This document shows, piece after piece, positions 1 to 64,000 of a stretch of 64,000 nt of DNA. The position numbers were made by a program, and so were the translations under genes. How positions within the stretch are numbered: the first letter of the stretch is position 1; every line of letters starts with the position of its first letter. The notes under the pieces were generated by a model that did not search any database, was not told where the DNA came from, and worked only from the letters and a program-made list of their open reading frames with translations. The stretch is from positions 209,001 through 273,000 of the forward strand of contig NZ_JAMXSR020000002.1 in the NCBI RefSeq assembly GCF_024124765.2, given 5' to 3'. Source of the stretch: Sphingomonas sp. H160509. Lineage in GTDB: Bacteria > Pseudomonadota > Alphaproteobacteria > Sphingomonadales > Sphingomonadaceae.

Positions 1-79
1 TCGCTTCAATATCCATCGCCAAAAGAGCTTCGTCCTCGACGATCAGCACATTCAACGGCGGTTTGGCACGTCCACTCAT
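1..79 (-). CDS. Response regulator, receiver domain (partial, N-terminus only)
   Basis: The minus strand from 79 reads MSGRAKPPLNVLIVEDEALL and then six more residues before the window edge. VLIVEDEALL is the first beta strand and acidic pocket of a CheY-like receiver domain. Its ATG overlaps the stop codon of the light-sensing kinase by one base (TAATG), so the two are translationally coupled. It is most likely the phosphoacceptor partner of that kinase. The output domain, if any, lies outside the window. Confidence 0.85.
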   Translation of the reverse strand, partial: MSGRAKPPLNVLIVEDEALLAMDIEA

Positions 80-1182
80 TAATCGTCCACCGGGAATGAG
101 AGAGATACACGAACACCGGGGGCGGCGTCGGACCATACGACGTCGGCCCTGACTTGCTTGGCGAGGCGGGAAATAAGCATTTTGCCAATGCCGTCCGGCT
201 GAACGTCATTGCTGGCAAGCCCATGCCCATCATCGGTGATTTCGATCAGGGCATTATTGCCTTCTAGGGCGGTGCGGACGGAAATCGTACCCGCTCGCCC
301 GTCGGCAAATGCATGCTTGATGGCGTTGGTCGCTATTTCGTTGAGGATCAACCCAAGCGATGCCGCCTTACTGGACGGCACCTCTATTTGCGAAATGTTC
401 GAAACAAGCTTGATGTCGTCGCGTCGGCTGGCACCAACGACGTCGCTGATTAGATTTTCGGTAAACGCCCCGACATCGAACCGGGTGACGTCGTCCGACT
501 GATAAAGACGGCGATGCACTGTCGCCAGCGCATCAACCCGTTCGAGCATGGTTTCAAGTTTTGATGAAACGGCCGGGTCAGATATGCTCCGCGCCTGCAA
601 ACGCAGAAGCGAACCGATCATCGTAAGGTTGTTCTTTACCCGGTGGTCGACTTCGTGAAGCAGCAGAGTTTTCGCATCTAACGCGGCCTCGAGGTCTGAC
701 GTGCGCGCCTCGACTTCCTGTTCGACCAATAACTTCTGCTTTGAAATGATAGTCTGCGCTTTGACGCGGTCAGTAACATCAAGCTGGGAGGCGAAGAAGA
801 ATACAACCTTACCGGCGTCATTGCGTACAGGGCTCAGATACAACGCGTTCCAGAACGTAGATCCATCCTTTCGATAGTTTAGAAGGTCCACGGCAATGTC
901 GGTCTGGGCGTCGATTGCCCGACGCACTTTAGCCACCTGCTCTCGGTCGGTGTCGGGACCCTGCAGGAAGCGGCAGTTACGGCCAATGATTTCACTTCGG
1001 TCATAGCCCGACAGCGTTTGAAAGGCTTCGTTGCAGAAGACGATCGGGTTATCGGTCTGCGCGGGGTCCGTGATGACCATAGGCATTCGGGTAGCCCGAA
1101 CAGCCGCGGCAAAAGGGTCCGCTCGCCCGTGCTCGTAATCGAGCGCTTCCGTCAGATGCCAATCGTCCCGCTGCTTCATCAC
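79..1182 (-). CDS. LOV-domain blue-light sensor histidine kinase, HisKA_2 type
   Basis: The protein is 367 aa. Residues ~30-140 form a PAS fold with the LOV signature GRNCRFLQ. Cys70 is the expected flavin-adduct cysteine, and LLNYRKDG and FFASQLDVT follow as in LOV domains. A coiled linker (~140-172) leads to the phosphoacceptor helix with EVDHRVKNNL, His180 being the phosphorylated residue in HisKA_2/HWE-type kinases. The ATPase N-box reads LILNEIATNAIKHAF. There is no membrane segment, so it is a soluble cytoplasmic light sensor. It is coupled to a receiver-domain gene directly downstream. In alphaproteobacteria such kinases feed light input into general stress or lifestyle responses; that role is inferred here. 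Confidence 0.92.
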   Translation of the reverse strand: MMKQRDDWHLTEALDYEHGRADPFAAAVRATRMPMVITDPAQTDNPIVFCNEAFQTLSGYDRSEIIGRNCRFLQGPDTDREQVAKVRRAIDAQTDIAVDLLNYRKDGSTFWNALYLSPVRNDAGKVVFFFASQLDVTDRVKAQTIISKQKLLVEQEVEARTSDLEAALDAKTLLLHEVDHRVKNNLTMIGSLLRLQARSISDPAVSSKLETMLERVDALATVHRRLYQSDDVTRFDVGAFTENLISDVVGASRRDDIKLVSNISQIEVPSSKAASLGLILNEIATNAIKHAFADGRAGTISVRTALEGNNALIEITDDGHGLASNDVQPDGIGKMLISRLAKQVRADVVWSDAAPGVRVSLSFPVDD

Positions 1183-1536
1183 GCCTCCGTGGAGCGTGCC
1201 GACCAGCCGAACTCCGTGCCGGGACTAAATCGTTTTGATCGGCTTCCGTTCCGCTGAGAGATCGAGTTCGTCTCACTAAGGCATGGCCATTGGGCGGCAT
1301 GGCTTGCGCGTACAAAGCCTCTTTGAGATCGAAAATCGGCGACCCGTCTTGCAGCCTGGAAGCTGAACGAATGGCAGAAGTAGGGAAAGCGAAAACGGCT
1401 TATGAGTGTCCGCTTGTGGGTCAGGTGATCTGCGATTGTGAATGGTAGCGACCGACGTCTTGTCCGATGCTCGAGGGGGACAAAGCGCTGAACTACGCAC
1501 CATTCGATACGGGCGTACGGGACACGAGCTAGCCGA
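1183..1536. other. Intergenic region, 354 bp
   Basis: No supported gene. The short frames here have no recognisable family features. It must hold the promoter of the kinase operon. A partial match to an EcfG-type promoter occurs on the minus strand at 1228-1252 but with poor spacing. Confidence 0.5.
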
Positions 1537-2896
1537 TCACATACCGGTAATTACTTGCAGGTCAGCCGCATCTGCCATGGCTTTGTAGCCAGCGTCGTTC
1601 GGGTGCAGCTTGTCACCGTCGTTGAACGCAGAGGCGATGGCTTGGGGATCAGTCTTGTCAGCGACCGACGACGCAAAATCGATTACGCCATCGAAGGCCC
1701 CTGAACTTCGGATCCAATTGTTAAGCGCCTGTCGCACCGCCTCGCCTTGTTCGCTGGCGTAACCAGCGTTCTTGTACGGGGTGAGCGTAGCGCCAATTAC
1801 GCGGATACCCTGCTCATGCGCCCGCTCGATGATCTGTTTGTCCGCCGCGATCAGGGCGTCCGCCGTTACAGGATCGCTTGCTCCGCGGGGGGCTGAAGCT
1901 GCGTCCAATATCGTTGATTCCCTCGAGCAAGATGACGGCCTTCACGCCAGGCACGCTCAGCACGTCGCGGTCGAACCGCGCGAGTGCATTAGGACCTGCA
2001 CCATAGCCGAGCAGGCGATTGCCGCCGATCCCCGCATTCAACACCGCCCAGCGTTGTCGGCCCGGCCGCGCCGCCAATCGCTCGGCTAGTCGATCGGTCC
2101 AGCCGCGGAAGGCATTGTTGGTTGAGCCATAGCCTTCAGTGATCGAGTCACCGAGTGCAACGACTACACTCGTCGGCTGAGTAGGTGCGACCTCGACTTG
2201 CGTGAGGATGACCGGTGCGTTCACCAGGCGGACCTTAGACAAGACCGGCATCGCGCCGCTGTCGCCGCTCGGGCCGGCGACATACTGCCACAGCGCTCGC
2301 ACGTTACGAACCGGCAGCCGACCCGGCGCGTACAGCGATATTGCCAGCCTATCGAGCGCCTTCACAGGGAGCATGATGGGATCACTCAGCAACGGCGCTC
2401 CTGCCGGGATGTTGGTGCCAGGCAGACCGGCGAAGGTGACGATGTGATCGGTGTCGGGCAGAACCGATCCGTCCGGCCCCGCAAGGCCGACGTGCATCGC
2501 TCCAATCGCAAGCACGTCCACGCCGCCTTCGTTCGACAACCGCAGCCGAACTGCGCTTCCTGCGACGGAGACGCGGACCACCTGCCGGATGGTCGCGTTG
2601 ACGAGATCGCCAGTGCCGGTGTCTACCGGCACCTGGCCCGGGTTCTCAAGCAGCCGGGGCGGGGTGGGCGGGCTGGCCGGTGCCGAAGCAGGACCAAGTG
2701 GCACGACCGTTCCGGCGGGAGGCGTGAAAGGGGCCGGCTGCTGACCGGGCGGTGGTGGCGAGACGACATACCCCCACGCTGCAACCCACGTGCGATCCGA
2801 GGCGGCCCGAGCAGCCGTAGGGCGCGGTGGCGCGCTTGCGGCCGGTACCGACATCGCAGCCATGGCACAAAGCAAGGTCAAACCAAATCGCGTCAT
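1537..2896 (-). CDS. Exported SGNH/GDSL-family esterase (frameshifted)
   Basis: A signal peptide (residues 1-22) is followed by a proline-rich linker, an N-terminal beta-rich region and an SGNH hydrolase domain. Block I is LGDSITEGYGS (catalytic Ser), block III is GINDIG and block V is DKLHPND (catalytic Asp and His). The reading frame breaks at a run of six G at 1887-1892. Removing one base joins INDIGRSFSP to RGASDPVTADAL, so a single ~450-aa enzyme is likely. SGNH enzymes in such clusters usually remove acetyl groups from plant polysaccharides such as pectin, xylan or xyloglucan; the substrate here is inferred from neighbouring glycosidases. The start is the ATG ahead of the signal peptide. 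Confidence 0.8.
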
Positions 2897-2965
2897 CTTA
2901 GACTAACCCCATTCGCTTAATTAACAGAGGATCGGCAGCGTGCAGCCAGCAAACTCCGCGACACT

Positions 2966-3991
2966 TCACCGCTTACGCTTGAGTTGCGGGCCAGACACTC
3001 CGGCTTCGGTCTGAACGACCGGTTTCATCGTGCCATCCGGATTATAATAGAGACGTTCTACGGTAACTGCGCGACGTCCAAGCGCGCCCTTCTGAGCGCC
3101 GATCGTCAGCGCAGCATTGTGCAGGAACAGATACCAGCTGCCTTTGAAGTCGGCGATACCGGGATGGATGGTGAAGCTGTTCTTCGCCGGTCCGGTCAGC
3201 TCGCCACGGAACGTCCACGGGCCGGCGATTGCCGGCGCCGTTGCGTAGGACACGTGTTCGTCCCCGGGTTTGGCCCCCAGCTTTGCCGCTGGGTCCATGG
3301 AGGCATAGGTGAGGTAGTAGAGATTACCGCGTCGGTGCAGCCACGGGCCTTCTACGTAGAAGGGCGGGGTAATCTCCCGGATCGGTCCGTCGAGCTCGAT
3401 CATGTTCGGCTTAAGTTTGGCGATGTAGCATTCGCGATTGCCCCACGCGATCCAGATCGTGCCGTCGGTGTCGGTGAGCACGGTGGGATCGATATCTTCC
3501 CAGCTATGCTGGCCCTTGGGCGTCATCTCGTTCATGATCAGCGCCGAGCCGCGCGCGTCTTTGAAGGAGCCGGTCGGCGTGTCCGACACCGCAACACCGA
3601 TGGCTTTGCCAGGGTGGGTGTCGTCATGCTCGGCGGGTACGTACAGATAGAATTTCCCATTCTTGGCGATGGCCTGCGGTGCCCACGCGTCCTTTTTTGC
3701 CCATTTAAGGTCACTGACCTTCAGGATCGAAGGATGAGGGCTCCAATGCTTCATGTCCGTCGTCGAGTAGACCAGCCACTCGCTCATATTGAACATCTCG
3801 CCGTCCTTGGCCTCGTCGTGATCGACATAAAGGTAAAGCGTGTTGCCCACAACGAGGGGTGCCGGATCGGCGATGAATGTATCGCGGATGATCGGATTGG
3901 AGCCGGGGGTGTCGGTCGCCACGGCCGGGATTGTAGGCAACGCAGAACCAAGCGCGAGCGCCACCATGCCAAACCAATGTTTCACGGACAT
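2966..3991 (-). CDS. Exported GH43-family glycosidase (arabinofuranosidase/xylosidase type)
   Basis: The protein is 341 aa with a signal peptide (~1-26). It has the five-blade propeller pattern of GH43: the general base Asp42 in IADPAPLV, Asp168 in EDIDPTVL as pKa modulator, and the proton donor Glu214 in YVEGPWLH. HVSYATAPAIAGPW is also typical. Members release L-arabinose or D-xylose from side chains of plant polysaccharides. Some GH43 proteins occur in xyloglucan loci, which fits the neighbours. The start is the ATG preceded by GGGGAG. The frame is intact. The exact substrate cannot be told from the sequence. Confidence 0.87.
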   Translation of the reverse strand: MSVKHWFGMVALALGSALPTIPAVATDTPGSNPIIRDTFIADPAPLVVGNTLYLYVDHDEAKDGEMFNMSEWLVYSTTDMKHWSPHPSILKVSDLKWAKKDAWAPQAIAKNGKFYLYVPAEHDDTHPGKAIGVAVSDTPTGSFKDARGSALIMNEMTPKGQHSWEDIDPTVLTDTDGTIWIAWGNRECYIAKLKPNMIELDGPIREITPPFYVEGPWLHRRGNLYYLTYASMDPAAKLGAKPGDEHVSYATAPAIAGPWTFRGELTGPAKNSFTIHPGIADFKGSWYLFLHNAALTIGAQKGALGRRAVTVERLYYNPDGTMKPVVQTEAGVSGPQLKRKR

Positions 3992-4478
3992 CTCCCCATC
4001 TTAATTGTATGAGTACTCCCGCTACCAGCGCCGTCAACGCTCCCGCCAGGGGCGGCAGATACTACCGCTCCGACAAGGCTTCTCCACCCCCACGCGTGCC
4101 GCAAGTTCTCGTCAGAGAATCGGCGAGGCACGGGTCACAGGCCCCTATCGTCGAACCCGAACTGTAGACTAATGTCGAGCGGCTACACAGATTTGAACAA
4201 GTGTCGAATTATCGGAATTTGCGGTGGTGCTGTGAATGTCGGGATGTTGGCCATCTACTGGTAACCAACGACCGATTGTTTAACGCTAAATATGAGTAGA
4301 AGCATAAGGTAGTTGTTCGTCACCTTAAGCTTGGGGTCGTGTTGACGAGTTTGTCCGGGTCGGCCTAATTCACCTACCGGCGAATTGGATCGCCTCATGC
4401 AAGCGTTGGATAAGCCAGTGATGGTTTAACGGCTGTGCGACCGCACCAAGCATTGATCGCCCGGCGGTAAGTTGCGGA
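3992..4478. other. Intergenic region, 487 bp
   Basis: No gene seen. Base composition is more AT-rich than the flanks around 4190-4330. It separates the GH43 gene from the end of the GH2 gene, both on the minus strand, so GH43 probably has its own promoter here. No clear repeat or terminator was identified. Confidence 0.5.
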
Positions 4479-7741
<3,263 letters not shown>

Positions 7742-8125
7742 CCCCGTTCCCAGGCCCCGTGTTGGGCTTGGCAGATGCTATGCCTCATCCGGACCAAAGT
7801 GAGAACGGTTTTTCACAGGCAAAACTACGAGCGTTCCGGGATGGTCGGCGTCAGGGTGCGATAATCACTACGCAGAAGTGATTATGGGCACCGCAACGCC
7901 ACCGGCTGAAGTCAAACCGAACGAATCCGGGCGACCTCAGCGTACCAATGCGATCACTGAGCCGTTGGTTCTTGGGCGTCGCCTGTACGTTCGAAGCCTA
8001 CGTATGCGGGTATAGAACATCGACACCAAAGTAACGCGCAATGGCTCCCGCCTTTGTTTGGCCACCGGGCAGGCATAGCAGGATATGAGCAGTGAGGATA
8101 TATCGTGAGGCGCGATACTGAACCT
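7742..8125. other. Intergenic region, 384 bp
   Basis: No gene is supported between the GH2 start and the GH95 end. It contains a perfect inverted repeat at 7861-7885, listed separately, and presumably the GH2 promoter. Confidence 0.5.
7861..7885. promoter_or_regulatory. Perfect 9-bp inverted repeat upstream of the GH2 gene
   Basis: ATAATCACT (7861-7869) and AGTGATTAT (7877-7885) are perfectly complementary with a 7-base spacer. The repeat lies 120 bp upstream of the beta-galactosidase start. It could be an operator for a sugar-responsive repressor or a small hairpin. There is no U tract on either strand, which argues against a simple terminator. Confidence 0.4.
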
Positions 8126-10494
8126 CTAAATCGCTCTAAACTCATTCGCATGCAGGGTCCTAGGCCGGCCAGCACGCAGGCGAATTTGAATTGCGCGTTC
8201 GCCCAGTCTCACCGTCCTCGTACCAGCCTCTGCTGAAACAAGCGACGCGGTGACCAATCGGCCGTCCTTCCAGTGCACATCAATCGCAGTGGAACCGCGT
8301 GTGCGCAGTCCGGTGATACTGCCGCTCGGCCAGGCAGAGGGGGAGGGCGGGCAACAGGAAGATGTCCTCTCCACGACTCTGCACAAGCATCTCCGCTATC
8401 GCGGCTGTTCCGCCGAAGTTGCCGTCGATCTGAAACGGTGGATGTGCATCGAACATGTTCGGGTAGGTGCGCTCCGGACCGAGCAGGAACTTCAGGATGC
8501 CGTGGGCCCGGTCGCCCTCCCGCAACCGTGCCCAGAGATTGATCCGCCAAGCCGTCGCCCAGCCGGTGGCCTTGTCGCCGCGGATCTCAAGCGACCGACG
8601 TGCCGCGGCGGCCAACCGCGGGGTGTCCTCCAGGTTGATCTGGTGGCTTGGATAGAGGGCATAGAGTTGCGACACGTGGCGATGCTGAGGCTCGGGCGCG
8701 TCCGCATCCCAGTCCGACTGCCACTCCTGCAACTGCCCGCCCGTGCCGATCTTGTCAGGCGCGAGCCGGGCTCGCAGGTTTTTGATCTGCGTCACAAATT
8801 CACGATCGACGCCCAGGATGCCCGCCGCTGCGGCTGTCTGTTCGAACAGGTCACGCAGAATCTGCATGTCCATCGCGGGTCCCGCACAGATTGACACGCC
8901 TTTGTGGTGCTCGTTCTCTGGCGAGATGGACGGATTGGTGACCATGTGCCCGGTCGTCGGATCGCGCTGCAGGACATCGACGAAGAACTCGGCGGCGCCG
9001 CGCAACAGCGGGTAGATCGACGCAAGATAGGTCTTGTCCCGTCCATAGTCCCAACGCTCCCATAGATGCGTGCAAAGCCAGGCGCCGCCTGTCGGCCACA
9101 AGCCCCAGGATGCGCCATCGATGGGCGCGGTGGCGCGCCAGAGGTCGGTATTGTGGTGCGCAACCCAGCCGCGGGCACCGTACATGTCACGTGCGGTTCT
9201 CGCGCCGCTTGCAGCAAGCTCCCGGACCATCGCGATCAGTGGGGCGGTGCATTCGGCCAGGCCGGTCGGCTCGGCCGGCCAGTAGTTCATCTCCGTGTTG
9301 ATGTTGATCGTGTACTTGGAGCCCCAGGGCGGCCGCACGCGATCGTTCCAGATGCCCTGAAGATTGGAGGGCTGCGATCCTGCTCGAGACGAGGCGATCA
9401 GCAGGTATCGGCCGTAATTGAAGTACAATGCCGCCAGTGCCGGATCGTCGCTTGTTTCGCTCAGGCGAATGCGCTCGTCGGTAGGTCGGTCGGCAGCGGG
9501 CGTCCGGCCGAGATCGATGCGCACGGTCCCGTAAAGTCGCCGGTGCTCGGCAGCAGCGGTAGCCGCGATACGATCGAACCCGGCGGCCGCAGCCGCTTCG
9601 ATCTGCCTGCGGGTGATTGTGGCGGGATCGCCCCCGACGTCGTTGAAGCCCCGGTAGCTTGTCGCCATCGCGATCAGGATGGTGACCGTCCGGGCGCCGC
9701 GCACGCCAATCTCGCCAGCCCGGCTCTCCACTGTCCCGCCCCTCGTGGAGCACGCGAGCCCGCGCCTCGAACCGAAGTGCGCCGGCGATCCCTTCGCTGG
9801 CGGAATTCCTACCCGACAGGATCAACGTGTCGTCGGCGATCGTCAGCGTTCCGGACTGCGGCGAGCGAAGGCCGATGTCGCAGTCGAGAGAGCCGGCCTT
9901 GCTCGCGACGAGCCGGACCGCGATGACCTGGTGAACCGGGCAGGCGAAAACCGACCGTTCGTGGCGAACGGTTCCAGCGGCGAAGCCCGTCGTCGCGACT
10001 GCCGTATCCAGGTCTAATGCCCGCTCGTAGTCACGGACGGAGTCTGCGGTGATCGTTGGCAGGCTGATGAAGAGGTCGCCTAGGGTTTGATAGGACATCT
10101 GGCTGAGCGGCTTGCCCATTAGCTTGGCGTTGGCCAACGCCTGGGCCTCCCGAAGACGTCCGGCGAAGACCAGTCGTCTTACCTCGGGCAAGGCTGCCAG
10201 CGCGTCAGGGTTGACCGGATTGTACGGCCCTCCCGACCACAAGGTATCCTCGTTAAGCTGAAGTCGCTCATGATCGACACCGCCCAACACCATGGCCCCG
10301 ATGCGGCCGTTGCCGATCGGCAGCGCCTCGACCCAGCGTTCCGCTGGTTGACGGTACCATAGCCGCGTGTCCGGGGATTTGGACGATTGGGCAGCTAGAC
10401 CCGGATGCGGCAGTCCTAGTGCGGCCGCAGTGCCGACAGACCGCTTCAATACGCTCCGACGGGTGAGTTTGCTGGCGTCGTTGATGTCCTGCAC
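8126..10494 (-). CDS. GH95 alpha-L-fucosidase or alpha-L-galactosidase, Tat-exported (two frameshifts)
   Basis: The joined frames give ~790 aa, standard for GH95. The N-terminus carries a twin-arginine signal ([10 protein letters not shown], then a hydrophobic stretch). The N-terminal beta domain has [21 protein letters not shown]. The helical barrel carries the conserved NINTEMNYW asparagines, the acid Glu in QLQEWQSDW followed by [12 protein letters not shown], and [12 protein letters not shown]. Shifts are at C runs 9735-9742 and at G run 8339-8343; removing one base each rejoins ARVLHEGG to TVESRAGE and LLPALP to SAWPSGS. GH95 enzymes are inverting and cut alpha-1,2-L-fucosides; some prefer alpha-L-galactosides. 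The nearby L-galactonate-type pathway makes the second activity a serious option. The start appears to be GTG. Confidence 0.9.
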
Positions 10495-10529
10495 CCCTTA
10501 CTTGCGGCGGCTTCTGGGTAAGGTGACGG

Positions 10530-13182
10530 TCACTTGGGCAGATCTATCTTCCTTCGGACAGCATACGCCGCGTATGCTCCAGGAATGCCTGCCGCTGGCT
10601 GTCCAGAGCCGAGGGTCAGTCGATACTCTCCGGGGATCAGTTGACGATCGCCTACGGCCGTGACGAAGCTCAGGTCGCGCGGCGACAAGGTGATGGTGAT
10701 CCGCTTCGTCCCGTGCGGGTTCAACGAGACCCGCTCGAAGCCGCGTAGCGCGTGACGCGGAGCGCCCTCGAAGCCCGGCGGCGTGATATAGGCTTGCGCC
10801 ACCTCGTCGCCGGCGCGGTCGCCTGTGTTCGTGACGTCGACCGTGGCGGTCAACCCGTTCTCGATACCGCCCGACGCCGGATCGATGGACAGCTTGCCAT
10901 AGCGGAAGCTCGTGTAGCTCAGGCCATGGCCGAACGGATAGACGGGTGTCCCCTTAAAGTAGCGGTAGGTACGGCCGGCCATGCTGTAGTCGGTGAATGC
11001 GGGCAGGTCGGCGATGCTCTTGTAGAAGGTCAGCGGCAGGCGGCCGGCGGGGTTGACCTTGCCGGTCAGCACGTTGGCGACAGCGAGACCGCCCGACTGC
11101 CCAGGATACCAGGCCTCGACGATCGCGGCGGCATTGTCCCTTGCCCAGGACAGGTCGATCGCGCTGCCGTTCATCGCCACCACGATCAGCGGCTTGCCGA
11201 GCGCCCTGGCCCGTTCCAGCAGCGCGCGCTGGTCCGCAGGGATATCCAGCGTTGTCTTGTCGCCGCCCGAGAAGCCCTCGATCTTGATCGGCATTTCCTC
11301 GCCCTCCAGATCGGAAGTGAGACCGACCACGGCGACCACGACGTCCGCGTTTGCCGTACCGGATTTCAAGTCGCGATCGAGATCGTCGGTAATCCTCTTC
11401 CAGAAGATCTGGGCCGGCGGCGCAATGTCGCTTTCGCCTTGAAGGTTGATCGCTACCCGATCGCCTTTCCTCAGCCGCGCGTCGACCAGCTGCAGCGGCT
11501 CGGCCCAACGGGAGTAGCGTTTCGCCTCGACCAGCGGCTTGCCAGCAAGCGACAGCGTGCCCTTCACGCCGGTTAAGGCGAGACGATAGAGTCCGGTCTC
11601 GGGGACGACGAGCGAACCGGAGAACAGGACCTTGTGCTTGTTCGCGACCTGGCGGAACTCCGACGCGCGCGAGACGATGCTGGGCTCCACGCTGGTCAAG
11701 ACCGGCTTGGCTGCGAAGCGCCGCTCCGCCCCGGCCGGGACTGCATTCTCGTCCAGAGCATTGAAATATTCGGTGCGGATGCCCGGGCGACCGTCGGGGG
11801 GTGACCAGCACCGAGCCCGGTACGGGATCGCCATCGGTGACGGAGGCGGTGAACGGCACGACCGTCACGTCCGCGCCGGGCATTGCCTGCCTCAAACCAT
11901 CGGCGACCGAGATCGGGGAGCGCTCCGCGTCGAGGAGTAGTTGCCGCGCAGCACGCGTGTGGCGTCGGACAGCGGTCCGATCAGCGCTACCCTGGTGCCT
12001 GGACGGAACGGCAGCGCGCCGTCGTTCTTGAGCAGCACGAGGCTCTTCTCCGCCGCGGTCAGCGCCAACGCGCGGCTTTCCGGCGTGTCGATCGCGCTGA
12101 CCGATGTCGCGTTCGGCTTGCGCGCGGACAGACCGGGCAGGTCGCCGTTGCGGTAGCGAGCCGAAAAGAGGCGGACGAGCGCGGTGTCGATGTCCTCCGT
12201 GCGGATATACCCGCGTCGCAGAGATTCCGTATAGCGATCGCCCAGATCCATGCGACCGCCCAGCGTGGCGTTGTTGCACTCGTTGTCGACGCCGTGCGTC
12301 AGCGCCACTGCGACGCCGGTCGGAGCGTCAGGCGCGTATTTGTGATGTTCGTAGATGTCGACCACCGAGTCGCAGTCCGACACGACATAGCCCTTGAAGC
12401 CCCAGGCGCCGCGGAGATAGTCGCGCAGCAATAGCTGGCTACCGCATGCCGATTGACCATAAACGCGGTTGTACGCGCACATGATCGAACCCGCCTTCGC
12501 ATCGACGATCGCCGCGCGGAACGCCGGGAGGTAGGTGTCCTCCAGGTCATGCGCCGTCGGGTAGATGTTGTCGACGTGGCGGCTCTGCTCCGGGCCGCTG
12601 TGCACCGCGAAATGCTTCGGTGTCGCCACGACGTTCGGCAGATCGGGATTGTCGCCCTGGATGCCGTCGACGAACGCAACGCCGATCCGCGCGGTCAGGA
12701 ACGGGTCCTCGCCATAGGTCTCCTGTCCGCGGCCCCAGCGCGGATCGCGGAAGATGTTGATGTTGGGCGACCATGTGTCGAGCCCGGTACCGATGCGCCC
12801 CAAGCGCCCCGTCCGTCGGCCTAGCGTATGTAGTCCCTGCACCTCCGTACTGATCACTTCAGCCACGCGGCGGACGAGGGGCGCGTCGAACGTGGCTGCC
12901 AGGCCGATCGGCTCCGGGAAAGTTCGTCGTCGGCACGCCGCCCATCGCGCCATGCAGCGATTCCGTCCACCAATTGTAGGCGGGAATGTTCAGACGGGGG
13001 ACGGCCGGCGCGGTGTTCAACAACTGCGCCACCTTCTCGTCCGTCGTCAGCTTGCCGACGATCTCGCGCGCCTTCGTATCGGCTTGCGCCCGCGCGCCGG
13101 CTTGCGCGTTCGCCGGTGCCGCGACGATGGCAACAGCGAGAGCCAGCGACGAACCGGTGCTTATGATTAGCGATTTCAGCAT
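10530..13182 (-). CDS. GH3 beta-glucosidase/beta-xylosidase with PA14 insertion (three frameshifts)
   Basis: The joined frames give ~880 aa: signal peptide (~1-26), GH3 N-terminal barrel with nucleophile Asp in GYVVSDCDSV and KHFAVHSGPE, a PA14-like insertion (around RTEYFNALDENAVPAG to KRYSRWAEP), the GH3 C-terminal domain (FSGGDKTTL, NGSAIDLSW) and a fibronectin-III-like end (FGHGLSYTSF). Shifts occur at 12916-12918 (one extra G), 11915-11918 (one G missing) and 11796-11801 (one extra G). GH3 enzymes of this architecture remove terminal glucose or xylose from oligosaccharides in the periplasm. I chose the ATG at 13182 because GGAAAGG lies just upstream and the signal peptide begins there; an in-frame ATG exists at 13197. 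Confidence 0.87.
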
Positions 13183-13252
13183 GGGTAGCCTTTCCATTGC
13201 GCTCTCGCGCAGCACGTATCTGTCAGCGTTCCGGCGATTCTATTCTCGAGTG

Positions 13253-15274
13253 TCATTCGGAGTTCAGGATCGCCACCGCACCGCCCGAGGGCGCTAAGTT
13301 AAGCGAGAGCGGCCGTCTTCCTCCGATGCGCGTGGAGAGGGTCTGCAGGCTGTTCATGGTGTCGCCATCCTGCCAGACCCGCGCCTGCCAGTTGCGATTG
13401 CCTTTTCCCAGGAACGACAGCGGGACAGTAATTTTGCGACCGGTCTCGTTCGTCATCGCGCCGACGTACCAGGTTCCGCCCTTGCGCCGGGCCACCACGA
13501 CGTACTGGCCGATCTCTCCGGTCAGAAATCGCGTCTCGTCCCAGCTTGCTGGTACATCACGCAGGAAGTCCGCGCCTTCCTTAAGCGTGCCGTCGGCCGC
13601 GACATAGCTGTCCGGGCTATCCGAAAGCATCACGACCGGGCTGTCGTAGACGACGTACATCGCCAACCCGTGGCCGCGCGTCGTCATCACATACGGACGC
13701 AGCGAACGTACCTGCGTCGCGAACTCGGCCGGCGGCAACGCGCGGAACCCGCCCGGCGTGTAATCCATCGGTCCCAGTAGTCCGCGCGTGAAAGGCAACG
13801 TCACATTGTGGCTGGCGGTGATCCGCGTCCCGAACTTGTTGTATTCGGCACCGAGCACACCTTCCTGCGTGACGAAATTCGGCCAAGTGCGTGCCAGCCC
13901 ATCGGGGGGATAGGCGCCGTGCAGATCGACCATGAGATGATGCTCGGCCGCCTTCTTGAGCAGGCGGTGATAGAAAGCGACCATCTCCTGATCGTTGCGG
14001 TCCATGAAATCGACCTTGATCCCCTTGATGCCCCACGAAGCGTAAAGGGGGATGGCGGCGTCGAGCTGCCGTTCAAGCTGCTTCCACTGCAGCCACACCC
14101 ACACGCCAACGCCGCGCTCTGCGCCGTATTTTACGACGCCGGGGATATCGACTTCGGGTTTGGGCACGGTGACATCGGCCGGGGCAGGCCCTTCTGAGCT
14201 CCCCTTGTACCAGCCTTCGTCGATCAGGGTGTATTCCAGCCCCATCTTCTGCGCGAAGTCGATGTACTTCTTGAACGTCGCGGTGTTGACGCCCGCATTG
14301 GGCAGGTCGACCGCCCAGCCGTTCCACCAGTCCCACGCGGACTTGCCCGGCTTGATCCACCTTGTGTCGGCGATGCGGGACGGCTCTGCCAGCAGCTGGA
14401 TCAGGTTGGATGGGATAAGATCGCCCGCCGTATCGCCAAGCATGACCACCCGCCATGCGGTGGTCAGCGGCCCTTCCAGCAAAGAGGCGTGAACGGCGGT
14501 CCTGAATCCTGCACCGTCCTGCGCATTGTCCGGCCTGGTCGTCAGGCTGATGTTTACTCCAAGCCCGCCGTCGCCGCGGCCGCGCAGGTAGGCTCCAGCA
14601 TAATCGCGCTTGTCCGACTCCGCGATCGCGAACGTCGTGCCCTTGCCCGTCGCGCACAGTAGGGGAGCGTCGTACAGGTGAAAGTTGCGCATCTTCGACG
14701 CCTGCACGGCATCGAACTCGAACTCATGGCTGTTGACGTAGGTGCCAGCGTTGGCACCCCAGCAGCCATAGTCCGCCGGAAAATAGAAAGCTGTGGTTTC
14801 CCAATAGACGTCGAGCGACTTGAACCGGTCCTGCGCGGGCACGACGAAGCGGAACGCTACTCCCTCTGCATAAGCACGGGCAATCAGGTCGAAGCGGACG
14901 GCGTCACGCTTGCGCAGCAGATGGAGTGTAAGCTGGTTGTAGCTGTCGCGCACCTGCGACGCCTTGCCCACCACGGGGCGGTAAACGTCGTTGACCGCCG
15001 TTCGATCGGTGCCCGTTACCTCCACCCCTTCGCCGCCAAGCGCACCCTGATCGGTGAACAGGCCGACCGGAGAGGGCGCGAGCACCGTCTTGCCATCGCG
15101 CGATACGGTGAAGCGCAACTTGCCGTTGTCCGACGTCACCTCGATGCGGTTGCGCCGGTCCGGGGATACCGCATCGGTCGGCGTCTGGGCGATCGCAACG
15201 CCGGGCAGCGACGAAAGAGCGAAACCAACCAGCGCCATGGCGGTCCGCAGCCGATTTCGTTCGATCATCCGCAT
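13253..15274 (-). CDS. Exported GH97 alpha-glucosidase/alpha-galactosidase
   Basis: The protein is 673 aa with a signal peptide (~1-28) ending at VAIAQ. It has the GH97 N-terminal beta-super-sandwich, the catalytic barrel (WDWWNGWAVDLP, TLIDEGWY, GIKVDFMDRNDQEM, MVDLHGAYPPDG, TQEGVLGAEYN) and the C-terminal beta domain. GH97 contains both inverting alpha-glucosidases and retaining alpha-galactosidases, and I cannot assign the mechanism securely. The frame stays open upstream to 15790, but AAGGGGG at 15280-15286 precedes the ATG at 15274. The gene is divergent from an IclR regulator, so the intergenic region probably drives both. Confidence 0.88.
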   Translation of the reverse strand: MRMIERNRLRTAMALVGFALSSLPGVAIAQTPTDAVSPDRRNRIEVTSDNGKLRFTVSRDGKTVLAPSPVGLFTDQGALGGEGVEVTGTDRTAVNDVYRPVVGKASQVRDSYNQLTLHLLRKRDAVRFDLIARAYAEGVAFRFVVPAQDRFKSLDVYWETTAFYFPADYGCWGANAGTYVNSHEFEFDAVQASKMRNFHLYDAPLLCATGKGTTFAIAESDKRDYAGAYLRGRGDGGLGVNISLTTRPDNAQDGAGFRTAVHASLLEGPLTTAWRVVMLGDTAGDLIPSNLIQLLAEPSRIADTRWIKPGKSAWDWWNGWAVDLPNAGVNTATFKKYIDFAQKMGLEYTLIDEGWYKGSSEGPAPADVTVPKPEVDIPGVVKYGAERGVGVWVWLQWKQLERQLDAAIPLYASWGIKGIKVDFMDRNDQEMVAFYHRLLKKAAEHHLMVDLHGAYPPDGLARTWPNFVTQEGVLGAEYNKFGTRITASHNVTLPFTRGLLGPMDYTPGGFRALPPAEFATQVRSLRPYVMTTRGHGLAMYVVYDSPVVMLSDSPDSYVAADGTLKEGADFLRDVPASWDETRFLTGEIGQYVVVARRKGGTWYVGAMTNETGRKITVPLSFLGKGNRNWQARVWQDGDTMNSLQTLSTRIGGRRPLSLNLAPSGGAVAILNSE

Positions 15275-15439
15275 GCCATCCCCCTTACATCGTCTTTGCG
15301 CCAGACTAGCCAACCTCTCGAACCTAGGCCACCGCTTTTTCGCAGGTGAGAGGCAGGTCTCATTAACAAAAATGAACTGGCTTTGCGCTGCGGCGCAATC
15401 CGCCATAGTGTGAAGCACGCGAAAGGTTGGGGTAGGTCG
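15275..15439. promoter_or_regulatory. Divergent promoter region of GH97 and the IclR regulator
   Basis: This 165-bp gap separates two divergent genes. It includes an inverted repeat TCATT-aacaaa-AATGA at 15360-15375, a possible IclR operator. Similar TTCTCAT words occur near 19635 ahead of the lactonase gene, also a target candidate. Assignment is by position only. Confidence 0.35.
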
Positions 15440-16222
15440 GTGGAACGCAAAGACGTCAAGGGCACCTATGCCGCTCCTGCACTGGAGAAGGCGTTCGAGA
15501 TCATTGAGCATTTGGCCGAGTACCCGCAGGGCATGCTGCTCAGCGAAATGGCGGTCCGGCTCGGGCGTACCGTCGGCGAGCTGTTTCGCATCGTCATTGT
15601 GATGGAGCGGCTCGGCTACCTGCGTAAATCGGCAACAACCGATCACTACACCGTCGCCTACAAGCTGCTCGACGTCGCAATGCGCGCGACGCCGGCCCAG
15701 CATCTGGTCCGCGCGGCGACGCCGGTGATGCAGGGGCTGGCGCTCGCCGCCGGGCAATCTTGCCATCTGGTCGTTGCGAACGGCGGCCATGGCCTTGTCG
15801 TCGCCTGTGAACAGCAGCCGGGAACGCGCGGCTTCTCGCTGCGCGTTGGGGCACGGATCGACATGATCATCAGCTGTTCGGGGCAGGTGATCCTTGCGTT
15901 TTCAGGCGAGCAGCGCGCACACCAGATCGTCGCGGCCGTCGAGCAGGAGCGGGCGGCACCGGTAGACCGACGCGCGCTCGCCGAGAGTCTGGCGGTCATT
16001 CGCGAGCAGGGATATGACAGCCGCAGGAGTCCGATCACTTACGGCGTCACCGACATCAGCTTCCCGGTGCACGGCTTCGACGGCAACGTCGTCGCTGCGC
16101 TGACGATTCCATTCCTGGAGCTGATCGACGGATCGCAGAAGATAGGGCTGGACGCGGCACGGGGGCTGCTGCGCGAAGCGGTAGCTGCGATTTCCGACAC
16201 GCTCGGCTATCAAGCCGGGTGA
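15440..16222 (+). CDS. IclR-family transcriptional regulator
   Basis: About 260 aa. The N-terminal winged helix-turn-helix reads ALEKAFEIIEHLAEYPQGMLLSEMAVRLGRTVGELFRIVIVMERLGYL, and the C-terminal effector-binding domain includes FSLRVGARIDMIISCSGQVILAF and QGYDSRRSPITYGVTDISFPV. IclR proteins bind small sugar acids or aromatic acids and control adjacent catabolic operons. This one lies between the glycosidase block and the sugar-acid pathway genes. The frame is open upstream to a TTG at 15383, but the GTG at 15440 begins the conserved part and is preceded by a G-rich Shine-Dalgarno-like stretch. Confidence 0.9.
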   Translation: MERKDVKGTYAAPALEKAFEIIEHLAEYPQGMLLSEMAVRLGRTVGELFRIVIVMERLGYLRKSATTDHYTVAYKLLDVAMRATPAQHLVRAATPVMQGLALAAGQSCHLVVANGGHGLVVACEQQPGTRGFSLRVGARIDMIISCSGQVILAFSGEQRAHQIVAAVEQERAAPVDRRALAESLAVIREQGYDSRRSPITYGVTDISFPVHGFDGNVVAALTIPFLELIDGSQKIGLDAARGLLREAVAAISDTLGYQAG

Positions 16223-17509
16223 GTCACTTCCGGCGAGATTTGCCGGGCATAGACCGCGATGGCGACAAAGCAGGCGAGCGGTAGCAGCATTGCGACCGGC
16301 ACCGCGCCGGCGCGCACCGCGACCAGACCCATCAGCGGGGGAAAGATCGCCCCGCCGATGATCGCCATGATGATGAAAGAGGAGCCGAGCGGCTTAGCCG
16401 GCCCGGTCCCTTCGATCCCGAGCGCAAAGATCGTAGGGAACATGATCGACATGAAGAAGCTGGAGACCATCAGCGCGCCGACCGCGATCCACCCGCCCGC
16501 AAACGCTGCAACCGCGCACAGAATGACATTGGCGAGCGCATAGGCGCCGAGCAGCCGCGCCGGCCGCACCCGCGCCATTATTGCCGTGCCGCTGAACCGG
16601 CCGATCATGAACAGAACCAGGCTCGCCGAAAGGAGGAACGCGGCGTTCCGCTCCGTCACCGACGGCGTCACGTCCTTCACGAAATCGATGAAGTAGCTCC
16701 AGATGCCAACCTGGGCGCCGACGTAGAAGAACTGCGCGATCACAGCGCCAACTAGCGGTCGGTGACGGGAGAGGCGGCGGAACTGGTCGGCCAGGCTCGC
16801 GCCGTCGTGCGGCTGGGCGGCGGGGGAGGCGGGTCACCGCCACCGCGCCAGCGACGAGCAACGCCGCCAACGCGAGGAGGGTATAGGGAAGCTGCACCGT
16901 GCTCGCTTCGCTCGCGCGATAGGCGGCGAGCGCGGCTGGGCTCATCGCCTCTACGGTCGCGGAGGAATGTTCCACGCCCGTGAAGATCAGCAACGCGCCG
17001 ATCACTGGCGCCAGGCACGCGCCCAGACCGTTGAACGCCTGCGCCAGGTTCAGCCGCTGCACCGCTGTTCCGGGGTCGCCGAAGGAACTGGCATATGCGT
17101 TTGCCGTCGTCTCCAGGCACGCCGCCCCCGCCGCGATCATGAACAACGCGAACAGGAACGCGCCGTAGCTGAGCATCAGGGAGGCGGGAAAGAACAGCAG
17201 CGCGCCGCCTGCATACAGCAACAGTCCCGTAAGGATTCCCGCCTTGTATCCAAAGCGCCGCATCAGCAGGCCAGCCGGCAGCGCGACAACGAAATAGCCG
17301 ATGTAGAATACGAACTGAATGAAACCGGCTTGCGCGCGATCGAGACCCAGCGACTTCTGGAACTGGCGGATCAAGATGTCGTTGAAGTTATTCGCCAGCG
17401 CCCAAAGGAAGAACAGGCTGATGATCAGCACGAAGCCGAACCGGTAGGTTGGCGTGATGAAGGAACCTCCCGCTTCGGCGGGTTCCATCGGGCCCGTATC
17501 TCCCATCAT
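16210..17509 (-). CDS. MFS sugar:proton symporter, FucP family (frameshifted)
   Basis: The joined frames give ~430 aa with about 12 membrane helices. The N-terminal half (FGFVLIISLFFLWALANNFND, IRQFQKSLGLDRAQAGFIQF) matches the L-fucose/glucose-galactose permease family. The second half starts at GAVIAQFFYVGAQVGIWSYF. A single extra base in the G run 16822-16826 separates them; without it VTRLPAAQPHDGASLADQF reads through. The end overlaps the 3' end of the convergent IclR gene by 13 bases. It lies just downstream of the aldo/keto reductase, so it probably imports the aldose that this enzyme oxidises. I chose the ATG at 17509 because AGGA lies close upstream. Confidence 0.87.
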
Positions 17510-17552
17510 CGCCGTCCTGCTCCCTGTACGGTTATCGTTGTGGCGCTCATGC

Positions 17553-18566
17553 TCAGGCGGTCGGTGTCGGACAGTCACCGCTTACCAGACCCTCAGCGCG
17601 CAGTGCCTGCCAGAAAGCGGCGGGGATCGGCAGGCGGATAAGATCGGCCGTCTGCTTGATCCGGTCGGGACTGCCGGTGCCGAGCACCACCGTCGCGACC
17701 GCAGGATGGGCGGCGGCGAACTGCAGTGCCGCCGCCGGTAGCGGCACGCCGAACTGCTCACAGCACCGCTCGATCGCGGCGACCCGGCCGATCACCTCCT
17801 CGGGAGCGATGCCGTAGTCATAGTGCGGCGGTTCTCCCCGCGTGCCAGTAGCAAGGATTCCAGAGTTGTAGACTCCTGCGCCTACCACGCCAATTCCTCG
17901 CGCGCCGCACTGCGCGAGGAAACGCTCCGCCTCCTGCTCGAGCAGGGTGTAGCGACCTGCGATCATCAGCAGGTCGAGATCGGCGTGCGCGAGGCTCGCC
18001 TCGCAGACCGCGATTTCGTTTACGCCCAGCCCGATCGCAGAGACTACACCCGTGTCGCGCAGCTCCGTCATCGCGCGGAAGCCGCCGTCCACTGCCTCCG
18101 CGAAGGTGCGGTCGTGGTCTGCGCCGTGAGTCAGGCGGCCGAGATCGTGCATCAGGAGCACGTCGATCCGCGCCAGCCCCAGCCGGTGCAGGCTTGCCTC
18201 GACCGAGCGCATGACGCCGTCGTAGCTATAATCGTACACGGGATCGAACGGCATCGGCGAGTGGAAGCCGAACCGCTCGTCGGCAGCACCTCCGGGTACC
18301 AGAAGCCTTCCGACCTTGGTCGACAGTAGGAACGCATCGCGAGGCCGCTCGCGCAGCGCATCGCCTAGTCGTCGCTCGCTAAGCCCAAAGCCATAAAAAG
18401 GTGCGGTGTCGAAATAGCGCACACCTTGATCCCAGGCACCGTTCACCGTGGCGCGCGCTTGAGCGTCATCGATTTGGCGGTAAAGGTTGCCGAGCGTGGA
18501 TGCGCCAAATCCGAACGGACCGCTCGCCGCTAGGCGTTGGAGAAAGGCTGTGCGGGATGTCTTCAT
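17553..18566 (-). CDS. Aldo/keto reductase, aldose 1-dehydrogenase type (L-fucose/L-galactose dehydrogenase)
   Basis: The 337-aa protein has the AKR barrel and tetrad: Asp53 and Tyr58 in YFDTAPFYGFGLSER, Lys84 in STKVGR and His140 in LLMHD. The extended FDTAPFYG..SE pattern and the long loop with DYSYDGVMRSVEASLHRLGL are typical of the D-threo-aldose/L-fucose/L-galactose 1-dehydrogenase group, which oxidise the anomeric carbon with NAD(P) to an aldonolactone. It sits between a FucP-type permease and a Zn-dehydrogenase on the same strand and is divergent from a lactonase of COG3618. This supports the first oxidation step of an L-sugar pathway. Confidence 0.85.
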   Translation of the reverse strand: MKTSRTAFLQRLAASGPFGFGASTLGNLYRQIDDAQARATVNGAWDQGVRYFDTAPFYGFGLSERRLGDALRERPRDAFLLSTKVGRLLVPGGAADERFGFHSPMPFDPVYDYSYDGVMRSVEASLHRLGLARIDVLLMHDLGRLTHGADHDRTFAEAVDGGFRAMTELRDTGVVSAIGLGVNEIAVCEASLAHADLDLLMIAGRYTLLEQEAERFLAQCGARGIGVVGAGVYNSGILATGTRGEPPHYDYGIAPEEVIGRVAAIERCCEQFGVPLPAAALQFAAAHPAVATVVLGTGSPDRIKQTADLIRLPIPAAFWQALRAEGLVSGDCPTPTA

Positions 18567-18579
18567 GGGTTTGGGGCCT

Positions 18580-19590
18580 TCAGAAGCTGGCGATTGCCTT
18601 CACCACATGGTCCGCCTCGGCGATCAAGCCGGGCAGGCGCTGTGGCAGGTCATCGGCGAGAAGGCTGTGGGTGTGCAGCGCCGCCGTCGGGATCTCGCCG
18701 GCGAGGATCGCCTCGCGGACGCGTTCGAAATCCGAGGCGTGTGCGTTGCGGCTGGCGAGCAGGGTGGTCTCCCGCTTGTGCAATTCCGGATCGGAGAAGA
18801 CCAGGTCGCCCGGAGCGACCCCGACCAGCACCAGCTTGCCGCCGTGCGCGACATAACCGAGGCTCTGCGCCATTGCAGTCAGGGAACCTGTGGCGTCGAA
18901 CACCGTGTCGAACATTTCGCCTCCGGTACGCTCCGCCAGCGACCCGTCTAGGTCGGCCGTCGCATCCGCCGTGTCGTCGAACCCCAGCCGCTCGCGCGCA
19001 TAGGCAAGCCGCGGGAGGCGGGTGTCGGTGAGGGTTACTTCCGCACCGTTGGAACGCGCGAACAGCCCGCAGGCAATGCCGATCGGCCCCGCGCCCACCA
19101 CCAGCACGCGCTCCCCCGCCGCCACCGCCGCGCGTGCGACCGCGTGCGCACCGATCGCCAGGAACTCGATCATCGCCGCCTGATCGAGCGTCAACCCGGT
19201 TGCGTCGAGTAACGCGCTCTCGGGGACAGCGAGCAGCTCGGCCATACCGCCGTCGGTGTGGACGCCCAGCACCCGGATGTTGACGCAGGCATTGGGCTTG
19301 TCCTTCCGGCACGCGATGCAGGTCCCGCAGGTCAAATACGGGTTGATCGCGACCTGCTGGCCGACATGGAAGGGCGACATGTCGGAGACATGCTCCACCT
19401 CGCCGGAGAGTTCGTGTCCCATGACGCGTGGATAAGCCAGAAAGGGATGCCGTCCGGCGTATATATGATAATCCGTGCCGCACAGCCCGACGCGGCGGAC
19501 GCGGACGATCACCTCCCCCGGTGCCGCCATGGGCGCGGGCCGCTCCTCTATCGTCAGGTTATACGGCTCTTGGCAGACGACCGCTTTCAT
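18580..19590 (-). CDS. Zn-dependent alcohol dehydrogenase, L-galactonate-5-dehydrogenase-like
   Basis: 336-aa medium-chain dehydrogenase. Catalytic zinc ligands lie in GLCGTDYHIYAG and MGHELSGEV. The structural zinc loop is CGTCIACRKDKPNAC. The nucleotide site is VVGAGPIGIACGLFARSNG. It resembles the E. coli YjjN-type group acting on hexonates. With the neighbouring tagaturonate-reductase-like and altronate-dehydratase genes, the most economical role is L-galactonate to D-tagaturonate. An alternative is a threonine- or sorbitol-dehydrogenase-like enzyme acting on L-fuconate. RBS GGAAAGAAG precedes the ATG. It is 13 bp from the AKR gene and probably co-transcribed. Confidence 0.8.
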   Translation of the reverse strand: MKAVVCQEPYNLTIEERPAPMAAPGEVIVRVRRVGLCGTDYHIYAGRHPFLAYPRVMGHELSGEVEHVSDMSPFHVGQQVAINPYLTCGTCIACRKDKPNACVNIRVLGVHTDGGMAELLAVPESALLDATGLTLDQAAMIEFLAIGAHAVARAAVAAGERVLVVGAGPIGIACGLFARSNGAEVTLTDTRLPRLAYARERLGFDDTADATADLDGSLAERTGGEMFDTVFDATGSLTAMAQSLGYVAHGGKLVLVGVAPGDLVFSDPELHKRETTLLASRNAHASDFERVREAILAGEIPTAALHTHSLLADDLPQRLPGLIAEADHVVKAIASF

Positions 19591-19688
19591 TGCGCTTCTT
19601 TCCGTTCAGACTAGCCCCCCGTACTAGACGACCATTCTCATATGTGCAACTTGGCTATCATCCTTGAGAAATGAGAACGGCCTCGCGA

Positions 19689-20523
19689 ATGCGAATCGAC
19701 GCGCACCACCATCTCTGGCGATACGATCCCAGCGTGTTCGGCTGGATCGCGTCCGGCTCTGCAATCGCGCGGGACTTCGCAACGGAAGATTTGAGATCGG
19801 CATTAGAAGATGCCGCGCTTGATGCGGCGATCGCGGTGCAGGCGCGGCAATCGCCAGAGGAAACCCGCTTCCTGCTCAACGCCGCGCGGCAAGAGCCAGA
19901 CATCATTGGAGTCGTCGGCTGGATCGATCTGCGCGCACCCAATATTGCAGCCCTACTGGACGAGAACGCAGATCCGCTCGTCGTCGGTTATCGTCACGTG
20001 GTGCAGGACGAGGACGAACCCGACTTCCTTCTCGCCGGAGAGTTCATCGACGGTGTCCGCGCGGTAGTAGAGCGGGGGGTTAACCTACGACCTCCTCGTG
20101 AACCACGCGCAGCTCGAAACCGTCCCGCATTTCCTCGACAGGGTGGGCGAAGGACGCTTCGTGCTCGATCATGCCGCGAAGCCCGACATCGCTGGGCAGG
20201 GATGGCAGCCTTGGGCGGACCGTATCTCCGCCGTCGCCGAGCGGCCAGACGTGTGGTGCAAAGTGTCGGGGCTGGTGACCGAGGCCGATCACACCGCGTG
20301 GACGCCGGATGACGTCGAGCGCTACCTTGATCATGTGCTGGCGGTGTTCGGTCCTGAGCGGCTGATCTGGGGGTCGGACTGGCCGGTATGCCTGCTCGCC
20401 GCCTCTTATGACCGCGTGGTTGATCTGGTCGCCGACTGGGTCGTGCGATGCTGCCCGGACGCGGAGGCGGCGATCTTCGGCGGTAATGCGCTACACGCCT
20501 ATGCGATCGGGCGCGCGCGATGA
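19689..20523 (+). CDS. COG3618 amidohydrolase: aldonolactonase (L-fucono/L-galactono-lactonase type), frameshifted
   Basis: The joined protein (~277 aa) starts MRIDAHHHLWRYDP, with the HxH metal motif near the N-terminus. It continues with TYDLLVNHAQLETVP, FVLDHAAKPDI and ends near LIWGSDWPVCLL, which supplies the conserved Asp. This is the pattern of the lactonases that open fucono-, galactono- or rhamnono-lactones. The frame breaks at a run of six G at 20074-20079; removing one joins VVERG to LTYDLLVNH. An earlier in-frame ATG exists at 19671. The gene ends in an ATGA overlap with the next gene and begins the plus-strand part of the sugar-acid cluster. Confidence 0.82.
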
Positions 20524-21640
20524 TCCTCCAGTTTGGCACCAGCCGTTTCCTTCAGGCGCATGTCGATCTATTCGCGTCCGAGGCTCGCGATGCGGGCCAG
20601 ACGGTCGCCGACATCGTGATCGTGCAGGTGAGCGACGACCCGGTGCGCGCGCAGCGGCTGGTCGCGTTCGACAACGTCGCGGGTTTTCCCGTCGTGATCC
20701 GGGGGCTGGAGGGTGGAGTGCCGGTCGAGCGTACCGTGCAGGTGCGCAGCGTCGTGCGGGGTTTGGCGGCTGCGCACGACTGGTTGGAGCTCTGTGCGCT
20801 GTTCGTTGGGGCGGTTACCCATGTCGTGTCGAATACCGGCGACCATGGTTATACGGTTCCGCCAGAGGATCGCATCACGCTGGCCGACGATCGGCCCCCC
20901 GCGCAGTTTTCCTGCAATCCTGCTCGCGCTGCTCCACCGCCGCTGGCGGTTCGGCGGGGCGGGGGTGACGTTCCTGCCGTGCGAATTGGTTGCGGGCAAC
21001 GGCCAGACCCCTGCGCGCGGCAGTGCTCGATCTCGCGGAGCAGTTGCGGCTGCCGCCAGCATTCGTTGACTGGCTTGGCGTCGCCTGCCTCTGGGTGGAC
21101 ACGCTGGTCGACCGGATCGTCAGCGAACCAATTAATCCTGCCGGCGCGGTTGCCGAACCATATGCTCTGTGGGCGATCCGCGACCAGCCAGGGTTGGTCT
21201 TGCCTTTCACCCATCAGGTGATCGTCGTCACTGACGATCTGCCCCGCTTTGAACGGTTGAAGCTCCATATCCTCAACCTTGGGCACAGCTGGCTGGCCGA
21301 ACGCTGGCACCGCGCCGGGGCGCTGCCGGACGCCACGGTGCGGCATGCGATGGCGGATGCGGACATGCTTGCTGACCTGCGCCGTCTCTATAACGACGAA
21401 GTCGTGCCTGGCTTTGCCGCCGGGGGCCTTGGCGACGAGGCGGCGACCTATGTCGGCAATACGATAGACCGGTTCGCCAACCCGTTCATCGAACACCGCT
21501 TGGCCGACATCCACGCTAGCCATGCGGCCAAGATTGCTAAACGCGTCGGCGGTTTCGTCGACTGGGTCGACGCAAGCGGGGGCGAGGTTCCGATGCCGGA
21601 ACTGCGCGCGCTTGCACAACGCTATGAGGTGAAGGAATGA
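20520..21640 (+). CDS. uxaB: Mannitol-dehydrogenase-family oxidoreductase, tagaturonate-reductase-like (two frameshifts)
   Basis: The joined frames give ~373 aa. The N-terminus ILQFGTSRFLQAHVDLF is the dinucleotide-binding motif of polyol/uronate dehydrogenases. VSNTGDHGYT, FLPCELVAGNGQTLR and VDRIVSEP follow as in UxaB/UxuB. Two extra C residues, in the runs 20895-20900 and 21008-21011, break the frame. UxaB reduces D-tagaturonate to D-altronate. It overlaps both neighbours by ATGA junctions, so lactonase, reductase and dehydratase are translated as one unit. The symbol is by resemblance; activity on another hexulosonate is possible. It is shorter than E. coli UxaB (~480 aa), as in the subset lacking some C-terminal helices. 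Confidence 0.78.
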
Positions 21641-23133
21641 CAGTGCGCGCGTTACGTTTATCGGATCGTGACGACGTCGCGGTGCTCATCGACGCCGCCG
21701 CGCCGGGGGATTCCGTACTGGGGATCACCGCGCGCGAGGCCATGCCCGGCGGACATAAGATGGCGCTCCATCCGCTCGCTGCAGGGACGGTGGTGCGAAA
21801 ATACGGCTATCCGATCGGCATCACCACTCGCGACGTCGTGGCGGGCGAGCATGTCCACAGCCACAATCTGGCGCTACCCGAACACAGGCTTGCAGAAGCC
21901 ATCGCCGGATTACCGCACGCGCGCGCCACTGCTCCAGACGGGGCGACGTTCGAGGGGTATCTGCGCGCCGACGGCGGCGTCGGTACACGCAATGCGATCG
22001 GGATCATAGCCAGCGTCAACTGCTCCTCCACGGTAGTTCGTCGGATTGCGCGTGGATTCGAAGACCGTCTTCCAGCAGAAATCGACGCGGTCGCGCCGTT
22101 CACCCATTCAAGCGGGTGCGGCATGTCGCGCTCAGGCGAGGGATTCGAAACGTTGGAACGCACGCTAACAGGCTACGCCCGCCACCCAAACTTCGGCGGG
22201 GTGCTGCTGGTCGGTCTCGGCTGTGAAGTGGCGCAGATCGACGACATGCTCGCGCGTCACGACCTGTCGCCGGGTCTGCGGCTACGCACGCTGACGATTC
22301 AGGAGGCGGGTGGTACGGCGGAGGCGATCGCTCAGGGCAGTGCAATCGTCGCTGAGTTGATCGAGGAGGCGTCGGTCGATCGCCGTACGACCCGCTCTGC
22401 CTCTGATCTCGTGCTTGGACTGCAGTGCGGTGGGTCCGACGGATGGTCGGGCGTGACCGCGAACCCGGCACTGGGCGCAGCGGCCGACCTGCTAGTGGCG
22501 GAGGGCGGCACCGCTATCCTTTCCGAAACACCAGAGATCTACGGAGCAGAACATCTACTGCTCGCGCGCGCGGCGTCGCCAGAGGTCGCGGCGCAACTCT
22601 CAGAGCGGATCGCGTGGTGGGAGGATTACGCTACACGCCACGGAGCCAGCCTCGACAACAATCCGTCGCCGGGCAACAAGGCAGGTGGGCTCACGACCAT
22701 CTACGAGAAGTCTCTCGGCGCAATTGCAAAGGCTGGGACGGCACCGCTCGCCGATGTGCTGCTCTACGCAGAGCAACACAAGCGGCGCGGGCTCGTGTTC
22801 ATGGACTCTCCAGGATATGACCCGTGCTCGGCCACTGGTCAGATTGCCACAGGCGCAAATTTACTCGCCTTCACGACCGGACGAGGTTCGGTATTTGGAG
22901 CGCAACCCACGCCCTGCCTCAAGCTCGCGTCCAATCCCGTGCTCGCACGGTCGATGGCAAACGACATTGACGTAGACTGCTCGCTGATACTGGATGGGGC
23001 AACGCCGAAAGAAATTGGTCAAGTTGTTTATCAAACGATGCTCGAGACGGCATCTGGTAAGCAGACCAAGTCCGAAGGACTTGGTGTCGGTGACTTTGAA
23101 TTTGTGCCGTGGCAGCTAGGCGCTTGGATGTGA
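21637..23133 (+). CDS. uxaA: Altronate dehydratase, UxaA family
   Basis: Intact 498-aa protein with both parts of UxaA: the N-terminal SAF-like domain (DRDDVAVLIDAAAPGD, GHKMALHPLAAGTVVRKYGYPIG, HVHSHNL) and the large dehydratase domain (GYLRADGGVGTRNAIGII, HSSGCGMSRSG, GLQCGGSDGWSGVTANPALG, PGNKAGGLTTIYEKSLG). The family removes water from D-altronate to give 2-keto-3-deoxygluconate using a metal centre. UxaA homologues also take part in L-fucose catabolism in Campylobacter, so dehydration of L-fuconate is an alternative. The ATG overlaps the preceding stop (ATGA). It is the last gene of the plus-strand operon. Confidence 0.9.
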   Translation: MTVRALRLSDRDDVAVLIDAAAPGDSVLGITAREAMPGGHKMALHPLAAGTVVRKYGYPIGITTRDVVAGEHVHSHNLALPEHRLAEAIAGLPHARATAPDGATFEGYLRADGGVGTRNAIGIIASVNCSSTVVRRIARGFEDRLPAEIDAVAPFTHSSGCGMSRSGEGFETLERTLTGYARHPNFGGVLLVGLGCEVAQIDDMLARHDLSPGLRLRTLTIQEAGGTAEAIAQGSAIVAELIEEASVDRRTTRSASDLVLGLQCGGSDGWSGVTANPALGAAADLLVAEGGTAILSETPEIYGAEHLLLARAASPEVAAQLSERIAWWEDYATRHGASLDNNPSPGNKAGGLTTIYEKSLGAIAKAGTAPLADVLLYAEQHKRRGLVFMDSPGYDPCSATGQIATGANLLAFTTGRGSVFGAQPTPCLKLASNPVLARSMANDIDVDCSLILDGATPKEIGQVVYQTMLETASGKQTKSEGLGVGDFEFVPWQLGAWM

Positions 23134-23601
23134 GTTCTGGTACAATTCTAGTCAGCACAGATGACCTTATAGTATCCAGGTTTAGGGTTTGACGTCACCA
23201 TTGTGCCAATCGGATAGCGAGGGGTGCCATGACGAGGGAAGTGTCTGTCGCGTATGGCATGTCGTTGCCCTTTGCCTCATCAGCGAAATACCTCGACTTT
23301 TTCGACATCAGCACTGCGATTAATCAACATGTATACAATGCCATATCGTTGACTGCTTACGAGACTCTATCGCTTGTGCTTCGCATAAGAACGATCATGC
23401 CCTCGATCCGCCATCCTCACAAGACAACACATTTTACTAGAAGAATTGCAGTTGCATAAATGAAAACAACAGGGCACGTTAGCGTCGCGTTGCACTAAGA
23501 TATGGCAAGGGAGAGGTTGCGCGAACGAGCGCACCCCCTTCCGCAGCTGAGAAGAAGATAACGTTACCAGGAATAAGCTGGGCGGTTGGGAGAGGATCAT
23601 A
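23134..23601. other. Intergenic region, 468 bp, upstream of the TonB receptor
   Basis: AT-richer than the flanks. A 76-codon frame at 23229 has no family features and is not supported. It should hold the promoter and operator for the receptor operon. I could not pick out a convincing palindrome. Confidence 0.5.
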
Positions 23602-26600
23602 ATGGCAATCGAGTTTAGAACGTTGCGTACGCACAAGCTGCAGATTGGGGCGACGAGTCTCATGGCAATCGCTGCTTGTCTGCATGCTGTGCCTGCCTTG
23701 GCACAAGCGCAGGACGTGCCCGCCGCGTCATCGCCCGTCGCACCCGAGGGTACTATCACCACGGCTACTCCTCAACAGATAGCGCCCGCTGCGCCGGATC
23801 CCGCTACCGGTGAACCAGCGTCGACGGACATCATCGTTACCGGATCACGCATTACGACCGGTGGTTTCACCGCGCCGACGCCGACAACCGTGATCGACGC
23901 CAATGCCATTGCCGCCAATGCACAACCAAACGTCTTCACGACCATAGCTCAGTTGCCGTCGTTGCAGGGATCGACCGGCACGAGCACCGGCACGTTCAGC
24001 ACATCGAGCGGCGCCCAGGGGCTTAGTTCCTTCTCGCTGCGCGGCGTTGGTGCGATCCGCACCCTGACGCTGATCGATGGTCAGCGTGTCGTTGGTGCCA
24101 ACGTCACCGGCGTGCCCGACGTAAGCCTGTTCCCGCAGATACTCATCAAGCGTGTCGATGTCGTCAACGGCGGTGCCTCGGCTTCCTACGGGTCCGACGC
24201 GGTCGGCGGGGTCGTGAACTTCATTACCGATACCCGGTTCAAGGGCCTGAAGGGCAACGTTCAGGGCGGCATCACCACGTACGGTGACAACGAACAGGTA
24301 CTCCTCCAGCTTGCCGGCGGAACGAGGTCTACTCAACGATCGCCTCCATATCGTCGGGAGCACCGAATACGCGCATGAAGACGGTATCAAGGGAGGAGGT
24401 TTGGGCACCGACCTTGCAAGCGGGCGGGACTGGTTCCGGCAGACTACCTTGATCAATCGAAACGTCTTCAATGACGGATCACCCCAATACCTCGTCCGGG
24501 ACTACTCCCAGCAATACAGCTATACGAAATTCGGGCTGATCACCGCCGGCCCGCTGCAGGGCACGGCCTTTGATCAGTCTGGCAACCCGTTTCAGTTTCA
24601 GTATGGCTCAAATGGCGTACCTTCACGTAACGCGTCAGGTTCCGTAATTGGCTGTTTCCCCGGAAGTTGTCTTGGAGGCGACCTATCGGGAAACGTCGAT
24701 GTAGGGCGCTCGCTTCAGTCGCGACTGCAGCGGGTGGCCAATTATGGTCGGATCGGGTTCGACTGGGCGCCTGACAACGAGGTCTACGTCACTGCCAACA
24801 TTGGTCAGGTGAAAACCAACAACCAGCCGATCGGAGGTATGAACCGTCCGAACCTGACGATCCAGTGCGCCAATCCGTTCGTACCTGCGTCGGTTCAGGC
24901 TGCCTGCACCACCGCGGGGATCACGAGCTTCGTATACGGTACGAGCAACGCCGCCTTGGGGAACACCCAAGTCTATACCGATCGCCGTCAGTATCGTTTC
25001 GTCGCCGGTGCCAAGGGCCGCCAATCCGTCGCCGGGTCCGACTGGACCTACGACATGTACTTCGAACACGGCACCAACTATTCGAACATCGACGTCAACA
25101 ACGTCATGCTGTCGAACCGTTTTAACCAGGCGATCAATGCGACCACGGTGAACGGAGCGATAGTCTGTGCCAATCCGGTTGCGCGTGCGAACGGGTGCCA
25201 GCCTCTCAACATTTTCGGTGGCAATCCCTCGCAGGGGGGGCGCTCGGCTACATCATGCCCGACAACGGCCCGTACCAGAGGACCCGCCAGACCCAGGACG
25301 TGATCAGCGTCAACTTCTCGGGTTCTCCGTTCAGTCTGTGGGCGGGGCCCGTCTCGTTCGCGTTCGGCAGCGAGTTCCGGCATGAATTCTATACCGTGCG
25401 CGCCGATCCATACGGCGCAGGTACTAGTGCGACGCCAAACACGCCAGATTACCCCGCCGATCCTACGCTACTGCCCGGGGGCAACAACTGGTACGCTGGG
25501 AACTACAAGAACGGCAGCGGCGCCTACAGCGTTAAAGAGGCGTTCGTCGAAACCAACGTGCCAATCCTAAATTCGGAAGGGACCGGACGCGCGGCAATAA
25601 ACGGCGCGATCCGGGTAACCGATTACAGTACTTCGGGCACCGTTTGGGCCTGGAAGATTGGCGGCACCTGGGACTTGCCGATCGACGGGTTGCGTTTGCG
25701 TGGTGTGACCTCTCGCGATGTTCGGGCACCGAACTTATCGGAACTGTTCGCTGCACCGACGACTACGACGCTACCTGGATTTTTCGATCCGTTCCGCAAC
25801 GTCAACGTACTCGCAATCCAGAATACGATAGGCAACTCCGCCCTCACGCCCGAGATCGCACGTAACACCACCGCTGGCATCGCCTTTTCAGGCTCCTCTT
25901 GGCTGCCTGGTCTCAGCCTCTCGGTCGATTACTACCACATCAAGATCAAGGACGTGATCTCGAGCCTCGGCACCGGGGACATCGTCAACCTCTGTTTCCA
26001 GAATATCCTTCCCGAGACCTGCAGCGCGTTCAACCTCAACAACTCCGCCGGGCCCAACTTCATCAACGTTCAGGCGTTCAACCTCGCCTCGATCGACACC
26101 AACGGGCTGGATATCGAGGCAAGCTATCGCTGGCGGCGTCCGCTCGGTCTGCCGGGCAGCTTCACGCTGCGCGCGCTTGCGACCAACATCCGCAAGTTCG
26201 CGACCGATACGGGCCTTCCCGGAACGATTCCAATCGACAGCGCCGGCGTCAACGCCGGAAACACACCCGACTGGAAATGGCTGGCGACGCAGACCTATGC
26301 CAATGACGACTTCTCGCTGTTGCTGCAGGAGCGCTGGTTCAGCGACGGGGTGTTCGGTAGCCAATATGTAGAATGCTCGGCTGGTAATTGTCCCGTGTCG
26401 ACGAACAATCGACCGACGATCGACAATAACTTCATGCCGGGCGCTTTCTATATGGACGTTGGCGGCACGTATAACCTGACCAAGCAGGTCACCGGTTATT
26501 TCAAAGTCGACAACGTGTTCAACAAGGAGCCGCCGGCGTTCCCGAATTTCGTCAATCCGGCGCTGTATGACATTGCGGGTCGGACTTTCCGGGTCGGCCT

Positions 26601-26616
26601 CCGTTTCAGCATGTGA
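23602..26616 (+). CDS. TonB-dependent outer-membrane receptor, oligosaccharide type (two frameshifts)
   Basis: The joined protein is ~1000 aa. A signal peptide (~1-36) is followed by the TonB-box region (DIIVTGSRI), the plug (FSLRGVGAIRTLTLIDGQRVVG, RVDVVNGGASASYGSDAVGGVVNFIT) and a 22-strand barrel ending in FRVGLRFSM, whose terminal aromatic/Met ending fits an outer-membrane protein. Breaks lie near 24312-24325 (one extra base) and at the seven-G run 25234-25240 (one base missing). RBS GAGAGGA precedes the ATG. It is followed on the same strand by GH42 and GH31 genes, so uptake of a plant oligosaccharide, probably from xyloglucan, is inferred. No SusD-like gene is present, as usual outside Bacteroidota. 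Confidence 0.9.
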
Positions 26617-26624
26617 TGAAGGGT

Positions 26625-26655
26625 CGCGCCGTTAGCCTTAAAGCGAAACGGCGCG
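26625..26655 (+). promoter_or_regulatory. Intercistronic hairpin after the TonB receptor gene
   Basis: CGCGCCGTT (26625-26633) pairs perfectly with AACGGCGCG (26647-26655). It starts 8 bases after the receptor stop and has no U tract. It may limit read-through or protect the receptor mRNA end, lowering expression of the downstream glycosidases relative to the receptor. Confidence 0.5.
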
Positions 26656-26683
26656 GGACGACTTGGTAGTGGAAGGCAGGAAC

Positions 26684-26887
26684 ATGCAGCGGTTTGCAAA
26701 AGCACTCGCATTGGCCGCGGTGGCTCTGCCGTCGGTCGGTCAGGCGCAGGTGCCCGAGACCATCCTGTACGGCGTCGCCGATTACGACGACTACACACCG
26801 TTCGACCGCCAGGTGAGGCGTGGCGAGCCAATCGACCTTGCTGCGTGGGACGTGGCCATCATCGGGGAAGATGGACGGCCCAATTGA
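26684..26887 (+). pseudogene. GH42 beta-galactosidase remnant with in-frame internal deletion
   Basis: A 67-codon frame with good RBS (GGAAGGCAGGA) encodes a signal peptide (~1-22) and then ETILYGVADYDDYTPFDR, the start of a mature GH42 enzyme (compare RQILYGVSYYDEYTPVDR in the gene at 29708). It then jumps to VRRGEPIDLAAWDVAIIGED, which resembles the GH42 C-terminal strand (compare the LTGKHAASSIGPWGVVIVES end of that same gene). The whole ~600-aa catalytic body is absent, yet the junction is in frame. The product would be a tiny secreted peptide without activity. It was probably the original GH42 gene of the receptor operon. Confidence 0.75.
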
Positions 26888-26926
26888 TAGCCGCGCCGTG
26901 CGGAAACAAAGCGAAGGGGAGGTTGC

Positions 26927-29594
26927 ATGACCGATAAGAAAACGCCGCGTAGCGGCGCCATCACCCGGCGCGCGCTGCTGGGAAGCGGCGCGGGGGCGGC
27001 GATCGTGTCGAGCGGCCTCGTACAAGCCGCGATCAGAATTGCCTCCCCCGCTTTCGTGATCCGCACCGGCGATCTGTCGATTGCCGTCTCGGCCCTGAGC
27101 GATCGTGCGTTCCGCGTCCGCGTCGTGCCCTTGGAAGCGCCCCCCGCCACGCCGAGCGAGATGCTGGCGCCCATCGCGAAGCCGCCAATCCTCAAGAGGA
27201 CAAGAGAGGGCAGCCGAACGCGTCTGACGCTCCCGCAGTCACAATGCGTATGGGATCGAGCAACCGGATGCCTGTCATTTTATGACGGCGCCGGCAATCT
27301 GCTTCTCAGCGAAGCCCCGGGATCGCGCCATGTCGCGCAATCGACGATCGGAAACGAGCCGACACTGGCCGTGACGCAAGGCTTCGCCAGCCCCGCTGAC
27401 GAACGCCTCTACGGCACGGGCTGTTTCCAAGACGGCCATCTCGATATCCGGGGCCTGCCCCGCCGTCTAACGCAGGTGAATACGCAGATCAGTCAGCCGT
27501 TCGTGCTGTCGAGCAAGGGCTATGGTCTGCTGTGGCATAATCCCGGCATGGCGGAGCTGAACCGGCCTGACCGGCCGATCGCGTTGATCCGGCAGGCGAC
27601 AGAGGGCGACGCGCGCATGGCTGATGTCACCACCTCCACCGGCAACGCCCGCGTCCAGCGCCGCGATGCCGTTTTCACGGGAAAGTTCACGGTCCCGAAG
27701 GGGGGCGCTACGCGTTCCTGCTTGATCTAGGCCGCAAGATGTCGTCGCGCCATTATGTGGAGATCGACGGCAAAGCGCTGACGGATCATACCAATCTCTG
27801 GCTGCCACCGACCGCCAGCTTCATCGGCGAGCTCGCCACCGGAGAGCACAGCGTGCTGGTGAGGGCGGGTGACGAAGACACGCCGGTGCTGAACTTCGCA
27901 CCGGTCGAAGATCGCACGACCTGGTGGTCGCCGGTATCCGAGGGCATCGATTACGTCGTGATCGCCGGACCTACGGCGGCGGAGGTTATGACCGGCTATC
28001 ACGCCTTGCTTGGGCCGCAGCCGATGATGCCGCTCTGGGCGCTCGGTTACATCCACTGTCGCGAGCGGTTTCACTCGTCGGATGAGATCATGGCGACGGC
28101 ACGCGAATTCCGCGCGCGCAAGCTCCCCCTGCGACATGATGGTGCAGGACTGGCAATATTGGGGCAAATACGGCTGGAACGCCATGCGCTTCGACGAGGA
28201 GCATTACCCCGACCCCGCAGGCCTCGTTCGCGATCTGCATGCGACGGACATGCGCTTGATGCTGTCGGTCTGGTCCAAGGTCGGCAAGGAAACCAAGCTG
28301 GGCAAGGAAGTGGCGGCGAAGGGCTTCTACATTCCGGGCACGGAATGGATCGATTTCTTCAATCCGGTCGCCGCCCGCTTCTATGCCCGACAGCAGAACC
28401 AGAAGCTCGCCTCGCTCGGCATCGACGCCTGGTGGCAGGACGCAACTGAACCCGAGAACGACGATCTGGCCGGACGGCCGATTTACGCCGCAGTAGGCCG
28501 GACCCAGCCGGGCGAGAAGCGCCGTAATCTCTATCCGCTGCAGGTCAGCCGAACGGTGTATGAGGAGCAGCGGCGCGCCTATCCGGACAAGCGGGTGATG
28601 ATCCTCACCCGATCGGCCGCACCCGGCCAGCAACGCTATGGCGCGGCGACATGGTCGGGCGACATCGGCCACGACTGGGAGACGCTTAAACGGCAGATCC
28701 CGGCTGGTCTGAACATGGCTGCGGCGGGCCAAGCCTGGTGGACCGTCGATGCAGGGGGGTTTCTTCCGGCCGGGCAAGGGACAGTATACCGACCCTGCCT
28801 ATCAGGAACGGTTCCTCCGCTGGTTCCAGTTCGCGACATTCCTGCCGATGACGCGCGTCCACGGCTACATGACCGATACGGAGTTCTGGCGATATGGTGA
28901 GACGGTGGAGCGCGTCGCCCGCTCGTACCTCGAACTCCGCTATCGCTTGCTGCCCTACACCTATGCTCTGGCAGCCGAGGCATCGGCGGCCGGAATGCCG
29001 CTCATCCGTCCGCTGGTGTTCGACTTTCCGCACGACCCGAAGGCCCTCGATCAGGTTCATGCGTACATGTTCGGCAGCGCCATCCATGTCGCGCCCGTGC
29101 TGGCTGCAGGCGTAAAGACATGGGACGTATACTTGCCGGTTTCGGAGGGCGGCTGGTACGATTTCTGGACAGGCGAGCGTCGAGAGGGCGGCCGGACGTA
29201 TGCCGTCCCGGTGACACTGGACCGCATGCCGCTTCACGTGCGGGCTGGTAGCATCCTGCCACTGGGGCCGGTCGGCCAATCGACGGTCGGGCTGCTTGGC
29301 GGGGCCCTCGATCTCCTGGTTTATCCGGGCCGAGACGGCGTCACCTCGTTGTACGAGGATGACGGGCTTACCTATCGTTACGAGCAAGGTGCAGCAGCGC
29401 GCACGACCCTGGAATGGAAGCAGGCAGCAGGCCTGCTCACGCTTGGCGCGCGGCGGGGCGCTTATCCCGGCATGCCGAACAGCCGGGTGATCGGTGCTCA
29501 TCTTATGCGCCCGGGAGACTCGGTGTTGTCGGCAGGTTCCGGAGTATCGGTTGAGTATGTCGGGGGAGCTAAGCGCATGTTTCTTGGAGCTTAG
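26927..29594 (+). CDS. GH31 alpha-xylosidase/alpha-glucosidase, exported (three frameshifts)
   Basis: The joined frames give ~890 aa. The N-terminus has a twin-arginine-like signal (TRRALLGSGAGAA). Domains are the N-terminal beta sandwich, the barrel (VQDWQYWGKYGWNAMRFDEEHYPDP), nucleophile Asp in DAWWQDATEPE, acid Asp in ATWSGDIGHDWETL, and the C-terminal beta domains (SLYEDDGLTYRYE). Breaks are at 27700-27705 (one G missing), 28125-28129 (one C extra) and 28754-28759 (one G extra). The WWQD-TEP motif and the context with GH42 and a TonB receptor favour alpha-xylosidase acting on xyloglucan oligosaccharides; alpha-glucosidase is not excluded. RBS GGGAGG precedes the ATG. Confidence 0.88.
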
Positions 29595-29707
29595 CTTTAT
29601 GCATTCCTAGTTAAATAGACGATATCACGTGTCTGTATCGTCGATTATAAATCCTGGCTCTAATTTTAAGCCGGAAAGATCAACAAACTCGGAACAGGTG
29701 GCATTTG

Positions 29708-31813
29708 ATGATTAAGTTCAAACTGTCGAGCTTTGTCGCAATTTCGGCGCTAGTGGCTACATGGTCTAATCCGTTATTAGCACAAGCGGGATTACAATCG
29801 GTTGATCGCACTCCCCGACAAATTCTTTATGGTGTGTCGTATTACGACGAATACACTCCCGTCGATCGCATCGAGGAAGACTTTCGGTTGATGAAGGAGG
29901 CGAACATCTCGGTGGTTCGGATTGCTGAATCGACTTGGGGAACGCTAGAGCCGCAGCCCGGTGTATTTGATTTCAGCCATGTCGACCGGATGCTGTCAGC
30001 GGCCCAGCGCTACGGCATTAAGGTCATCGTCGGCACGCCAACATATGCGATTCCGACATGGCTGGCGCGCGAGCACCCGGACGTATTGGTGACTGGACCG
30101 GAAGGGCAAGCCAAGTTCGGCGTTCGCCAGAACATGGACATTACGAACCCACACTATCGCGCGGCTGCTAAACGGGTCATCGAAACCCCTAATTACCCAC
30201 GTTGCGAAGAACCCGGCCGTGATCGGCTATCAAGTTGACAACGAAACGAAGCCTTACAACACAGCGGGGCCGAACGTGCAGGCTGCATTCGTTACGGCGA
30301 TGCAGAAGAAGTGGGGCAGTCTCGACAAATTAAATGCGGCGTGGGGTCTCAATTACTGGAGCAATAGAATCAACCGATGGGAAGATTTCCCTTCAACGAC
30401 CGGGTCAATGAACGCCAGTGTCAAGAACGCCTTTGCTGAATTCCAAAGGGATTTGGTAACCGAGTTTCTAGCGTGGCAAGTGGGTCTGGTTCGGAAACAT
30501 TCACGCAACGACCAGTTCATCACCCAGAATTTTGACTTAGGCTGGCTGAAAACGTCCTACGGCATTCAACCTGAGGTTAATCATTGGAAAGCGGCCAGAC
30601 CGCTCGACGTTGCCGGCATTGATATCTACCACCCGACGCAAGACGACCTGACAGGAGTGGAGATTGCCTTCGGCGGTGACCCAGCCCGCTCGCTGAAATC
30701 CGGAGCAAACTATTACGTTATCGAGACCGAAGCACAAGGGTGGGTGCAATGGACGCCCTACCCGGGCCAATTGCGTCTACAAGCCTTCAGCCATCTCGCA
30801 TCGGGTGCGAACATGGTCGCGTATTGGCACTGGGCGACAAACGCGAACGCGGTCGAGACCTATTGGCGCGGGTTGTTGACCCAGGACTATAAGCCGAATG
30901 AAGTCTACGATGCGGCCAAGGGAATCGGTGCCGAGATTAAGTTACTCGGGCCCAAGTTAGCGGATTTGAGGAAGAATAACGACGTCGCGATCTATGTTAG
31001 TAATCGTGCGCAAACCGCCTTCGACTCTTTCAAACTGCCTGGTAACGTCCAATACAACCAAGTCATGCGTCCATTTTATGATGCGCTGTACCGAAGGAAT
31101 ATTGAGGCGGATGTCATATCACCTGATGGCAACCCTGATTTATCGAAATACAAGATGATCGTCGTGCCGGCTCTGTATGCGGCGAGTGACGAGGAGATCG
31201 CTCGGCTCAACGCCTATGCTAAAGCCGGTGGGCACTTGGTCTACACCTTCAAGAGCGGGTTCTCCAACGAGGACACCAAGGTGCGGTACGCCACGCAGCC
31301 GGGCGCGATCGCGGAAGCTGCGGGGGGGTAAATTATCAGCTGTTTACTGAGCCTAAAGGGGTGATGGTCGGATCCGACCTATATGGTCTCAGCGGAAAGG
31401 ATCTCGAGGCGCGCTGGTGGATGGAGTTTCTAAAACCTACCACCGCAAAAGTTATTGCCCGCTTCGAACATCATTCATGGCCGAACTATGCCGCCATTAC
31501 CCGCAACTCCTACGGCAAGGGAGAGGTAACCTACATTGGCTTCATGCCGTCGGACGCGCTGATCGAGGGCGTTCTGACTGACACTGCGAAACGCTCAGGA
31601 GTCGTTTGGCCAGATGCAGCCCAATATCCTCTTATCGTGCGTAGCGGCATCCTGACAAACGGCAGTCGCGTCCGTTATCTGCTGAACTACTCGCCAGAAA
31701 ATCGTAGCGTCCCCAAGGAACTTATCGATGGAACCGACCTTCTGACGGGCAAGCACGCCGCTTCGTCAATTGGGCCTTGGGGCGTGGTGATCGTGGAAAG
31801 CAGAAATAAATAG
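29708..31813 (+). CDS. GH42 beta-galactosidase, exported (two frameshifts)
   Basis: The joined frames give ~700 aa: signal peptide (~1-26), barrel with acid/base Glu in GYQVDNETKP and nucleophile Glu in YYVIETEAQGWVQW, a trimerisation domain (MIVVPALYAASDEEIARLNAYAKAGGHLVY) and a C-terminal beta domain. Breaks lie at 30186-30189 (one C extra, ETLITHVAKNPAVIGYQ restored) and the seven-G run 31322-31328 (one missing). Base composition is visibly more AT-rich than in neighbouring genes, with codons such as TTA and AAA common at the start. This suggests more recent acquisition than the receptor and GH31 genes. I chose the ATG at 29708, after AGGTGG, over the adjacent TTG. Confidence 0.87.
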
Positions 31814-32145
31814 AGCCCTGCCATTACAAGGAATCAGATGTTAACTATCTGCAACATTGACAAGCATTTAATCAGGAAAAAAACCTAGGTGAGTGCTTGT
31901 CTGTCGTAAACGTCCAGCAGCAGTCGCTTCAGCTGAAGCGAGGCGCGGTCAACGTTGTTGCCACGATTACCACCTAGGACATCAGGCGTTTTCCGGAGCC
32001 GAATGTAGCGCAGTCTTTGCAGCGTATCCCTAGCGTGACGATCAGCCTTAATCCCGGCGACGGGCAGTTCTTATCGGTCTGTAGACCTCGAGCCGTAATT
32101 CAACGTCGAGCGCCCTCTCGGGCGCTCCCCGGGAAGGAGAATACC
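31814..32145. other. Intergenic region, 332 bp
   Basis: No gene seen. It separates the end of the glycosidase cluster from the permease gene and marks a probable boundary of a foreign block. A hairpin near its right end is listed separately. Confidence 0.5.
32108..32127 (+). promoter_or_regulatory. Perfect 8-bp hairpin just ahead of the permease RBS
   Basis: GAGCGCCC (32108-32115), loop TCTC, GGGCGCTC (32120-32127). It ends 4 bases before GGAAGGAGA at 32132-32140, the ribosome binding site of the permease gene. It could act as a leader attenuator or stability element. Confidence 0.45.
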
Positions 32146-33715
32146 GTGCTAGAGAGCCACGAAGAAATGTCTGACGACGAAAAGCACCTTGCATCACTTG
32201 GCTACACGCAAGAGCTGGACCGCTCTTGGTCGAGCTTCAGCAACTTCGCCATCTCGTTCTCGATCATCTCGATCCTAGCGGGCTGCTTCACCTCGTTCGG
32301 CCTCGGCTGGAACAACGGCGGGCCCGCGGCGATCGCCCGGGGGGTGGCCAATCGTGTCGGTGTTCATCCTGATTATCGGACTGTGCATGTCCGAGCTGGT
32401 CTCGGCGTTCCCGACTTCTGGCGGAATTTATTGGTGGGCAGCAAAACTTGGCGGCGCCAAAGCCGGCTTCTACACGGGCTGGCTGAATCTGATCGGCCTG
32501 ATCGCCATCCTTGCGGCGACGGCCTACGGCGCAGCGACGTTCCTCGACCTCACGCTCGGCACGTTCAGCGAGGCGTGGCTGGCCGGCTACAGCCTGACGA
32601 GGGTCTTTGTCATGTTCCTGGTGATCCTGGCATTGTCGGCGATCATCAACATCTTCTCCTCGCACCTGCTGGCCGTCATCAACAACATCTCGGTCTGGTG
32701 GCACGTGGCGGGCACAGCCATCGTCATCGCCATCCTCATCGTGGTGCCCAAGCAACACGCCAGCATGTCCGATGTCTTCGCCAAGACCATCAACAACACC
32801 GGCATGTTCGGCAACGCTACCTCCGGGGTCGGCTGGCTGATCTTCGTACTGCCGATCTCGGCGATCCTGACCCAGTTCACGGTCACCGGCTACGACGCGT
32901 CCGCGCACATTTCCGAGGAAACCAAGAACGCGCCCGACAGCGCAGCCAAGGGCATTTGGCGGGCCATCTTCTACTCCTCCATTGGTGGCTGGATTCTGCT
33001 ACTTACATTCTTGTTTGCGGTGAACGATCCGGACGCGGTGTCCGCGGGTGGCGGTGCGGTTGCGGTGATCTTCAGCCAGGCGATGAGCTCGGCGTGGGTG
33101 GGCGTCGTGTTGCTGATCTCGACGGTCGGTCAGCTGTTCTGCGTCACTGCCATCCAGACCAGTACGTCCAGAATGCTGTTCGCGTTCAGCCGTGACCGCG
33201 CGGTCCCAGGTCATCAACTGTGGTCGAAGGTCAGCAAGAACAAGATTCCCGTCAACGGCGTGATCGTCACCGCGGTACTCGCGGCGGTCCTCACGTTGCC
33301 GGCGCTGGTCGAGGTCGACATCAACGGCGCACCCGTGCCGGTCGCGTTCTTCGCCGTGGCCTCCATCGGCGTCGTCGGCCTGTACCTGTGCTTCGCGGTA
33401 CCGATCTACTACCGCTGGAAAGCCGGGAATGCGTTCCCTGTCGGCAGGTGGAATCTGCGAGGTCACCACAAGTGGATGGCGCCGGTCGCGCTTGTTGAGA
33501 TCATCGTCACTTCGATTATCGCGATGTTCCCAACCTCGTTGGGCGGCGTGCCGTGGGCCCCGAGCTTCGCGTGGAAGTTCGTCAACTATACCCCGCTCGT
33601 CGTCGGCGGCGTGCTGATCCTGCTCTTCATCTACTGGCACGTGTCGGTGAAGAAGTGGTTCACCGGACCCATCATGCAGGTAACAACGGTCGCCAAAGAA
33701 CTCGACTTCATCTAG
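32146..33715 (+). CDS. APC-superfamily amino-acid permease (frameshifted)
   Basis: The joined frames give ~520 aa with about 12 membrane segments. The N-terminus (HEEMSDDEKHLASLGYTQEL, then DRSWSSFSNFAISFSIISIL) and FTSFGLGWNNGGPAAIA match the GABA/choline-type amino-acid permeases common in actinobacteria. SELVSAFPTSGGIYWWAAKL is the TM3 substrate-site region. One extra G at 32339-32344 breaks the frame; removing it gives IARGWPIVSVFILIIG. The GTG at 32146 follows a strong RBS with 5-base spacing. The gene is flanked by mobile-element debris and has no metabolic partner here, which suggests acquisition by transfer. Confidence 0.85.
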
Positions 33716-33744
33716 ATCGCTTATCCGCTTCGGAAACAGACCCC

Positions 33745-33777
33745 CGGGCCCCTCGTGCTTCAACGCCGAGAGGCCCG
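33745..33777 (+). terminator. Probable terminator hairpin after the permease gene
   Basis: CGGGCCCCTC (33745-33754) pairs with GAGAGGCCCG (33768-33777) with one mismatch and a 13-base loop, 30 bases after the permease stop. The U tract is weak. Confidence 0.5.
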
Positions 33778-33783
33778 GTGCTG

Positions 33784-33925
33784 TTAGCTGAACAGTTCTC
33801 GAACGTCGGCGTCGGTAAGGGCCGTTTCGAATACGTCGCTCTCGTCGAATGTGATCGTCATCAAATTCTCAGAGGCGGCCCGAAAGTCTTGCGATGTCCT
33901 CCGTGCGAATTTGCTGTGCTGGGCA
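33784..33925 (-). pseudogene. C-terminal fragment of an unrecognised gene
   Basis: The minus strand encodes an open end reading ASENLMTITFDESDVFETAL then TDADVRELFS and a stop at 33784. The part upstream of ~33925 runs into transposase remnant sequence, so only ~45 residues of a former gene survive. I do not recognise the family. Confidence 0.35.
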
Positions 33926-33948
33926 ATTCTAATACTGAATGCCCTCAC

Positions 33949-34125
33949 ACTGCGCCTTTGGTAGATCGTCAAGCAGCGCGGCAGCGCCGGTGTAGTCGCT
34001 GACCTAGCCAGCCGTCATGAAGAAGCTGAACGGTCTACCTTCTGCATCGGTAACGGCGTGCAGCTTGGTATTTATACCGCCTTTGGTGCAACGGCTGTCG
34101 GCGATCGTCTTTGCGCACCGCGCAG
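33949..34125 (-). pseudogene. IS5-family transposase remnant
   Basis: The minus strand reads TKGGINTKLHAVTDAEGRPF, then FFMTAG, a TAG stop where Gln is expected (position ~34002-34004), then VSDYTGAAALLDDLPKAQ. This is the central DDE region of an IS5-type transposase. Neither end of the element nor inverted repeats are present. The fragment stops abruptly against the recombinase fragment. Confidence 0.75.
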
Positions 34126-34163
34126 CGGGGTTCGATCCGCCGACGCAGCAGCCAGACGGCGCA

Positions 34164-34449
34164 CGGTTGGAAAAAGCCATGCGTGCCATCCGCCGCGACG
34201 AGCGCGACGATCCGTCGGGTAAGAAGCGCCCCGCGGATGGCGAGGTGATGCGTGACATGATGCGGACGATCGATGGCGAGGATCTGCGGTCGTATCGTGA
34301 CCGAGCATTACTGGCGATCGGGATGGCGGGGGGCGTTCCGTCGCTCCGAGCTGGTGGCGATGACCGTCGGCAGGGTGTCGGAAGACACGCGCAGATTGCT
34401 GATCCGAGTACCGACGTCGAAGACTGACCAAGAGGGCAGGGGGGCATAG
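34164..34449 (+). pseudogene. Tyrosine recombinase/phage integrase fragment
   Basis: The plus strand reads LEKAMRAIRRDERDD, then MRDMMRTIDGEDLRSYRDRA, LLAIGMAGAFRRSELVAMTV and TRRLLIRVPTSKTDQEGRGA, then a stop. This is the start of an integrase catalytic domain, including the first catalytic Arg (FRRSEL). A run of six G at 34328-34333 breaks the frame by one base. N- and C-terminal parts are missing: the left edge meets the IS5 remnant and the right edge the oxygenase fragment. It is a recombination scar. Confidence 0.72.
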
Positions 34450-34509
34450 CGATATTCCCGATGGCCGGCGAGCCACCGCCTTTCTGGGCGAAGCAACTTG
34501 GACGACCAG
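34449..34509 (+). pseudogene. Rieske oxygenase fragment, left of the IS3 insertion
   Basis: The frame reads AIFPMAGEPPPFWAKQLGRP and continues, after removal of the IS element and one copy of the CCAG duplication, into GTVDRWQVVYFQAPSTVV at 35711. It is the middle part of a VanA-like oxygenase. Everything before FPMAGE, including the Rieske centre, is lost against the integrase fragment. Confidence 0.75.
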
Positions 34510-34526
34510 TGACCTGCTCCCCGTTT

Positions 34527-35394
34527 TCAGGCCGCTGATAACTTAGCTTCGGTGTCCATATGCCCCTGGCGGGGGCGGTTCGTAAACTCGGCGGGAGCCA
34601 TCCCGCCAAGACTGCTGTGCGGACGCACGGTGTTGTAGTCCGTCCGCCATGCCTCGATGATCCGTCTCGCCGCAGCCAGCGAGGGGAACAGGTGTTCGTT
34701 CAGGCACTCGTCGCGCAAGCGACCATTGAACGATTCCACAAAGCCATTCTGCTGCGGCTTCCCCGGGGCGATGTAGTGCCACTCGACCCCGGTGTCCTGA
34801 CACCAGGCGAGGACGGCATGACTGGTCAGCTCGGTGCCGTTGTCGCTGACCACCATGCACGGCAGCCCGCGACGCTCGGCGATGGCGCTCAGCTCGCGAA
34901 CGACCCGCCGACCCCGACAGCGAGGTGTCGACGATGCATCCCAGGCATTCCCGGCTGTAGTCGTCGATGACGTTGAGCATGCGGAACCGCCGGCCGCAGG
35001 CCAACGAGTCCGATACGAAGTCGAGCGACCAGCGCTGGTTGGGTTCTTGCGGGATCGCCATCGGCGCCCGCGTGCCCAGTGCGCGCTTGCGACCGCCACG
35101 CTTGCGCACCGTCAGTCGCTCCTCGCGATACAGCCGATACACCTTCTTCAGGTTCATGCCCTTGCCCTCCCGCTTGAGCAGGATCGCCAGCCGTCGATAG
35201 CCGAAGCGACGACGTTCGTTCGCGATCTCGCGCATCCGTTCGCGGACAGCATCGTCCTTCCCGCGAAGCGGCTCATATTGCCACGCCGACCGGTTGACCC
35301 CGATCAGCCTGCAGGCGCGACGCTCGGAGAAGCTGTGGTCGGCCATCAGCTTCTCCACCGCAGCGTAGCGATCTCCAGACCGGGTCAGTTTTTT
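34527..35394 (-). CDS. IS407-group transposase OrfB (integrase domain)
   Basis: The helix-turn-helix and DDE integrase parts are visible: [60 protein letters not shown] and [21 protein letters not shown] run of four C at 34912-34915 (plus strand) introduces one extra base, splitting the frame between VDTSLSG and [10 protein letters not shown]; this may be a base-calling error or inactivation. Translation would normally come from a -1 frameshift in orfA at an A6 run (35389-35394, complement) right before the orfA stop. Confidence 0.87.
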
Positions 35395-35651
35395 CCCAGC
35401 AGATCCTTCAGCGCCGACACGTCGAGCATCGACTCCGCCAGCAGCTTCTTCAGCCATCGGTTCTCGTCCTCCAGCGTCCGCAACCGCGCCGCCTCCGACA
35501 CGGTCATGCCGCCATACTTCGCCTTCCAGTTGTAGAACGTCGCGTCGCTGATCCCGTGCTTCCGGCACAGCTCGGCGGTCTTCACGCCAGCCTCATGCTC
35601 GCGCAGGACCCCAATGATCTGCTCTTCGGTAAATCGGCCTCGCCGCATCAC
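35385..35651 (-). CDS. IS407-group transposase OrfA (HTH)
   Basis: 88 aa: GRFTEEQIIGVLREHEAGVK, ELCRKHGISDATFYNWKAKY then a leucine-zipper-like helix LRTLEDENRWLKKLLAE. This is the DNA-binding OrfA of IS3 elements. The gene ends with an A6 slippery run immediately before its stop. A -1 slip would continue as [17 protein letters not shown] into OrfB, giving the OrfAB transposase. Confidence 0.92.
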   Translation of the reverse strand: MMRRGRFTEEQIIGVLREHEAGVKTAELCRKHGISDATFYNWKAKYGGMTVSEAARLRTLEDENRWLKKLLAESMLDVSALKDLLGKN

Positions 35652-35707
35652 TCGTCTCCATCTGACGAGCTAACTTACCAATGGCATGAATTCTGGGGAG
35701 CAGGTCA

Positions 35708-36133
35708 CCAGGTACGGTAGATCGTTGGCAGGTTGTGTACTTTCAGGCACCGTCAACGGTCGTCGGGCAGGTCGGTGTCGCAGTTGCCGGAAGCGGCGCT
35801 CCCGAGGGCGATAAATCGCAGGGCGTCGAAGGCGCTTTTCTCGCCGCTATCGCGCCCGCTACCGACACGACCTGTCATTATTTCTGGAATTTCGTCCGCA
35901 AGTTCCGCCGTGAGGATGCGGACCTGACCCGTGCCCTCAACATCGCACACGTGAACGGCGGAACGGGCGTCTACGACCAGGACCATGTCGTGCTGGAAGC
36001 GCAGCAGAAAGCGATCACCGCTAACCCGCGCACGCCGTTTTATAATCTTAACATCGATGCAGGTGCGCTGTGGGCACGCAAGGCCATCGATCGCATGTGT
36101 GCACACGAGAACGCGAGGGGCTCGGCGTCTTGA
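35708..36133 (+). pseudogene. Rieske oxygenase (VanA-like) C-terminal part, right of the IS3 insertion
   Basis: Reads GTVDRWQVVYFQAPSTVV, then a catalytic-domain C-terminus including CHYFWNFVRKFRREDADL and FYNLNIDAGALWARKAIDRM. This matches the C-terminal half of aromatic O-demethylase oxygenases such as vanillate demethylase A. The Rieske [2Fe-2S] domain and the iron-binding histidines are gone, so no active oxygenase can be made. Its stop overlaps the TTG start of the reductase gene, showing that the two formed an operon. Confidence 0.82.
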
Positions 36134-37109
36134 GCACGAAGCTTGACTGGGAGTCCGCCAAGCTAGTCGATATTGCCGATCTGACGCCGGACATTCGCCT
36201 GTTCACGATCAAACGCGAAGGCCGCTTCGTAGCCCCTTCTCCCGGCAGCCATATCAACATCATCGTCCTGATCGACGGCCGCCCTGTTACCCGGAGCTAT
36301 TCGGTCGTTGGCACGTGCCGGGACGGGCTATACCGCATCGCGGTCAAACGGTTGGCGGACGGCCGGGGTGGCTCGCGCTACATGTGGAGCCTCGAGCCTG
36401 GTGCCAATCTTCAGCTGTCGCAGCCCGCTAATCATTTCGATCTTGGCTTCGCTGCACCCGAATATGTGTTGGTCGCCGGCGGCATTGGTATCACCCCGAT
36501 CTATGGAATGGCGCTGACGCTGGCCGCGACGAATGTTCCTGTCAAAGTGCTATACGCCGCGAGGACACAAGCTGATCTCGCGTTCGCAACGGATCTGCGC
36601 GCGCATCTCGGAACTCGGCTGGAAACGTTCGTTGCAGAGGAGAACGAACGGATCGATCTGAACGCCGTTATCTCCAGGATGCAACCCGACGGCGAACTGT
36701 ATATCTGCGGCCCGATCGCGTTGCTGGAGGATGCGAAATTGCTGTGGCGGTCGTACGGTCGACCTATCGAGCAGCTGCGTTTCGAGACGTTCGGTAATAG
36801 TGGACGCTTCGCTGCTACGGCATTCCGTGTCGAGATCCCGCGGCTCGACCTAGCGATCAACGTCGCTGCCGATGAATCGCTGCTCGATGCGCTGGAACGC
36901 AGCGGCGTCCCGATGATTGCATATTGCCGTCGTGGGGAATGCGGATTGTGCGTCCTGCCAATTCTCAAAATTGACGGGCGTCTTGATCACCGTGATGTTT
37001 TTTTAGTGAAGAACAGAAGGCGTCGAATGACCTACTGTGCACTTGTGTCTCTCGCGTTGACGGGGAAGTAGTGACGTTGGATGTGCCTGATCGCCGTCGT
37101 CAGAGCTAA
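36130..37109 (+). CDS. Oxygenase reductase, VanB/phthalate dioxygenase reductase type (frameshifted at 3' end)
   Basis: About 326 aa. Flavin motif RSYS at 55-58, NAD motif GGIGITP at ~118-124, and a plant-type ferredoxin domain with Cys266, Cys271 and Cys274 in YCRRGECGLC. The frame breaks in a T run at 36998-37004. Adding one base yields DVFFSEEQKASNDLLCTC, then VSRVDGEVVTLDVPDRRQS, ending at 37109 and supplying the fourth cluster cysteine. It passes electrons from NADH to the Rieske oxygenase that precedes it, but that partner is destroyed. The TTG start overlaps the oxygenase stop and follows GAGGGG. Confidence 0.85.
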
Positions 37110-37236
37110 TACATCAAGCCTGATCCACATGGATTACGCTGAAGGCTGCACCGCCTTTTTCGTTCGCACAACCGACGGAAACAGATCAGCCTGACGTTGA
37201 ACCGGACAACACAGGTTCAATCGGGATAGGCAGCTC

Positions 37237-37743
37237 ATGATCATGATCGATCGGCGGATCGCAGCGTTGGCGTTGATGGTCGCTGGCACTCTTCCCACAG
37301 CGGCGTGCGCAAAGCAGCCTGGCGGCGATCACGCGCAATCAACCGTCGCCAACAATGCCCAGACTACCAATCCCGCCAGCTTGGGCGCTGCGCAGTCATC
37401 GAACCGGCGCGATAACGCCGTAGGTTGGAGCCTTCAGCAGTTCCAGCAGCGTCGCGAACGCAAAGTGATGGCAGCAGATACCAGCCACGACGGCCGGGTC
37501 AGCCGAGCCGAATTCGTCGCAGCAATGACTAACGGCAAGGGCGCCCCCGCCAAGCGGTTCACGCGTCTCGACCGCAACGGCGACGGGTCCGTGGATCGAC
37601 CGGAGATCGATAGGGCCGCCAGCAAGCGCTTCCACCGGCTGGACATCAATGGCGACGGTCGGCTGACCCGTGAGGAACGCAAGGCTGGGCACGCCTCGGC
37701 CACCAATCGTGGCGCCGGTCCAGCCGACGACGCCGGCGAATGA
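37237..37743 (+). CDS. Exported EF-hand calcium-binding protein
   Basis: 168 aa. A hydrophobic leader ends at TAACAK, where a lipobox-like TAAC suggests a possible lipoprotein. Three EF-hand loops follow: DTSHDGRVSRAEF, DRNGDGSVDRPEI and DINGDGRLTREER. The protein is periplasmic or membrane-anchored and should bind calcium. It precedes the ECF sigma factor by ~40 bp on the same strand, an arrangement that suggests co-regulation. No enzymatic domain is present. Confidence 0.85.
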   Translation: MIMIDRRIAALALMVAGTLPTAACAKQPGGDHAQSTVANNAQTTNPASLGAAQSSNRRDNAVGWSLQQFQQRRERKVMAADTSHDGRVSRAEFVAAMTNGKGAPAKRFTRLDRNGDGSVDRPEIDRAASKRFHRLDINGDGRLTREERKAGHASATNRGAGPADDAGE

Positions 37744-37781
37744 CATCGGGTAAGGAATCATGCCGGTAAGGTGCGCCCAGT

Positions 37782-38339
37782 TTGGACAACCCCGATCCCG
37801 ATGTTGCCTTGCTGTCACGCCTCTCACGCGGCGATCCGACAGCGGCGCGCTTGCTCGTCACGGGCAAGCTCCCGCGCATCGTCGGTTTGGCGAACCGCAT
37901 GCTGCGCGATACCGCCGAAGCGGAGGACGTCGCTCAGGAGGCGTTCGTTCGGGTCTGGCGGCAAGCCAGCAGCTGGCAGCCGGGGCGTGCGCGGTTCGAT
38001 ACCTGGCTGCACACAGTCGTGCTCAATCTTTGCCGCGATCGGTTGCGTCGTCGGCGCGAGATCACGAGCGATGCGGTCGTCGACCTGGCCGACCCTGCGC
38101 CCGATGCCGAGGCTGCGCTTGTCGCGGCAGAACGCGATGGGGTTGTGGCAGCAGCGATCGCAGCGCTACCGGAACGTCAACGAGAGGCCATATTGCTCGT
38201 TCATTATCAGGATCTGACGGGCGCAGCCGCAGCCGAAGCGCTGGGGGTCAGCGTCGAGGCGCTGGAATCCTTGCTGGCGCGCGGTCGACGGACCTTGCGC
38301 GCACAGCTTTCGCAGAAAGGAGCGAACGGTGACATCTGA
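37782..38339 (+). CDS. ECF-type RNA polymerase sigma factor
   Basis: 185 aa. Region 2 reads LANRMLRDTAEAEDVAQEAF then VRVWRQASSWQPGRARFDTW. Region 4 reads ALPERQREAILLVHYQDLTG then AAAAEALGVSVEALESLLAR. It directs transcription in response to an envelope or metal signal, controlled by the membrane protein encoded next. The start appears to be TTG at 37782 behind AAGGTG; no in-frame ATG lies near. It overlaps the downstream gene by 11 bases, indicating translational coupling. Confidence 0.9.
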   Translation: MDNPDPDVALLSRLSRGDPTAARLLVTGKLPRIVGLANRMLRDTAEAEDVAQEAFVRVWRQASSWQPGRARFDTWLHTVVLNLCRDRLRRRREITSDAVVDLADPAPDAEAALVAAERDGVVAAAIAALPERQREAILLVHYQDLTGAAAAEALGVSVEALESLLARGRRTLRAQLSQKGANGDI

Positions 38340-38734
38340 GCCTTTCAGCCTGGAGCGTTTTCAAGCGCTGGCCGATGCTTACGGCGGTGTGATCGCACGG
38401 TGGCCGGATGACGAGAAGGATGACGCGTTGCGCGTGTCCAGAACGCCAGAGGGGGAGAACTATCCTCGCCGACGCACTGAACCTCGACGAGGCACTCGAC
38501 GGCTGGCGGGTACCGGTCCCCAGTAAAATACTCGCGGCCCGTGTCCTTGCGGGTGCGCCCAGAACCTCGATCGCGCGATCGGTCAAACTCTGGTGGACTG
38601 CGATCGGGATGACCGTGGCCCTGTCAGGCGCCACGGCCGGTATCGCTGCTACGACGATCCTTACACCCGCAAGTCAGGCGGACAGCATGACGGTATTCGG
38701 CGACCTTCCGACCGGGAGTGACAGCAATGGGTAG
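38329..38734 (+). CDS. Single-span membrane protein, probable anti-sigma factor (frameshifted)
   Basis: The joined protein is ~134 aa. The N-terminal cytoplasmic part is FSLERFQALADAYGGVIARW, then one membrane helix around KLWWTAIGMTVALSGATAGI, and a short C-terminal periplasmic tail. One extra G at 38451-38455 breaks the frame between RVSRTPEG and RTILADALNL. No named family is recognised. Position directly after an ECF sigma gene with overlapping codons, plus the topology, supports an anti-sigma role. Confidence 0.65.
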
Positions 38735-39165
38735 GATGCGCGTTCTTGTTGTCGCCTCGTTGCTGCTCAACCTGTTCCTCGCAGGGGGCACTTGTCGGCG
38801 GAACGGTCTGGCTGAAGGGTGGTCACCGCATGATTGCCGCGGGCGCGCTGCGCGTGATCGGTTCGGAACTGCCACGCGACGAGCGCCGTGCATTCCGTAC
38901 CAACCTGCGTCAGGCCAGAGCGTCAGTGCGACCGCTCATCGTCGACAGCAACGCCGCCAAGGCGGCGGCCGCAAAACTGTTGAGTGAGCCGGTACCGAAT
39001 GCTGTCGCGATCAAGGCGTCGCTTGCACGTGCTCGCGCGAACGACGCCCGGGTCCGTGCGATCGTCGAAGATCGCGCCGTGGATTTTGCCGCCACGCTCC
39101 CGCAGGCGGACCGGCACAGCATTGCGAATGCGTTGACTAGCAGAATACGCAAGCGCGATCGCTAA
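38727..39165 (+). CDS. Periplasmic metal-sensor-like protein (CnrR/ZraP-type), frameshifted
   Basis: The joined protein is ~145 aa: membrane anchor (VLVVASLLLNLFLAGALVGG) then an all-helical periplasmic domain with GSELPRDERRAFRTNLRQAR and ARANDARVRAIVEDRAVDFA. This heptad-rich helical hairpin resembles the heavy-metal resistance/periplasmic sensor proteins that accompany ECF sigma factors. One extra G at 38784-38788 breaks the frame. The ATG overlaps the previous stop. It is probably the sensor that releases the anti-sigma factor; this is inferred from context. Confidence 0.65.
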
Positions 39166-39251
39166 CGCGGATGGGGACGGGGGGCGTCGCGACGGATTTG
39201 CTGTGACGCGCCGTTCAACGAGCAAAGAACCGAACAGAAGGTCACGCTCCG

Positions 39252-40472
39252 TTGAGAACAATTCTGATAACGCGTCTGATGACGACCGCTGCCCTCCTGT
39301 GCGTCTCCGCCTGCGGTAGCGGGGGTGGTGCGACGTCAGCACCTATTGCCGTTGTGCCGGGCGCAACGCCGACCCCATCGCCAGCACCTTCCCCCACGCC
39401 AACGCCAACACCTGCTCCCACGCCGGTCGCTGCACAGGCGGTCGGCGTGTCCGGGCTTCACCTCACCCTCAACGGTCAAACCTGGATGCCGCGGAGCGTC
39501 GTGATCCGCGGCTTTGTCGCTACGCCCTCGTATTTGAAGGCCAATCTGCCGGGAACATACACGGGAACGGTGAACTACGGGGGGCCGAACTGGCCGCAGC
39601 GACCGCGTTCGGCGCCGACACCCTTCGCTTCCAGGTCAGTCAGCCGTCGCTCGATCCGCAATCGCCACTCTACGATGCCGCCTATACTGCCAGCGTCAAC
39701 GCCGCGATCAAGCAGGCTCGCGCTGCCGGGTTCGTCGTCATGATCTCGATGCAGGATGAGACGAACAGCGGCGAGACGGGGTTCAACCCTTTTGCCACCG
39801 CCGAGACGGTGCGCGACTGGGACGCGCTCAACGCGACCTTTGGTGCGGACCGTGGCGTGCTGTATGAGCTGTACAACGAGCCGCGACCGGCCAAGAGCGC
39901 CGCGAACTGGGCGCTATGGGCCAATGGCGGCACCAATGCTGCCGGCGCGAGCGATCCCGTTGCGGTCGGCATGCAGCCGCTGCTCGACCATCTGCGTGCA
40001 GCCGGCAGCCAGAATGTCATGGTCCTCGACGGGCTGGGGATCGGTCGCACGCTCGACGGCGTGCCGACGATCAACGATCCGCTCGGCCGTGTCGTCTACG
40101 CGGTCCATCCCTATCAGCGTGAAAGTGACGACGAAAGCAAATGGGATGTCGATTTCGGCATTCCCAGCACCAAGATGCCGGTTTGGGCCGATGAATGGTC
40201 CGCCGGGTTCGGCGCTGATATCGGCCTTGGCAATCTGACCAGCTATCGGGTCGCGGTCGACCTGCTGAACTACCTGCGCGACCACGCGATTCCGCTCGGC
40301 GGGGGGTGCGTTCGACGTGCCAGGGGTGATGACCCAGACGGTGCCGGGATGGGTACCAACCAATTACGAGGGATCGACGCCTGCCAATCCGAGGGGCAAT
40401 TCGGGGCAGCTGGTCCACACGCTGTTCACGACAAATTACGGTCGGCCGCTTACCGCAGCGGACGGGTTGTGA
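39252..40472 (+). CDS. GH5-family endoglucanase lipoprotein (two frameshifts)
   Basis: The joined protein is ~405 aa. A lipobox (LLCVSACGS) gives a lipid-anchored Cys near residue 19. A Pro/Thr linker (~40-60) leads to a GH5 barrel with acid/base Glu in VLYELYNEPRP and nucleophile Glu in MPVWADEWSAGFG; VVYAVHPYQ supplies the conserved His/Tyr. Breaks: 39579-39584 (one G missing, YGGAELAAATAFGADTLRFQ restored) and 40301-40306 (one G extra, GGGAFDVPGVMTQ restored). It probably cleaves beta-1,4-glucan backbones such as xyloglucan at the cell surface, feeding the glycosidases earlier in the window. The start appears to be TTG; a later in-frame ATG begins MTTAALL. Confidence 0.8.
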
Positions 40473-40482
40473 CGTAGAGCCA

Positions 40483-40499
40483 GGGCACCGCGGGTGCCC
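40483..40499. terminator. Bidirectional hairpin between convergent genes
   Basis: GGGCACC (40483-40489) and GGTGCCC (40493-40499) form a perfect stem with a 3-base loop, between the GH5 stop and the convergent small-protein stop. It is a plausible shared terminator. Confidence 0.55.
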
Positions 40500-40514
40500 C
40501 GGCCAATCACTCAC

Positions 40515-40766
40515 TCAGCGGTAGCGCCACCCGCCATGCCAGCGGGAACGGTGCCCCCAATAGCGGCCGCCATGCCAATAACCGCGGCCAGGGTAGAACA
40601 CGCCGATTACCGGACCGCGCCGCCCATACCCAGGCCCGCGATTGGGAATGCAGTGCCCATAGCCACCGCGGTGAAAGCCCCGTCCGCAGCCCTGGGCAGC
40701 GTCGGCGGTCGACGCAACACCGAGCGTCGTTGTGGCGGCCAGAGCCGCCAGAATAAGCATCTTCAT
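40515..40766 (-). CDS. Small secreted Gly/His/Arg-rich protein, GCG_CRPN type
   Basis: 83 aa. Signal peptide (~1-23, ending TADA) followed by AAQGCGRGFHRGGYGHCIPN, the GCG...C-x-PN pattern of GCG_CRPN-prefixed small exported proteins, then a Gly/Arg/His/Trp-rich tail (GRGYWHGGRYWGHRS). The two cysteines probably form a disulfide. The function of these proteins is unknown. The frame and signal peptide make it a real gene. Confidence 0.8.
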   Translation of the reverse strand: MKMLILAALAATTTLGVASTADAAQGCGRGFHRGGYGHCIPNRGPGYGRRGPVIGVFYPGRGYWHGGRYWGHRSRWHGGWRYR

Positions 40767-40865
40767 GATAACCTCTCATTTTGCTTACGCATCCGGATTT
40801 GAGCCGGACTATCGTTCAACGTTACCGGCAGCGGTTTCCGTCGCAGCTCGTTTCGCCCGCGCGAC

Positions 40866-41793
40866 CTAATCACCGCTTGGCATGTCTCGAGCACAGCGAA
40901 AGCCGATATGCCCGGTACTGCTCTCAGGGGTGCTACTGCTACGGGCCGCGACACGGTAGCGATTGCAATAGGATGGGTGGCACAGATGCGAGCCGCCCCG
41001 CAGGACCCGACGCTCGCCACTGGCGGGACCGTGTGGATTGTCCCGCGATGCAAAGAGATGGTGCGCAGGATCGAACCAGTCGGCGCACCAGTCCCAGACG
41101 TTGCCCGCCATGCCGTAAACGCCGTAGCCGTTGGCCGGGAACTCGCGCACCGGCCCCGTGCCGGGCGGTAGGGCACCGGCTCGTCGATTTGGGAACGGTC
41201 CATCCCAGATCCGACAGCGCGGATCGCCGTCGGGCATCAATGCATTGCCCCAGGGATAGAGCTGTTGGTCGAGCCCCCCGCGTGCCGCGCATTCCCATTC
41301 CGCTTCGGTCGGCAGACGCTTGCCGGCCCAGCCGGCATAGGCGAGCGCATCATGCCACGAGACATGGACGACCGGGTGATCGCCGTGGTTGTCTATGCCG
41401 CTCTTGGGGCCATAGGGTTGGCGCCAGTCGGCACCGTCGATTGCAGCCCACCACGGCGCTTGCTCCACGACCAGATCGCCAGATCGCGTCTCGCCTACGA
41501 ACACGAAGGACCAGCCCAGATGCTCGGCATCGGTGACATGGCCGGTCGCCTCGACGAAAAGCGCAAAAGATGCGTTGGTCACGGCGGTCGCATCGATCAA
41601 GAAGGGGCGGAGCCGTACGGCACGAACCGGTCCCTCCCCCATCGTCGGGGAAGCCAAGCGGATCGTCCGAGCCCATCCGGAACACGCCCCCCGGAATCTC
41701 GACCATCGGGTCAGTCGCGGTGGAGCAAGTCCCGACATGCAGCGACTGCGTGCGTGGTGCCTGGCTCGAGTGGTCAGGAGGACAACAGCTCAT
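40866..41793 (-). CDS. Formylglycine-generating enzyme (sulfatase maturase), frameshifted
   Basis: The joined protein is ~308 aa. It begins MVEIPGGVFRMGSDDPLGFP after a short lead and contains VHVSWHDALAYAGWAGKRLP, TEAEWECAARGG, YGVYGMAGNVWDWCADWF, and the active-site stretch SHLCHPSYCNRYRVAARSSS then GFRCARD. The Cys pair in CHPSYC matches the catalytic copper-binding cysteines of aerobic FGE. A C run at 41636-41640 has one extra base. It oxidises the sulfatase cysteine to formylglycine. Its start lies only ~5 bp from the stop of the sulfatase, its evident client. Confidence 0.88.
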
Positions 41794-41797
41794 GAGC

Positions 41798-43315
41798 TCA
41801 GGTGGGGAAGTCGGTGATATGCTTCACTGCGTCGTCCAGTGGAAAGGGGTCACCAGCTGAGATCAACCATGCCCCGATCTGTTTGTCGAAACCCGTCATC
41901 ATCGCCTGGTGTGCCGGGTCACGGACCAGATTCTTCATCTGGAACGGGTCGGCGACGTTGTCGTAGAGGCACCAGCGACCGCTCTCGGCAACAGCGTAGG
42001 TATGGGTGTCGGTCCGCAAACCGCGATAGGTTGGCTGGTTGATGAACTGGTGACCCGGTCGGGTCTCCCGTGGCCCGCGCGCAGGGCTCTCGGACGCCGT
42101 CTCTCCTGCATCGCCATCCTCACCGTTTGCCGCGATACCATCACCTGCATGCGGCAACTGGTTCATCAGGAACACGGCTGGCGACGCCTTGAAGCTGCCA
42201 CCGCGCATCACGGCCGACATGTCCCGTCCTGCACAGTGACGCGGGACTGGTAGGCCCGCCAGCGCGCATAGGGTCGGGTAGATGTCGATGGCAGCAAACA
42301 GTGTGTCGGACGTACCGCCTTTTGGCGTCACGCCGGGATAGCGGATGAAGAACGGAACCCGGCAGGATTCCTCGAAGGGCACCTGCTTTGCCATACGGCC
42401 CTGCGACCCCATCATATCGCCGTGGTCGGAGGTGTAGACGACGATCGTGTCTTCCGCCTGGCCGCTGGCCTCAAGTGCAGCGAGCAGCCGCCCGAACTCC
42501 GCATCGACGCTGGTGATCGCACCATAATAGCCCTGCATGGCCGTACGTAGCGGCTCGGCGCCGGTCAGAGGTCGTGCCTCACCGGCCGCGGACTTCCCTT
42601 GCAGGGGAAACGAGACGTTGGGTCGCAGCTTGAGCTGGTCGGGAGGGTAACGCTCAGCGTCCTGCGCGGGCGGGTTGTAAGGCGGATGCGGCGGGTTCCA
42701 CGACACCATCAACATCCAGGGCTTGGTCGCGCCGTGCTGCTGCTCGATGAGCGTGATCGCCTGATCGGTCATCGTGGTGCAGTTCCAGCCGTCGGGCTGG
42801 ATCCGGGCACCAGTATCGGGATCGTAGGTCCAGGAGCGGTAGTGCGCGTTGGTACGCGCCCAAACATGCCAGTCTTCGAACCCTTGGCGATCGGGACCAG
42901 CGGGTATGAACGCGTTCCCGCGACCCTGCAGATGCCATTTGCCAACATAGCCAGTGTGGTAGCCGGCATCGCGGAACACGCGGCCGAGCGAGATTTCGTT
43001 CGACGGCAGCGCGACGTTGTTGCGGGTCAGACCCGTCTGATACGGCCAGCGGCCACTCATCAGGATACCGCGATATGGCGTGCATAGCGGATAGTTGGAG
43101 ACGCAGCGGTCCATCGAAAAGTTCGCGTGCCGGAAGGCGTCGAGGTTCGGGGCGGAGGCCTGGTTGAAAGGTTCGCCTGGCAGCGACGCGGCGCGGTGCT
43201 GATCGCTGAAAACGTAGAGAAGATTGGGCCGTCGTCGCACGCTCGCAGCACGCACACCGGTTGCAGCGACCGCGGCGACCGCAGCCGTCGCCTGAACGAA
43301 ATCACGACGGTTCAT
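41798..43315 (-). CDS. Type I sulfatase (Cys-type), Tat-exported
   Basis: 505 aa. Twin-arginine signal MNRRDFVQATAAVAAVAATG. Metal site PNLLYVFSDQHR near residues 30-41. The sulfatase signature C-T-P-Y-R at 78-82 has Cys78 converted to formylglycine. Further conserved parts are GKWHLQGRG and YTSDHGDMMGSQG. It hydrolyses a sulfate ester in the periplasm. The FGE gene immediately downstream activates it. Substrate is unknown: family members act on sulfated polysaccharides, choline sulfate or aryl sulfates. The frame is intact. Confidence 0.92.
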   Translation of the reverse strand: MNRRDFVQATAAVAAVAATGVRAASVRRRPNLLYVFSDQHRAASLPGEPFNQASAPNLDAFRHANFSMDRCVSNYPLCTPYRGILMSGRWPYQTGLTRNNVALPSNEISLGRVFRDAGYHTGYVGKWHLQGRGNAFIPAGPDRQGFEDWHVWARTNAHYRSWTYDPDTGARIQPDGWNCTTMTDQAITLIEQQHGATKPWMLMVSWNPPHPPYNPPAQDAERYPPDQLKLRPNVSFPLQGKSAAGEARPLTGAEPLRTAMQGYYGAITSVDAEFGRLLAALEASGQAEDTIVVYTSDHGDMMGSQGRMAKQVPFEESCRVPFFIRYPGVTPKGGTSDTLFAAIDIYPTLCALAGLPVPRHCAGRDMSAVMRGGSFKASPAVFLMNQLPHAGDGIAANGEDGDAGETASESPARGPRETRPGHQFINQPTYRGLRTDTHTYAVAESGRWCLYDNVADPFQMKNLVRDPAHQAMMTGFDKQIGAWLISAGDPFPLDDAVKHITDFPT

Positions 43316-43341
43316 GAGGGCCTCTCTACAGCAAAACGAAA

Positions 43342-43369
43342 GGCCGGGGCGGCAGGAGCCGCCCCGGCC
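43342..43369 (-). terminator. Strong rho-independent terminator of the 104-aa gene
   Basis: Perfect 12-bp stem GGCCGGGGCGGC (43342-43353) / GCCGCCCCGGCC (43358-43369) with a 4-base loop. On the minus strand it follows the stop at 43375 and is trailed by TTTCGTTTTG. Confidence 0.85.
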
Positions 43370-43374
43370 GTGGC

Positions 43375-43689
43375 TCAGTAACCGCGGCGATTGTGCTTGC
43401 TGTTGTAGATATGCGCGCTGGCGCGGTTCTGACGGTTCTCCAGGCGCGCACGCTGGTTGCCGTTGAGGTGGCCATCATTGTTCGCGCGCATACGCGCTTC
43501 AGTGGCATTGATACGACCCTGCTGGCGCTCGTCGCGAACGGCCTCACCGGCAGTAAGGCGACCGCTGGCGACACCCTGATTAATGCGCGCCTGTTGACGT
43601 CCCTGACGCTGGTTGACGGTCTGTGCATCTGCGGCTCCGGCGAGCACCAACGCTGCAGTGAGGGCAGCGGTAAAACGTAGCTTCGACAT
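43375..43689 (-). CDS. Small secreted basic protein, unknown function
   Basis: 104 aa. Signal peptide (~1-22, ending GAADA) then a highly charged helical protein rich in Arg, Gln and Asn with imperfect repeats: RQGRQQARINQGVASGRLTA and ERQQGRINATEARMRAN share a QQ-RIN core. Similar small proteins are common in sphingomonads without known role. The gene has its own strong terminator and RBS-like GGAGAACGAG upstream. The repeats are suited to binding nucleic acid or anionic polymers, but this is only a suggestion. Confidence 0.75.
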   Translation of the reverse strand: MSKLRFTAALTAALVLAGAADAQTVNQRQGRQQARINQGVASGRLTAGEAVRDERQQGRINATEARMRANNDGHLNGNQRARLENRQNRASAHIYNSKHNRRGY

Positions 43690-43982
43690 CTCGTTCTCCT
43701 TGTGACTGCTCCTTCAACGGGAGGCTCGACAAATTCCGTCGCAGAAATTTCATAGTTCTACGACTGTCTGCTCTCTAGCGTAGTGAACGTCGGCAGCGGG
43801 TCGGCGGCTACACCATTTCGTGTAACCAGCGGGTTCCCCAACAATCACGGTGTTTTCAAGGGAGCTCGATTTCTGTGAAGGGCGGTGACAAACCAGGCCA
43901 CAGGACCGCCGGCGCACTGCCGTCGGGGGCGGAGTAAAAATCCGGCCAGTTGGTAAGCTGCTCCCTTTGCGGAGCGGCGGAG

Positions 43983-45470
43983 ATGTTTGTCGTGGAGAGC
44001 TACGCAGCGGTCAGGCGGTTTGTATTCGTCGAGGGCCATAGTCGCCGGGAAGCAGCGGAGGTGTTCGGACTGAACCGGGATACGGTCCGCAAGATGTGCC
44101 TGTATTCGGCACCGCCCGGATACCGCCGGACAAAGCCTCCGACCAAGCCGAAGCTCGGGGCGCTGCTACCGGTTGTCGACGCAATCCTGGCGGCCGACCG
44201 CGAGGCACCGCGCAAGCAGCAACACACGGCCAAACGGATCTTCGAGCGCCTGCGCGACGAGCATGGCTATACGGGCGGCTACACGATGGTGAAGGACCAT
44301 GTGCGGCTGTGCAGGGCGCGCGGGCGCGAGACCTTCGTGCCGTTGGCGCACCCACCGGGGCATGCGCAGGTCGACTTTGGCGAGGCTGTCGCGGTCGTCG
44401 GCGGAGAGCGGATGAAGATCCACTATTTCTGCATGTCGCTCCCGCAGTCGGATGCCTGCTTCTTCAAGGCGTATCCGCGTGAGACGACCGAGGCGTTTCT
44501 CGACGGGCACGTGTCGGCATTTGCGTTCTTCGGAGGCGTGCCGCTCTCCATCCTCTACGACAACACGACCATCGCGGTGGCGAAGATCTGCGGCGACGGA
44601 ACGCGCGAGCGCACGCGTGCCTTCACCGAGCTGGTCAGCCACTATTTGTTTCAGGACCGTTTCGCACGTCCGGCGCGGGGCAATGACAAAGGCAAGGTCG
44701 AAGGGCTGGTGAAGTTTGCGCGCAACAATTTCATGGTGCCTGTGCCGGCCGCTGCCAATTTCGATGTCCTGAACGCCAGGTTCGCGCAGTCCTGCCGCGC
44801 GCGGCAGAGCGAGCATGCCGGTCAGCACGCGCAGACCATCGCCGGGCGGCTGGTGGCCGACGTAGCAGCGTTGCGCCGTTTGCCGGCTGTGCCGCTGGAG
44901 CCATGTGAGAAGCGCGCCGGGCGCGTGTCGTCGACCGCGCTGGTGCGCTACCGGACCAACGACTATTCGGTGCCGACCGCGTACGGTTTCCGCGACGTGG
45001 TCGTGAAGGGGTTCGTCGACGAGGTCGTCATCCTCTGCGCGGGTGAGGAAATCGCCCGGCACACGCGTTGCTACGGCGAAGGCGTATTCGTCTCCAATCC
45101 GCTGCACTATCTGGCGCTTATCGAGACCAAACCCGGCGCACTCGACCAGGCAGCGGCCCTTCGGGACTGGAACCTGCCGGACATCTTCCAGCATCTGCGG
45201 CACCTGCTCGAGGCCCGGATGGGGAACAAGGGCAAACGCGAGTTCATCCAGGTGCTGCGGCTGCTCGAAGCCATGCCGCTTCCTATCGTCACAAACGCGG
45301 TAACCGAGGCCATCCAGTTGGGCGCTCCCGGTTTTGACGCGGTCAAACTCATCGCGCTGGCGCGTATCGAGCGCCGTCTGCCGCGCCTTGATCTGGCGGC
45401 GTATCCGCACGTGCCCAAGATGGACGTCAAGACGACGCGCGCGGCCGACTATGCGGTGCTGGCAGCATGA
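43983..45470 (+). CDS. istA: IS21 transposase IstA
   Basis: 496 aa. Helix-turn-helix GHSRREAAEVFGLNRDTVRK, then the DDE integrase core with HAQVDFGEAVAVVGGERMKI, GGVPLSILYDNTTIAVAKIC and GNDKGKVEGLVKFARNNFMV, and a C-terminal region with VRYRTNDYSVPTAYG. It forms the transpososome with IstB. I start at 43983 because GGCGGAG lies just upstream; the frame is open to 43950. The stop overlaps istB by ATGA. Confidence 0.93.
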   Translation: MFVVESYAAVRRFVFVEGHSRREAAEVFGLNRDTVRKMCLYSAPPGYRRTKPPTKPKLGALLPVVDAILAADREAPRKQQHTAKRIFERLRDEHGYTGGYTMVKDHVRLCRARGRETFVPLAHPPGHAQVDFGEAVAVVGGERMKIHYFCMSLPQSDACFFKAYPRETTEAFLDGHVSAFAFFGGVPLSILYDNTTIAVAKICGDGTRERTRAFTELVSHYLFQDRFARPARGNDKGKVEGLVKFARNNFMVPVPAAANFDVLNARFAQSCRARQSEHAGQHAQTIAGRLVADVAALRRLPAVPLEPCEKRAGRVSSTALVRYRTNDYSVPTAYGFRDVVVKGFVDEVVILCAGEEIARHTRCYGEGVFVSNPLHYLALIETKPGALDQAAALRDWNLPDIFQHLRHLLEARMGNKGKREFIQVLRLLEAMPLPIVTNAVTEAIQLGAPGFDAVKLIALARIERRLPRLDLAAYPHVPKMDVKTTRAADYAVLAA

Positions 45471-46318
45471 CGGGCAAAGACGCTATGCCTGTGGGGACGA
45501 TGGCCGGAACGCCACAGGTTCTGCTCGCCCATCATCTCAAGCAGCTCAAGCTGCCGACCATCCTGCGCGAATATGAAAAGGTCGCGCGCGAATGCGCGCA
45601 AGGCGGGGTCGACCACACCCGGTACCTGTTGCGGCTCATCGAGCTGGAGCTCATCGATCGCGAGCGCCGGACCATCGAGCGACGGATCCGCGCGGCCCGT
45701 TTTCCGGCGGTGAAGAGCTTCGACACGTTCGACTTCAACGCCATTCCCAGTCTGAACAAGATGATGGTGGTCGAGCTCGCACGGTCCGAATACATCATGC
45801 GCCGCGAGAACGTCATCGCGCTCGGCAACAGCGGTACGGGCAAGACGCACGTGGCCCTCGCACTCGGCCTGGCGGCTTGCCAGAAGGGCTTCACGGTCGC
45901 CTTCACTACCGCGGCCTCGCTGGTGAACCAGCTGATGGAGGCACGAGACGAGCGACGCCTGCTCAAGCTCCAGCGTGAGATGGCGGCGGTGAAGCTGCTC
46001 GTAGTCGACGAACTCGGCTACGTTCCGTTGTCCCCGACTGGCGCCGAACTGCTCTTCGAGGTGCTGTCGCAGCGTTACGAGCGCGGCTCGACCATCATCA
46101 CCTCGAACCTGCCATTCGAAGACTGGACGCAAGTGCTCGCCTCCGAGCGTCTGACCGGCGCGCTGCTCGACCGGTTGACCCACCACGCCACCATCCTGAC
46201 GATGAATGGCGACAGCTACCGTCTCAAGCAGTCTACCGGACGCCGACGCCGCGGGGCGGAGCAAAACCAGGCCAGCGTCCTGTCCGACCCGGACACCGGC
46301 AAGATACTATCGTCCTGA
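45467..46318 (+). CDS. istB: IS21 helper ATPase IstB
   Basis: 283 aa AAA+ ATPase. Walker A is ALGNSGTGKTHVALALG, Walker B is LLVVDELGYVPL, and the arginine-finger region contains SNLPFEDWTQVLASERLTGA. It regulates IstA and target selection. The ATG overlaps the istA stop. The frame is intact, so the element may still be active. Confidence 0.94.
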   Translation: MTGKDAMPVGTMAGTPQVLLAHHLKQLKLPTILREYEKVARECAQGGVDHTRYLLRLIELELIDRERRTIERRIRAARFPAVKSFDTFDFNAIPSLNKMMVVELARSEYIMRRENVIALGNSGTGKTHVALALGLAACQKGFTVAFTTAASLVNQLMEARDERRLLKLQREMAAVKLLVVDELGYVPLSPTGAELLFEVLSQRYERGSTIITSNLPFEDWTQVLASERLTGALLDRLTHHATILTMNGDSYRLKQSTGRRRRGAEQNQASVLSDPDTGKILSS

Positions 46319-46340
46319 CCGCCTTACCGAGAACGGCAAC

Positions 46341-46378
46341 GATATGAAAAGGGCCCCGATCGGGGCCCTTTTCATATC
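46341..46378. terminator. 38-bp perfect palindrome downstream of istB
   Basis: The sequence from GATATGAAAAGGGCCCC at 46341 is perfectly self-complementary through 46378. It has A and T runs flanking a G/C core, so it can act as a terminator on both strands. It lies within the right end of the IS, insulating it from flanking transcription. Confidence 0.8.
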
Positions 46379-46448
46379 GTCAGCACGGGCCTCAAGTGGC
46401 CTGCTTTTACTCCGCCCCGCTGGCCTACTTTTTGCTCCGCCGTTGACA

Positions 46449-47627
46449 GTCAGCCCCGTAGCATAGGCAAGCGTGGCACCGTCGAACGGATCGAACGCCA
46501 GACCGGCGATCCAGCCGCCAAACCCGCCCTTGTCGAGCCGGAGCCAGGGCACCGGCGAGAGATCGCGTGAACTCCGCTCCCGCAGGCTCGACCAGTGCGC
46601 GCCACTGTCGGACGACAGCCAGACGGTATCGCGATGGTTCCAGCGATCGACCGTCGACACCGCCAGCCGGCCGGGATGGAGCCGATCGAGGCTGAGCCCC
46701 ATGTAGCCGCCCTCGGCCTCGTCACCGCGCGCAGGCGTGATGTTCGTCCATCCGCCCGACCTCGGGTCGAGCTTCCAGACCTCCCCTAGTGCGACCCCGT
46801 TCGGACCGATGTCGGAGCAGTAATCGATGTAGAGCATGCCCTGTTGGTCTACTGCCGCCTTGACGGGCAGCATGGTCGAGGCCGGACCTCCGGCGACGGC
46901 GCTCCAGCTTCGACCGGCGTCGGTCGAGCGGTACAGGTGTTGCACCGTTGCGTCTGCGACGCCGGCATACATGGCGCGCGACCGGCCAAGGGCAGTTTCG
47001 CCCGGCGGGCCGAAGACGACGAAGGAGACGCCGCCATGGGTGTGGTTCGCGGCGGGACGGCCAAACCCCTTCCACGGGAAGCTCTCGACCTTGTGCCACG
47101 TCCGGCCGCTGTCCTTACTGTCCCAAAGACCGTCGTGCCGCGATCCGAAGAACAGGTGCGTCCGCCGATCCGGATCGATCGCGAGGCGCTCGCCCAGACC
47201 GCGACCGTCCTCGTTGCCGCCCATGCTGAAGGGAACCGGCGTTATCTGCCAGGAAGCGCCGCGATCGGCGCTCCGCATGATCGCCGCAGGCTGGCCGGCA
47301 GTACATGCCTGCGGCGAGGTAAATGATGTCTGGGTCTACCGGGTCCGGCGCGATGCTTTCGACGCCCATGTAGCTGTTCTGCGCTTGGCCGTCCTGAAGC
47401 GCAATCCAGCGCTGCGTAAGGGCATCCCAGCGATAGGCGCCACCCACATCGGTGCGCAAATATGCAAGGTTCCTTTCAGCGACGCTGAACACGATGGCGG
47501 GCGAGAACCCGCCGCCACCAATCACGACATTGTTCCATTGGTACGGCAGTTGGGAGGGAACAGGCAAAGTGGGAGCGGCAGCGAGCGAAGCCGCCGCGAG
47601 TCCAAGAAGCCGGATAACAAGTCTCAC
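46449..47627 (-). pseudogene. GH74 xyloglucanase, N-terminal half, truncated by IS21
   Basis: Signal peptide (~1-18) then YQWNNVVIGGGGFSPAIVFS and NLAYLRTDVGGAYRWD, the canonical GH74 first repeat, followed by WDSKDSGRTWHKVESFPWKG, MYAGVADATVQHLYRSTDAG and IAGLAFDPFDGATLAYATGL, where the IS21 end begins. About 390 residues remain of an expected ~700-750, so the second propeller and one catalytic Asp are missing. A one-base break near 47292 (YLAAGMYCGQPAAIMRSADR restored) is an additional shift. GH74 enzymes cut the glucan backbone of xyloglucan. This would have been the endo-enzyme of the locus. Confidence 0.85.
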
Positions 47628-48117
47628 GCGGTCACCCTCTCCGATGTGACCATGTTAGCGAAGCAGGATCGGAACGGATAGTCGAGTCGTCTCACATATC
47701 GGCCTAGCCCCGCCAGAAACGCTACACTTGGTTCAGGTGCTGATTCGTGGTTCGAAAACAACTGTGAACTGGTTCGTATCGTCGGATTAACGTCCGTCCG
47801 TTTTTGGGCGCGGTACGATCGATCACGAACGGCCGTATGTGGGTCTACCCGGAAGCCGGAGGGCAGCGCGTGTTTCGTCAGCTATCGATCATCCATTAGG
47901 TGCTTCCCTGTCCCAACTTCGGCAGTTTGTTCTTTTCGCTTCATAATGGCAGAGCGCGATCAAGTTCAGCCATTTGAACGGATCAAATTGGTTGATCCAC
48001 GTCGTTACCGCATCGCGCATAGTTTGGCGCTGTGAGACATGCGCGTTCGCTGGCCGCCAGCAGGCAGGCACCACCGTCGGAACGGCGGATAGCAGGTCCA
48101 TACTGCCTGCTCGGCAG
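47628..48117. other. Intergenic region, 490 bp
   Basis: No supported gene. A 70-codon minus frame at 47889-48101 contains TWINQFDPFKWLNLIALCHY but no conserved family was recognised. It separates the GH74 remnant from the PadR operon. Confidence 0.45.
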
Positions 48118-48147
48118 TTGACAGATAACTCTACTTAGGTTGAGTAG
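48118..48147 (+). promoter_or_regulatory. PadR-operon promoter element (site A of three)
   Basis: TTGACA at 48118-48123, then GATAACTCTACTTAGGTTG. It includes the inverted repeat CTACT (48131-48135)/AGTAG (48143-48147). It matches the elements at 49142 and 49692 in the same register. It ends 5 bases before the padR ATG, so a bound repressor would block initiation directly. Confidence 0.7.
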
Positions 48148-48151
48148 GAGC

Positions 48152-48454
48152 ATGGGCCGTAATCGTCGACCATCGAAGCAAATGCTGATCTTGTTGGAAG
48201 CGCTGGCGGCGCATACGCAGCAGTGGCGCCACGGCTACGATCTGATGAAAGAAACGGGGCTTCTGTCTGGAACGCTGTACCCGCTACTGATCCGCATGAC
48301 CGACCAGGGGCTTGTCGAGGCCGAATGGCGCGAACCGGAACAACCCGGCCGTCCTGCTCGACATGCGTACCGTTTGACGAATGCTGGAGTGGCATTTGCG
48401 CGGACGGCAACATTCGCCGGCCCAATGACCTTCACCAAGTCCGCGTTCGCGTGA
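48152..48454 (+). CDS. PadR-family transcriptional regulator
   Basis: 100 aa winged helix: MLILLEALAAHTQQWRHGYD, TGLLSGTLYPLLIRMTDQGL and AYRLTNAGVAFARTATFAGP. The short form lacks a long C-terminal dimerisation helix, typical of PadR-s1 proteins encoded next to membrane proteins. RBS TAGGAG. It presumably represses its own operon through the inverted repeat just upstream and, given the shared element, the two following genes. Confidence 0.9.
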   Translation: MGRNRRPSKQMLILLEALAAHTQQWRHGYDLMKETGLLSGTLYPLLIRMTDQGLVEAEWREPEQPGRPARHAYRLTNAGVAFARTATFAGPMTFTKSAFA

Positions 48455-49089
48455 CAGCAGCTGTGTCGCGGGCTTTGCTGGCATTGGCCAGTCGGTCTCT
48501 CGGCTCGAATCGCCGAACCTGGGCGATGGCCATGGAAGCGGAGTTCGAAGCCGCGGTCGAGGATCGGCGTCCATTCCTGTTCGCTCTCGGCTGTCTGTTT
48601 ACGGCGTGGCGCGAGATCGGGAAGCACAGCGAAGGGCGCCTGATCCTTGCGAACTACGCGCTTGCCCTAGGGTTACTCATCCCGGTGGCAGCTCTGCAAT
48701 TCCAGCAGGCAATCGGCTTCCTGTCCTTAGCAGAGGGTCCGCCTTTTGGCATCCCAAGCGCCGGCGACGGACCGAATCTCTATCTGATTTGGTCTCAGAA
48801 CAGCGCCATCCCGATCTTGCTGGTCACGTGGCTTCTGCTCGGTATAGCGCACCTTTGTCTTGCGTGGATGCTCGTGGAGGGGGATTGGCCGCGCATCGTG
48901 AAGTGCGGCACGCTGATCGGAGCGGCAACGATTACGCTGTCGCTATTCATGGGCGTATTGATGCTCGATTTGTCATCCTTGAGGGCGCAAGTCGCGGAGC
49001 TGGCGATCGAATTTGTGGCGGTAGTATCTATTTCGCGGTGGCATATGCGAGTTCTTGCAGGCGCCTCGCGCGATTTGCTTGCCTGGTAG
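48451..49089 (+). CDS. Multi-pass membrane protein coupled to PadR
   Basis: 212 aa. The N-terminal part is SLGSNRRTWAMAMEAEFEAA, a soluble helical segment often preceding membrane domains in PadR partners, followed by about four membrane helices (ANYALALGLLIPVAALQFQ, IPILLVTWLLLGIAHLCLAW, LIGAATITLSLFMGVLML). The GTG start overlaps the padR stop. Family function is unknown. Tight coupling indicates that PadR controls its level. Confidence 0.8.
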   Translation: MTAAVSRALLALASRSLGSNRRTWAMAMEAEFEAAVEDRRPFLFALGCLFTAWREIGKHSEGRLILANYALALGLLIPVAALQFQQAIGFLSLAEGPPFGIPSAGDGPNLYLIWSQNSAIPILLVTWLLLGIAHLCLAWMLVEGDWPRIVKCGTLIGAATITLSLFMGVLMLDLSSLRAQVAELAIEFVAVVSISRWHMRVLAGASRDLLAW

Positions 49090-49141
49090 CTTGTAGGCCC
49101 CGCAACGACCCACGCGACTGGCTGAGCCTCTGAAGACCTAC

Positions 49142-49166
49142 TTGACTGATAAATCTACATATGTTG
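49142..49166 (+). promoter_or_regulatory. PadR-type promoter element (site B)
   Basis: TTGACT (49142-49147) followed by GATAAATCTACATATGTTG. It differs from site A at only four of 25 positions and contains the palindrome ACATATGT. It lies 112 bp upstream of the start of the 130-aa gene. Confidence 0.65.
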
Positions 49167-49277
49167 TGGTGTGTCTCGCACAAGGAGCGTGAGGCCCAAA
49201 GTGGAGGGGCGACGAATTGCCGAGGCCGTGTACGGGCCGAGAGGAAAGAGCGTCCGACACGCAAAGGGGAAGCGAAG

Positions 49278-49670
49278 ATGAGACGTGTAATTAGCATAGG
49301 TGTCGTTGCAACCGGTACTGTATTGCTTGTTGCTTTATTTCTTTATCTTCGTAAGCCTGTTGTTGATGCCAGCGCGAACGGCTTGTTCGCAAACGACTTC
49401 TGCGGCACGATAAAGCTCGTCGACGGCGAGATGCTGCTGAACAATCGGCAAACCATATCATACATTGTCGGTAGAGATGCAGAGGGGCCGTACATCCTCC
49501 CACGCTTTGACGTCGGCGCCGTATCCGATCAGGGGCTCGACGTGGACGGAACGCGCTCGGTGCGCAAGCTGCGGCTCGACAGGCTACCTTCAGCGACAAA
49601 GCTTACGCTTCATGAGGGTTTGACACCCTATGTCTTTAAAAGGCTGGCGTCTGTTAATTCGCATGAATGA
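49278..49670 (+). CDS. Membrane-anchored 130-aa protein, unknown
   Basis: 130 aa. The N-terminal membrane segment ISIGVVATGTVLLVALFLYL is followed by a ~105-residue extracytoplasmic domain (ANDFCGTIKLVDGEMLLNNR, VGRDAEGPYILPRFDVGAVS, RLDRLPSATKLTLHEGLTPY). No family recognised. The frame is open upstream to 49161, but the ATG at 49278 has GGGGAAG nearby and starts the membrane helix. It carries the PadR-type element upstream. Confidence 0.7.
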   Translation: MRRVISIGVVATGTVLLVALFLYLRKPVVDASANGLFANDFCGTIKLVDGEMLLNNRQTISYIVGRDAEGPYILPRFDVGAVSDQGLDVDGTRSVRKLRLDRLPSATKLTLHEGLTPYVFKRLASVNSHE

Positions 49671-49691
49671 TCTGGTCCCAACCAACATAGT

Positions 49692-49716
49692 TTGACTCTT
49701 AAATCTACATATGTTC
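49692..49716 (+). promoter_or_regulatory. PadR-type promoter element (site C)
   Basis: TTGACT (49692-49697) followed by CTTAAATCTACATATGTTC, identical to site B over AAATCTACATATGTT. It lies 115 bp upstream of the alpha/beta hydrolase start. The leader downstream contains a perfect 9-bp hairpin, GCTGCCGAA/TTCGGCAGC. Confidence 0.65.
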
Positions 49717-49830
49717 CGATAGCGCGGAGCGAGGGCTGCCGAATGCCACCAGCGGTAGTTCGGCAGCGAACGGTGGAAAGACTTCGGCATGGCATACCGG
49801 CGTGCTGCACAGTGAGGAGGTGGAGCAACG

Positions 49831-50974
49831 ATGAAAGCCATGACTGATATGTTCTGGGTGTCCCCCATACGGCTATTAACAGCCCTGCTTTTGCTTCCCG
49901 CGACAGCCATCGTGGGCGGCATAGACGCCCAGTCACAGGCAGCTGTCGGCAAACCTTCACCGAACCGCCTTGGCTTGGCTGTGCCCGGGCCGATGGCCAT
50001 CAATGTTCGCATTTCATCCGAACCGGACGTTGTTCTGGCGGGAACGCTGTACCTCCCGGCAGGCCACGGGAAAGGTCCCTATCCCTTGGCCGTGATGATT
50101 CAGGGGAATGGACCCAATAAACGTGGCGGCTTCTCCGAGCTAATCAAGCGACTTTCGGCCGACGGTATAGCTGCTCTGGAATATGACAAGCGCGGGGTCG
50201 GGCAGTCGACCGGCACCTGTGAGGAGGATCCCGAGCGGCTGACCGCAGACGCTGCCGCCGCTGTTGCGGCGATGCGCCATCGCGCAGATATCGCTGGCAG
50301 CCGCATTGCATTGGTCGGCCATAGCGGGGGGCGGTGTAATCGCGCCCGCGGCGGCGGCTGCCGATCCAAACATTGCGGCCGTGGTGACGCTCGCGGGCAA
50401 TGTTGGCGACGGGCTGCCTTACGTTAGGAAGGGGCTTTACAGGCAGATGATGAAGATGGTTGTCGGCGGCCGTGACACCCTCGTCGGCCCGGCGGCGGAT
50501 GCGGCTATGACTTTGCTCCAGGCTCGCGTGGACAGCAGAGATGCGACTACGATCTCACGCCTTCGCGCAAACGCTATCGACCGGTTCGAGGCAGCGGGGT
50601 TCCCGCGGGCGCAGGCGGAACAAGCGCTCACGATGATCGACGTTCCAGATGCCTGGAAAGGGAGCAAATTACGCTCGGCCTCTGATCTCAAGGCTCTGCA
50701 TATACCCGTTCTAGCGGTCTACGGGACCAAGGATACGGTGGTGGATGACGCACCTGCGGCACGTGCCGCTTTGGCGAGCAACCACCTCGCTCGAGTTGTG
50801 ATGCTGGACGGACTCGGGCACTCGTTCCAGGAAGGCGCAGTCACAGGCGCGCCGGATGAGGCGTCGAAGTTAGGCCCGTACCTCGGATCACCTCGCGTTG
50901 TGGCAGTCGTTGGCGACTGGCTTCGAGATGCGCTGTCGTCGAAAAGTCCCAGGGGGATGGGAAAAGCGCGATAA
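49831..50974 (+). CDS. Exported alpha/beta hydrolase (frameshifted)
   Basis: The joined protein is ~380 aa. N-terminal signal/anchor (RLLTALLLLPATAIVGG), then the hydrolase fold: PLAVMIQGNGPNKRGGF (oxyanion region), ALEYDKRGVGQSTG, nucleophile Ser in ALVGHSGGGVIAP, Asp in AVYGTKDTVVDD and His in MLDGLGHSFQEG. One extra G in the six-G run 50326-50331 breaks the frame inside the nucleophile elbow. The family includes dienelactone-hydrolase-like esterases and S33 peptidases, so the substrate is unknown. It carries the third PadR-type element. Confidence 0.8.
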
Positions 50975-51272
50975 CGCGCACCTTCTCGCCGCTCGACGAC
51001 TAATCGCCTGCTGCTTCTGGGCGCCGGTTCTCAGCCTTTTAAGGGCGCTTGACGGCGCTAAATCGCCATCCGCTCTACACGAACGATCATCGGCTATTGT
51101 GCCTATTCTGACTCGAACAGCAGGCGGTTTGCTTTCCTATCCCATTGCGACAGTCGCGAGCGGATAACCGGGTGTTAAAATCTGTCATTCGTAAAGATGA
51201 ACCAGCGTCGGAAGTTGGGAAGCGAAGGAAGAGGCGTTAGCGTCCGTTTGGGGGTCTTCCCGGGGGTTAGAC

Positions 51273-52298
51273 CTAGGCGGGTGGGCACGGTCCGTACAAA
51301 GTATCGATTTGGGCGGCGTTTTGCTTGAGCGACCCGAGTTTTGCCTTCGCGCGCAAAGCGTCAGTGACCGCATTAGTGTTCGCCAGTGGTAGCGGCACGC
51401 GGTTGCCGCGGTTGCAGGACCATTGCGTACCGTATCGCTGTTTACCGGAGAGCTTGAGCTCGACGCGGTCCGTTAACATCGCAAAGTTGCGCGGATCAAT
51501 CTCGTCTTCAGAGGCCAGCGGTGCCATGAGACGCAAGGCAGTCAGCTGGAAGGCTGGATTGGCATCCGCGTGTTGGACAAGCAGCCAAGCCGCGCTGGAT
51601 GCGTCGTCACCCACCTTTGAACGCGTTGGCCAGCCTTCATGAGCCACCTTGGTCGAAAGCCATGCCGTATTACCTTGATCGCGGTCGTCTAGGGCACGCA
51701 GAAGAATGCCTTCGTACACGATCCGTTCGAGCGACGAATAAGCTGCAGTTTGCCCCTCATGACGCTGGCTTTCGACCCATGCGAAACGCAAGGTCTGCTC
51801 GCCAAGTGGTCGGGTGCGCAGTTGCTCGGCATAGTTGCCTTGATCGATCACCTGCTGCTCTTGAAGCGCAGTCGCACGAATAATGCCGAGTGCATATGGC
51901 CGGACGCGATCGAGCGCAGCGGAAAACGCTGGCCATGTCACATCCGCTGGTATGGGGAGCTGTACGAACTGACGGCACGGTGCAGGCCGCGTATAGACGT
52001 CCTTACCAGGATCAAAACTTTGGCCCATCGTGGCCAGCAGGCCTTTCATCGCCGTACGCGACTGGTTCTCACACTTTTCATTCCACTCCAAAGCAGCGAT
52101 GAATACCTGCTTGTCCACAGCTGTCGCATCAGCAAACCGCCCGCGTAACCATCGGTAGTCGCCGGGTTCGACGATGTCGTTGTGCAAGAAAGAGGTGAGG
52201 GCGGTTGGGACACCGGGGACACTCTGCGGCTGAGTCCTCGCACTGGCGGAAGCCGATCCGAGGAGTATGGCACTCAAACCCAGTTGGAATGCCCGCAC
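51273..52298 (-). CDS. Exported DUF6624-like protein
   Basis: 341 aa with signal peptide (~1-20, ASASA). The C-terminal half carries AAWLLVQHADANPAFQLTAL, RNFAMLTDRVELKLSGKQRY and GTQWSC, the pattern of the DUF6624 domain (QHAD ... LxDR ... QxYGTQ). The N-terminal half (DYRWLRGRFADATAVDKQVF) is not recognised. No catalytic function is known for this family. The gene is monocistronic with no clear partner. Confidence 0.7.
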   Translation of the reverse strand: MRAFQLGLSAILLGSASASARTQPQSVPGVPTALTSFLHNDIVEPGDYRWLRGRFADATAVDKQVFIAALEWNEKCENQSRTAMKGLLATMGQSFDPGKDVYTRPAPCRQFVQLPIPADVTWPAFSAALDRVRPYALGIIRATALQEQQVIDQGNYAEQLRTRPLGEQTLRFAWVESQRHEGQTAAYSSLERIVYEGILLRALDDRDQGNTAWLSTKVAHEGWPTRSKVGDDASSAAWLLVQHADANPAFQLTALRLMAPLASEDEIDPRNFAMLTDRVELKLSGKQRYGTQWSCNRGNRVPLPLANTNAVTDALRAKAKLGSLKQNAAQIDTLYGPCPPA

Positions 52299-52572
52299 CG
52301 ATATTCTCCGTCAGCATCAAGTGATTGATGCGACGGGCCGCTTGAAAAGACAACAGCGGCAATGATGTTCGATCTCAGTTCCGGCGTGCCCTCGGAAGGT
52401 AGCTCCGCTGGGTTCTCCGACTTATACTATCCAGCTAGCAAATCCCTTTCGAAACCGGTCTTTGACCGATTAACGAATGATCCAATCTGAAAAGCTTAAA
52501 CAAGGCTGCGAATTTCTGGAATTGGGGCTCGCACTCCAAGCCGTGGCCGTGCGCGTGTAGCAATTCCCTGTC

Positions 52573-53796
52573 TTAGGAGATTGAGCGAAGTCTCGAGGCA
52601 GTTGAAAGACGCAACCGCTTCTCGGCGCGTGAGCGGTTGCATCTCATGAGGTAAGCTTGTCGGTCTGCCACTTGTAAGATCAGGGGAGGGGGTGTGCTCG
52701 GCGGCGCGATGAACCCTCCGGCCATTCTTCCATTCGCGTCTAGGAAAGCAGACATCAATACTCCACCGTTGGCGAAGACCAGATTGTAGACGTCGTCTCC
52801 CATTCTACCCTTTCCTTTGTAAGTGACCGATCTCAACTCGCCCATGGATTTGAACATAGGTTGTGACATCGGCATATCGCTCCGCACCAAATCACCGAAT
52901 TTGGGGGCAAGTTTGTCGTAATCTGGCGAGCCACTCGCCAGGCCAGCAACAAGGTGCCTCACTGCAGCCTCAGTGCCAGGTGATGGCATCTCTGCAGAAG
53001 GGATGCGGTTGCCTGGTTGCATTATGCCGCCCGCCATTCTGCCCTCGGAATCGAGCGCGGCCGACATCAGCACCTGACCGTTGGTGAAGACGAGGTTGTA
53101 GATGTCATCATTCTTCATGCCGCGTGAGCGAAACGTCACAGATCTCAGCTCTCCGAGGGCCTTGAACATGGGGTGTGTCATGGGGAGATCGCGTTGAACG
53201 ACCTTAGCGAACCCAGGCGAAAGTTTTCCGTAATCGGGTGAGCCGCTCGCGAGGCCGGCGACAAGCTGACGCAGCATAGCTTCGGTGCCTGGGCTTGGTG
53301 CTGCGTTCGATGATGTTGCTAGCGCCGCATCGGCAACGGCGGGTGGAATTGCATGTTGGCCGCCAGTGCCAGGGGCCTGGAGCCAGAGGGTAAGGGCGGC
53401 TGCCGAGACTAAAATCATAAGGAACGCTCCTGAAATCACGTAGATGGAGGGTCGCCGCTCACCTCGCGTGGTCAACAGGTGCGGAATGGCGGCAGCGACA
53501 TCCTCAACGATCGCGTTGGTTCCCGAAAGTCCGGACGTTTGGGGTACTAGTCGGTTGACCTCTTCGGCTGCTTCCACCAGCTTTGCCGCCTCAAGCGAGG
53601 ACGTCACGCCCAGCGTGGCACGCGCCATCTTAAGACGCTTTTCGACAGCGTGAGGAGAGACGCCAAGATCCAGCGCCATCTCCTTGGCCGTCTGATGACC
53701 CAGACAACGCTTCAAGCATTCCCGCTCACCTATCGTAAGGCGCAGGATCGCGGCCTGCATGCTGTCGTCTATCTCGTCTTTCTTCATGCCAGCCAT
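52573..53796 (-). CDS. LuxR-type HTH protein with one membrane helix and tandem periplasmic repeat domain
   Basis: 407 aa from the ATG at 53796. Residues ~21-62 are a LuxR/GerE-type HTH (RLTIGERECLKRCLGHQTAK, EMALDLGVSPHAVEKRLKMA). One membrane helix lies at ~118-139 (IYVISGAFLMILVSAAALTL). Two ~92-residue repeats (~169-260 and ~272-364) both begin SPGTEA and share HLVAGLASGSPDY / QLVAGLASGSPDY, GELRSVT, DxYNLVF and GRMAGG. The same domain ends the S41 peptidase encoded divergently at 54557. A one-component membrane regulator that senses something with its periplasmic repeats is inferred. The frame is open further upstream. Confidence 0.8.
   Translation of the reverse strand: MAGMKKDEIDDSMQAAILRLTIGERECLKRCLGHQTAKEMALDLGVSPHAVEKRLKMARATLGVTSSLEAAKLVEAAEEVNRLVPQTSGLSGTNAIVEDVAAAIPHLLTTRGERRPSIYVISGAFLMILVSAAALTLWLQAPGTGGQHAIPPAVADAALATSSNAAPSPGTEAMLRQLVAGLASGSPDYGKLSPGFAKVVQRDLPMTHPMFKALGELRSVTFRSRGMKNDDIYNLVFTNGQVLMSAALDSEGRMAGGIMQPGNRIPSAEMPSPGTEAAVRHLVAGLASGSPDYDKLAPKFGDLVRSDMPMSQPMFKSMGELRSVTYKGKGRMGDDVYNLVFANGGVLMSAFLDANGRMAGGFIAPPSTPPPLILQVADRQAYLMRCNRSRAEKRLRLSTASRLRSIS
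52705..53295 (-). repeat. Tandem domain repeat inside the LuxR-type gene
   Basis: Two copies (53295-53020 and 52983-52705) of a ~92-codon unit with about 65% identical residues by eye. The high similarity suggests a fairly recent internal duplication or maintained homology. Confidence 0.8.
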
Positions 53797-54029
53797 GGTA
53801 GCGCTTAAGGAGAAAGTACCAACTATGCCGTCTGGTACCGCTCTAGTACTCCGATTGGGTACCAACCCGTTCCGGCGGCGTTCCGAGTCCGCATTTTGGC
53901 GAGATCGATTAGCTGATCGGCATTCGAGAGCCGATGATAGGTCGGTGTCGTGCTGCAAAACCAACCGTTCCGATAAACCTGGGCAGTCGTAGCTCTCCGT
54001 GTTGATAAACGGAGCCTAAGGTACGTAAC

Positions 54030-54048
54030 TTGACACGTAACCTGTTAC
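54030..54048 (+). promoter_or_regulatory. Candidate MarR operator overlapping a -35 box
   Basis: TTGACA (54030-54035) is followed by the palindrome GTAACCTGTTAC (54037-54048), upstream of the MarR start. Autoregulation of the MarR-S41 operon is a reasonable inference. Confidence 0.5.
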
Positions 54049-54064
54049 CGAACATCCTTTGAAG

Positions 54065-54553
54065 ATGGCCGACTTTATCGAGTCACATGGAAGCGCATTC
54101 CTAGCGCATCGACTGCGCCGCTCGTCGGATCGTATCGTCGATCAGATAAGCGGTGTTCTTCTCCAGCTAGGCCTCGACGTCCCACCGCGCGGCGCTTCAA
54201 TGCTGTTGCTGATCGTTGAGCACCAACAGATCGGGGTAGTAGAAATCGCGCGACGCCTGCGATTGTCTCACCCGCTTATCGTTCGCATGGCACGGGAGTT
54301 CGAAGAGCGCGGCTTGGTCGAAGTCAACGCTGATCCGTCCGATGGCCGGCGACGGGTCTTAAGCCCGACGGACAAGGCACGTTACGAGGCTGCCGCGCTC
54401 AGCGCTTTCAACGCGGACCTCAACGCCCTGTTTGATGGCCTGTTTGCGGACATCGACGCTTCTCTGATCTCAGTTCTCGATCGCTTTGACGCCCAGCTTG
54501 ATGCGTCATCGATCCCAATGCGCCTCGTCGCTCTCAAGTTGACCAAGGAGTAA
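54065..54553 (+). CDS. MarR-family transcriptional regulator
   Basis: ~162 aa: helical dimer arms around a winged helix (QQIGVVEIARRLRLSHPLIV, RMAREFEERGLVEVNADPSD, GRRRVLSPTDKARYEA). The DxRRR wing is typical of MarR. It is 3 bp ahead of the S41 peptidase gene, so both are one transcript. The start is ATG 54065 or TTG 54059; neither has a strong RBS. It may repress the operon via the palindrome upstream. Confidence 0.9.
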   Translation: MADFIESHGSAFLAHRLRRSSDRIVDQISGVLLQLGLDVPPRGASMLLLIVEHQQIGVVEIARRLRLSHPLIVRMAREFEERGLVEVNADPSDGRRRVLSPTDKARYEAAALSAFNADLNALFDGLFADIDASLISVLDRFDAQLDASSIPMRLVALKLTKE

Positions 54554-54556
54554 TCG

Positions 54557-55897
54557 ATGTCCCCCCGTCGCCATGCCCTCGTGATGCTCCTCCCTCTGTT
54601 AGCTTTGACCGTGCCACCGTCTGCCGGCGCTCAAACGGCTACGGCTTCGGCCACGCCTGCACGGACTTCGAACCTCGACGCGGCCGCTCGCACAGCTATT
54701 GTGGCACAACTGGCGGCCGAGTTGCGCAGCCGATACGTATACCCCGAAGTTGGCGAGCGGGGCGCCACCGCGATTACCGCCGCCGCAACGTCGGGCGCCT
54801 ACGATCGGATTGTGGATCTGCCCGCACTCGCCACGCGACTGACCGAGGACCTCCGCGGCGTCATGGCCGACAAACATCTGATGGTGTTCGATACATCCAA
54901 CCGGCCAGCGCCGGGCGTCGCATCGATGCCATCCGGCGAGGCCGGGATCGTCCGCGCTGATCGGCTGCCCGGCGGGATCGGCTACCTCCAGATCGATGGG
55001 TTCGCTAATCCCTGGGCGTTCAAACCCGCGCTCGACCGCGCGATGGCGGGGTTGAAAGGCAGTCGCGCCTTGATCCTCGACGTGCGCGGCAACGGTGGCG
55101 GCGATCCCGCGTCGGTAAGCTACCTGGTCAGCTATCTCGTGCCTGCGGGCAAGCGAACCGAGATCAACAGGATTGTCGAGCGTAAAACAGCGACCACCGA
55201 GTTCAAGCGCGATTCCTTCTTCAGCGAGCCGACCCCGGTCAGCTTCGCCGGTGTGCCTGCCTATGTCCTTACGAGCGGCAATACCTTTTCGGGCGGCGAG
55301 GAGCTCGCCTACGACATGCAGACGCTGAAGCTTGGCACCGTTGTCGGAGAGGTGACCGGTGGCGGCGCGAACCCCGGGGAGCGTGTTTCCATTGGACACG
55401 GTGTCATGGCGTTTATCCCGACTGGTCGCGCGGAGAGCCCCGTTACCGGATCAAACTGGGAAGGACGTGGCGTCCAGCCCGATCTCAAGATCCCCGCCGC
55501 GGATGCATTCGCCACGACGCTGCGCCGCCTAGGCCAAATGCCTGCTGCCGCCACGATCGAGGCGGCGTCCCCCGTCTCGGTCTTCGCGCCGCGGACTGTA
55601 GCGCTCAAGGGCGGGGAGGCGATGCTGCGCCGCCTCTTTGCCGGCCGTGCTGCGTCCGAGCCTGATTACACGTTGATGAAACCGGACGCCTCAGAGGCAG
55701 GCCGCGCAGCGCTTGCGGCCACGCACCGCCGCTTGCAACCACTCGGCATTCCGCAGGCCATCCGCTTTCGACGGCCCGATGGGTTCGGGTTCGACGAGTT
55801 TACGCTCGTCTATCCCGATCGCACCCTTCTCATCGGAATCATGCTCGACTCAGACGGCAAGTTTATTGACCTCATCGGCCCTGATCCCAGCAAGTGA
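54557..55897 (+). CDS. Exported S41-family peptidase with C-terminal domain shared with the LuxR-type protein
   Basis: 446 aa. Signal peptide (~1-25), an N-terminal helical domain (AAELRSRYVYPEVGERGA), then the S41 core: GGIGYLQIDGF, RALILDVRGNGGGDPASVSY and VLTSGNTFSGGEELAYD, Ser245 being the likely nucleophile, and GEVTGGGANPGE. No PDZ domain is seen, as in the IRBP-like subgroup. Residues ~355-445 repeat the domain found twice in the LuxR-type protein: GGEAMLRRLFAGRAASEPDY, DEFTLVYPDRTLLIGIMLDS. It is co-transcribed with MarR. Confidence 0.88.
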   Translation: MSPRRHALVMLLPLLALTVPPSAGAQTATASATPARTSNLDAAARTAIVAQLAAELRSRYVYPEVGERGATAITAAATSGAYDRIVDLPALATRLTEDLRGVMADKHLMVFDTSNRPAPGVASMPSGEAGIVRADRLPGGIGYLQIDGFANPWAFKPALDRAMAGLKGSRALILDVRGNGGGDPASVSYLVSYLVPAGKRTEINRIVERKTATTEFKRDSFFSEPTPVSFAGVPAYVLTSGNTFSGGEELAYDMQTLKLGTVVGEVTGGGANPGERVSIGHGVMAFIPTGRAESPVTGSNWEGRGVQPDLKIPAADAFATTLRRLGQMPAAATIEAASPVSVFAPRTVALKGGEAMLRRLFAGRAASEPDYTLMKPDASEAGRAALAATHRRLQPLGIPQAIRFRRPDGFGFDEFTLVYPDRTLLIGIMLDSDGKFIDLIGPDPSK

Positions 55898-55931
55898 GTT
55901 TCGCGCTGTGCCTTTTCTCAAAAGGGAAGCG

Positions 55932-57590
55932 CAGACCGTGCGAGAACTCGCCGTCACATGAGCACGGACGTCTTTTGTTAAACGGTGGAGCTGGGCGCAA
56001 ATATTTTTGAGTTACTGCCGTGGTGGCGCTCTGGTGGCGCTGTGGTGGCTTCAAGGGGAAGCCATTGAGCGCTGCGCAGCAGATTTGGCGAGCTTGATCA
56101 GGCCTGTACGGCCCTGATCAACCCCGGCACGCCGATGAGGGTAATGGCTCTTCTTAGATTGTAGGCGAGCGCGGTCAGACTGAACTCGGCGCGAACCTTC
56201 TCCAGCCCGCGCATCAGGAATGCGCCCTGGTTCATCCATTGCTTGATCGAGCCGAACGGGTGTTCGACCGTCTCGCGGCGAACGGCAAGAATATCAGGGC
56301 GCGCAACCAAGCGCGCCGCCATGCGGTCCAGCACCGCCTCGTTTTCCCAACGGTTGATGCGCCGCCAGCGACTGCTGGTACAGTTCAACTTGATTGCGCA
56401 GTCCGAACAGGCGGCGGGGTTGGAATATTGGATGTTGGCGTGGCCGCGCGTCACCGCGCGATAGCTGATGTCGAGGGTCCGGCCACCCGGGCAGTGGTAC
56501 GCGTCCGCCTCGGCATCGTAACGAAAGAGATCCTTAGAGAAACGGCCATTGGCGATGGCGCTGCCCCGTCTCGGCCGGGCGACGAAGGGTGTGATACCAT
56601 TCGCCTCGCATGCTTCGATGTCCTCGCCTTTGTAATAACCCATGTCGGCGACCACATCGATCTGCTCGACGTCTAGCGCGTCTTTCGCCGCCCCAGCAGT
56701 GGGTGCCAGCAGACCCATGTCGGTGCCGGCGTTGGTAACGTGCTGCTCGACGATCAGCTTGTGTTTCGCATCCACCGCTACCTGCGCGTTGTAGCCGACC
56801 GTGGTCTTTCGACCCGTGACCATCGCGCGCGCATCGGGGTCGGTTAGCGATATCTGGCTCTCGCCGCTGGCGTTCAGCTCGTGCAGCATCGCCTCCTGGG
56901 CCTGACGCCGCTCGCGCACCCTGGCGATCTTCGCGGCCAGTGCCCCGCTGCGGCCAGGCGCATGGCCATCCTCGCCGCGGTCGATGGCGTCCATCTCGGC
57001 AATATACCCCTCAAGCCGCTCGTCGGCCGCGGCAATATACCTGGCCAGCTTGTCACGGGAGAAGTTGCGTGCCGGGTTGTTCACCGCCTTCAGCCGCGTG
57101 CCGTCCACCGCCAGCAGCTCGCGCCCGAACAGGTCGAGCTTGCGGCATAGGACGACGAAGGCGCGGAACACTGCCTTGAAGGCGCTCCGGTTGTCGCGCC
57201 GAAAGTCAGCGATGGTCTTGTAGTCTGGCCGAAGCCCACGCAGCAGCCAGATCAGCTCGAGGTTGCGTGCCGCCTCGGCTTCCAGCCGTCGGCTCGACCG
57301 CACCCGGTTGAGATAGCCGTACAGGTACAGCTTGAGCATGTCGCCCGGGTCATAGCCTGGGCGCCCCGTCGCCTTCGGCCGCGACCGATGAAAACCGGCC
57401 TCGCCCAGATCGAGGTCATCAACGAACGCGTCTATGAACCGAACCGGACTATCCGCTGCCACATAATCCTCTACCGATGCCGGCAGCAGCAGCGCCTGGT
57501 CGCGCGCATGACCCTCGATATATGCCATGATTACAGCATACGCCCGTCAGCAACCTTGTGGAATCACCCAGCGAGTTTTCGCACGGTCTG
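55932..57590 (-). mobile_element. IS1182-family element with 6-bp target duplication
   Basis: 1659 bp. Terminal inverted repeats of 20 bp (CAGACCGTGCGAGAACTCGC at 55932-55951, with the complement at 57571-57590 differing at one position). It is flanked by the direct repeat GAAGCG at 55926-55931 and 57591-57596. It carries one transposase gene. It lies in the space downstream of the S41 gene, so no gene appears interrupted. Confidence 0.9.
56098..57528 (-). CDS. IS1182-family transposase
   Basis: 476 aa. N-terminal domain (YVAADSPVRFIDAFVDDLDL, YDPGDMLKLYLYGYLNRVRS), then the DDE core: LLAVDGTRLKAVNNPARNFS (first Asp), GYNAQVAVDAKHKLIVEQHV, VVADMGYYKGEDIEACEANG (second Asp), ACSDCAIKLNCTSS zinc-like segment, and ETVEHPFGSIKQWMNQGAFL with the final Glu. 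The frame is intact, so transposition competence is possible. Confidence 0.94.
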   Translation of the reverse strand: MAYIEGHARDQALLLPASVEDYVAADSPVRFIDAFVDDLDLGEAGFHRSRPKATGRPGYDPGDMLKLYLYGYLNRVRSSRRLEAEAARNLELIWLLRGLRPDYKTIADFRRDNRSAFKAVFRAFVVLCRKLDLFGRELLAVDGTRLKAVNNPARNFSRDKLARYIAAADERLEGYIAEMDAIDRGEDGHAPGRSGALAAKIARVRERRQAQEAMLHELNASGESQISLTDPDARAMVTGRKTTVGYNAQVAVDAKHKLIVEQHVTNAGTDMGLLAPTAGAAKDALDVEQIDVVADMGYYKGEDIEACEANGITPFVARPRRGSAIANGRFSKDLFRYDAEADAYHCPGGRTLDISYRAVTRGHANIQYSNPAACSDCAIKLNCTSSRWRRINRWENEAVLDRMAARLVARPDILAVRRETVEHPFGSIKQWMNQGAFLMRGLEKVRAEFSLTALAYNLRRAITLIGVPGLIRAVQA

Positions 57591-57766
57591 GAAGCGATGA
57601 TTGGGAATGGAGGGGTGGATTGCGAACGACATAGACCACTGCTTTTCCCCCGCCAGCCATGTTGTTGTCCAAATAATGTGAAAATTGAACCGGCACGGTC
57701 GCCATTGGAGCGGCCGATAAGTATTACCTTGGCAGGAGATGAAGCTGTGCTCGTACGGAATGCTTC

Positions 57767-58099
57767 ATGGTAATGGCCGCAGCTGTGGCTGCCTTTTTTG
57801 CAGCGTCTGGTGCTCAGACTACCATCACGCCGCGGATGGCCGAATTCGATCTTGAGAAGGTTCATCATAAAGAAGCGACATGCGCAGACCGCAGCCCGGC
57901 CGATGAAATAATAGTTTGCGCTCCCAAGAACATGAACATCTGGATTTCTGACGCGGATAAGGCAAAATTTGCCCCGAAGCCGCTACGCGGTGAGTTCACC
58001 GGGCCGCTTAACGCAGAAACGAAGCTTCATGTCATTCAAAGTCAAAACCCTGCAGTTGTAACACCCGCTGCGGTCGTAACCCTTAAGTGGCGCTTCTAG
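57767..58099 (+). CDS. Small secreted protein, unknown
   Basis: ~110 aa. Signal peptide MVMAAAVAAFFAASGAQ, then a mature region with CADRSPADEIIVCAPKN (two cysteines) and a Leu/Trp end. No RBS precedes this ATG. A frame beginning at 57740 behind GGCAGGAG points into another frame, so a base error between 57740 and 57767 may hide the true start. Proteins with a C-x(11)-C segment like this are common small periplasmic proteins of unknown role. Confidence 0.55.
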   Translation: MVMAAAVAAFFAASGAQTTITPRMAEFDLEKVHHKEATCADRSPADEIIVCAPKNMNIWISDADKAKFAPKPLRGEFTGPLNAETKLHVIQSQNPAVVTPAAVVTLKWRF

Positions 58100-58227
58100 C
58101 CCTTTTTGCCCCCCGCTTTTACGTGAACGAACGACCGGTTTCAGTACAATGGGAAGAGGCTGTCAGTGTCTGCTCGTGGGTCTGATCGGAAGCAGGGGCA
58201 ATTACTTCCGCCCCGTGACTGACGTGC

Positions 58228-59328
58228 TTAGCTAAGCTCCCTTAGTGGCTTGGGCCCCCATCTAGCAGCAAGCATCGCTTGCAAAAGATCAACGTAGCTC
58301 CAGCCCTTGGCGCGGGCGGCGATCGCGGAGAGGCAATCTTGATCTTCGCGCCCCGGGCGGCCCGGCCCCGTCATGTTGGGCTTCATGTTGAGGTCGAACA
58401 ATTTAAACAGACCATCACGATCGGCCCGGCAATCGATCCGGATCGCGGTGCGGGCGTCGACCAGCGCGGCTGCCGTTACGCAGCTGTCGATCATCGCCAC
58501 GATGGCTAGTTCGAGTAGCCGCTCGGGAGCGATTGCGACGCTGTTGGCGGTGACCGGAACGTCGCCGTTATACGGTGCTACTCCGCCGCGCTGATCGAAG
58601 CGGTACACGGGTGGCAACGCCCAGTGCGTCGGTGCACGCGAACCGTCCGGACGCGGGGACGCGGGCGGCATGACGGTGACCGTCATCTCGTCACCATCGA
58701 GAAACTCCTCCACCATCAGCATGTCGCCGAAGGTGGCGGCTTCGATCAACGTAGTCGCGGCATCGCGCAGGTCGCCGAGGCTTTCCACCAGGGTGACGCC
58801 TTGGCTGCCACGTCCGCGCACCGGCTTGACGATCATCGGCAAGGACATGTCGCGGGACGCGCAAGCGTGCTCGACATCGGCCAGTGCGCAGACGTTCTCC
58901 TTCGCCGTGCCGGACAGCAGAAACGACCGCGCTACCGGCAGGCCAGCCTCGGCCAGGATTTGGTTGGTCTCGAACTTGTCGTCGAACGCCTGCATTGCCG
59001 CGGGAAGCTGCCCGACGATGTCGAAATCGGCCATGGCCGTCTCGAGCGGATGTCCTTCGAACAGGACCGTGTTCGCCCACAGGACCGCTGCGCCGGCTTC
59101 GCCTGCGCTACGGATGCCCTCGGCCGTGTCCGGAAAGACCCAGTCGAGTGCCTTGGCAGGGTCTGGCGAGGAGGTGGGCGTGACCACATTCACCCCGGCC
59201 GTCCGCAAGGCGAAAGCAATGTCGGCGCCGCCATCTGAATATCCGCCCGGTTTTGCGTCCTTTCGTAGTCCGTCGATCAACGGTGGTGGAAGCGCTTGGT
59301 AGAGCAGGGCGACCGGCGCAATTTTCAT
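58228..59328 (-). CDS. ATP-grasp enzyme, D-Ala-D-Ala-ligase-like
   Basis: 366 aa. The ATP-grasp fold is visible: FDDKFETNQILAEAGLPVAR, MIVKPVRGRGSQGVTLVESL (ATP-binding Lys and glycine loop), LMVEEFLDGDEMTVTVMPPA, and the metal-site end FKLFDLNMKPNMTGPGRPGR. These enzymes join a carboxylate to an amine with ATP. The substrate is unknown; peptide-like metabolite synthesis or tailoring is possible. AGGAG sits 7 bases before the ATG at 59328. The gene lies downstream of a TetR gene on the same strand. Confidence 0.82.
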   Translation of the reverse strand: MKIAPVALLYQALPPPLIDGLRKDAKPGGYSDGGADIAFALRTAGVNVVTPTSSPDPAKALDWVFPDTAEGIRSAGEAGAAVLWANTVLFEGHPLETAMADFDIVGQLPAAMQAFDDKFETNQILAEAGLPVARSFLLSGTAKENVCALADVEHACASRDMSLPMIVKPVRGRGSQGVTLVESLGDLRDAATTLIEAATFGDMLMVEEFLDGDEMTVTVMPPASPRPDGSRAPTHWALPPVYRFDQRGGVAPYNGDVPVTANSVAIAPERLLELAIVAMIDSCVTAAALVDARTAIRIDCRADRDGLFKLFDLNMKPNMTGPGRPGREDQDCLSAIAARAKGWSYVDLLQAMLAARWGPKPLRELS

Positions 59329-59478
59329 GAATAATCTCCTACGCACCGCGCCTTAGCCTGGCGCGGCGCGCGCGTGAAAGGGCATAGATTGCGGTCATGC
59401 GGCAGTGATACCTCCTGCATCGGCTTGATCCTGACGGTGGCGCCATTTGCGCTGGGGTACCCTGATGGATCGGACCGG

Positions 59479-60027
59479 CTAACACCCGGCAATCCGCTCG
59501 ACGATGGTCTTGATCGCATCGCGCTCGAGGGGGGCGCGATCGATTGAATTGTGGATGCCGATACCCTCGATCAGCGCGTCAAGCGCGCGCGCCGTGAGCG
59601 GGTCGAAGAAGCGGCCTAGGGCGCCTCTGCTGTTGTCCATCCAATTTTGCATGACCGCGCTGACCGGTGGGTGCCGGGCCGCGAAGGCATAGAGTTCGTA
59701 GCTCAACAACAGGGTGCGCGGGTCCGCCCAAATCTGGTTCGCGATGATGTCGATGACTGCCGTACACGCCGCTGTCCTGTCGGTCGCAGCGTCCAGGCGG
59801 GCGCGGAAGGCAGCCGAGGATTCCGCGGCCAGTTGCAGGAAGGCCGCCGTGAGCAGGTCCTCCAGCGTCGCGAAATAATAGGTTACCGAACCGAGCGGCA
59901 CCTGTGCCGCCTCGGCGATGCGGCGATGGGTCGTTGCGGCGGTTCCATGATCCGCAACGACCACCAGAGTCGCATCGATAATGCGCTGCCGCCGTGCCGG
60001 ATCGTTGCGCCGGGACTGTTGGGTCAT
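59479..60027 (-). CDS. TetR-family transcriptional regulator
   Basis: ~182 aa. N-terminal HTH RQRIIDATLVVVADHGTAAT, THRRIAEAAQVPLGSVTYYF, ATLEDLL, then a helical ligand domain. The frame continues to 60060, but that extension runs through a palindromic operator, so I start at the ATG 60027. It is divergent from the DUF1349 and acetyltransferase genes and probably controls them, its own gene and perhaps the ATP-grasp gene. Confidence 0.88.
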   Translation of the reverse strand: MTQQSRRNDPARRQRIIDATLVVVADHGTAATTHRRIAEAAQVPLGSVTYYFATLEDLLTAAFLQLAAESSAAFRARLDAATDRTAACTAVIDIIANQIWADPRTLLLSYELYAFAARHPPVSAVMQNWMDNSRGALGRFFDPLTARALDALIEGIGIHNSIDRAPLERDAIKTIVERIAGC

Positions 60028-60053
60028 CGCCTCTTTACCTCGATCTCGGTATG

Positions 60054-60067
60054 TGTACATATGTACA
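60054..60067. promoter_or_regulatory. Perfect 14-bp palindrome, probable TetR operator
   Basis: TGTACATATGTACA is perfectly symmetric and lies between the divergent TetR gene (start 60027) and DUF1349 gene (start 60099). The size and location are typical of a TetR operator controlling both directions. Confidence 0.75.
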
Positions 60068-60098
60068 TAACATCGCGAATGGTGGAAAGGCAGCGGTT

Positions 60099-60789
60099 AT
60101 GACGGAGGATCGGGTGACCAGGCGGACGGTGATCGGTGGTGCTGCGGCGCTGACGATCGTGCGCAGTGCCGGCGTCGCAACGGCGCAAGGCTCGGGAACC
60201 TCAGCGCTTGGGCGCCGTGACGGTCGCTGGCTGAATGCGCCCAACTCCTGGAAGGTCGCACCCGGCGGAGACCTGACGCTTGTCACCGACAAGGGCAGCG
60301 ATTTCTGGCGCGAGACACATTACGGCTTCACCCGGGACAGCGGTCATTTCCTCGGCTTCACCGCGCCTGCAGCGTTTACCGCCCAGTTGCGCATTCGCGG
60401 CCAGTATCAGAAACTCTACGATCAGGCCGGCATCATGGTGCGGGTCGACGAACGACGCTGGGTCAAGGCGGGGATCGAATTGTCCGACGGGCGCGCCATG
60501 CTGAGCAGCGTGCTGACCGACGGAAAGTCCGACTGGGCCACCGGCCCCTATGAGCATGGCGCGCAGGATTTCTGGATGCGGGCGACGGTCGCCAAGGGCG
60601 TTTTGCGGTTGCAGGTCTCGGCGGACGGCAATACGTGGCCGCTGGTCAGATTGGCTCCCTTTCCAATCGCCCCCCGCCTATCAGGTTGGACCGATGGCCT
60701 GCACGCCCGAGCGTGCCGGGCTGGACGTGCACTTTTCAGACCTGAGCATCACCGCCCCGTTGGGCAAGGACCTCCACGACCTGAGTTGA
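60099..60789 (+). CDS. DUF1349-domain protein with Tat-like signal (frameshifted)
   Basis: The joined protein is ~229 aa. RVTRRTVIGGAAALTIVRSA is a twin-arginine-like signal. The body has WRETHYGFTRDSGHFLGFTA, QYQKLYDQAGIMVRVDERRW and WVKAGIELSDGRAMLSSVLT, then GPMACTPERAGLDVHFSD and DLHDLS, the DUF1349 (concanavalin-like) pattern. A six-C run at 60670-60675 has one extra base. The fold is lectin-like, so carbohydrate binding is plausible but unproven. GGAAAGG precedes the ATG. Confidence 0.82.
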
Positions 60790-60794
60790 CGGCG

Positions 60795-61338
60795 ATGACA
60801 CAGAAGGAGCGGATGCTGGCGGGCCAGCTCTACGTCGCCGACGATCCGGAACTCGTCGCGGACGCGGCGCGCGCCGCGGCGTGGCTCGACCGCTACAACC
60901 GCGCATCGACAGCTACCGGGGCGGAGCGTCATGCGCTTTTGGTAGAAGGGCTTGGTCACGCGGGGCTCGGTGCGACGATCCGACCGCAGTTTCACTGTGA
61001 CTATGGCTATAACATTCATCTGGGCGAGGGGCGCGTTTCTCAATTTTGGATGCACGGTGCTCGACGTAGTGTCGGTGCAGATCGGTGCGGGCACGCAAGT
61101 CGGTCCGGGCGTGCAGATCCTCACCGCCGATCATCCGCGCGATCCGGTCCAGCGTGGCCGGATGCTTGAGTTCGGTCGGCCGGTCATCATCGGCCGCAAT
61201 GTCTGGATAGGCGGTGGTGCGCTGATCCTGCCCGGCATCACCGTCGGCGACAATGCGATCGTCGGCGCAGGCAGTGTCGTGACGCGCGATGTTCGCGCTG
61301 GTGCGACCGTGGCGGGAAATCCTGCTCGCCTGAGATAG
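60795..61338 (+). CDS. maa: Maltose/galactoside O-acetyltransferase family (Maa), frameshifted
   Basis: The joined protein is ~180 aa. MTQKERMLAGQLYVADDPEL is the Maa N-terminal helix. Left-handed beta-helix hexapeptides follow, with HCDYGYNIHLGEGAFLNFGC (acyl-CoA site), VQILTADHPRDPVQR containing the catalytic His, and GRNVWIGGGALILPGITVGD. One extra G at 61028-61031 breaks the frame. It acetylates sugar hydroxyls with acetyl-CoA in the cytoplasm. It starts 5 bp after the DUF1349 stop, so both are in one operon under TetR. Confidence 0.88.
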
Positions 61339-61489
61339 TGGCAGATCACTCAAATACGCCGGACTTCGGAGGGACATGAATGAATGTCCGAAGTTCGGAA
61401 GGTCGGAAGCGGCCGCGAACGTCCGGAACTGGGTCAGGTTAGATCGGCAGACAAAAAGGGGACGACTTAGGAGCACTAAGTTCGCTGGA

Positions 61490-62365
61490 CTAAACGACGA
61501 GTTCCAGGATGCCATCGTGCGCTAGGAGGGGGTCGTGACGCGGTACAATTCGCGGTGCAAGCGCTGACATCTCTTCCGTGTGAACCTCAAAGCGGATGAG
61601 CCGCGCCCAGCCAAAAGCGGTGGTAAGGGCGGTATCAGCTGCGTCGCGGCCCACTGCCATCAAGATGCGGCCGGTACGCGGGATGCGATGCCGTGCATCG
61701 TATGCATGCCAGGAATTGCCGAGATAAACCTCGAACCAGGCATGGAAATCCATTGCGGCGTCGACGGGCGGTACGCCGATGTCGCCGAGGTAGCCGCTGC
61801 AGTAGCGCGCCGGGATATTCATGCAGCGGCACAAGGCGACTGCTAGATGGGCGAAGTCGCGACAGACGCCAACCCGTTCCCCATACGCCTCGTAAACGGT
61901 CCGTGTAGCGCGAGCGTAGCAGTACCCGTAGGTGATATGCTGATGAACGAAGTCGACGATCGCGCGGACGCGCGAAGCCCCTGGTGTGGTTCCGCCGAAC
62001 AGGCGCCAGGCCTCCGTCGTCAGGCGGTCGGTGTCGCAGTAGCGACTGCCCAATAGATATGTAAGTATCTCCGCCGGGAGTTCCTCAACCGGTTGTTGGT
62101 CAGCGGGATACTGAGGATCGGGTTTGCCGCTATCCTCAATGACGAAGTCGCAGGACAGCGTCGTCACGCCGGTTGGCAGCATCAGGCGGGTGCAAATATT
62201 ACCGAACGCGTCACGGTAGTCTTCCCGATCCGTCGCCGCGCCGATGGACATTTCGTACGGTGATCGCAGATCGACCAGTCGCGAAGGGTGAAGATTGAGC
62301 ATGGCGATGACCGGCGTCGGGGCATTGCAGTCGAAGGTCAGGGTATAGCCAGCGTGGATGAGCAT
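61490..62365 (-). CDS. Transglutaminase-like cysteine protease family protein
   Basis: 291 aa. The catalytic triad of the transglutaminase-like fold is visible: Cys168 in GERVGVCRDFAHLAVALCR, His208 in AAMDFHAWFEVYL and Asp223 in WHAYDARHRIPRTGRI. The N-terminal part (LIHAGYTLTFDCNAPTPVIA) is the beta-rich lead found in bacterial members. They act as peptidases or amide cleaving enzymes. RBS GAGG precedes the ATG at 62365; the frame continues upstream to 62608 without a better start. Confidence 0.87.
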   Translation of the reverse strand: MLIHAGYTLTFDCNAPTPVIAMLNLHPSRLVDLRSPYEMSIGAATDREDYRDAFGNICTRLMLPTGVTTLSCDFVIEDSGKPDPQYPADQQPVEELPAEILTYLLGSRYCDTDRLTTEAWRLFGGTTPGASRVRAIVDFVHQHITYGYCYARATRTVYEAYGERVGVCRDFAHLAVALCRCMNIPARYCSGYLGDIGVPPVDAAMDFHAWFEVYLGNSWHAYDARHRIPRTGRILMAVGRDAADTALTTAFGWARLIRFEVHTEEMSALAPRIVPRHDPLLAHDGILELVV

Positions 62366-62640
62366 AGTGCCTCGTCGAGAAAGCACCCGCGATGAACCGG
62401 ACCGGCCGCCGATGATGTTTACTATAAACCAGCAGCGGGCTTGGTGGTTGCCTGTTCCCGCGTAATGAGCCTGTGCTCCCACAACGTTTCCCCCGCGAGA
62501 GGTGCACGATCTGGAGCCCGCCTGGTTTTGGCCACGGAAAACACCGCAGCGAAGTTCGCCCTTCTTAGGCCATCCTCGCACCAGGAAGGAACCAGTAGTC
62601 AAACCCATTCGCTCCGGGCGCTACCACTGAGGAAACAGCG

Positions 62641-63105
62641 ATGGATGAGTTTGCGCGCATGATGAGTATGGAGGGTGTGCGTCCTCTCAACACCCTGAAA
62701 GAAAACCCCAGCCGTATTGTCAAACAGCCGTCGCCAGTCCCCAGCCAACCCCAAGTAACGCCGCTGGAATTGGGTTCGGGCGGATATGCATGGGTTACAG
62801 GAAAACGTGCGCGCACTGCGCTCGAGACGGCCTTGGAGCGCCTTGCTAACGAGATCCGCAATGGCCGCCGTGGCTGGGCAACCGGTATTCTACAGGATGG
62901 CAGGACGGTCACATTGCCGGCTTCGTCAGGAGCGGCATCGCTGCTTGGCACCGCAGATCGTCAATCGCTGCGCCTTATGATCGTCGGCGGCGACGGCTGG
63001 ACCTTCGTCATGCATCCGTTGATGGGGGTCGCTACGCTCGATGACGATCCTGCCGAGTCCGAACGAGTGTCCAAAGTTGGGAGGCGGGTAGAGGCACGTG
63101 GATGA
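62641..63105 (+). CDS. Hypothetical 154-aa protein
   Basis: 154 aa, no signal peptide or membrane helix. N-terminus MDEFARMMSMEGVRPLNTLK, Pro-rich stretch KQPSPVPSQPQVTP, then a compact domain (ALETALERLANEIRNGRRGW, LRLMIVGGDGWTFVMHPLMG). GAGGAAA precedes the ATG. Its stop overlaps an ATG (ATGA) at 63102, suggesting a coupled second gene. Family not recognised. Confidence 0.65.
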   Translation: MDEFARMMSMEGVRPLNTLKENPSRIVKQPSPVPSQPQVTPLELGSGGYAWVTGKRARTALETALERLANEIRNGRRGWATGILQDGRTVTLPASSGAASLLGTADRQSLRLMIVGGDGWTFVMHPLMGVATLDDDPAESERVSKVGRRVEARG

Positions 63106-63429
63106 CCGTTTATGGGTCCAACGGCCCGCCGGTCGCCAAGCTTAAATCCTCGGTATGAAAGCAAACGCTATCACGGCAAGAAGGACACCGTCGTCATAAT
63201 CGAGCATTTCGCACCTGACGCTTATGGCCTCCTTATTCTAGCACCTGAGATTGCGCTTGGCAGTGGCTGGCTTGGCGGCGACAGGGTCGTCGGTCGCGCA
63301 GCCATCCGTGACCTTTTAAAGAAGGCCGATCGTTTTCACCAAGACGAACGGCAGAGACTAACTATCCATTTGCCCAGCAGAGCGCTCACGCTCCGGTTGG
63401 ATGAGGTCGAACGATACTACGGAGCGTAA
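63102..63429 (+). CDS. Hypothetical small protein, possibly frameshifted
   Basis: The coupled ATG at 63102 starts MTVYGSNGPPVAKLKSSV and then meets a stop at ~63156. The neighbouring frame from 63112 runs on as RYESKRYHGKKDTVVIIEHF, APDAYGLLILAPEIALGSGW to 63429. A single-base error around 63145-63155 would unite them into a ~108-aa protein. Otherwise the 105-aa frame with ATG at 63112 is used. No family recognised. Confidence 0.5.
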
Positions 63430-63646
63430 CACTGCTCCGCGATGGCAGCTGAATGGATGCTCGGGTCCGAATAGCACTTTAGTAGGCTAAGCGGCCGCAT
63501 TTCGGTCAAGGGCGGCGGAGGGCAGGGTAGCCATTGGTAATTGGGTCGTGTCTGTTCAAAGCAGTGGGGCGCCAGCCGCCCGATCGCGCCGTAGACCAAT
63601 GATCACGCTCCACCTAGAAGCTGGACTTGTAGCTTGGGGGGCGAAG

Positions 63647-64000
63647 ATGCAGGCGATGAAAAGCACACTGTCTGACCGACAGGCTGTCTGGGCCTTCGTG
63701 TTGGGCTGTCTCGCCGTGACTGCGGGCGTGGCCGCGCATTTGCCAATGTTCGCGATGGCGCAGTCGATGCACTATCATCTGGCCGGCATGCCGATGGACA
63801 CCATGATGGTGGCCGGTATGGCGCTGATCGTGCTGGGTACTCTGGTGGCGGCCTATGGTCTGCTGCCGCGCGATGTGGCGGCCCGGCGCGCGGCAGCGGC
63901 TGGCATCGTGATCGCGGCGCCGGAAGACGCGGCGCTCAGGCCAGCGCATTGGGGTTTGATGGCGGTGTTGGTCATTGCGCTCGTGATCGACGTGATGAAG
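63647..64000 (+). CDS. MFS transporter (partial, N-terminus only)
   Basis: The frame from the ATG at 63647 stays open to the window end (118 codons). It encodes membrane helices AVWAFVLGCLAVTAGVAAHL, then MHYHLAGMPMDTMMVAGMAL, IVLGTLVAAYGLLP, and a third beginning LMAVLVIALVIDVMK. The pattern fits the start of a major-facilitator transporter. A G-rich Shine-Dalgarno-like stretch precedes the ATG. The substrate cannot be told. Confidence 0.65.
   Translation, partial: MQAMKSTLSDRQAVWAFVLGCLAVTAGVAAHLPMFAMAQSMHYHLAGMPMDTMMVAGMALIVLGTLVAAYGLLPRDVAARRAAAAGIVIAAPEDAALRPAHWGLMAVLVIALVIDVMK

Follow-up and report, generated by a model that had tools for sequence, protein, structure and literature searches.

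The gene content of a six-gene cluster found in Sphingomonas sp. H160509 (positions 16210-23133 of the 64-kb stretch of DNA analyzed, hereafter the window) raises the question of which sugar it degrades: L-galactose, L-fucose or both. Plant cell walls contain L-galactose as a minor sugar, and the literature that we found elucidates its use by bacteria for few organisms. The original prediction proposed L-galactose as the substrate. Our analysis supports this proposal by homology and context, and the presence in the same genome of a separate L-fucose-type locus strengthens the case. Hence, we estimate at roughly two chances in three that the cluster is a dedicated L-galactose catabolic locus, separate from a predicted L-fucose locus.

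A predicted route from L-galactose to KDG

The six genes lie where they had been predicted and form two divergent operons. The minus-strand operon encodes a zinc-dependent dehydrogenase (ZnDH, 18580-19590), an aldo-keto reductase (AKR, 17553-18566) and a FucP-type MFS permease (16210-17578). The plus-strand operon encodes an amidohydrolase-type lactonase that we take to be of the COG3618 type (19671-20523), a compact UxaB (20520-21640) and UxaA (21637-23133). The two announced ATGA couplings are present as overlaps (20520-20523 and 21637-21640). However, the original prediction missed that three of the six genes are each in at least two pieces due to 1-nt indels: insertions are located near 16826 in the permease gene, near 20074 in the lactonase gene and near 20895 and 21008 in uxaB. 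Since the same cluster in the closely related Sphingomonas sp. Leaf208 carries unbroken orthologues of these three genes, the frameshifts are probably sequencing errors. A comparison with Leaf208 over 21 kb reveals 18 indels of 1-2 nt, most of which are within or next to short runs of G/C.

The permease (Leaf208 orthologue: 384 bits to TIGR00885 fucP, cut-off 280) would import L-galactose as a symporter. The AKR, a predicted L-galactose 1-dehydrogenase, would then oxidize C1 to give L-galactonolactone; all five PDB sequences that it matches at E<=1e-20 are named L-galactose dehydrogenase (E 3.5e-29 to 2.5e-24). Opening of the ring into L-galactonate would be carried out by the lactonase, whose Leaf208 orthologue matches PDB 4dlf (E 1.5e-51) and scores 268 bits, under the NCBIfam cut-off of 400, to L-fucono-1,5-lactonase. 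The ZnDH is a predicted L-galactonate 5-dehydrogenase that would produce D-tagaturonate. It is 99.4% identical to its Leaf208 counterpart, 39.8% to LgoD of E. coli and 31.3% to RspB; a SDPE(F/L)HK(K/R)ET / SRNA stretch is common to ZnDH and LgoD and missing in RspB. The compact UxaB, a predicted tagaturonate reductase (372 aa in Leaf208), would reduce C5 from the other face to yield D-altronate; its Leaf208 orthologue scores 199 bits for tagaturonate reductase, below the cut-off of 359, versus 46 bits for fructuronate reductase. By inverting C5, ZnDH and UxaB would allow an L-series acid to enter the D-KDG pool that is also fed from glucuronate.

The last enzyme encoded by the cluster, UxaA, is intact (498 aa, with SAF, GD_AH_second and GD_AH_C domains and four shared Cys) and is the only full-length member of its family found in the H160509 genome. 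As a predicted D-altronate dehydratase, it would produce D-KDG. Its scores against the E. coli proteins are almost equal (36% identity and 273 bits for UxaA, 35% and 276 bits for GarD). Its top PDB match is a galactarate dehydratase and so is its sole NCBIfam match, at 356 bits without reaching the cut-off of 731. In a tree of 45 UxaA-family proteins, it groups with five Sphingomonadaceae sequences, apart from 12 shorter paralogues. We set this tree aside as a guide to the substrate, because the E. coli UxaA and GarD branches are very long and raised a joined-long-branch warning.

The chain predicted for the cluster stops at KDG. Completion would rely on genes located outside the cluster: a KDG-kinase-like PfkB gene is present elsewhere, and contig 1, which carries the window at 0.21-0.27 Mb, has the two KDPG-aldolase-family genes that were found, at 1.80 and 3.82 Mb.

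One sugar or two

The original prediction also relied on the lack of an enolase-type fuconate dehydratase. This is true of the window, but the genome encodes one 3.7 Mb away from the cluster on the same contig, within an L-fucose-type locus (about 3.906-3.914 Mb). The intact Leaf208 form of this dehydratase scores 550 bits to the L-fuconate dehydratase of X. campestris (1yey); the H160509 gene is in two pieces, 99% identical to the Leaf208 form. The locus also carries an SDR and a FAH hydrolase gene (75% and 79% identical to genes of a relative's cluster), a PF05336 mutarotase-family gene and paralogues of the permease and IclR genes of the window (50% and 48% identity for FucP and IclR, respectively). 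A second SDR encoded there may be a sugar dehydrogenase. From gene context, we take the proteins whose families are named FMN dehydrogenase, SDR and FAH to be LldD, L-KDF dehydrogenase and L-KDF hydrolase, respectively. The best NCBIfam name for the Leaf208 FAH hydrolase is 2,4-didehydro-3-deoxy-L-rhamnonate hydrolase (402 bits, cut-off 500). The dehydrogenase and the hydrolase likely act on ketodeoxyfuconate. The best matches of the genome for enolase dehydratase, keto-acid dehydrogenase and hydrolase are together at about 3.91 Mb and none is in the window. Judging from its gene content, this second locus likely serves L-fucose. Since it exists, a role of the window cluster in L-fucose use only is unlikely and was set aside.

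A system shared by both sugars is the alternative that survives best, although we consider it rather improbable. Permease, AKR and lactonase would be common and the acids would diverge, L-galactonate being directed to ZnDH, UxaB and UxaA, and L-fuconate to the enolase dehydratase encoded elsewhere. Since no AKR or lactonase match was found at the L-fucose-type locus, those of the cluster may serve both sugars, and the family of the lactonase owes its name to L-fuconolactone. In addition, the best 80 of 589 relatives include merged clusters (for instance L009, L010 and L015). However, the L-fucose-type locus has its own FucP, mutarotase-family gene and IclR, as well as the second SDR that may be its sugar dehydrogenase. 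Moreover, LguA, a known AKR, accepts L-galactose and showed no activity on L-fucose (PMC12632266).

The joint occurrence of the enzymes was examined in the related loci (best 80 of 589 relatives), with a gene search reaching up to 10 kb on either side of each locus, some loci ending at contig ends. AKR, lactonase, ZnDH, UxaB and full-length UxaA are all encoded by nine of the 80 loci, including two from near-relatives of the window, and their genes are collinear in Trinickia (L045). This co-location is more than chance. ZnDH, UxaB and full-length UxaA occur together in 23 of the 80 loci. Of 31 loci that encode full-length UxaA, 23 have UxaB nearby (Fisher p 0.0011). Two observations point against a dedicated L-galactose role. 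First, the shorter UxaA paralogue always has L-fucose-type genes nearby and also has UxaB nearby in six of 12 loci. Second, L009 and L010 carry a single UxaA gene beside L-fucose-type genes, without enolase dehydratase at the threshold used, so that UxaA may accept more than D-altronate.

The joint occurrence of ZnDH, UxaB and full-length UxaA bears on another reading, namely that UxaA directly dehydrates L-galactonate (or L-fuconate) to an L-series 2-keto-3-deoxy acid, ZnDH and UxaB doing something else. According to PMC6336799, one UxaA/GarD protein accepted D-arabinonate, D-altronate, L-fuconate and L-galactonate to some degree, and unpublished data are given there as the ground for naming an Acidovorax member L-galactonate dehydratase. 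However, direct dehydration would leave no role for ZnDH and UxaB, and it fits poorly with the 23 loci where both accompany full-length UxaA. Therefore, we regard it as very unlikely.

The distribution of ZnDH is wider than that of the compact UxaB. Among 60 genus-mates, taken as Sphingomonas since their named near-relatives belong to this genus, and overlapping with the set of 80 loci, 25 encode ZnDH and only three encode the compact UxaB, in each case at most 3.1 kb from ZnDH. Since 22 of the 25 ZnDH-bearing genus-mates lack the compact UxaB, ZnDH often has another partner or another job. L-fuconate dehydratase is absent from all three genus-mates that encode the compact UxaB. Across the 60 genus-mates, hand-counted occurrences of ZnDH and L-fuconate dehydratase (15/10/7/28, p 0.0025) indicate that the two pathways travel together, which by itself favors neither sugar.

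Another reading is that ZnDH acts at C1 instead of C5, as an alternative aldose 1-dehydrogenase. In its favor, three loci of genus-mates (L149, L150 and L153) lack UxaB and have the ZnDH gene next to genes for a lactonase and a member of the mutarotase family. However, the sequence of ZnDH matches LgoD. Moreover, AKR is present in 25 of 25 ZnDH-bearing genus-mates versus two of 12 tested among the 35 that lack ZnDH, an association confounded because the AKR gene can adjoin an L-fuconate dehydratase gene. We give this role for ZnDH hardly any credence. Finally, the least probable alternative, use of UxaB and UxaA for D-galacturonate from pectin with UxaC supplied from elsewhere, could draw on the single UxaC and single full-length UxaA of the genome, but it leaves AKR, lactonase and ZnDH unexplained, and the sole UxaC match (1.66 Mb) adjoins ManD and GH67, the cluster itself having no UxaC.

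Predicted regulation and glycosidase neighbors

The dedicated L-galactose reading extends to the genes that surround the cluster. An IclR-family regulator (PF09339 and PF01614) is encoded at 15440-16222 on the plus strand, its start being taken from the Leaf208 orthologue. We predict two IclR operators: TCTCATATGTGCAACT (19636-19651, plus strand) in the divergent promoter and TTTCATTTATGCAACT (23450-23465, minus strand) upstream of a gene that we labelled by reading as a TonB-dependent receptor (23602-26616, plus strand, three pieces delimited by tblastn to a 1003-aa Leaf208 protein). The second site is retained in L005 with one change, the flanking DNA there being largely diverged. IclR would bind both promoters and thereby couple uptake to catabolism.

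The operators were scored with a weight matrix built from seven relatives that were picked after inspection of the upstream regions of 13 loci. L068 was dropped from this final matrix, though its site helped to fix the register of the motif, and L005, L010, L013, L016 and L024 are also outside it. The top two scores in the 64 kb, 17.8 (TonB receptor promoter) and 17.4 (divergent promoter), are both in the predicted operators. Since a best score of at least 17.4 also arises in 16 of 200 random windows, the motif draws its force from the location of both top matches in precisely these two promoters. When the operator was searched for with a plain consensus, the count did not exceed chance (three found versus 3.6 expected).

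On the minus strand, the cluster is flanked by genes encoding GH95 (8129-10494, split, PF22124), GH3 (10530-13215, split) and GH97 (13253-15406), and on the plus strand by genes encoding GH31 (26927-29594, split) and GH42 (29705-31813, split, with PF02449 and PF08532 on the middle piece); GH3, GH97 and GH31 were delimited by family domain and tblastn to Leaf208. GH95, GH97 and GH31 would free the sugar from side chains of plant hemicellulose. The original prediction proposed GH95, an alpha-L-fucosidase / alpha-L-galactosidase family, as the releasing enzyme. It does adjoin the cluster, but its specificity is ambiguous since the nearest solved GH95 is specific for L-fucose: the L005 orthologue scores 965 bits to XacAfc95 (7kmq), reportedly very specific for L-fucose (PMC8245568), and 662 bits to the L-galactosidase 4ufc. 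The Thr/His residue, a Thr here, was set aside as it decides nothing: in the same paper, a Thr-bearing enzyme is reported to be specific for L-fucose and T395H leaves the preference unchanged.

Taken further, and only tentatively, the near-identical sugars L-fucose and L-galactose might be split between two regulons of one genome. With permeases and IclR regulators that are paralogous (about 50% identity) and operators that are related but different, these regulons would look like an ancient duplication, and the L-galactose regulon would extend to the TonB receptor and to GH95, GH97 and GH31 freeing L-galactose from cereal-type glucuronoarabinoxylan. If true, such a dedicated L-galactose-from-hemicellulose regulon would have no described precedent in Proteobacteria, as far as the literature was searched. 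The location of the cluster by glycosidase genes, apart from the L-fucose-type locus, makes bacterial discrimination of both sugars directly testable. The cluster also gives a context to zinc dehydrogenases, AKRs and UxaA homologues that are named only by superfamily in databases.

Comparison with known pathways

Among the matches listed, searched by title and abstract opening, none describes a locus of this kind from Sphingomonas or Paraburkholderia. The pathway itself is already known from P. vulgatus, Luteolibacter and, for its tail, E. coli; it is the arrangement that is new here. Compared by description, the L-galactose pathway of Phocaeicola (Bacteroides) vulgatus shares with the cluster an AKR L-galactose dehydrogenase, a lactonase, reportedly Bvu0220, and an L-galactonate dehydrogenase leading to D-tagaturonate. 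It involves BVU_0219/BVU_0222 (Hobbs 2014, as cited in PMC12632266). In contrast, the H160509 cluster also holds UxaB, UxaA, a FucP-type permease and IclR, in an alphaproteobacterial host.

The lguABCDEF genes of Luteolibacter sp. LG18 convert L-galactose to L-galactonate, D-tagaturonate, D-altronate and KDG (PMC12632266). As described there, the route, the dehydrogenase pair and the UxaB- and UxaA-type enzymes are alike, whereas the H160509 cluster lacks the KDPG aldolase (lguE), has a lactonase and a permease and lies among glycosidase genes. According to the same paper, no organism has the six orthologues without lguG, i.e. for L-galactose only.

The inversion of C5 via tagaturonate and altronate resembles that of LgoD, UxaB and UxaA in E. 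coli and of the lgoD-uxaA-uxaB loci predicted in Halomonas (PMC5507952). However, these begin at L-galactonate whereas the H160509 cluster is predicted to take the free sugar, and its type of UxaB is compact (372 versus 483 aa). Lastly, the aldose dehydrogenase and lactonase steps and the FucP-type permease recall the non-phosphorylating L-fucose pathways, as outlined in PMC11199699 and PMC6336799, but in H160509 the corresponding dehydratase, keto-acid dehydrogenase and hydrolase are encoded by a separate locus.

Layout of the cluster and predicted identity of its enzymes

The genes at 16210-23133 are probably an L-galactose catabolic cluster, a reading to which we give a probability of roughly 0.68, slightly reduced because the UxaA protein matches E. 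coli GarD as well as E. coli UxaA. They form two divergent operons separated by 19591-19670: the LgoD-like zinc dehydrogenase (ZnDH), aldo-keto reductase (AKR) and permease genes on the minus strand, and the lactonase, UxaB and UxaA genes, the three overlapping as ATGA, on the plus strand. Gene calls and family searches agree on this set of six genes with ATGA couplings, as originally predicted.

The window (209001-273000 of contig 1) belongs to a genome of 4.84 Mb rated 80.6% complete; of the named records compared, Sphingomonas sp. Leaf208 comes closest here, sharing 94.1% DNA identity across 21.0 kb. Indels of 1-2 nt break the permease, lactonase and UxaB genes, the receptor gene and several glycosidase genes nearby; 18 indels separate the 21 kb from Leaf208, most of them in or beside short G/C runs and a few intergenic. 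Given the unbroken cluster of Leaf208 and the completeness rating of the genome, these are probably sequencing errors. Many long genes within 8129-31813 contain at least one indel of 1-2 nt, a pattern that shows signs of an unpolished long-read assembly. Transposase genes lie at 43950-46318 (Mu-type transposase C-terminal domain gene with an IstB_IS21 partner) and 56098-57528 (DDE transposase).

All five PDB sequences matched by the AKR at E<=1e-20 are L-galactose dehydrogenases. ZnDH shares 39.8% identity with E. coli LgoD versus 31.3% with RspB and has in common with LgoD the stretch SDPE.HK.ET, SRNA, which is absent from RspB. Against L-fucono-1,5-lactonase, the intact lactonase reaches 268 bits, below the cut-off of 400; it matches PDB 4dlf with an E of 1.5e-51. 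Compact UxaB scores 199 bits as a tagaturonate reductase, with the final 112 positions of that profile unmatched, versus 46 bits as a fructuronate reductase. UxaA has a SAF, a second and a C-terminal domain, and four cysteines common to four aligned family members; four conserved cysteines are described as likely iron ligands in the UxaA/GarD-type superfamily (PMC6336799). It matches E. coli UxaA and GarD with similar scores, and its best NCBIfam and PDB names are galactarate dehydratase. Sequence alone cannot separate altronate from galactarate as its substrate here, and the altronate reading comes from the neighbouring genes.

L-galactose versus L-fucose as substrate

L-galactose had been proposed partly because an enolase-type fuconate dehydratase is absent. 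This holds for the window but not for the genome, where one lies in a second locus, near 3.906-3.914 Mb on contig 1 (L118, G000:C1:3906000-3914000). This locus encodes an IclR regulator, an FMN-dependent dehydrogenase, a FucP paralogue, two SDRs, the enolase dehydratase, an FAH hydrolase and a PF05336 mutarotase-family protein (family assigned on the Leaf208 copy). The enolase gene is in two pieces, with 99% identity to the Leaf208 form, whose scores are 550 bits against the L-fuconate dehydratase of X. campestris and 716 bits against its top PDB match, the unnamed mandelate racemase-like protein 4ip4; the best NCBIfam name for the FAH hydrolase points to an L-rhamnonate analogue. We infer that this is an L-fucose locus; the permease and IclR (15440-16222) of the cluster are about 50% identical to their counterparts there. 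L-fucose would thus have its own genes, which should leave the cluster to a different sugar; its LgoD/UxaB/UxaA tail suggests L-galactose. Homology and context favour the substrate originally predicted.

The second locus looks like a complete oxidative one of the L-fucose type, and it is intact in L120. A UxaA remnant, which covers 78 of 242 profile positions and looks like a decayed second dehydratase, lies some 15-16 kb away from the L-fucose-type genes in both the window's genome (G000:C1:3928915-3929139) and Leaf208 (G001:C23:14038-14262). In the genome of the relative L005, another full-length UxaA, the second there, is found at G004:C1:991691, some 17 kb away from the L-fucose-type genes of that genome.

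GH95, GH3 and GH97 genes flank the cluster on one side and the TonB-dependent receptor (23602-26616), GH31 and GH42 genes on the other; genes for GH43, GH2 and a GDSL esterase lie beyond these. The suggestion that GH95 releases the sugar fits B. ovatus, which is described as deploying GH31, GH97 and GH95 jointly on corn xylan, its GH95 releasing L-galactose (PMC4491172). However, the GH95 here scores nearer XacAfc95 (7kmq), reported to be very specific for L-fucose (PMC8245568). In the stretches compared around ZnDH, GH95 occurs in 7 of 80 named loci (the best 80 of 589 relatives) and 5 of 26 genus-mate loci. ZnDH also lies near IclR, GH95 and tryptophan halogenase family (PF04820) genes in a Lysobacteraceae MAG (L032, 2624-10655).

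Conservation among relatives and predicted operator

Among the best 80 of 589 ZnDH relatives, UxaB (at least 40% over 200 aa) is nearby in 40 loci, full-length UxaA (at least 40% over 300 aa) in 31 and both in 23 (Fisher p 0.0011), and all five enzymes in nine. In Trinickia (L045), ABC sugar-importer genes precede a collinear set of AKR, lactonase, ZnDH, UxaB and UxaA genes, and tblastn found the same enzyme order in L047, L050, L066 and L067. A shorter UxaA paralogue, lacking the SAF domain (checked in L015), occurs in 12 of these 80 loci, always accompanied by an L-fucose-type SDR, FAH or enolase gene, never beside full-length UxaA, and with UxaB in six. We infer that it is of the same type as the heteromeric L-fuconate dehydratase assigned by gene context in Paraburkholderia (PMC6336799); Pfam did not recognize the small subunit in L015.

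Since L009 and L010 have a single UxaA alongside L-fucose-type genes and no enolase dehydratase was found in them at E<=1e-60, their UxaA may have two substrates, a point against our reading. L-fucose-type genes and ZnDH are merged in L009, L010, L014-L016, L024, L034, L041 and L071, eight of these nine with UxaB; one UxaA-family dehydratase was found in each of the L009, L010 and L015 genomes, which hints at dual-specificity dehydratases.

Across 60 genus-mate genomes, ZnDH is present in 25, compact UxaB in three and L-fuconate dehydratase in 22. ZnDH thus usually occurs without compact UxaB, which counts against our reading. In all three carriers (G032, G065, G070), UxaB lies at most 3.1 kb from ZnDH, and L-fuconate dehydratase was found in none of them. 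G065 groups UxaB, lactonase, IclR, permease, ZnDH and GH95; neither AKR nor UxaA was found in its stretch around ZnDH. AKR (E<=1e-40) is present in all 25 genomes with ZnDH versus 2 of 12 tested among the 35 without.

A 16-base motif, about TYTCATATATGCAAST, was built from the regions upstream of ZnDH in seven relatives, chosen after viewing 13 such regions; the matrix leaves out the window and its near kin, the Leaf208 site having been used in finding the register. In the 64 kb, it scores highest at 23450 (17.8 bits, upstream of the receptor gene) and at 19636 (17.4 bits, in the divergent promoter); the third-best site scores 12.3. Since 16 of 200 random windows reach 17.4, a single match means little; two matches in these two promoters mean more. 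None of 200 column-shuffled motifs reached 17.4 upstream of the receptor gene (highest 16.0), and L005 retains the receptor site with a single change amid much diverged flanking DNA. The L-fucose-type locus carries a related but different sequence, TTTCATATCTGAAAGT. The IclR regulator is predicted to bind the motif sites.

Proposed pathway and known systems

Since L-galactonate is the C5 epimer of D-altronate (PMC12632266), oxidation and re-reduction at C5 would interconvert them, and D-altronate, once formed, would be dehydrated to 2-keto-3-deoxy-D-gluconate (D-KDG). The genome encodes a KDPG aldolase (222 bits to TIGR01182 eda, cut-off 156). A PfkB protein is only a candidate KDG kinase, since its best match, the kinase part of a KDPG-aldolase/kinase fusion, scores 248 bits, below the cut-off of 700. 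Elsewhere, a glucuronate locus (L096, G000:C1:1652000-1671000) carries GH67, GH3, UxaC, ManD and a 60% relative of the window's TonB receptor.

This kind of pathway is already known, and the gene arrangement of the cluster is its own. Work on P. vulgatus reportedly provides one of the two closest precedents. The other is the pathway described in PMC12632266, and similar L-galactonate loci have been predicted in Halomonas (PMC5507952).
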